DNA of 28,199 bases, taken from a virus. Both the position numbers and the translations under genes were made by a program. The stretch is from positions 1 through 28,199 of IMG/VR virus record IMGVR_UViG_3300029954_000064. The stretch is one strand, 5' to 3'. The notes beneath the pieces were generated by a model that was not told the DNA's origin, made no database searches, and saw nothing but the letters and a program-made list of their open reading frames with translations. This document shows positions 1-28,199 of this stretch, one piece after another (within the stretch, counting starts at the first letter, position 1; each line of letters begins with the position of its first letter).

Positions 1-1
1 C

Positions 2-1189
2 GCCGCACGCGTCACCCAGGCCCGCGCCGCGGCCGCCGGGACCGCCTGGCAGGCCGCCCGCCGCCTGAACCTCCTGCGCCATCCTGGCCTGAAATGGGGG
101 GCGCTCGCGGGCGGTGCCCTGGTCGGTGCGCTGGCCGGCTGGTCGGTGGTCGACCACATCCACAGGAAGCTCACCAAGGCGGACGAGGCACCCCAGCCGC
201 CCGATGACGCGCTCGCGCTCGCCCGGCATGGGACCGAGGCCGAGCGCGAGATCGCCGAGCGGCTGGCCCGGGTGCTGGGCTCGGTCAAGGACGATGCCGC
301 CGGCGACCTGCTGTCGCCCCGCCGGGGCTCGCTGATGGAGAACGTCTCCACCGGGCTCGACCACGCCTTGCGTCCGATGGACACCGCGTCACGCGCCGGC
401 ATCGAGACGCCGATCCCGGTCGAGATCCTGGACACCGCGGGCAACAGCAGGATCGTCAACCTGACGCTCAGCGCGCGCAGCCCCCGCGTCGAGGAATTCG
501 TCCGGACCTACCGGACCAACCGGATCACCGCGCTCGCCGCCGACCAGGCCGCCACCATCAAGGACATCCTGATCGAGACGGCGCGCACCGGGATGAGCCC
601 GCAGGAGATGGCGAACCGGGTGCGCCAGACGATCGGCCTCACGCCCTACCAGGCCGCCAGCGTGATGAACTACAAGGGCGAGCTGGAGACGCTGAACCCG
701 GCGGCGATCGCCCGCAAGCTCCGCGACGGGCGTTTCGACAAGACGCTGCGGCGCGCGATCGACGAGAACCGGCCGCTGAGCGCCGACCAGGTCCAGGCGA
801 TGACCGACGCCTATCACCGCAAGTTCCTCGCCCACCGGGCGATGACCATCGCCCGCACCGAGGGTGTGGGGGCCGCGAATAACGGCCATATTGCCGCGGT
901 CGAGGATCTGCTGGAGAAGAACCCCGGCTACAGCGTCATCAAGACCTGGATCGCCACCGAGGACGAACGCACCCGGGCCGACCATATCGGGCTGCACGGC
1001 AAGAGCGTGGTCGGGCTGCATACCCCGTTCATCTGCGACAGCGGCGACATGATCCGCTGGCCGCACGATCAGGGGGCCGTGGCAAGGCAGGTGGTAAATT
1101 GCCGCTGCACCCTCGCCTGCCGCCTCGTCAGCCGCCGCCTGGCCGCCCGTCGCGGCCCGGTGGGCAGCCTGCAACCGGAGACGACGTGA
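2..1189 (+). CDS. Minor head protein, Mu gpF / SPP1 gp7 family (5' partial)
   Basis: The frame is open from the first codon of the window, so the gene starts upstream; the GTG at 146 is only an internal codon. 395 residues are visible. Residues 32-47 (WGALAGGALVGALAGW) form a glycine-zipper hydrophobic segment followed by a basic patch (DHIHRK). The C-terminal half carries the MuF signature: RTEGVGAANNGH from residue 285, W316 followed by a DERTRADH stretch, and NCRCTLA from 366. MuF-type proteins are minor capsid components near the portal, packaged in few copies and in some phages injected with DNA. Position just before the protease and capsid genes fits. The N-terminal hydrophobic segment is not usual for the family; a fusion to another domain upstream is possible. 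The stop overlaps the next start (tgATG). Family assignment is confident; the full length is unknown. Confidence 0.85.
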   Translation, partial: AARVTQARAAAAGTAWQAARRLNLLRHPGLKWGALAGGALVGALAGWSVVDHIHRKLTKADEAPQPPDDALALARHGTEAEREIAERLARVLGSVKDDAAGDLLSPRRGSLMENVSTGLDHALRPMDTASRAGIETPIPVEILDTAGNSRIVNLTLSARSPRVEEFVRTYRTNRITALAADQAATIKDILIETARTGMSPQEMANRVRQTIGLTPYQAASVMNYKGELETLNPAAIARKLRDGRFDKTLRRAIDENRPLSADQVQAMTDAYHRKFLAHRAMTIARTEGVGAANNGHIAAVEDLLEKNPGYSVIKTWIATEDERTRADHIGLHGKSVVGLHTPFICDSGDMIRWPHDQGAVARQVVNCRCTLACRLVSRRLAARRGPVGSLQPETT

Positions 1190-1848
1190 TGGACGCCCAC
1201 CAGATCGCCCAGAAGCTCGCGAAACGCTGGGCAAAGGACAGGTTTGCGACCACCCACTACAATGGCGGCGAGCTGCTGCGGAAGGACTGGCTCGACCAGG
1301 CGCGCGTCGCCCTCGCCGGCCCGGGCAACCAGCCGCTGTTCTCGGGCTCGTTCTGGGGCAGCAAGCATCCCTACGATCCGAGCTACGGCGATGTCCCGCA
1401 GGACCTCGCCCCGCAGGTGGCGCGTGCCGGTGGCCGTGGCCTCGAAATGCCGGACCAGATTCAGTCCGAGCTGAACACCACCACCGAGAAAGTGCCCGGG
1501 ACCACGACGGTGGCGCCGTCTGCCGCGGCCGATCCGGCTGCCGAGCCGGTGGGGTTCGGCGGCAGCGGCAACACCGGCATCAAGAGCCGCGAGCTGGGCC
1601 ACGCCTCGACGGCGGGCGAGACCACGCTGGCGGCACCGGTCGCCGCACCGCCGCTGCCGTCCACCACCACGCCGGGCGTCAACGTCGCCGGCAACATCGC
1701 CCCGGTCACCCCGCCGCCGGCCGTGGCACCGGCTTTGTCGGCCGGGCCGTCGGCGATCGCGCCCGCCTTGCTGGCGCGACCCGCCCCTGTCGCCGGGAAC
1801 CAAGCTGTTGCACCAACGGTGACGCCGAAGCCGCCCATCCTCGCCTGA
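1189..1848 (+). CDS. Hypothetical Ala/Pro-rich head-module protein
   Basis: 219 residues. The start is the ATG overlapping the MuF stop at 1189; CGGAG at 1176-1180 is a reasonable ribosome binding site, and an ATG at 1099 would run far into the MuF gene. Residues 1-80 look folded and contain charged and aromatic residues (ELLRKDWLDQARVAL, FWGSKHPYDPSYGDVPQDL). The remainder is low-complexity, rich in Ala, Pro, Thr and Gly, and probably disordered. I do not recognise a family. Translational coupling to the minor head gene suggests a virion or head-assembly role, but nothing in the sequence defines the function. Confidence 0.7.
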   Translation: MDAHQIAQKLAKRWAKDRFATTHYNGGELLRKDWLDQARVALAGPGNQPLFSGSFWGSKHPYDPSYGDVPQDLAPQVARAGGRGLEMPDQIQSELNTTTEKVPGTTTVAPSAAADPAAEPVGFGGSGNTGIKSRELGHASTAGETTLAAPVAAPPLPSTTTPGVNVAGNIAPVTPPPAVAPALSAGPSAIAPALLARPAPVAGNQAVAPTVTPKPPILA

Positions 1849-1888
1849 AGGGGAATGACGCGGGGCCGGCCCATGGAGGCTCCCCGCG

Positions 1889-3004
1889 ATGGCTGGTCCG
1901 AAGGTCACCACTGATTCCAGCATTGGCGGCGACACGATGGTGTCCCCCGCGAAGGCGATGATCTGGTCCGCTGGGGCAAAATGCCCGGAGTGCGGACAGA
2001 CCGTGCCGGGCGTCGCGAAATCCGCTGACGCCGAAGGCGATCTCGAGAAGGGTCTGAGCCCGCAGGTCGCGATGAATGCCGCCAAGGTTGGTCTGGCAAC
2101 CGCCGGCTACATGGCGGCGTCTCGTATGCGCCACACCGCGCTGCAGATGGACCCAGCAACCAGGACGCCCAAAACACCGAAGCTGTGTGCGACGTGCGGT
2201 CAGCCGAAGCCCGACCCGGCCGCGAAATCGGAAGACCCCGACGATGACGCGCTGCAGAAGCTCGCCGACGAGAACAGAGGCCAGATTCCCTACGTCGTCG
2301 GCGACCTCGACCGCATCGCCAGGCTCTGGGAGAACGAAACCACCCGCCCGGTCGCGGAATCCTATCTCCAGGCCTGGATCGAGCACGGCGAGCCGCTGCG
2401 CAAGGCGATCTCCACCGCCTGGCTCGCACGCGCCAAGGGAGCGCTCAAGGGCGTCCTCGCGCGCGGCGGTCACCCGCCGGCGCCGAAAGTCCCCCAGGGA
2501 ACGCCGCAAATCGAGCTGAAGCCGTCCAACACCGCCGCGAAGGACACGGCGGAGCATGTGACCCATCACCCGCCGTACGCCGACAGGCCTGATCAGGACA
2601 GCTCGTATCGAGATCAGTGGGACGATGAGCCGGACGGGCCGGCGATCCCGGCGGGAGAGACGAACAAGCAGCGCGCGCACCGTTGGAAACGCAGCGGTGG
2701 TCCGAAGATCGGGTTCGATCCTGCCGATCCGACGTTCACATCCGGCTACGGGGGCGCCCGGGGGGCCCAGCCCCGCGGCAAGCCCCGCGGCTGGGAGCAG
2801 AAGGCAGTGGCGGCCCTCCATCACCACGTCATTCCGGTCGCAGCCGCGGCCGGTGCGGTCATCGGGGCCGACCGCTATCGCAAACAGGTCGCCGCTGCGC
2901 ACGACAAACTCTCCCAGCACAGGGCGCTCTCCGCCAGGCAGCGGGCGGAACGCGTCGCCGCCGCGAAGGCCCGCTGGGCGCACGCGAAGGGGCGGACGGC
3001 GTGA
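1889..3004 (+). CDS. Hypothetical head-module protein with two CxxC pairs and a C-terminal glycine-zipper/basic tail
   Basis: 371 residues. GGAGG about 11 nt upstream supports the ATG at 1889. Residues 32-35 (CPEC) and 100-103 (CATC) are two CxxC pairs, each followed by Gly-Gln, as in zinc-ribbon knuckles. The ~65 residues between them include a small-residue helix (KVGLATAGYMAAS). Residues ~130-200 are a charged helical region, 215-310 look disordered, and near the C-terminus VIPVAAAAGAVIGADRYRKQ is a hydrophobic small-residue segment ending in a DRY-type basic patch, then a long Arg/Lys/Ala helix. The same zipper-plus-DRY layout is repeated in the protease gene downstream. It overlaps the next gene by GTGA. 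The role is unknown; a metal-binding, membrane- or DNA-contacting virion protein is an inference. Confidence 0.7.
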   Translation: MAGPKVTTDSSIGGDTMVSPAKAMIWSAGAKCPECGQTVPGVAKSADAEGDLEKGLSPQVAMNAAKVGLATAGYMAASRMRHTALQMDPATRTPKTPKLCATCGQPKPDPAAKSEDPDDDALQKLADENRGQIPYVVGDLDRIARLWENETTRPVAESYLQAWIEHGEPLRKAISTAWLARAKGALKGVLARGGHPPAPKVPQGTPQIELKPSNTAAKDTAEHVTHHPPYADRPDQDSSYRDQWDDEPDGPAIPAGETNKQRAHRWKRSGGPKIGFDPADPTFTSGYGGARGAQPRGKPRGWEQKAVAALHHHVIPVAAAAGAVIGADRYRKQVAAAHDKLSQHRALSARQRAERVAAAKARWAHAKGRTA

Positions 3005-4734
3005 CCATCTACACGCCGGGCGGTGCGGCCGAGCTCGGCTTCGTCATCCCGCTGACCAAGATCGACGTCGAAAAGCGGATGATCTACGGCATCGGCGCGC
3101 AGGGCGACATCGTCGACAAGTCAAAGGAGATCATGGACTACCCGACCGCGCGCCCCGCGTTCGAGGCGTGGTCCAACGACTGCTTCGAGCGCAGCAACGG
3201 CCTCTCCAAAGGCAACCTGCGTGTCATGCACACGAAGACCGTCGCCGGAACCATTCCTGAAATAGACTTTGACGACGACAAGCAGCTCGTAAAACTTGGT
3301 GCGTATATCGCTGACGATAACGAATGGAAAAAATGCCTTGCCGGGTGTTATACCGGCTTCAGTGTTGGGGGCGGCTACGCCAAGAAGTGGAGCGACCCCG
3401 CCACCGGGCACACGCGCTACACCCCGATCGTCCGCGAGATGTCCCTGGTGGACAATCCCTGCATCCCGACGGCCCGCTTCGCCGAGCTGGTGAAGGCGGA
3501 CGGCCTGGTCGAGCTGCTGCCTTTGGTCGGCGTGGTGCATTCCTTCGGTCAGCTGTGGAAGTCGCGCCCGAAGAGTTTCGCCCGGGCCTGGGAAACGCGC
3601 CCGATCCCGCTCGCGCCGCCGATGACGTTCGGCGAGCGTCTCGTCAAGGCCTACGAGGAAACCCGGCATCCGCGCGAGACCGACGGCAGGTTTTCCTCCA
3701 ACACGGTGCAGAGTGCCGGGGCCTATGGCGGCATCGCGGCCGGCGGGGTCGCGGGGCATGTTCTGGGCAGCCACTACGGCGGCCGCGCCGCTGCCAGGAT
3801 CGGGGGCGCTGTTCGGGAAGCGGTCGGCAGAGAATTCGGCCTTCGGGCTGGGGAGAGGGCCGCGGCGCGTGTAATCAGACTTGGCGCGGGTCAGGGAGCG
3901 CATGTTGGGGCGTTCGCTTTGGGTGCCGGTGGCTACGTGGCCGGCGCCACCCTGGGTGCGTTGACCGATCGCTATCTGCGTATGCGACGCGCCAAGCAGG
4001 CCGGCGATCACGAGCAGGAAGACTGGATACGCAGAAACGTCGGCGTACACCCGATCACCCGCGAACACGTCAAGCTGGGTGGGAAGCTGGCGGCGGGTGG
4101 CATTAGTCTCGCCACCGGGCTCGCTGCGGTCCGCCATTTCAGCAAGTCAGCCGACGCGCCGATGACATTCGGCGAGCTCTGCAAGGCCTACGACAACACC
4201 AAGCACCCGCGCGAGCACGACGGCAAATTCGCCGGCAAGACCGTGGAGCGCGCGGCACGCTTTGTCGGTGGCGCGGCCGGGGCAATCGGCGGCTTCGCGC
4301 TCGGCGCGAAATACGCCAACAAGCTCGGCCATCTCGGCGAGAAAGCCGGTCGCGCCTGGTCGCAGGCCGCCGGTTCAGACAGTCACTTTCCTGCCTTTCT
4401 GGGGCGGTACGCCGGAAGACACGCGCCTGTCGGGGGCGCGTTCGCCCTGGGTGCGGCCGGCACCTTCGCCGGCGCTGCCGTGGGTGCGCTCGCGGACCGC
4501 TACATGCGCGTCCGGCGCGCCAAGCGGGCCGGCAAGCTCGAGCAGTACCACCGTCTCAACCGGAAGGTCACCGTCCGTCCCACCTCGCTCAAGCAGGCCA
4601 CGCGAGCCGGCGCCACCGCTGCCGCCGTCGCCTTCAGGCTCAAGCGCGTGCATGACGCCATGGGGAAATCCGCGGGCGGGCTCGATGAGCTCGGCTCTCG
4701 CGCGCGCCGCGATCTGCTGGCCGAGGGGGACTGA
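3001..4734 (+). CDS. Prohead serine protease (XkdF/HK97 type) fused to two tandem glycine-zipper modules
   Basis: 577 residues. The GTG at 3001 overlaps the upstream stop (GTGA) with a purine-rich site before it. Residues ~12-160 match phage head maturation proteases: GDIVDKSKEIMDY, then H77 in NLRVMHT, S121 in YTGFSVGG, and E146 in VREMSLVDNP, the expected His, Ser and acidic motif positions. Such proteases cleave scaffold and capsid inside the procapsid. Residues 208-387 and 388-577 are a tandem duplication: each begins (P)MTFGE..., has an HPRExDG[RK]F motif, then a glycine-rich hydrophobic segment, then GAL[TA]DRY[LM]R[MV]RRAK. This tail makes the protein more than twice the usual length. 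Codons around 3240-3365, covering S121, are AT-richer than their surroundings. The protease call is confident; the function of the tail is unknown. Confidence 0.85.
   Translation: MTIYTPGGAAELGFVIPLTKIDVEKRMIYGIGAQGDIVDKSKEIMDYPTARPAFEAWSNDCFERSNGLSKGNLRVMHTKTVAGTIPEIDFDDDKQLVKLGAYIADDNEWKKCLAGCYTGFSVGGGYAKKWSDPATGHTRYTPIVREMSLVDNPCIPTARFAELVKADGLVELLPLVGVVHSFGQLWKSRPKSFARAWETRPIPLAPPMTFGERLVKAYEETRHPRETDGRFSSNTVQSAGAYGGIAAGGVAGHVLGSHYGGRAAARIGGAVREAVGREFGLRAGERAAARVIRLGAGQGAHVGAFALGAGGYVAGATLGALTDRYLRMRRAKQAGDHEQEDWIRRNVGVHPITREHVKLGGKLAAGGISLATGLAAVRHFSKSADAPMTFGELCKAYDNTKHPREHDGKFAGKTVERAARFVGGAAGAIGGFALGAKYANKLGHLGEKAGRAWSQAAGSDSHFPAFLGRYAGRHAPVGGAFALGAAGTFAGAAVGALADRYMRVRRAKRAGKLEQYHRLNRKVTVRPTSLKQATRAGATAAAVAFRLKRVHDAMGKSAGGLDELGSRARRDLLAEGD
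3622..4161 (+). repeat. Protein-level tandem module, copy 1 (inside protease gene)
   Basis: Encodes residues 208-387 of the protease fusion. It begins MTFGERLVKAYEE, has RHPRETDGRF, two glycine-zipper stretches and GALTDRYLRMRRAKQAG. It aligns end to end with the second copy starting at 4162. The paired zipper/DRY segments (about 3901-4002 and 4429-4536) are still clearly similar at nucleotide level, so the duplication is old but recognisable. Confidence 0.85.
4162..4734 (+). repeat. Protein-level tandem module, copy 2 (inside protease gene)
   Basis: Encodes residues 388-577. It begins MTFGELCKAYDN, has KHPREHDGKF, then FALGAAGTFAGAAVGALADR followed by a basic stretch. Like copy 1 it opens with an in-frame ATG, so an internal start producing a free zipper protein (as lambda Nu3 is nested in C) is possible, but I see no strong ribosome binding site. 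Confidence 0.85.
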
Positions 4735-4740
4735 CAGCAG

Positions 4741-7700
4741 ATGGGTCGCCTCACCTTCACCTCGGGCCTGATCTCCGACCTGCGCCAGCGCGTCATCGCC
4801 CATAACGAGGCGCCAGGCGCCGCGCCGACCCGGCTCGGAGAGCTGAAGAAAGTCTATCAGGGCGCCTATCGCGGCCAGAACCCGGGCGAGCACGCCATGG
4901 GCGCCGTCGATCGTCATCTGGAGAAACTGTGCAAGGCCGAGCCGTTCGATGCCGGCAAGCACCCACGCGGAAAGGCGGGCGAATTCAGCGCAAAGGCCGT
5001 CGCCGAACACGTCCCGGCGGATGGCGGCGCGCACGCCGCACTGCAGGACAGCAGCGCGGGCTACAACGCGCTCACCAGCGACGTGATCCCCGAGCGGCGC
5101 AACGAGATGAACTACGGCTTCTACCGCGAGCTGGGGTCGACGGCGGCCGGTCTCGCGCTGATCGCCAGCCTCGCGCGCGGCCGGCCGAACGGGCTGGTCA
5201 CACGCGCCGCACAGGGCGCCCTCGGCGCGCTTGGGCGCCAGGCCTTCGCGTTGCCCATCGACGCTGCCGGCAGTGCGGTGCATTACGCCACCCGCCGCCT
5301 GGCGCCGCGCCTGCTGACCCGGGCCGAGCTGTCGACGGCGGTCCGCCAGTCAGGCGAATTCGGCCAGAAGTTCGGACGTGGTCTCGGGCGCCTGTCGACC
5401 AGCGGCGCGAGCTTCGGGGTGAATGCCATCCTCGACATGGCGGCCAGCAAGGGTTCCGGGAAGAAGACAGCGGCCCTGTATCGCGGCCTGGCACTCGCCG
5501 GCCTGGCGCTGCCTCCGGCGTATGTCCTCAACAACGAACTCAAGGACAGTCCGGTGGACCCGCAGCTCGTCGGACGGACCCTCGATGCCTACTCGTACCG
5601 CACCATCCAGAAGATGGTGCAGGCGCCGGAGATCGTCGCCGCCCACCAGGCGATGCTCGCGGCGCTGCGCGACGATGACGCGCTGCAGAAGGCCGGCGGG
5701 CTGTATTCCCGCTACGGCAAGACGCTGTTCGCCACCCTGGCCGGGGCCGCCGGAGCGGCGGTCGGGCATGTCGCGACACGCAAAGCCATCGCGCGCGGTC
5801 TCGGGGCGGCGGCGTCGGTTGCGGCCGGGGCCGTTGCCGGCGGCGAGATCGGTGTCCACGAGGGCAACCCCAACCACGACGCCAAAGGCCGCTTCACCTC
5901 GCGCGGCGCCGGCATCGCCGGCGCTGTGGTGGGCGGCGCGCTGGCCGGCGGGGGCGCCCTGCTGGCGCTCAGCCGGCACAATGCAGGCGCGTTCCGCACC
6001 CTTGGGCGCAAGACGATCGACGAGGCCGCGGCAGCCATGCGGGCGGCGCGGACCGAGTATCCGACAGGCACGCCGCATGGCGACCTGTGGGCCAAACGGT
6101 CCACGCTGGTCCGGGAGCGCTACGAGGCGGACGAAGAACACACGGCGGCCCAGGCGGCGCTCGACGCGCACGGGCTGGATCCCGCGGTGCATTACCAGAC
6201 CCTGGTGCGCAACGAGATCAACGGCAAGATCGCCGGCGTGCTGGCCGCTCACGATGCGACCTCCCTGCCGAGCACGAAAGCGTCCGAAAAAGGGGCCGAT
6301 GTCTGGGAGACCGTGGGCGACCTGCGGCGCAGGAGCTCGTCCACGCCCGCGTCCACGCAGACCGCCGTCCAGCGCGCGGTCGAGCGCCTGTCGCCGGCGG
6401 ATTTCGAACGTGCTGTCGCGGGCTTGCCCGACAAGGAGCGCGCGCTGGCGCTGTCGCTGTTCAATGGCCGTGGCGCCCAGCTGGCGAAGGTCAACGAGGT
6501 CATCACCGCGCATGACCGGGCGCTGAAGGCGAGCCAGAAGAAGCTCGACCGGCTGGAGGCGCAGCAAAAAAAGACCCGCGGCGTCAAGACCGAAGCCTCG
6601 ATAAAACTGTCGGAAGCCCATCAGAAGGGCGCGTCGGTGGAAGAGATGGCGCCGTTGCAGGCGACGTTCGACCAGGCGAAGGCGGCGCACGACGCCGTTT
6701 ACGACGAATACGGCAAACACGCCGACCTGCACGCGAAACTCTCGGATGCGGGCGCGGATATCCGTTCGCCGATCACCGGAGACCCGCTGGAGCGCCCAAC
6801 GGAATACGCGCTGAACACGCAGAAGCGGAAGCTGGCGAGCGATGCGAAGAGACGCGCGGAACTCCATGTCGACAAGCGAATCGCCATCGCACGCAGCGAA
6901 TACGTCTCCGACCTCATCGGCCGGCAAAACAGCGACCTCGCCGCGCATGTGCTGCTCGGGCGCCGCACCGGCGCGATTCCAAGGGACGCAAAGGCAGCGG
7001 CCAGGAGTTTCCTCGACAGCGAGAAGGCGCTGACGCAGCAGCAGGCCATCCTGGAGCGGGCACTGAAGAAAAAAACCTCGGCCAAAGCCGATCTGGACGA
7101 ATTGCGGCTCATCCAGAAGGGCTTCAAGCCGAAGGACATGAGCGACGCCGACATCCAGAAGCTGCAGGATACGGCGGCCGACATCGTCCGGACCGACGAA
7201 GAGGCAAACGTCCTCGTCACCAATGCGCGCACCGAACACACGAAGCTGAGGGGCGCGCGCAACAAGGCCGCCATCGCCTATCAGGAAGCGTTTGACGCCT
7301 CGGGCAACGCCAAGGAGGGCAAGTTCCGTCTTCCGCCCTGGCTACCGGCCGAATTGCGCGACGATCTCGAGCTGATCAGCCGCACACCACGCTCGGCGGC
7401 CCGCGCGCTGATGGCAGCCCCCGGCGCGGCGGCGATGAAGGCGTTCGTCACCGCGGTGCTCGGAAGCGATCCGACCAAAAAAGCGGTCAAGGACGGTGGC
7501 GTCGCCGCCGCCACCAAAGCCGGAAATGCGATCAACCAGTCGGTGCGCGACACCTACGCCGAGCTGTTCATGCGCCAGGAGAAAGACGGCAAATGGGTCC
7601 ATTCGCCGGGCAAGATCGCCATAAGGGCGGCGAACTCCGCTGCCCTGCTGGATTTCGGGCGGGAGTCGCTGGCCTACGCGCACGACAAGGTCCTCGGCTC

Positions 7701-9999
7701 CAAGGACGGAGGAACACCCGCCGAGTTCCCGAAGCAGGTCAAGATGGAGCACAAGATCGATGCGGTGACCGGCCAGGGTTACACCGCGCTCAGCGTGCCC
7801 GACCCGAAAAACCCGAATGATCGTGTCGTGCTCTGGGGCCAGACCTACGAAGACATCAACAAGCCGCCGAGGCCGCTGCATGTTGGCGGCAGCCTGTCCA
7901 GCGTGCGCAGCTACCAGGCCGAGCAGGCCCAGAAGCGCAAAAACAACGCCGGGGGCGGCACCGGCTCGTACAGTGACGCGCCCGGCCTCAACCACCACGA
8001 CAAGCGGCAGATCGACGACGCGATCAACAAGCTGAAATCGAGCGGCAAGCTGAAATCGACGCCGGCGGATGCGGCCGGAGACATCTCCTATCGCGACAAC
8101 GACGCGGGCGAGCAGCATTACGTCAACCTGTCGAACAGTTTCAAAAAGCACGTCCTGAACCAGATGGGCAACAAGCCGTCGGCTTTGCGTTCGCTCTACT
8201 CGGCACAGGGGCGTATTCTCACCAACCGTCAGACCTATGAGCTGCTGACCGGCTGGAAGACCGGCGGCCAGCAAGCCGCCCGCGGCATCTTCGACGACAA
8301 GCGGTTCGGGTCGACGACGGACAAGGAGGAGGTGTCGGACGCGCTGCAGTCCGAGATCACCAAATTCGCCGCCCGCGCGGCGACGGATCCAGTGCTGGCC
8401 AAGAACCTGCACCGCGCGATCGCCACCGTGGCGACGGCGAAGCAGCTGTCGACCGACAGCGTCAAGGCCTTGCACCAGCAGCTGGCTTCGGGTGCCGAGG
8501 CGACGGGTGCCGAGGCTTCGGGGGAGCCGCCGCCTTGGGAGGAAACGCGGCGCGGGTCTCGGGCACCGCCGCCGCTCCACGAGACCACGGAGCTGCCGGA
8601 CGGCTGGTCGCAGGAGGCGCTGGAGCGGAGCGCCGGTTTCATGGCCCGAAACCTGGACCACGCCGATCACCTCGTTCATATAGCCACCGACCACGCGGCT
8701 GTCATCGACATGGTCGATCGCATGGCGCGGGCGGTGCATGGTCTGCATCCCGACGAGGAAATCACCGTCCACGAGGGGACGAAGGCCGCCTACCAGACCC
8801 TGGTCGACATGGCCAGCGGCGGCGACGAAAACCGGGCCATGGCGATGGACGCCGTGCGCACGAACGACCTCAACTACTTTGCCGGGTCGCTGATGAGCAA
8901 CGCCCGCGCCGTGCTCGACGAGCGCGTCAAAGAAGCGGCGGTTCTGCTCGACGATTTCGACGCGCTGATGAAGACGTTCGAACCGCTGGCGAAAGACGGC
9001 CAAGGCAGCCTCGGCAGCACGGTGATCAAGGAAGGTGCGGAAGGGGCGGTCGATGCGGGCCTGGGGGTGGTGCGACGCAAGCTTGCCGCCGGCACCGCGC
9101 CACCACTGGCGTTCCTCAACCCGGTCCGGGTCGCCAACGAACTCGGCAGCAATCTCGCGGCGGATTCCGCGTGGATGATCGCCGGCAAGCTGGCGGAGAA
9201 ATTCATCCCCGGCGGCCAGGCGGCGGGGACCGCGCTGCAGCTCGGGACCGACGCCGCCGCAAGCCCCGGTTTCCGGGCCGGGCTCGGCAGCTTCATCGCT
9301 CGGGCACGATCGTTCCTGACGCCGGGCGGCATCGCCGGAGCGGCCTCGGCTGCCGTCGGTTCGGCGAAACAGGCGCTCACCTTGCGCAACGCGGCGATCC
9401 AGGGGACCAGCCTCGCCGCATCGGTGGGCGTTGGATACGCCGGTGGCGCGCTCGCCAACAGGGGTATCCAGGCCGCCTATGCGGCAGGCGGGAAGACCGC
9501 GCCCGCCTACGCCGCGCCGGAGGAGGCGCCTGGGCCGACCGTGGGGCGCCTGGGCGGCAACCTCGGCGGCAACATCGCCGGCATGGCGGCCGGGGCGGGT
9601 GTGGGGAAGCTCGTCGGCAAGACGGTCGGCGGCATCGGCGGTGACCTTCTCGGCCCGGTCGGTTCGGTGGTCGGCGGCGCGCTCGGCTCATGGGCCGGCG
9701 GGGAGGCCGGCAGCTATATCGGCAAGTATTTCGCCGGCTACGACGCACCCACCGCCCAGCGCGCGGCATCGCGCTACGTGGGCGGGGCGGCAGCAACGGC
9801 GCAGCGTCACGCGCCGGCGATCACCGCCATGCAGCCCGGTCGCGGCCCGCCAACCGCGTCCGCTCCGTCACCAGGGCTTGCTACCTATCAAGCCGCGCAG
9901 CAGCAGGCGTTGCGCAACGGATCGGCGCGCGCAGCACCTTCGGGTCTGGGCGGTCATGGCGGTGATCCCAACCACGACCAGCGCGGCCGCTTCGCGTGA
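4741..9999 (+). CDS. Giant (1752-aa) glycine-zipper / coiled-coil head-module protein, possible internal or ejection protein
   Basis: The ATG at 4741 follows a GAGGGGG run and lies 6 nt after the previous stop. The N-terminus (residues 30-82) resembles the modules of the protease: LGELKKVYQGAY, then KHPRGKAGEF at 73-82. Residues ~130-270 and 325-410 are Ala/Gly-rich, with NPNHDAKGRF at 376-385 followed by a glycine-zipper segment. Residues ~420-1000 are highly charged with Lys/Glu/Gln heptad-like stretches, probably coiled coil. About 1000-1430 is mixed alpha/beta-looking sequence with no motif I recognise. About 1500-1680 is a long run of small-residue, GxxxG-type segments, and the protein ends in DPNHDQRGRFA. 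Size, place in the head cluster and membrane-active-looking ends recall T7/P22 ejection proteins and large polyvalent phage proteins. This is inference from architecture; no catalytic domain is seen. Confidence 0.8.
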   Translation: MGRLTFTSGLISDLRQRVIAHNEAPGAAPTRLGELKKVYQGAYRGQNPGEHAMGAVDRHLEKLCKAEPFDAGKHPRGKAGEFSAKAVAEHVPADGGAHAALQDSSAGYNALTSDVIPERRNEMNYGFYRELGSTAAGLALIASLARGRPNGLVTRAAQGALGALGRQAFALPIDAAGSAVHYATRRLAPRLLTRAELSTAVRQSGEFGQKFGRGLGRLSTSGASFGVNAILDMAASKGSGKKTAALYRGLALAGLALPPAYVLNNELKDSPVDPQLVGRTLDAYSYRTIQKMVQAPEIVAAHQAMLAALRDDDALQKAGGLYSRYGKTLFATLAGAAGAAVGHVATRKAIARGLGAAASVAAGAVAGGEIGVHEGNPNHDAKGRFTSRGAGIAGAVVGGALAGGGALLALSRHNAGAFRTLGRKTIDEAAAAMRAARTEYPTGTPHGDLWAKRSTLVRERYEADEEHTAAQAALDAHGLDPAVHYQTLVRNEINGKIAGVLAAHDATSLPSTKASEKGADVWETVGDLRRRSSSTPASTQTAVQRAVERLSPADFERAVAGLPDKERALALSLFNGRGAQLAKVNEVITAHDRALKASQKKLDRLEAQQKKTRGVKTEASIKLSEAHQKGASVEEMAPLQATFDQAKAAHDAVYDEYGKHADLHAKLSDAGADIRSPITGDPLERPTEYALNTQKRKLASDAKRRAELHVDKRIAIARSEYVSDLIGRQNSDLAAHVLLGRRTGAIPRDAKAAARSFLDSEKALTQQQAILERALKKKTSAKADLDELRLIQKGFKPKDMSDADIQKLQDTAADIVRTDEEANVLVTNARTEHTKLRGARNKAAIAYQEAFDASGNAKEGKFRLPPWLPAELRDDLELISRTPRSAARALMAAPGAAAMKAFVTAVLGSDPTKKAVKDGGVAAATKAGNAINQSVRDTYAELFMRQEKDGKWVHSPGKIAIRAANSAALLDFGRESLAYAHDKVLGSKDGGTPAEFPKQVKMEHKIDAVTGQGYTALSVPDPKNPNDRVVLWGQTYEDINKPPRPLHVGGSLSSVRSYQAEQAQKRKNNAGGGTGSYSDAPGLNHHDKRQIDDAINKLKSSGKLKSTPADAAGDISYRDNDAGEQHYVNLSNSFKKHVLNQMGNKPSALRSLYSAQGRILTNRQTYELLTGWKTGGQQAARGIFDDKRFGSTTDKEEVSDALQSEITKFAARAATDPVLAKNLHRAIATVATAKQLSTDSVKALHQQLASGAEATGAEASGEPPPWEETRRGSRAPPPLHETTELPDGWSQEALERSAGFMARNLDHADHLVHIATDHAAVIDMVDRMARAVHGLHPDEEITVHEGTKAAYQTLVDMASGGDENRAMAMDAVRTNDLNYFAGSLMSNARAVLDERVKEAAVLLDDFDALMKTFEPLAKDGQGSLGSTVIKEGAEGAVDAGLGVVRRKLAAGTAPPLAFLNPVRVANELGSNLAADSAWMIAGKLAEKFIPGGQAAGTALQLGTDAAASPGFRAGLGSFIARARSFLTPGGIAGAASAAVGSAKQALTLRNAAIQGTSLAASVGVGYAGGALANRGIQAAYAAGGKTAPAYAAPEEAPGPTVGRLGGNLGGNIAGMAAGAGVGKLVGKTVGGIGGDLLGPVGSVVGGALGSWAGGEAGSYIGKYFAGYDAPTAQRAASRYVGGAAATAQRHAPAITAMQPGRGPPTASAPSPGLATYQAAQQQALRNGSARAAPSGLGGHGGDPNHDQRGRFA

Positions 10000-10205
10000 G
10001 CGCGACGTTCAGCAGCCCGTCATCGCCGACCACCGGACTCGCCGCCTATCCGATCGAGAAGCCGGTGCTGAACCTCTACCCCGGCCCGAATCTCGGGGAA
10101 TCGCGCATCACGAAGCTCCGCCGCCTGCTCGCCGCAAGACGAAGCGCGCGCCGGGGACCAAGCAATGCCCATGACGGTCGGCAGATGAGGAAGGGTAACT
10201 CTCAG
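9996..10205 (+). other. In-frame upstream extension of the scaffold-like gene (alternative GTG start)
   Basis: The scaffold frame stays open back to a GTG at 9996 that overlaps the stop of the giant gene (GTGA), the same overlap used at 3001. Codons up to about 10130 look normal for this genome and encode a plausible peptide (ending ITKLRRLLAARRSARRG), after which usage becomes atypical. No ribosome binding site precedes 9996, whereas the ATG at 10206 has AGGAAGG. Either a 70-residue N-terminal extension, a dual start, or the relic of a small separate gene. Confidence 0.4.
10153..10163 (+). promoter_or_regulatory. Leader element GGGGACCAAGC, copy A (before scaffold-like gene)
   Basis: The core GGGACCAA lies 45 nt before the ATG at 10206. 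It is one of only four occurrences in the window on either strand, all in gene leaders. Function unknown: promoter part, activator site or mRNA element are all possible. Confidence 0.5.
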
Positions 10206-11519
10206 ATGCCGACGATGACCGACACCATCGAGGAAATGGTCAGCCTGCTGTCGAAATCGGTGGCCGACATCGTCACCGCGGCACCGGTCGATCGCGACGA
10301 GCTGCTGAAGAAGAGTTTTGGCGAGTTCCAGGAGATGCTGGTCGCCACCACCGAGGACGAGCTCGGCAAACTCGCCGAAGAGGTCGAGGCCACCTCCAAC
10401 GAGGAGGAACTCTACAAAGGTCTGGGTGCGGTCGGGCGTGTCGCCAACCTGATCGGCATGGTGGCAAGCCAGGTGCAGCGCATCAAGGACGGCAAGGACT
10501 ATTCGTCCGACACGAACGAGGCGGACCCGGCCTCCGAGGAGGTCGCCGACCTGCTCGACCACATGGTTGCCGTCGGTGGTCTGGCCCTGCGCGCCGCCGT
10601 CAACGAGCACGTCGACTTCCCCGAGGAAGGCGAGGAGTTCGAGAAGGGGATGACCTATGTCAGCGTGCCCTTGCTGAAGGGCGGCGAGCTCACGCTGAAG
10701 ACAGCGCTCCCGGAGGAGCTGTCGAAGTTCATCACCGACCCCGACGACATCGACGCCGCGCGCGTCCAGAGCGGCTCGGCGATGCTGATCGCGGCCGGGA
10801 TCAGCGAGCAGCAGCTGGTCAAGGCGCTGGGCTTCGACAACGAACTGCAGAAGGCCGGATCCCCGTTCCCGCCGAAGAAGAAGCCGGCCGCGCCATCCGA
10901 CACCGATTCCGGGCCGTCCAATCCCGACAGCGACGCGGCGACCGACCCGGCCGCCGCCGATCCGACCGCCGGCGGCTCGCCCGACCCGGCCAACGATCCC
11001 TCCCAGGCGCCCGACCCGTCGATGGGCGGGGGCCAGATGCCCGGGACCGACGACCAGGGCGACGATCCGCTCACGGTTGCCGGCCAGCTCGCCGCGGCGC
11101 TGCTGATCCAGATCAACCACATCCAGGAGATCATCCAGGGGACGACGGATCCGAGCATGAACGATCCGACCGCGCCGCAGGCCAGCCTGGCGCCTGCTGC
11201 CCCGTCGGGCATGATGGGCAAGCGTGCGCCGACGATCGACGAGGAGACGTTGCAGAAGATGGTCGACGCCCGGGTCGAGCAGGAACTGTCGTCGTTGCGT
11301 CCGCAGCTCGAAAAGATGCTCGGCCAACCGATGCCAGGCCGGGCGGTGATCGGCGCGGCTGCGACGCCGGCTTCGCTGAAGGCGGCCGATACCGTCTTCG
11401 CGCCGATCGACGACGATCTGTCGGAGGAAGCGCTGGCGAAGATGAGCCCGGAGGACCGTTTCCTGGTGATGACCAAGGCCGCCTTCCGCCGCCCGGTGTC
11501 GATCGGCGCGATAGGCTGA
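10206..11519 (+). CDS. Putative capsid scaffolding protein (acidic)
   Basis: 437 residues from the ATG at 10206, chosen because AGGAAGG lies 11 nt upstream and the leader element GGGGACCAAGC lies between it and the previous gene; a GTG at 9996 would add 70 residues. The protein is strongly acidic. Residues 1-180 are helical and Glu-rich (TTEDELGKLAEEVEATSNEE). Residues ~220-290 are a Pro/Asp/Ser/Gly-rich disordered linker. The C-terminal part has a helical stretch (IDEETLQKMVDARVEQEL) and ends in KAAFRRPVSIGAIG. No enzyme motif is visible. An acidic helical protein between the prohead protease and the major capsid gene is the usual place and character of a scaffold, which the protease would degrade. 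The call rests on position and composition, not on a recognised family. Confidence 0.6.
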   Translation: MPTMTDTIEEMVSLLSKSVADIVTAAPVDRDELLKKSFGEFQEMLVATTEDELGKLAEEVEATSNEEELYKGLGAVGRVANLIGMVASQVQRIKDGKDYSSDTNEADPASEEVADLLDHMVAVGGLALRAAVNEHVDFPEEGEEFEKGMTYVSVPLLKGGELTLKTALPEELSKFITDPDDIDAARVQSGSAMLIAAGISEQQLVKALGFDNELQKAGSPFPPKKKPAAPSDTDSGPSNPDSDAATDPAAADPTAGGSPDPANDPSQAPDPSMGGGQMPGTDDQGDDPLTVAGQLAAALLIQINHIQEIIQGTTDPSMNDPTAPQASLAPAAPSGMMGKRAPTIDEETLQKMVDARVEQELSSLRPQLEKMLGQPMPGRAVIGAAATPASLKAADTVFAPIDDDLSEEALAKMSPEDRFLVMTKAAFRRPVSIGAIG

Positions 11520-11523
11520 TCCG

Positions 11524-11826
11524 GTGCGTCAGCTTCCCACCATCCTGGCTTTTCTTCTGCTGAACGCCGGGCCGGCCATGGCGCAGGTCGGCACCTCGCG
11601 ATCAGAGCCCCAGCCGCCGCCCCAGAAGCAGGCGCCGCCGCCGGCGCCGAACCTGCTGCTGCCGCCTGGGACCATTCCGGTGCCGGAGCAGACGGCGCTG
11701 ATGCTGATGGTCTATCTGTCGGACCGGCCCGGCACGGCCGCGCAGCTGAAGCTGGAGCTGCAGACGGCCGCCGCGCGTCAGCAGCAGAGCCCGGCCGCAT
11801 GTCCGGTGACGCCTGCGAAGCCATGA
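11524..11826 (+). CDS. Small secreted proline-rich protein with Sec signal peptide
   Basis: 100 residues from a GTG 4 nt after the scaffold stop. Residues 1-20 are a textbook signal peptide: Arg2, hydrophobic core LPTILAFLLL, and AMA before Q21 as a signal peptidase I site. There is no lipobox cysteine. The mature part opens with a Pro/Gln-rich stretch (EPQPPPQKQAPPPAPN), followed by a short helical region (LMLMVYLSDRPGTAAQLKLE). It overlaps the next gene by ATGA. An exported protein inside a head operon is unexpected. It could act on the envelope (spanin-like, superinfection exclusion) but has no matching motif; function unknown. Confidence 0.65.
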   Translation: MRQLPTILAFLLLNAGPAMAQVGTSRSEPQPPPQKQAPPPAPNLLLPPGTIPVPEQTALMLMVYLSDRPGTAAQLKLELQTAAARQQQSPAACPVTPAKP

Positions 11827-12137
11827 CGCGGCAAATCACCACACGCCCCCATCCAAGGGGCCGCCTTGACTGGGACAATGGCCTGCAAGACCGCCTGGTC
11901 GCCCTTGCTGCCGTGCCCGGGGCCTCGTGGGATGCGATCTCGTTTGCCCTGGGGATATCGCGCAACGCCGCGATAGCGCGGGCCGCCGAAACCAATGTGG
12001 TACGGACGCGGGCTCCGAGGGCGTCCCCCCTGTTGCGGCTGCGTGGGCGCGAAGCCTATCCCGCCGGCGCCCCGGAGACCTGGGGTCTGCTGGTGGCTGG
12101 AACCTGCATGGCGGGCGAGTCGTGGCCAGGGAAGTGA
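11823..12137 (+). CDS. Small helix-turn-helix protein, GcrA-like
   Basis: 104 residues; the ATG at 11823 overlaps the previous stop (ATGA). Residues ~20-55 read as an HTH: DRLVALAAVPGASWDAISFA, then LGISRNAAIARAAE. The recognition helix pattern SRNAAIARA resembles the TRNAVIGKV helix of GcrA-type regulators of alphaproteobacteria. The C-terminal part (PAGAPETWGLLVAGT) is not the GcrA C-terminus. A DNA-binding role, in late-gene control or packaging, is likely; a small-terminase-like function cannot be excluded. The GcrA relation is tentative. Confidence 0.6.
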   Translation: MTRQITTRPHPRGRLDWDNGLQDRLVALAAVPGASWDAISFALGISRNAAIARAAETNVVRTRAPRASPLLRLRGREAYPAGAPETWGLLVAGTCMAGESWPGK

Positions 12138-12265
12138 GCGAGGACGAGGTCGCGGCTCAGCTGCGCAATGTGCGTTTTTCGCAAATTGCCTTCGGCCACG
12201 CAGTCTCCTCGGTCATGGGAGCAGAAGAGGGATTTGAACCCTCGACCTTCAGGTTATGGGCCTGA
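12134..12265 (+). pseudogene. Possible short coupled ORF running into the antisense tRNA
   Basis: A GTG at 12134 overlaps the HTH gene stop (GTGA, the style used elsewhere here) and opens a 43-codon frame. The first ~27 residues (SEDEVAAQLRNVRFSQIAFG...) are protein-like, but the remainder is simply the complement of the tRNA. It could be the remnant of a gene cut by tRNA acquisition, or chance. Confidence 0.25.
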
Positions 12266-12292
12266 CGAGCTACCGGACTGCTCCATTCTGCC
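12216..12292 (-). tRNA. tRNA-Met (CAT), initiator-like, C33 variant
   Basis: The reverse complement folds as a 77-nt cloverleaf with encoded CCA. The acceptor arm is GGCAGAA/TTCTGCT, with G1:U72 as the first pair and discriminator C73. The D stem is GAGC/GCTC with A11:U24, an initiator hallmark, and the D arm nearly matches bacterial tRNA-fMet (GGAGCAGTCCGGTAGCTCG). The anticodon arm is TCAGG-CCCATAA-CCTGA, giving anticodon CAT. The T arm is GAGGG-TTCAAAT-CCCTC. Departures from canonical fMet are the A29:U41 pair in place of one G:C of the three-G:C block, and C33 instead of U33. It is the only feature on the minus strand. A -10-like AT-rich stretch lies at about 12310-12318, but I cannot define a promoter. 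Confidence 0.9.
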
Positions 12293-12371
12293 TCCCCACA
12301 GCTAGCGACGTTATTTGAGCCCGGCAACCGGTTTCTGTTGACGGGGGGACCAGACGGTTCGCCGAACAGAG

Positions 12372-12383
12372 CCCGGCGCCGGG
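12372..12383. repeat. Perfect 12-bp palindrome in capsid leader
   Basis: CCCGGCGCCGGG reads identically on both strands. It could be a protein-binding dyad; as a hairpin it lacks a loop and a T tract, so it is a poor terminator. In GC-rich DNA, chance is a real alternative. Confidence 0.3.
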
Positions 12384-12428
12384 TGCCAACCCTGCGCCGG
12401 TAGGCTCGTCACTCCCCGCATGAGCTCC

Positions 12429-12437
12429 GGGACCAAG
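12429..12437 (+). promoter_or_regulatory. Leader element GGGACCAAG, copy B (before major capsid gene)
   Basis: Lies 50 nt before the ATG at 12488. The capsid start has no good ribosome binding site, so this leader may matter for its expression. Confidence 0.5.
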
Positions 12438-12487
12438 GCCGGTCTTTGCCGCACGGCCGCGGCCATGAGTTGCGCGAGCAACACCCT

Positions 12488-13990
12488 ATGTCCGGTTCCA
12501 TCAACAACACGCTGGACCTGCTCAAGCAGTGTCTGGCCAAGGCGGCTGATCCAGCCGAGCTGGCCAAAGCCGCCACCTTCACGCAGTCGACCGTCGCCAC
12601 CGTAGGACTCCAAACCTACGACCTTGAAGCGCCGGCCAAAAATCTGTATCCTGTGCTGACACCACTTCGCAACAGGATACCACGAGTCTCAGGAAAGGGA
12701 GGAATCCAAGCAAATTGGAAAGCCGTGGTAGGTCTCGACGCGATCTACCAGTTCGCCGGTGTCATGGAAGGTCGCCGCGGCGCCCTGATGACCCAGCAGA
12801 CCGCCGAATACTTCGCGGCCTACCGGACCATCGGCCGTGAATCCTCGGTCACCTACGAGGCGGATTTCGCGGCCGAGGGCTTCGACGACCTCCGCGCGCG
12901 TGCGGTGAACGGCCTGCTCCAGCAGGTCATGCTCGACGAGGAGAAGATCATCCTTGGCGGCAACACCTCGCTCTCGCTCGGCGTCACGCCGACGCCCACG
13001 CTCGCCATCGCAACCGTCAACGGGTTCATCCCGGCGACCACCACGGTCTCCGTGATCTGTGTCGCGCTGACCACCGAGGGCGGCTTGCGTTCGACGCTTC
13101 TGACCGGTCTGGCCGGCATTCTGACGGTGACCCCGACCGACGGTCAGGGTTCCTTCACCACCTCCGGGGGGTCGGCGCAGAAATCCGCCAACGCCACCGG
13201 AGCGACCGGCGGCGGCACCGCGACCAACTCGGTCCTCGCCTCGGTCACCCCGGTGCGCGGGGCGATGTCCTATGGCTGGTACTGGGGCGCGGTCGGCAAC
13301 GAGACGCTGGGCGCGATCACCAACACCAGCCAGGTGCTGATCACCACCGCCGCCGGCACCGGCACCCAGACGGCCGCCGCGATGCCGACCTCGGACAACT
13401 CGAAGTCCTCGCTGGTCTTCGACGGCCTGCTGACCATCGCCTCCAACCCCGCCTTCGGCTCCTATTATCTGTCCCAGACCCCCGGTCTCGGCCTGACACC
13501 GGACGGAATCGGCGGCATCGTCGAGTTCGACATCGTCCTAAAATACTTCTGGGATGTCCTGCGGTTGTCTCCGTCTAAAATAATAATCAGCTCGCAGGAG
13601 ATGATTAACATAAGGAAAAAAATCCTGGGAGTCGGGGCCCAGGCGGCGATGACCCGCTTCGTGTTCAACGTCCAGCAGGGCCAGATCACCGGCGGCGGGA
13701 TGCCGAAAGGCTATCTGAACCCGTTCGCGGCCGGGAATGGCCCGGCGGAACTGCCCTTCGAGCTGCATCCGAACATGCCGGCAGGCACCGTCCTGTTCGA
13801 CACCGACGACGTGCCGTATCCAATGAATAACATCGGAAACATCAAGCAACTCCGGTGCCGGCGCGATTACTATCAAATAGAATGGCCCAAAAGGACACGC
13901 CAATACGAATACGGCCTCTATTCAGACGAAGTCCTTCAACACTATTTCCCGCCAGCGATGGGAATACTGACCAATCTCGCGAATATCTAA
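12488..13990 (+). CDS. Major capsid protein
   Basis: 500 residues from the ATG at 12488. A TTG at 12446 in the same frame has AAGG 7 nt upstream but would add an unlikely 14-residue leader. HK97-fold features are inferred from layout: a helical N-terminal region (residues ~1-45), a conserved-looking stretch with NLYPVLTPLRNRIPRVSGKG, VTYEADFAAEGFDDLRARAV and a long helix before LDEEKIILGGN, and a C-terminal core (SPSKIIISSQEMINIRKKIL ... ending MGILTNLANI). Residues ~165-300 are Gly/Ala/Thr/Ser-rich beta-looking sequence (VTPVRGAMSYGWYWGAVGN), probably an inserted surface domain. Codon use is patchy: about 12600-12735, 13536-13635 and 13810-13990 use AT-rich codons including at least six ATA, while the rest is GC-rich. 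Position after protease and scaffold and before the connectors supports the call. Confidence 0.85.
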   Translation: MSGSINNTLDLLKQCLAKAADPAELAKAATFTQSTVATVGLQTYDLEAPAKNLYPVLTPLRNRIPRVSGKGGIQANWKAVVGLDAIYQFAGVMEGRRGALMTQQTAEYFAAYRTIGRESSVTYEADFAAEGFDDLRARAVNGLLQQVMLDEEKIILGGNTSLSLGVTPTPTLAIATVNGFIPATTTVSVICVALTTEGGLRSTLLTGLAGILTVTPTDGQGSFTTSGGSAQKSANATGATGGGTATNSVLASVTPVRGAMSYGWYWGAVGNETLGAITNTSQVLITTAAGTGTQTAAAMPTSDNSKSSLVFDGLLTIASNPAFGSYYLSQTPGLGLTPDGIGGIVEFDIVLKYFWDVLRLSPSKIIISSQEMINIRKKILGVGAQAAMTRFVFNVQQGQITGGGMPKGYLNPFAAGNGPAELPFELHPNMPAGTVLFDTDDVPYPMNNIGNIKQLRCRRDYYQIEWPKRTRQYEYGLYSDEVLQHYFPPAMGILTNLANI

Positions 13991-14046
13991 GCCCAGCGAG
14001 AGGGCTGAATACTTGGCGGGGGGAGAAATCTTCCCGCCATTACTTT
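13990..14046 (+). terminator. Tandem hairpins after the major capsid gene
   Basis: Two stem-loops follow the capsid stop: AGCCC/GGGCT (13990-13994 with 14002-14006), then GGCGGG/CCCGCC (14015-14020 with 14033-14038), extendable by two G:U pairs. ATTACTTTGTC follows, a weak T-rich run. It may be a leaky terminator or a 3' stabilising structure for the capsid mRNA, raising its level relative to downstream genes. Confidence 0.5.
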
Positions 14047-14068
14047 GTCTGGCGTGTCATGTTGCCGC

Positions 14069-14077
14069 GGGGACCAA
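14069..14077 (+). promoter_or_regulatory. Leader element GGGGACCAA, copy C (before 114-aa head protein)
   Basis: Lies 46 nt before the ATG at 14124, just after the post-capsid hairpins. Confidence 0.5.
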
Positions 14078-14090
14078 CCGGGCACGACAG

Positions 14091-14110
14091 TTCATCCGTT
14101 CATCCGTTCA
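14091..14110 (+). repeat. Tandem octamer repeat in leader
   Basis: TTCATCCG is repeated two and a half times head to tail, immediately before the ribosome binding region of the 14124 gene. Such arrays can vary in copy number by slippage and so alter leader length. Confidence 0.6.
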
Positions 14111-14123
14111 ACAGGACCCGGCC

Positions 14124-14468
14124 ATGAAACTGCTGCTGCCCGATCACGTCACCTCCGTCTCCGTCGATGGCCGCGAGTATCTCGGGGGTGCCAACGGCAT
14201 CATCGATGTCGGCAACCTCGACAGCCAGGCCGTCGAAAAGCTGCTGCTGCACGCCGGCTGCACCCTCGCCGTCGCCGATGACGCGATCACCGCCGAGACC
14301 AAGCGCGAGGAGAACGAACGCCGCACCGTGATCGTCGCCCGCCTCAAGGAGCTCAAGATGAAGGTGGACAACCGTCTCAGTCTGCCGGCGCTCGAGGATG
14401 TGCTGTTCAACGCCGAGGCGACCGAAATCCAGCGCCAGAAAGACGCCAGCAAGCTCGAAGCAGCCTGA
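14124..14468 (+). CDS. Small post-capsid protein, candidate capsid-stabilising/decoration protein
   Basis: 114 residues. ACAGGA 8 nt upstream sets the ATG at 14124. Residues 1-50 look like a small beta fold (MKLLLPDHVTSVSVDGREYL, then GIIDVGNLDSQAVEKLL), and residues ~58-114 are a charged helix rich in Lys, Glu and Arg. I do not recognise a family. Small proteins directly after the major capsid gene often decorate the head or join it to the neck, and this gene shares the leader element found before scaffold, capsid and tail tube, suggesting high expression. That argument is inference only. Confidence 0.6.
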   Translation: MKLLLPDHVTSVSVDGREYLGGANGIIDVGNLDSQAVEKLLLHAGCTLAVADDAITAETKREENERRTVIVARLKELKMKVDNRLSLPALEDVLFNAEATEIQRQKDASKLEAA

Positions 14469-14471
14469 CCG

Positions 14472-15077
14472 ATGCCCCAGGTCACCACGCCGCTGGTCAC
14501 CACCCCGGTCGCCCAGGCGTGGATGGCCGACAAGCTCGACATGCCGAGCTTCGACATCGACGTCTTCGAAGCAGCGATCAACGACGCCAGCCAGGCCGTG
14601 CTCGACTACATGGACTGGGACCCGACCCCGCAGACCGCCACCGAGCTGTATGACGGGCTCGGCGGCTGCGTGCTGATCGTCAACCGCCAGCCGATCACCG
14701 CGGTGCTTTCGGTCTCGATCGCGCTCGGCTACGCCTATCTCGACCTCGCCCCGCCCAATCCGCTGGTCGTCGATGTCACCACCCTGGTGGTCGACGGGCG
14801 ACAGATCATCTGGCCCTGCGGCTGCTTCCCGCCAGGGATCAAGAACGTCACCGTCAGCTACGCCGCCGGCTACGCCACCATCCCCGGGAGCATCCAGCGC
14901 GCCACGCTCTACACCCTGGCCGCCATGTGGGCGGCGTCCGATGTCGACCACAACGCCTCGGGCGAATCCTATAACGGGGTGCTCAGCCAGAATTTCTGGC
15001 CGAGCGGTCCCGGCGCAGTGCCGCCGCAGGCGATCCGGCTGCTCAACGCCTACACCAAGAAACTCCATGCCACATGA
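14472..15077 (+). CDS. Head-tail connector protein (HK97 gp6-like)
   Basis: 201 residues; the ATG is 3 nt after the previous stop. N-terminal helices with Asp/Glu (DIDVFEAAINDASQAVLDYM), a central beta region where surface residues alternate with VVDV and LVVDG strands, then VSYAAGYATIPGSIQRATLY leading into a helix. The pattern YxAGYxxIPxxIxxAxL is typical of phage gp6-type connector proteins, which form a ring under the portal. The next start overlaps by ATGA, and the following genes fit the usual neck order. Confidence 0.75.
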   Translation: MPQVTTPLVTTPVAQAWMADKLDMPSFDIDVFEAAINDASQAVLDYMDWDPTPQTATELYDGLGGCVLIVNRQPITAVLSVSIALGYAYLDLAPPNPLVVDVTTLVVDGRQIIWPCGCFPPGIKNVTVSYAAGYATIPGSIQRATLYTLAAMWAASDVDHNASGESYNGVLSQNFWPSGPGAVPPQAIRLLNAYTKKLHAT

Positions 15078-15664
15078 ACGGGCGCCTGCAGCTCCAGGTC
15101 GCCGCCGCGATCCGCCGCCGCGGCACCGAGGTGGTGCTGCGCGCCGTCACCCGGACCGGCTCGCCGCAGATGCCCAACCCGCCCACCTTCGTCAATCCGG
15201 TCCTCGCGACGCCGCTCGCGCCCGGTGCGACGGCGCTCTCCATCAATGCCAGTTCGGCCTTCGGGGTCATCCTCGCCGGCGACATCCTCCTGGTGGACGG
15301 CCAGTCGCTGACCGTCACCACACAGGTCCGGTCGCGACCGAACACCGCCAACAATGCCGGTTTCGATGCCATCAGCTTCTCCCCGCCTTTCACCGGAACC
15401 GGCAGTTCGGGTGATCCCGTGCTGCCCACCTGGTCGGCTGACATCAACACCTGGGCCGTGGTGAGCTCCTTCCCCCTCAACCTGATCGACGGCCAGCTCA
15501 TCATCGTCGGCGACATGAACGTCGTCATGCCCGCGCTCGACGGCTTCAACCCGAAGCTGCCGTGGAAGCTGATCCTGCCCGATGGCGTCGAGCGCACGCT
15601 GATCAGCGCCTCGCCCAACTACGTCCAGGACCAGATCGTCTCCTGGCGGGCGCTGGCGCGATGA
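15074..15664 (+). CDS. Putative head-tail adaptor / neck protein
   Basis: 196 residues; ATGA overlap with both neighbours. The N-terminus is basic (NGRLQLQVAAAIRRRGTEV), followed by a beta-rich body and a C-terminus ending PNYVQDQIVSWRALAR. The central part (SAFGVILAGDILLVDGQSLT) resembles a beta-sandwich insertion. I do not recognise a specific family. Its place between the connector and the gp10-like protein is where head-closure proteins are normally encoded. Confidence 0.6.
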   Translation: MNGRLQLQVAAAIRRRGTEVVLRAVTRTGSPQMPNPPTFVNPVLATPLAPGATALSINASSAFGVILAGDILLVDGQSLTVTTQVRSRPNTANNAGFDAISFSPPFTGTGSSGDPVLPTWSADINTWAVVSSFPLNLIDGQLIIVGDMNVVMPALDGFNPKLPWKLILPDGVERTLISASPNYVQDQIVSWRALAR

Positions 15665-16083
15665 GCGGCACACGCGATCCGTTCCAGGTCCAGGTCGAGC
15701 GCTGGGTCGCAAAGGCGAAGGCCGACGCCAACGCCGCCATGATGGCCACCGCCACCGACGCGCTGGCGCGCGTCAAGGAACTCACCCCCGTGGTCACCGG
15801 GAACCTGCGCGCCAACTGGACCATCATGCTGCAGGGCGCGGCCGACACCATCGACGGAAACGTCAACTCGCAGGACGTGATCGCAAAATTCGAGGTGGGC
15901 GATCAGATCATCATTGGCAATCCCGTTGTCTACGCGCCGCGCGTCAACTGGGGCTTTACCGGGACCGACAGTCTGGGGCGTCATTACAACCAGAACGGCA
16001 AATACATGATAGAGCAGACGGTCGCCGAGATGCCCGCCATCGCCGCCAATGCGACCGCCCGCATCGTGGCCGGCCAGGGATGA
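15661..16083 (+). CDS. HK97 gp10-like tail-completion / neck protein
   Basis: 140 residues; the ATG at 15661 overlaps the previous stop. The helix AMMATATDALARVKELTPVV is followed by TGNLRANW, then beta strands, APRVNWGFTG near residues 97-106 and a final helix. The 'P-V-x-T-G-x-L-R' turn followed by an aromatic-rich 'Y-A-P-x-V' strand is characteristic of the gp10-like family, which acts at the head-tail interface or tail completion. Length is usual for the family. Confidence 0.75.
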   Translation: MSGTRDPFQVQVERWVAKAKADANAAMMATATDALARVKELTPVVTGNLRANWTIMLQGAADTIDGNVNSQDVIAKFEVGDQIIIGNPVVYAPRVNWGFTGTDSLGRHYNQNGKYMIEQTVAEMPAIAANATARIVAGQG

Positions 16084-16487
16084 GCTACGACCAGATCTGG
16101 AATGCCTTCGACCTCGCCTTCAGCACGTTCGCGGCCAACGGCGACATCGTCACCGAAGGCGATCCCTACACGCCGGTCGAAGGTCGCCCCTACGTCATGA
16201 CCAAGCTCGCCGCCTATAGCCGCGTGCCCACCGGCCCCGGGGCGAACTGCGTGATGCAGGAGAGCGGGTCCTACATGGTCAGCCTGCGCGTCGATGCGGC
16301 GGAGGGCAGAAACGGGGCCTCGGCGATCGCCGAACAGGTCGTCGCCCTGTTCCCGCGCGGACGCACCCTGACCACGCCGGGCGGGCAGTTCATCTCGATC
16401 CTGGTCGCCAGCGCGTTGCCGGCCATCCCCGACGGTGCCTGGCTCACCGTCCCCATCTCCATCAGCTTCTTCGCGACCGACCCTTGA
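16080..16487 (+). CDS. Putative tail terminator (DUF4128/gpU-like)
   Basis: 135 residues; ATGA overlap upstream and TTGA overlap downstream. A helix at the start (YDQIWNAFDLAFSTFA), a Pro-rich stretch with PYTPVEGRPYV, a beta strand (SYMVSLRVDAAEG), a second helix (ASAIAEQVVALF) and final strands (WLTVPISISF). This alpha-beta plan and the position immediately before the tail tube gene match small tail terminator proteins that cap the tube and fix tail length. The family is assigned by pattern only. Confidence 0.6.
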   Translation: MSYDQIWNAFDLAFSTFAANGDIVTEGDPYTPVEGRPYVMTKLAAYSRVPTGPGANCVMQESGSYMVSLRVDAAEGRNGASAIAEQVVALFPRGRTLTTPGGQFISILVASALPAIPDGAWLTVPISISFFATDP

Positions 16488-17764
16488 GCGAGTACGGTGG
16501 TGCGGCCATCGGCGGCCACCGCGTTGTCGTCATGGCGCCCGAAACCACCCCGGGCATCGATTCCGCCGGCCCCGGGCAGATGATGCGCCGCACCTCGGCC
16601 GATTTCGCGCTGGTGGGCAGCGCCATCACCTCCGACGAGATACGCCCTTCGAACCAGGTGGCGAATTTCTGGCTCGGACCGCGCAGCATCAAGGGCCAGA
16701 TCGCCGGTGACCTCTCGGCCGGCAGCTGCACCATGCTGTTCGAGGGCCTGCTGCGCAGTCCGTTCACGGCCGGCACCACCCTCACTCCGCTCCCCGGTGC
16801 CACGCTCACCCAGGATCTCGGCCTGTCGATCCTCGCGGTGCCCGGCCAGGACCTGGTGGCGGCAGGCTTCCGCGGCGGGGATATCGTGAGATTGAATGGC
16901 GTCGGCGGGGACGCTTCCGCCGACAACGCGATCGATTTCATCACCACCACCGCGTTCGCCACCCAGCTCAACCTCTACAACTCGGCGGTCGTCTTCGCCG
17001 CCGGCGCGAGCCCCGACATCGTCGCCGTGGTCGGCGCCAAATGCTTCATGCCCGCCACCGGGCTGCAGAAATTCACCTACACGATCGAGGACCAGTTTCT
17101 CGACCGCGACGTGGTCGAGCGGTTCGCCGGTTGCGTGGTCGACGGGCTGACCATCACCGCGTCCGCCAGCGGGATCGCGACCTTCGTCGCCACCCTGACC
17201 GGCCAGACCATGGTCCAGGCGGTCTACCCCCTCTATGGGGTTCCGGCCCAGATCACCACGTCGCCGCCGCTGATGGCCTGTGGCGGCGTGCTGATGCTGA
17301 ACGGGGAGCGCATCGGCTATATCACGTCGTTCGCGCTCGGCATCGCCGCCGAGACCAACGCCGACGCCAACTGCGCCTCCAATACGCTCGATACGATCCT
17401 GCAGGGCCGGCTGCGGGTGACCGGTTCGCTGTCGATCCTGATGATCAGCAACGACCAGATGGTCAGCGACATGCTGGCCGAGAACACGTTCCAGATCTCG
17501 CTGCTGCTCACCGACAGCACGTCGCCGGGCGCCGACTTCATCTCCATCTTCCTGCCGGTGGTGAAGCTGCTGACCGGCAACACAAGCGATTCCGCCACCG
17601 CGATCGTGCAGACCTTCACCTTCCAGGCGCTTGAGCAAACAACCGACCCGACCCTCGATGGGTCCACCATCGTCATACAGGACAGTCTCGGGCCGAGCAC
17701 CATGGCGGCGCCCGCCGGCGGTTGGGTGTTCGGCGTGTCGGGGTTTGGTACAGGAGCTTTCTGA
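16484..17764 (+). CDS. Tail tube protein, paralog 1 (TTG start)
   Basis: 426 residues. The start is a TTG inside the TTGA overlap with the previous stop; no ribosome binding site is visible. Alignment with the second paralog, whose ATG start falls at the same place, supports it. Features: MAPETTPGIDS, a pattern common near the N-terminus of tail tube proteins; LGPRSIKGQIAGDLSAG; a hydrophobic C-terminal domain with GYITSFALGI and a long ISIFLPVVKL strand. It would polymerise into the tail tube or form a specialised ring of it. The weak TTG start and lack of the leader element suggest a lower copy number than paralog 2. Its stop overlaps the fibre-like gene (tgATG). Confidence 0.75.
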   Translation: MSEYGGAAIGGHRVVVMAPETTPGIDSAGPGQMMRRTSADFALVGSAITSDEIRPSNQVANFWLGPRSIKGQIAGDLSAGSCTMLFEGLLRSPFTAGTTLTPLPGATLTQDLGLSILAVPGQDLVAAGFRGGDIVRLNGVGGDASADNAIDFITTTAFATQLNLYNSAVVFAAGASPDIVAVVGAKCFMPATGLQKFTYTIEDQFLDRDVVERFAGCVVDGLTITASASGIATFVATLTGQTMVQAVYPLYGVPAQITTSPPLMACGGVLMLNGERIGYITSFALGIAAETNADANCASNTLDTILQGRLRVTGSLSILMISNDQMVSDMLAENTFQISLLLTDSTSPGADFISIFLPVVKLLTGNTSDSATAIVQTFTFQALEQTTDPTLDGSTIVIQDSLGPSTMAAPAGGWVFGVSGFGTGAF

Positions 17765-20700
17765 TGGTCACGCTGCTTCGGCGCCTGGCGGTCGCGGCCT
17801 TGCTGATGGGGCTCGCCGTCGCTCCGTCCTTGGCCCAGACCACACCCACGCTTAGCTACAAGGAGGTCTGGACTTTCGAGCAGTGGATGGCCTTCATGGC
17901 GTCCAAGCTGGACTATCCGGGGTCCATCAGCGCCAGCCTGGTTCTCGCCGGGCCGCTTTACGGAACCGGGCCACCGACCTGGCGCCAGCTCTCCGCGTCC
18001 GACATCACGGGGCTCAGTGCGCCCAACCTGTCGCTCTACGCGCCGCTTGCGAACCCGGTTTTCACCGGCAACGTGACCATGCCCGATCTGACGGTCAGCG
18101 GCGTGCTGCTCACCGGCAACCCGCCAGGCAACGATTTTCCCAATACCGGCCTGGTCATTCCGAACGGCGCCATGGCGATACGCGGCGGCGCGATGGGGTG
18201 CGAGGATCTGGGTGTCGGGCTGTCGGTGATCCTCGACGGCGCCATCGCCGCCGCGGGCAGCGGTCTGTCGCAATATGCCGGCATCAATGGCGGCTGCGGC
18301 TCCGGGCTGCCCGCACTCGCGTCGTACGGGTCCTTCGATTCCGCGGCGTTGTACCTGCTCAACGATTCCCATGTGGCTCCGGTCACGCTCACCGGACCGA
18401 CCTATGACGCCACTCACGTCTACCCGGCACAGCCGCTGTCGTCATCGCAGATGGGCAAGCTGCAGGCCGGCATGTATGTGCTGACCAATTCCATCGACGC
18501 CAGCTCGCGGAATTTCGGCTCCTACATCACCGGCTTTGCATCGAACGGCGCGTCGATCACCGTCGCCGGCTGGACCGCCCTGGGCAGCGGCGACAGCGCC
18601 GCCGGGCAAATTCCGCCAGCCACCTACCAGGCCGGGACCGGGGCGGCGCCGATCACCTGGCTCGGCCAGCCGACCAGCCTGTTCACCACCAACGAGGTCT
18701 GCGCGCTCGAGACCAACCCGGCGGTGAAGAGCTCCATCTGCACCGAGTTCGACGTCGTCAACAACACCGGGGTGGCGCAGCCATCGAACCTGAACGGTCT
18801 CTCGGTCCTCTCGCTCGGCGCGCACTCCGTGGGCACCGGCCTCTACATCGCCGGCCAGGGTGGCAACACAACCGGCTTCCAGCGCGACATCTGGCTCGCG
18901 AATTTTGCCAATACCGGGCTGTATATCAGCCAGACCACCGGGTCAGGCGGCGTGGGCATCGATATCGAGATGACCAACGGCATCGCATTCAACGTCGGGA
19001 ATTCGGCGGGCGCGAACAATTTTCAGGTGTATGCCGATGGCGGGGTCGCGATCACCGGCAGCGACTCTGGCTACTTCCTCCGCGTACAGTCGGGTGGTCT
19101 CAGCCAGCTGCTGCTCGACACGGGCGGCAACATGAGCATCACCGGAGGTTTCCAGGCGCAGGGCAACCTCTCATCGGTCATCGGCGGCCTGGTCATCAAC
19201 GGCTTCGACGCCGTCGCCGGGGGCGGGAACTACCCGATCTTCGTCCGTGAAAACAACCTGTCCGGAACTCTGATCAACCAGTTCGTGCTGGACACCACCG
19301 GGAATGCCGCCGTCGCCGGAAACCTCCAGGCCGGAAACGCCATCAGCACCATCCTCGGCGGCCTGACGATCGGGGGCTTCAACGCCGTCGCCGGGGGCGG
19401 GAACTATCCGATCTTCGTCCACGAAAACAACCCGTCCGGAAGCCTGGTCACCCAGTTCGCCCTGGACACCGCCGGGAATGCTTCGATCGCCGGGGGATTC
19501 CAGGCGCAGGGCAACATCACCGCCGTCGCCGGCGGGCTGGTCATCACCGGCGCCTCCACCATCAGCAATCAGCTCATGATCGACTTTCCCGGCGCGCCGG
19601 GCCTGATCCTTGGGACCAGCGCCAGCTACGGCACCCCGTATGCCGGTCTTTTCAACGGGCTCAACTACCTCGTGATGACCGACGCCACGAGCACCTATGT
19701 GTCCGCCCCGGTGGCACTCGGGTCCGTCTATGTCCGGGCCGGGATCAACGACCCCGCTCACCAGATCACGGTGGGAGGCGCCGGGACCTACGTGACCGGC
19801 GGCCTGACCGCGGACAACATCAATGCCACCGGCAATCTCAGCGCAACGGGGACGACCACACTCGGGAACGTGACGGTCACCGGCACCCTTTCCGCCGCCA
19901 GTGTCACGACAGCCTCGAACTCGTTCACCGGCATCAACATCACCGGCAACCTGAATGGCGGGATGCCGGTCTATACGGGGGATGTCGCCATCGGCTGGAA
20001 CTTCACCGCCGGCGGCTCGGAGGGCGATTTCTTCAATGAAACCAGCACGGGCGGGTTCAGCTTCTACAACGAGCCGACCAGCACCTCGAACGGCGCGACC
20101 ACCCGGTGGGCTGCGCGCCTCGCCTCCATCGACGGCACCGGAGATCTCGACCTCGCCGGCGGCCTGATCATCCGTGGCAGCGACGGCTCCTACCCGATTG
20201 CCGTCCAGATCGGCGGGTCCAACCTGCTGCTGCTCGACAGCACCGGGGATCTGAACATCGCCGGCAACCTCACCGTGGCGGCCGGCACCCAAACTTTCGG
20301 CAGCCGCTTCGGCGAGCTGCTCGATCTCTACAGCTCGGGCACCGGGGGCCTCGGCTTCGGCATCAACACCAACGAGATGACGGCTTTCATCCCGGGGGGC
20401 ATGGTGTTCCGGGTGCGGTCCGGCGGCAACGCAGGCACCGTCGTCTCCACGACGGACAGCAGCGGCAACCTATCGGTCGCCGGGAACATCGGGGGCGCCA
20501 CAGGTGCGTTCACCAATGGCATCAACGTCACCGGCAATGTGACCGTCACCTCCGGCAAGCTCGACCTCACCGGCGGCCTGATCGTCCGTGGCAGCGACAG
20601 CGGCTATCCGTTCGTGGTCCAGGTCGCCGGGTCCGGGGTGAATCAGCTGCTGCTCGACCTGGTGGGCAATATGACCATCCCGGGGAATTTCCAGGCCGCG

Positions 20701-21372
20701 AACGGGACTTTCACCGGACTCACCGCCGCCGGAGTGGCCTCGCTGGCCACCGGTCTCATCATCACCGGCCCCGACGGGAGCTATTCCGTCGTGGTGAAAT
20801 CGGCCGACGGCACGACAAACCAGCTCTTGCTGGACTCTTCCGGCAATCTGGGGGTCTCCGGCAATATCGGCGGCGCTGCCGCAAGCTTCTCCGGTGGCCT
20901 GACGGTCGCCGGGTCCTCGACCCTCACCGGCCTCGCCACCCTGAACGGCGGCATCGAGATCGCCGGCAGCAACGGCTCCTACCCGATTGCCGTCCAGATC
21001 GGCGGGTCCAACCTGCTGCTGCTCGACAGCACCGGGGATCTGAACACCGCCGGGACCTTCACGGTGGGCAGCACGATCGGCTTCGGCAACCGCATCACCG
21101 AGCTGATCGACCTGTACGGCTCGGGCGCCACCGGTTACGGTTTCGGGATCAACGACAACGAACTGACGGCGTTCTTCCCGGGCAGCGCGCATATGCGCAT
21201 ACGCGCCGGCGGGATGTCCGGGAGCGTGGTCTCCGATCTCGACGGCGCGGGCGACCTGGTGGTTGCCGGCACGCTCACGGTCGGCGTCGGCGGCGGCGGC
21301 GCGCCCGTTGCCTATGCCTGCTTCGCCTCCGGCGGACAGATCGTCGCCAGCAGCACCGCCTGCGTGCCGTAG
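17764..21372 (+). CDS. Fibre-like repeat protein with Sec signal peptide
   Basis: 1202 residues. CAGGAG 8 nt upstream and the TGATG overlap set the start at 17764. Residues 1-24 are a clear signal peptide: Arg6-Arg7, core LAVAALLMGLAVA, SLA before Q25. Residues ~30-110 include SLYAPLANPVFTGNVT, a phrase typical of tail fibres. From ~residue 430 to the end the protein is a series of Gly/Asn/Thr-rich repeats of the type GGLxIxG, SYPIAVQIGG, LLLLDSTGDL, AGN, with imperfect copies in which NYPIFVxENN replaces the second element. It ends in a short Cys-containing tail (ACFASG... TACVP). Likely a trimeric beta fibre or adhesin. A Sec signal is not expected on a virion fibre, so it could be exported as a cell-surface or secreted product, or the leader may have another use. 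It lies between two tail-tube paralogs. Confidence 0.75.
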   Translation: MVTLLRRLAVAALLMGLAVAPSLAQTTPTLSYKEVWTFEQWMAFMASKLDYPGSISASLVLAGPLYGTGPPTWRQLSASDITGLSAPNLSLYAPLANPVFTGNVTMPDLTVSGVLLTGNPPGNDFPNTGLVIPNGAMAIRGGAMGCEDLGVGLSVILDGAIAAAGSGLSQYAGINGGCGSGLPALASYGSFDSAALYLLNDSHVAPVTLTGPTYDATHVYPAQPLSSSQMGKLQAGMYVLTNSIDASSRNFGSYITGFASNGASITVAGWTALGSGDSAAGQIPPATYQAGTGAAPITWLGQPTSLFTTNEVCALETNPAVKSSICTEFDVVNNTGVAQPSNLNGLSVLSLGAHSVGTGLYIAGQGGNTTGFQRDIWLANFANTGLYISQTTGSGGVGIDIEMTNGIAFNVGNSAGANNFQVYADGGVAITGSDSGYFLRVQSGGLSQLLLDTGGNMSITGGFQAQGNLSSVIGGLVINGFDAVAGGGNYPIFVRENNLSGTLINQFVLDTTGNAAVAGNLQAGNAISTILGGLTIGGFNAVAGGGNYPIFVHENNPSGSLVTQFALDTAGNASIAGGFQAQGNITAVAGGLVITGASTISNQLMIDFPGAPGLILGTSASYGTPYAGLFNGLNYLVMTDATSTYVSAPVALGSVYVRAGINDPAHQITVGGAGTYVTGGLTADNINATGNLSATGTTTLGNVTVTGTLSAASVTTASNSFTGINITGNLNGGMPVYTGDVAIGWNFTAGGSEGDFFNETSTGGFSFYNEPTSTSNGATTRWAARLASIDGTGDLDLAGGLIIRGSDGSYPIAVQIGGSNLLLLDSTGDLNIAGNLTVAAGTQTFGSRFGELLDLYSSGTGGLGFGINTNEMTAFIPGGMVFRVRSGGNAGTVVSTTDSSGNLSVAGNIGGATGAFTNGINVTGNVTVTSGKLDLTGGLIVRGSDSGYPFVVQVAGSGVNQLLLDLVGNMTIPGNFQAANGTFTGLTAAGVASLATGLIITGPDGSYSVVVKSADGTTNQLLLDSSGNLGVSGNIGGAAASFSGGLTVAGSSTLTGLATLNGGIEIAGSNGSYPIAVQIGGSNLLLLDSTGDLNTAGTFTVGSTIGFGNRITELIDLYGSGATGYGFGINDNELTAFFPGSAHMRIRAGGMSGSVVSDLDGAGDLVVAGTLTVGVGGGGAPVAYACFASGGQIVASSTACVP
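19201..19266 (+). repeat. Imperfect 66-bp direct repeat in fibre gene, copy 1
   Basis: Encodes GFDAVAGGGNYPIFVREN. It matches 19375-19440 with five mismatches, offset 174 bp. Confidence 0.85.
19375..19440 (+). repeat. Imperfect 66-bp direct repeat in fibre gene, copy 2
   Basis: Encodes GFNAVAGGGNYPIFVHEN. Partner of 19201-19266; the 174-bp (58-residue) offset is one protein repeat unit. Confidence 0.85.
20183..20257 (+). repeat. Perfect 75-bp direct repeat in fibre gene, copy 1
   Basis: Base-for-base identical to 20972-21046. It encodes the repeat core GSYPIAVQIGG followed by SNLLLLDSTGDLN. Confidence 0.95.
20972..21046 (+). repeat. Perfect 75-bp direct repeat in fibre gene, copy 2
   Basis: Identical to 20183-20257. 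Recombination between the two copies would delete 789 bp in frame (263 residues). Confidence 0.95.
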
Positions 21373-21376
21373 CCAC

Positions 21377-21386
21377 GGGGACCAAG
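21377..21386 (+). promoter_or_regulatory. Leader element GGGGACCAAG, copy D (before tail tube paralog 2)
   Basis: Lies 65 nt before the ATG at 21452, immediately after the fibre stop. Confidence 0.5.
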
Positions 21387-21451
21387 CGGCGTGCCTGTTT
21401 GGGCGCAGCCGGCGTCATCCGCTGGCGGTCCGAACCCAGCAGGGGATGCAC

Positions 21452-22726
21452 ATGCCCGGAAGCCTTTACGCTCGCGGCGTCAACAAGGTCGTCACCATGG
21501 CCGAGGAGACGGTCACCTTTGGCGTCGCCGGCACCTCTGTGGGCCAGCTGCTGCGGCGGACCGCGGCCAATCTCAACCTCAATGCCAGCAGCATCGAGAG
21601 CCAGGAGATCATTGCGAGCCAGCAGGTGCGCGACATGCGCCTCGGCCCGCGGCAGGTGTCCGGCACCATCTCGGGAGAGCTCAGCCCGACCAGCTACAAG
21701 ATGTTCTTCGAGGGGCTGTTCCGCTGGCGCTGGATGGCCGGTCAGGGCTCGGTCGCCGCCATCACCGACAGCTCGATTGGCGCCGATAGCGGCACACCAC
21801 CCTATCAGGTCGGCACCACGCCATGGGAGATGATCGATCTGGCATCGCAGACCGTGAATTACGCCGCTGTCGGTCTCCGGATCGGCGACGTCGTCAGGGT
21901 GTCCGGTCTGACCGGAAACATCAGCGAATATAACAACAGCAACGTCCAGATTGTCGGCTTCAACGTGGGCGGCAACGTCGCCGTCCTGAATGGCGGGCTG
22001 CCGGCCTGGAACAGCACGACAATCAATCCGCAGACGGCCGTCTCGGTCTATGTGCCGGGTTTCAAGCTCATCATGCCGGCGAACAACCAGCAGCTCCTCT
22101 CCTACACGTTCGAGGAGTGGTACTCGGACATCGCAAGATCGCAGGTCTTTACCGGCTGTCGTGTCACCCAGATCTCGCTCACGATTCCGGCGAGCGGCTT
22201 TGTCACCTTCTCGGCCTCCGTCACCGGCCAGAATATGGTCACCTCCGGCAACCAGCTCTACACCGTGCCGCTGCCGGTCGACACCGACACCTCGCTGACG
22301 GCCACCGGGGGACAGATCTCCTATAACGGGGTGCCGCTTGGCTATATTACCAGCATGTCGCTGCAAATTCAGGCCGACATGCAAGCGGATCCGGTGGTCG
22401 GGTCGGAAATCGTTCCCGATATCTTCCAGGGCACCAACTCGGTCCGCGGGTCACTGACCTGCTTCATGGCGAACGACATTCTGCAGGCCAATTTCCTGAA
22501 CGAGGTCGAGGTGCAGATCGTCATCACGATGACAACGTCACCCAACCCCAATTCAGGTGAGTTCATCTCGATCAACCTGCCCCGGGTGAAGCTGGCCTCC
22601 TCCACGAAGACGGATTCCGACAAGGCCATCAGCCGCTCGTTCAACTTCATGGCGCTCGAGCGTTGCGACGGCAACGGCTGGTATGACCAGACCACGATCG
22701 CCGTCATCGACAGCACCAGCTACTGA
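21452..22726 (+). CDS. Tail tube protein, paralog 2 (probable major tail protein)
   Basis: 424 residues. AGGGG 6 nt before the ATG at 21452 sets the start (an ATG at 21446 is too close to it). It is clearly homologous to the 16484-17764 product: LGPRQVSGTISGELSP aligns with LGPRSIKGQIAGDLSA, SYTFEEW with TYTIEDQ, GYITSMSLQI with GYITSFALGI, and FISINLPRVKL with FISIFLPVVKL. It has its own leader with the GGGACCAA element and a good ribosome binding site, so it is the better candidate for the abundant tube subunit. The chaperone genes follow directly, the normal order major tail, G/GT, tape measure. Confidence 0.8.
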   Translation: MPGSLYARGVNKVVTMAEETVTFGVAGTSVGQLLRRTAANLNLNASSIESQEIIASQQVRDMRLGPRQVSGTISGELSPTSYKMFFEGLFRWRWMAGQGSVAAITDSSIGADSGTPPYQVGTTPWEMIDLASQTVNYAAVGLRIGDVVRVSGLTGNISEYNNSNVQIVGFNVGGNVAVLNGGLPAWNSTTINPQTAVSVYVPGFKLIMPANNQQLLSYTFEEWYSDIARSQVFTGCRVTQISLTIPASGFVTFSASVTGQNMVTSGNQLYTVPLPVDTDTSLTATGGQISYNGVPLGYITSMSLQIQADMQADPVVGSEIVPDIFQGTNSVRGSLTCFMANDILQANFLNEVEVQIVITMTTSPNPNSGEFISINLPRVKLASSTKTDSDKAISRSFNFMALERCDGNGWYDQTTIAVIDSTSY

Positions 22727-22739
22727 GGGGGCCACCGGG

Positions 22740-23198
22740 ATGTCTTTTGATATCGCTCTGTTCGACACGCGGTCACGGTCCGAATCGGGCGTCGACTTCC
22801 CCATCCTGAACCCCAAGAGCGGCCTCCCCTTTCTCGACAATGAAGGCAAGCCGGTCACCATCACCCTGCTCGGACGCAATTCGGACGCGTTCCGCAGCGT
22901 CCAGCGCGAGGCCCAGAAACGCGAGGCCGACCGCCAGGCGCGCGGTGTGGTGCGCGACGACGAAGAGCAGCGCCGCGAAGTCTTCGATTATCTGGTGGCG
23001 ATCACCAAAGGCTGGTCGTTCGACGCGCTGTCCGGCGAGCCCTTCGCGTTCAACCCGGCGAATGTCCGCAGACTCTGGATCGACGGGCGCTGGGAGTGGC
23101 TGCGCACCCAGATGTTCAACCACTGCCTGCAGGAAGGAAATTTTTTGGCCCTTCCGTTGCCCGGCTCCTCTGGTGGACCGAGCAACAGTTCCGCCTGA
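22740..23198 (+). CDS. Tail assembly chaperone, G-like (zero-frame product)
   Basis: 152 residues; the ATG at 22740 is preceded by a GAGGGGG run. It sits between the tail tube and tape measure genes, where lambda G and T lie. Residues ~20-50 read PILNPKSGLPFLDNEGKPVT then ITLLGRNSDAF, typical of this class, followed by charged helices and a WIDGRWEWL segment. The last 17 codons after the slippery site encode a low-complexity tail (ALPLPGSSGG...) ending at 23198. The product chaperones the tape measure protein during tail assembly and is absent from the virion in lambda. Confidence 0.8.
   Translation: MSFDIALFDTRSRSESGVDFPILNPKSGLPFLDNEGKPVTITLLGRNSDAFRSVQREAQKREADRQARGVVRDDEEQRREVFDYLVAITKGWSFDALSGEPFAFNPANVRRLWIDGRWEWLRTQMFNHCLQEGNFLALPLPGSSGGPSNSSA
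23138..23147 (+). promoter_or_regulatory. Programmed -1 frameshift site (AAATTTTTTG)
   Basis: Zero-frame codons are GGA AAT TTT TTG. Two overlapping slippery heptamers fit the X-XXY-YYZ phase: A AAT TTT and T TTT TTG. AGGAAGGA directly upstream (23131-23138) resembles an internal Shine-Dalgarno sequence. The -1 frame continues in protein-like sequence to 23509. Confidence 0.8.
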
Positions 23199-23509
23199 AC
23201 AAGCAGACATCCGCCGGCGGGACGCTGCGCGAGCAATTCGCCTCGTACCGGCGGCAGGCGAAGAAACGCCACAAGGACGACATCGACACGCCGCCGCCGC
23301 CCGCGTCACTGCTCTATCTGTTCGGTTGGTTCCAGCAGATCGCCCGCGGCCGGCAGATCGCAGCCACCGGTCATTACATGCCGATCAGCTCGATGGAGAT
23401 CCTCGCCTGGGCGACGCTCGCGCGCCTGGTCCCGGAGGAATGGGAGCTGGACGCGATCCGCCAGCTCGACGGCGTGTTCCTGAAAGTCATGGGCGAGAAA
23501 GAGGACTGA
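23144..23509 (+). CDS. T-part of tail assembly chaperone GT, reached by -1 frameshift
   Basis: This frame lacks a credible start of its own: an ATG at 23096 lies deep inside G, while protein-like sequence (FGPSVARLLWWTEQQFRLNK) begins right at the slippery run. With a -1 shift at T TTT TTG the fusion 22740-23509 would be 256 residues. The T part contains a basic helix with KKRHKDD, a helix-rich stretch (ASLLYLFGWFQQIARGRQIA) and MEILAWATLARLVPEEWELD. In lambda the GT fusion binds the tape measure and recruits tail tube protein. The tape measure gene starts 3 nt after the stop. Confidence 0.8.
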   Translation, partial: FGPSVARLLWWTEQQFRLNKQTSAGGTLREQFASYRRQAKKRHKDDIDTPPPPASLLYLFGWFQQIARGRQIAATGHYMPISSMEILAWATLARLVPEEWELDAIRQLDGVFLKVMGEKED

Positions 23510-23512
23510 GCC

Positions 23513-26500
23513 ATGGTTGACATCGCCTCGCTTGCCTTCGGCATCGACACCTCGCAGGTCAAGACAGGCATCTCCGACCTCGACGGGCTGTCCGCCAGCT
23601 CGGATCGTTCCAGACGCTCGCAGGAAGCACTCACCACCGCGCATGTCCGGTTCCAGCAGGAAACCGCGAACACGATCGCGCGGGTGTCGCAGCTGCGGGC
23701 CGAGTATCAGCAGACCACCAGCGCGCTCGATTCGCTGATCGCGCGCATGGACGCGACGCGCGCAGCGATGAACACCGGCAGCCAGGCCTTTGCCAATTTC
23801 GCGCAGGCGCGCGCGCAGGTGGAGGCGCTGGGTGCCGCGTTCGGACAAACCTCGACCCAGCTCGAGGGCTACACCAGACAGGCGAGCCAGATCGGGCTGT
23901 CCTCGGCGCAGACCGTCCTGTCCCTGCAGCGCGTCACCGACGCGATGATGAACCAGACCCAGGCCGGACAGGCGATCCGCCAGGTGATGCTGGATTACGG
24001 GGTGAGCCTGCAGACCCTGACCAGCGGCAACGCGGCGCAGGCGCTGCAGTCGTTCGCCGACCGGATGAAGACGGTGGCGGATTCGGCCACCAAGTTTCGC
24101 CAGGTGCAGGCGGTGCTGGGGACCACCGACCCGACCACCTATGCGCGGCTCAACGATCCCGATTACGTGCCGATGGCGACGCGCTACGAGCGTCAGCGGG
24201 TGGCGGCCAACGCGCAGGTGATCGGCGACACCACCAGGCGGGTGGCGCTGAGCTCGCGCGCTTTGGATCAGGACCAGGCGCGTTACGACGATCTCAGCGG
24301 GACCTATAACTACCGGTATGTCTCGCCGGCCCGCATGGCCACGCTCCGCAGCCAGGCGCCCGAAGGCAGCGCGTTCCGCAGAGACGGAACGCGGTCACAG
24401 GCCGGGACGCTCGGGCTCTTCGATGCGCTCCAGGCCGACCCGAACGGGAGCGCCGCACAGGGCGCGATGACTTACAGCGCCCGGATCGGGCAAGCCTACC
24501 GTGGGAGCTGGCTCCAGGGCCTGTACAATCAGAGCACCGCCCAGCCCGACGGATCCACCCGCCTGGGATCGGATTACGCCGATATCGGCGACCGCTTCCG
24601 CAGCGAGTCGACGACCTCCACAGGCCTCTTCGGATCGGGTTACGGGCCAGGGCTGGGTACGACGAGCTTTCTGCCGTCGGTGCGCAGTCAATATCGCCAG
24701 CTCCAGGCGCAGTTTTCTGCGTACACGCCGCTGCCGCCCGGCGCACCGCCGCCCGAGACCGATGCGGAGCGTTCGGCGCGCATCCGCGGTCTTTCCACCA
24801 CGATCGGCGGCTATGGCTACGGCGATTTCGGTCTGCAGGACCAGGATGACGCGCGCACCCAGCTGCGCAATTTCTCCGGGGCCAACGTCGCCGACCAGTA
24901 CGTGTCCGCCTACGGCGACATCGAGGGCGCGCGCCGCTACGGGAACACCCGTGCGCGGCTGGCGCACACCGCGGCGACCGCGATGAACCCGGGGCAGAGC
25001 GAGATCGATGACGCGGCCACCCAGGCGTGGCAGCTCAGCGTTCCACGCGCGCAACGGGGGCAGGCGCAGGCGCTGACCGAGTGGCTCGGACGCAACGCCC
25101 GCGACGTCGATCCGAGCACGTTCGGGGGGTCGTCGATGGCGTCGCTGCTCAATGCGGGTGGTTTCGGCCCCATCGGACAACCCAACACCGATGGTTTCAA
25201 TCAGGGCTACGGCGCGCAGCAGGCCAATCTCGGCAAATCCATGGGCGAGGACTCGGCCCAGGCGCTCGCTCGCCAGCACCAGCTCACCGAAGCGACATCG
25301 GCCGGCGCGTCCTCGGTCGAGGAGCTCACCACCGCCTGGGCCGCCTATGACGGCGCGCTGGCGAAACACGCGGATCCCGCGAACGCCAACGTGGCCTCCG
25401 AACAGGCCCTGCTGCTGTTGACCGAGCGGCGGAAGACGGCGGCGCAGGATCTGATCAACACCCTCGAAAACCAGACCAGGGCGCAGGCCAAGGTGAGCGC
25501 CGCACTCTCGGCCTCGGGCAGCAGCCTCCCCAGCGATCGCGCCGGCACCAGGGCGGTCGTCGGCATCTACAACGACCTCGACGCGGAGCATCTCAAGAAT
25601 CCGGAGCTCAGCTCGAACGCCTACATCACCGCGCGTGCGAACGCGCTCGGGCAGAACGCGACGGATTCAGCCGGCGATCAGCTCGCGTCCACCCAGCACG
25701 ATCTCGATCTGCAGCGGCAGCTCCTTTCGGTGGCCGGCCAGCGGGCCGACGTCCAGGCGAAGATGGTTCGCGATCAGGCGGTCGACAAGCAATTCTCCGG
25801 GGCGCTCGGCAGCGCGCAAGCGGCCGATGCCGCGTTGGGCGGTCACACGACCGCAGCCGACGCCATCCGCGAAGCGATTGCGCGCGCGAAAGAGCTCAAT
25901 GACGAGCTGGCGACGGTCAATGCCACGGCCGCCGCCTTCAAGATCGGCAACGATGCCAATCAGAGTGCGGCCAACGAAAACTGGGTCCGCAGCCAGCCCT
26001 ATAACATGCAGGGCCGGGCCCGCGCGCAGCTGCAGGCCTTGACGCCGTTCCAGACGATCCCCCTGCCGGGCGCGCCCGGTGTCGACCCGGGCACCGGCGG
26101 GGCGCCCGCAAATGCAGCACCCAGCTCGCAGCCGAACACCGCCGGGACGGCGGCGTTGGGAGCCAATCTTGGCGGCCTCGGCTATCTGAGCGGCGGGGGA
26201 GCTGGCGCCATTCCCGCCACCCAGCGTCTCGCATTGCTTGGCGCGGCGGTGGCGGGGACGATCATTCCACCCGACCTGCTCGGCGCGCTGGTGATGCAGG
26301 AAAGCTCGTGGAATCCCGCCACGCCAAACGGCGGATTGACCCAGATCACACAGGGAACCGCGGGAAATCCCGGCTACGGCATGGCGCCGGGGAACTACGC
26401 CGCATTGAGCAACCCGACCAATTATGCCGCCAACCTCGCCTGGGGTGCGCAGTATCTCCAGGCGCGCGGCACCAATCTCGGGATGACCCAGGCGTCGGAC

Positions 26501-28099
26501 TATCAGGACCAGACCAAGGTCGCGCAGGTACTCCGCGCCTATAATGGACCCGCCAGCATCGCCGACCCCAACTACATCCCCAACGTCGAGCGCTATCTGC
26601 CGTCGGGCTATTTCTCCGCCGGCGGCACGCCCGGCGCCGCCGTCTCGCCCAATGCCGCCCTCGGCGCGGCGCAGGCCAACCCCGGCGGCCAGGCGGCGCT
26701 TGCCGGCATCAACAACAATGTCGATGCCGGGATCGCCGGGCAGATACAGGATCTCAACATGCGCCAGCAAGCCCAGGCGGCGCAGGTCGGGGCGAGACTG
26801 CCTTTCATCGCGGCCAACGATCCTGGCTCCGCCGCCATGGCGGGCGCAGGCGTGAACATGAACCCGAAATCCGAGCCGGCGCTGGCCAACGCGCAAATCG
26901 GCGCGGCCCAACAGAATGTCAGCCTGGGCCAGGCGACCGCTCTCGCGGGCCAGGTGGGCGGGCTCGCCCAATCGACGGACCAGGCCAACCAGCTGGCGGT
27001 GGCCTACTCGCAGGGCCAGGCGGCGGTTGACGCGCTGACGGCATCCTTCAAGGCGCAGGCGATCGTGCTCGCCAACACCGTCGCCGGCCCGCAGCGGGAC
27101 GCGATCCTCGCGGGGGTCACCACCACGGTCACCAACAACCAGGCGGCGCTGGCCAACGACAAGACCACCCAGACCCTGAAGGCCATGAGCGACGCCAACG
27201 ACACCGCGCAGTACCAGAACTCGCTCGGACCGGCGATCGGGGTCAGCGGCCAGCAGAACCAGGACGCCCTGATGGCGCAGTACCGGCTGCAGCAGACGAT
27301 CGCCAACACGCCGGGTGGGGTTTCGGCACCGAGGCAGCAGGACCTGGTGGACGCGACCGCCCAGAAGAGCCAGACCGACGCGGCCACTGCGAGCATGAAG
27401 AGCCTGTCCTCCGGCTTCACCCAGATGGAATCAGCCGCCAACAGCGCTTTCGCGTCCGCCATCACCGGGGGCGGCAATCTGCGCTCGGTTCTCGCCAGCC
27501 TCACCCAGGATATCGCCAAGATCGCGATCCAGATGGCCCTCAAGCCGGCCGAGGACTCTCTCGGGAGCAGCATCAGCAGCCTGTTCGGCGGTCTCTTCGG
27601 CGGCGCCGCCTCGCTCACCGGCACCGGCCTCGGCATCGATGGCATGGCCGGGACGACGGCTGCCGCGCAAGCCTCGTTCAACGCCTCCATCCCGCTGATG
27701 TCGCCGGGGGCCGCGATCGGGTTGTCCACAGGCGGTGTGCTCTCGCGCGGCCGCCTCCGCCGTTTCGGCTCCGGTGGCGTGCTCAACCAGCCGACCACCT
27801 GGATGATGGGGACCGGCGACATCGCCATGGCCGGCGAGATGGGCAACGAGGCGGTGATGCCGCTGACGCGCCTGCCGAACGGCAATCTCGGCGTCAGCAG
27901 CGGCGGGTCGAGCGGCGGGAGCGGCAGCGTGACCGTGAACACCCCGATCACCATCAATGGCGGCCAGTCCGGCTCCGGCGGGACGATGGACCAGAAAACC
28001 GCCGTTGCGTTGCAGAAACAGATCGAGGCCTCGGTCCGCGCGGGGGTCAAGAACGTCATCGCCAATGAGCGCAGGCCGGGCGGTGACCTCTATATCTAG
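23513..28099 (+). CDS. Tape measure protein with embedded lytic transglycosylase domain
   Basis: 1528 residues, ATG at 23513, 3 nt after the chaperone stop. Gln/Ala-rich helices dominate residues 1-230 and 560-850. A Pro/Gly-rich linker (~850-895) leads to an SLT-like muramidase domain: PDLLGALVMQESSWNP with E930 as the likely catalytic Glu, GGLTQIT, an AANLAWGAQYL helix, and VLRAYNGP. The C-terminus has the lambda gpH-type pattern: FRSV-like LRSVLASLTQDIAKIAIQMA, glycine-rich SISSLFGGLFGG, FGSGGVLNQPTTWMMG, and GEMGNEAVMPLTR. Tape measures set tail length; at about 0.15 nm per residue this one predicts roughly 230 nm. The muramidase would open peptidoglycan during DNA entry. Confidence 0.9.
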   Translation: MVDIASLAFGIDTSQVKTGISDLDGLSASSDRSRRSQEALTTAHVRFQQETANTIARVSQLRAEYQQTTSALDSLIARMDATRAAMNTGSQAFANFAQARAQVEALGAAFGQTSTQLEGYTRQASQIGLSSAQTVLSLQRVTDAMMNQTQAGQAIRQVMLDYGVSLQTLTSGNAAQALQSFADRMKTVADSATKFRQVQAVLGTTDPTTYARLNDPDYVPMATRYERQRVAANAQVIGDTTRRVALSSRALDQDQARYDDLSGTYNYRYVSPARMATLRSQAPEGSAFRRDGTRSQAGTLGLFDALQADPNGSAAQGAMTYSARIGQAYRGSWLQGLYNQSTAQPDGSTRLGSDYADIGDRFRSESTTSTGLFGSGYGPGLGTTSFLPSVRSQYRQLQAQFSAYTPLPPGAPPPETDAERSARIRGLSTTIGGYGYGDFGLQDQDDARTQLRNFSGANVADQYVSAYGDIEGARRYGNTRARLAHTAATAMNPGQSEIDDAATQAWQLSVPRAQRGQAQALTEWLGRNARDVDPSTFGGSSMASLLNAGGFGPIGQPNTDGFNQGYGAQQANLGKSMGEDSAQALARQHQLTEATSAGASSVEELTTAWAAYDGALAKHADPANANVASEQALLLLTERRKTAAQDLINTLENQTRAQAKVSAALSASGSSLPSDRAGTRAVVGIYNDLDAEHLKNPELSSNAYITARANALGQNATDSAGDQLASTQHDLDLQRQLLSVAGQRADVQAKMVRDQAVDKQFSGALGSAQAADAALGGHTTAADAIREAIARAKELNDELATVNATAAAFKIGNDANQSAANENWVRSQPYNMQGRARAQLQALTPFQTIPLPGAPGVDPGTGGAPANAAPSSQPNTAGTAALGANLGGLGYLSGGGAGAIPATQRLALLGAAVAGTIIPPDLLGALVMQESSWNPATPNGGLTQITQGTAGNPGYGMAPGNYAALSNPTNYAANLAWGAQYLQARGTNLGMTQASDYQDQTKVAQVLRAYNGPASIADPNYIPNVERYLPSGYFSAGGTPGAAVSPNAALGAAQANPGGQAALAGINNNVDAGIAGQIQDLNMRQQAQAAQVGARLPFIAANDPGSAAMAGAGVNMNPKSEPALANAQIGAAQQNVSLGQATALAGQVGGLAQSTDQANQLAVAYSQGQAAVDALTASFKAQAIVLANTVAGPQRDAILAGVTTTVTNNQAALANDKTTQTLKAMSDANDTAQYQNSLGPAIGVSGQQNQDALMAQYRLQQTIANTPGGVSAPRQQDLVDATAQKSQTDAATASMKSLSSGFTQMESAANSAFASAITGGGNLRSVLASLTQDIAKIAIQMALKPAEDSLGSSISSLFGGLFGGAASLTGTGLGIDGMAGTTAAAQASFNASIPLMSPGAAIGLSTGGVLSRGRLRRFGSGGVLNQPTTWMMGTGDIAMAGEMGNEAVMPLTRLPNGNLGVSSGGSSGGSGSVTVNTPITINGGQSGSGGTMDQKTAVALQKQIEASVRAGVKNVIANERRPGGDLYI

Positions 28100-28165
28100 G
28101 ACAAACACACTGGCGGATGATATGGCCGGCGCGCAAAGTGCGAAAACACACCAGGGAGGGACGGG

Positions 28166-28199
28166 ATGCTGGCCTTCGTCTTCGAGAGCACGAAGGTGC
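28166..28199 (+). CDS. Start of a downstream tail gene (3' partial)
   Basis: GGGAGGG (28154-28160) precedes an ATG at 28166, and the frame (LAFVFESTKV) runs off the window. By position it should encode a minor tail or tail-tip protein; only 11 codons are visible. The 66 nt between the tape measure stop and this start hold no feature I can name. Confidence 0.5.
   Translation, partial: MLAFVFESTKV

Follow-up and report, generated by a model that had tools for sequence, protein, structure and literature searches.

Tailed phages need large, balanced amounts of capsid and tube proteins, and autogenous translational operators exist for phage structural or replication genes. To our knowledge, control of the major capsid gene through RNA has seldom been described for phages of Alphaproteobacteria, and our literature search found no paper on a capsid leader RNA like the one reported here. 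We analysed a stretch of viral DNA of 28,199 nucleotides (the window), in which the capsid leader may, by analogy with the autogenous operators, be a folded mRNA leader able to mask a Shine-Dalgarno sequence and to respond to a phage protein. It differs from them in being a candidate, known from its sequence alone. Like the cis-regulatory leader RNAs of Rfam, it is a 5' leader that covaries and immediately precedes a single gene, and in some members the ribosome site lies beside a helix, but it matches no Rfam family.

The same leader holds one of four copies of an 8-mer, GGGACCAA. The closest described repeats are the Start Associated Sequences (SAS/ESAS) of Cluster K mycobacteriophages. These are 13 bp long (GGGATAGGAGCCC), lie 3-7 bp from the start codon, contain the Shine-Dalgarno core, are conserved across subclusters, precede non-structural genes and have a suspected function in translation initiation (PMC3203893). 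GGGACCAA is likewise a short repeat in one orientation before several genes of one phage. However, compared with that description, it has 8 bp, lies 52-68 nt from the start, holds no Shine-Dalgarno sequence, is not conserved and precedes structural genes (PMC3203893). That is, of the two marks of SAS given there, a 13-bp word with a Shine-Dalgarno core 3-7 bp from the start and conservation in relatives, we found neither.

The leader of the major capsid gene

The major capsid gene (12488..13990, + strand; phrog_13692) encodes a protein with 28% identity to the annotated major capsid protein of Arthrobacter phage Sonali. Its leader (12332..12483, + strand) lies directly 5' of the homologous capsid start ATG 12488, and leaders of this type occur in seven other loci. 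The covariance model R3, built from six leaders with the window and L311 left out, found the window's capsid leader with 36.8 bits (E 1.9e-10, against E 0.24 for the runner-up in the window). Across a further 81 sources totalling 1.16 Mb, the sole match with E <=1 was the capsid leader of L311 (E 7.3e-5). Pair counts over the 8 loci gave a covariation of 0.241. The value was 0.094 in shuffles, none of 500 reaching that of the loci, and did not exceed 0.071 when the partners were slid; the alignment used (A7) was fitted to the model structure and therefore favours it. The leader is thus conserved, covaries and keeps its place in front of the capsid gene. The first-pass annotation had proposed a control element there, and the membership of the window's leader in a covarying RNA family with seven other loci supports this proposal.

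The leaders of L010, L089 and L326 are 81-86% alike at the DNA level, versus 75-76% for their capsid genes, and fold far below shuffled sequences (z -6.5, -5.8 and -3.9; 0/200 each), the predicted folds including the helix next to the Shine-Dalgarno sequence. The window's leader folds only weakly below its shuffles (z -1.57, 16/200 as good), and the folds of L321, L322 and L311 are also weak (z -0.8 to -1.6). Only L311 diverges more from the family than the window does: plain global alignment with other members gave 57-65%, with shuffled maxima hardly lower (60-65%). An earlier model that included the window (R2) also matched L027 twice, once within the capsid gene (E 7.4e-4) and once at E 0.011.

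The conserved block GACGnGGCGACC (12340..12348, + strand; window form GACGGGGGGACC) is the predicted 5' arm of P1 and would pair with the conserved GCTCGTC block at 12403..12410 (+ strand), the predicted 3' arm. In the R3 alignment this pairing is partial in the window, with 2 pairs broken, and in L010, L089 and L301 the block is modelled as a local hairpin instead of a P1 arm. P2 is the best-kept hairpin of the leader. Its 5' arm CCCG (12415..12418, + strand) forms 4/4 pairs in 8/8 loci, 100% of cells are paired, and one pair shows changes on both sides in 4 loci. The 3' arm consists of C12428 and the GGG (12429-12431) of the second GGGACCAA copy (site 2, 12429..12436, + strand), whose ACCAA forms the linker to S1. 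The arms of S1, GGCCG (12437..12441, + strand; assessed by covariation counts and arm permutation) and CGGCC (12454..12458, + strand), are paired in 91.5% of cells, and three pairs have changed on both sides. The window can form both helices (CCCG/CGGG and GGCCG/CGGCC). A conserved GCCG in the S1 loop (12448..12451, + strand) is complementary to CGGC at 12460-12463, a putative alternative or knotted helix S2; both segments are invariant in the 8 aligned cores, and no covariation was found for S2. We rejected a pseudoknot of S1 and S2: linkers of 1-2 nt make joint helices doubtful, S2 is invariant, and the bare pattern is common by chance.

Just 5' of the capsid ATG 12488, which is preceded by no clear Shine-Dalgarno sequence, lies a GTTGC-GCGA-GCAAC hairpin (12469..12482, + strand). 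An outer helix beside the Shine-Dalgarno sequence is present in L010, L089 and L301; no GGUGUGA-like segment occurs 5' of this ATG in the window. On the other side of the capsid gene, an 11-pair hairpin with a T-rich tail (14014..14039, + strand) looks terminator-like (7 such sites found versus 6.5 in shuffles), and a sub-threshold match to the Rfam family Acido-1 was seen at 13973-14038.

The family is small. At gathering thresholds, no Rfam family matched the window or any of five loci; at E <=1, five loci including L089 gave no capsid-leader match, and within 9900-14300 of the window the leader region was empty. A DNA search with the L089 leader in 299 genomes of its genome's family returned G001 itself and three matches of 22-26 nt. 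None was accepted as a new member: two lie in an apparent cellular coding region where no window protein has a homologue; the third has neither motif nor homology. The capsid was found in 9 of the 299 genomes, among which only G001 (L089) and L311 carry the leader. Among 20 IMG/VR stretches with CTTGACGGGGCGACCA, two (L010's contig and L301) run on into the leader, and the remaining ones appeared chance-like. GAGCAGCGGGACTGCCCC occurs in two IMG/VR stretches, L010's contig and one that is unrelated by eye.

Hairpins in the capsid leaders of other relatives

A second set of relatives, distinct from those with the window's leader type, carries a different covarying hairpin in the capsid leader, which supports the idea of a control element at this place. 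Hairpins with a GRGA tetraloop, 1-3 per leader, occur in 21 of 129 relatives' capsid leaders versus 3 of 2580 controls; Polewnik and Strzyga, two isolated phages of Brevundimonas, carry them as well. The hairpins covary, with two of five measures at shuffle level (both-side changes 6 versus 5.3; further pair types 19 versus 18.2), in an alignment from which 1 of 32 copies had been left out beforehand (L108, with a stem of 2). Like the window's leader RNA, they are a covarying hairpin element in the leader of a homologous capsid gene; they differ from it in sequence and fold, and model R1 has no match at the GGGACCAA sites. Consequently, we do not regard these sites as degenerate GRGA hairpins: none of 74 weak R1 matches in the window (best E 0.11, 19514-19541, - strand) overlaps any of the four. 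The sequence CYGGRGACGR occurs once in the window, at 1175. In IMG/VR, tandem CCGGRGACGG was found in at least 120 stretches, many with spacings in multiples of three, and we suspect these to be coding repeats.

The repeated 8-mer and its four sites

As first reported, GGGACCAA occurs at 10154, 12429, 14070 and 21378, always on the + strand, and no further exact copy exists on either strand. The first-pass annotation had placed all copies in short leaders, 40-70 nt before four starts. The distances hold (52, 59, 54 and 68 nt from the first base of the motif to ATG 10206, 12488, 14124 and 21446 for sites 1 to 4, respectively), but site 1 (10154..10161, + strand) is not in an intergenic leader: it lies inside the scaffold-like ORF 9996-11519, the N-terminus of which can be aligned to L010, L089 and L301. 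Nor does this gene break the overlapping-start layout, as had been claimed, because its start overlaps the preceding stop codon. Two observations favour the original view of site 1. It precedes an internal in-frame start (10206..10208, + strand; Shine-Dalgarno sequence aggaaggg) with a counterpart in 3/3 relatives (L010 8514, L089 709, L301rc 10335), and GC3, at 0.87 before, drops to 0.61 within the weak-codon-bias linker that holds the motif. Sites 3 (14070..14077, + strand) and 4 (21378..21385, + strand) are in intergenic leaders, the former before the 114-aa gene that starts at 14124 and the latter before tail tube paralog 2 (PF18906, E 2.1e-30) at 21446; a second ATG follows at 21452.

An element shared by the leaders of four high-copy genes, as had been proposed, did not hold up in relatives. 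GGGACCAA is present in 0 of 129 distinct capsid leaders and in a single one of 126 post-capsid stretches, that of L075, where it falls within the following coding region; it was found near tube 2 at no locus among 7 tube-2 relatives, and site 1 is in a coding frame. GGGACC is no commoner in these capsid leaders (4/129) than in controls (96/2580), and we rejected GGGACCAA as a family-wide element. The conservation in leaders of close relatives on which the proposal was to stand or fall is absent, the nearest distinct relatives having ~50-55% capsid identity; L009 is the same virus as the window (99.98% identical DNA) and offers no conservation test. The 8-mer matching site 2 was counted in six of the seven leader-sharing loci. 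It is present once in five and twice in L326, both times in the capsid leader, and in none of the six is it repeated at other leaders.

We think that chance and composition probably account for the repeat, GGGACC being common on the coding strand (22 on the + strand, 2 on the - strand) and the word picked from many. Its copy number is ordinary, because 1412 different 8-mers have at least 4 + strand copies in the window and 292 10-mers at least 3. In 100 dinucleotide shuffles GGGACCAA averaged 0.88 copies and reached at least 4 in four. The suggested one-mismatch count gave an excess (33 matches in the window versus 23.2 expected; 2/100 shuffles as many). Some 8-mer was shared by three intergenic leaders in 16/3000 shuffles and in 107/3000 triples of random real segments, and GGGACCAA is not conserved in relatives. 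The position of the copies is a better, suggestive argument: three lie within ~565 nt of intergenic leader, and four stretches before starts (110/79 nt) shared an 8-mer in 1/3000 shuffles and 0/3000 sets of random segments, although the stretches were picked after the motif had been seen. If the leaders are taken as given, chance alone is no explanation for this coincidence.

The same coincidence would be expected if GGGACCAA were the functional site of a lineage-specific regulon, in which one phage factor, through an RNA-binding or activator site, reads the capsid leader and also the copies that precede the post-capsid gene, tube 2 and the internal start of the scaffold-like ORF. The coding-strand orientation at 52-68 nt from an ATG, a 10-mer common to sites 1, 3 and 4 (CGGGGACCAA, 3 copies in the window) and the lost codon bias before the conserved internal start fit this explanation. 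Yet we consider it unlikely: apart from the post hoc choice of stretches, the motif was not found in relatives' leaders, and tail tube paralog 1 lacks a copy although it too is a tube gene. Sites 1, 3 and 4 are also unmatched by R1, R2 and R3 and, overlapping none of the 38 R2 or 16 R3 matches, were rejected as extra copies of the capsid leader. Folded alone, the four leaders gave z values of -1.42 to +0.84 and no common hairpin. The copies at sites 1, 3 and 4 are special to this virus and most likely arose by chance or local copying, and any function of theirs is putative.

Probable control of capsid synthesis

The reading that we favour, with some confidence, is a cis-acting structured RNA leader of ~150 nt for translational control of the capsid, in which GGGACCAA is not the conserved unit. 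Such a leader would be common to a small set of phages and prophages; it probably helps to control the amount of capsid protein, and the level of synthesis would most likely be set at translation. The leader is predicted to fold into a core of the P2 hairpin and the S1 helix, where GGGACC of site 2 would be the local form of a conserved C-S-GGA-Y segment that closes P2 and leads into S1. In three relatives, UCACACC may pair with GGUGUGA beside the Shine-Dalgarno sequence as an outer helix. If the core were opened or stabilized, perhaps on binding of a phage protein, ribosome access could then change. We infer action as RNA, translational control and any ligand. The model rests on L010, L089 and L326, since P1 is partly broken in the window, which has neither the outer helix nor a clear Shine-Dalgarno sequence.

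The conservation of the leader could also reflect a DNA site, for example an activator site or a late promoter, and GACGnGGCGACC, its most constant block, stands at the 5' end and occurs once each in L010, L089 and L301. By eye, hairpins followed by T runs lie just upstream in L321 and L322, as expected at a new transcript start, but the scan did not call them + strand terminators. The compensatory changes in P2 and S1 speak against a DNA element, and no sigma-70-like site was found on the + strand of the scanned stretches of the window, L321, L322 and L010 (positions 9900-22000 of the window: 0 versus 1.3 in shuffles, in a scan silent on other promoter types). We therefore doubt this explanation. 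Least probable is that the leader RNA is the master operator for a phage RNA-binding protein (capsid, scaffold or another phage-encoded protein) whose GGGACCAA core has spread to other virion leaders; if true, a tailed phage would have a late regulon that acts after transcription.

That a single phage family has two covarying leader elements, unrelated to each other, in front of its capsid gene suggests that RNA control recurs at capsid leaders. With GRGA hairpins in the isolated phages Polewnik and Strzyga, this question is accessible to bench work.

Conserved leader of the capsid gene

The major capsid gene (ATG at 12488) is preceded by a leader common to three relatives' loci, L010, L089 (from an Acidocella MAG) and L301 (from the same contig as L326), and the window aligns with it. 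Relatives were gathered by capsid protein, from viral contigs (best 80 of 479 loci) and from genomes (66 loci); once the window itself, duplicates and leaders that were too short had been set aside, the comparison covered 129 capsid leaders. In pairwise comparisons among L010, L089 and L326, leader identity (86, 81 and 84%) exceeds that of the capsid gene (76, 75 and 76%). Using R2, a covariance model of the leader whose training set included the window, we detected matches directly before the capsid gene in L320 (E 1.4e-13), L322 (1e-5), L321 (1.1e-5) and L311 (1.3e-4); L027 was matched inside the capsid gene (7.4e-4) and elsewhere (0.011). Plain alignment was insufficient alone to place the window, whose leader scored 57–65% to the others versus shuffled maxima of 60–65%. 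A further model (R3), trained on six leaders with the window and L311 withheld, found the window leader with E 1.9e-10 (next best in the window 0.24), and L311 was its sole match (E 7.3e-5) across 81 further sources at an E limit of 1.

In an eight-locus alignment of the leader RNA (window 12332–12483), fitted to the structure under test, 88.2% of cells were paired versus 77.3% in shuffles, and covariation was 0.241 versus 0.094 (a value not reached in any of 500 shuffles, with a maximum of 0.071 when partners were slid). Of its core helices, P2 (CCNG/CNGG) was paired in all cells and S1 in 91.5%, with both-side changes in three pairs. Permutation of four distinct five-base S1 arm pairs, chosen by hand, gave 20/20 pairs from the native pairing alone. 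Folding z-scores, computed for seven of the loci, were far below shuffles for L010 (-6.5), L089 (-5.8) and L326 (-3.9) and weakly below for the window (-1.57), L321 (-0.78), L322 (-1.52) and L311 (-1.56). A further, outer helix adjoins the SD in L010, L089 and L301; the window leader has neither this helix nor a clear SD, and a GTTGC-GCGA-GCAAC hairpin precedes its capsid ATG.

Just upstream of the leader, amid late genes, lies a tRNA-Met (CAT) gene (12216–12292, minus strand), itself preceded by a 112-aa ORF (11799–12137, plus strand) without a Pfam family at E up to 0.1, which we take to be reminiscent of the regulator GcrA. A sub-threshold match to the Rfam Acido-1 RNA (23.5 bits, gathering 50; E 0.21) falls at the end of the capsid gene and the hairpin that follows (13973–14038, plus strand).

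The GGGACCAA repeat and the scaffold-like gene

The first-pass annotation had proposed GGGACCAA as a leader element of four virion genes. Exact counting confirmed its four copies at 10154, 12429, 14070 and 21378 (sites 1–4), on the plus strand only. Shuffled windows held 0.88 copies on average, four or more occurred in 4 of 100 shuffles, and 1412 different 8-mers have at least four plus-strand copies in the window; copy number is therefore weak evidence. Placement is the better argument. The three intergenic leaders (12138–12490, 13991–14123 and 21373–21451) had some 8-mer in common in 16 of 3000 shuffles, as did random real segments in 107 of 3000 draws; for four stretches (leaders trimmed to 110/79 nt plus 110 nt upstream of 10206) the figures were 1/3000 and 0/3000. 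All of these stretches were delimited with the motif already known.

As an element shared with relatives GGGACCAA did not hold up: it was found in 0/129 capsid leaders, in 1/126 post-capsid stretches (L075, beyond the next gene's start) and nowhere in the loci of 7/7 tube-2 relatives. This is a long-range test, since the closest distinct relatives have capsids 50–55% identical to that of the window (L009, at 99.98%, is the same virus). At site 2, GGG forms the P2 3' arm and ACCAA the linker into S1. The matching segment reads CGGGACTG in L010, CCGGACCT in L320, CCGGATTG in L321, CCCGGAGG in L322 and CCGGACCG in L311, with one copy per locus, and CAGGAATG in L326, with two copies, both within the capsid leader. 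The segment is thus old and the exact word is not, and in these relatives it is not spread to further leaders. Sites 1, 3 and 4 matched none of R1 (a model of the GRGA hairpin described below), R2 or R3. A regulon specific to the window, to which the placement of the copies would be suited, seems unlikely; we lean towards a repeat without function, arisen by chance or copying.

Site 1 had been assigned to a short leader. It is coding, inside a scaffold-like ORF open from 9996 whose start overlaps the preceding stop codon, and it is in frame, since the first 45 residues of the protein align with L010, L089 and L301. What stands is its position upstream of an in-frame internal SD and ATG (window 10206), present at the matching place in all four loci. 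GC3 in the linker holding site 1 falls to 0.61, versus 0.87 upstream and 0.88 downstream. The internal start may yield a short second product, so that site 1 is coding for the long product and leader-like for the possible short one. The scaffold-like N-terminus (9996–10138) resembles that of the capsid (12488–12650); with the capsid as tblastn query, it was matched in L010 (38 aa, 53%, E 1.7e-6) and L301 (34 aa, 53%, E 4e-6).

Two tail tube paralogs (16484–17764 and 21446–22726, both phrog_290) lie on either side of a long gene rich in repeats (17722–21372); stretches near 20176–20396 and 20965–21182 are about 82% alike.

GRGA hairpins and proposed control of capsid synthesis

In other relatives, capsid leaders carry one to three GRGA-tetraloop hairpins (L118 9622–9758, L123 9751–9851, L115 9851–9949, L327 about 1260–1310). 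CCGGRGACGG occurred in 21/129 capsid leaders, one to three copies each, versus 1/126 post-capsid stretches and 3/2580 control segments. Among distinct CGGRGACG copies, 20/32 in leaders had a stem of at least five, versus 7/112 elsewhere. Covariation was 0.367 versus 0.147 (0/500 shuffles as high), though two of the five measures taken did not differ from shuffles. Of nine phage records in GenBank that encode the capsid, two were inspected, those of the isolated Brevundimonas phages Polewnik and Strzyga; their leaders are near-identical, with two copies each. Rfam gave no match in the relatives' loci scanned, and literature searches on capsid leaders and RNA structure, with sparse coverage of subscription journals, turned up no such leader.

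The place, conservation and covariation of the capsid leader are shown by the data; its transcription, an effect on translation and a ligand are inferred. We take it to be a cis-acting leader RNA that controls capsid synthesis, most likely via ribosome access and perhaps through a phage protein.
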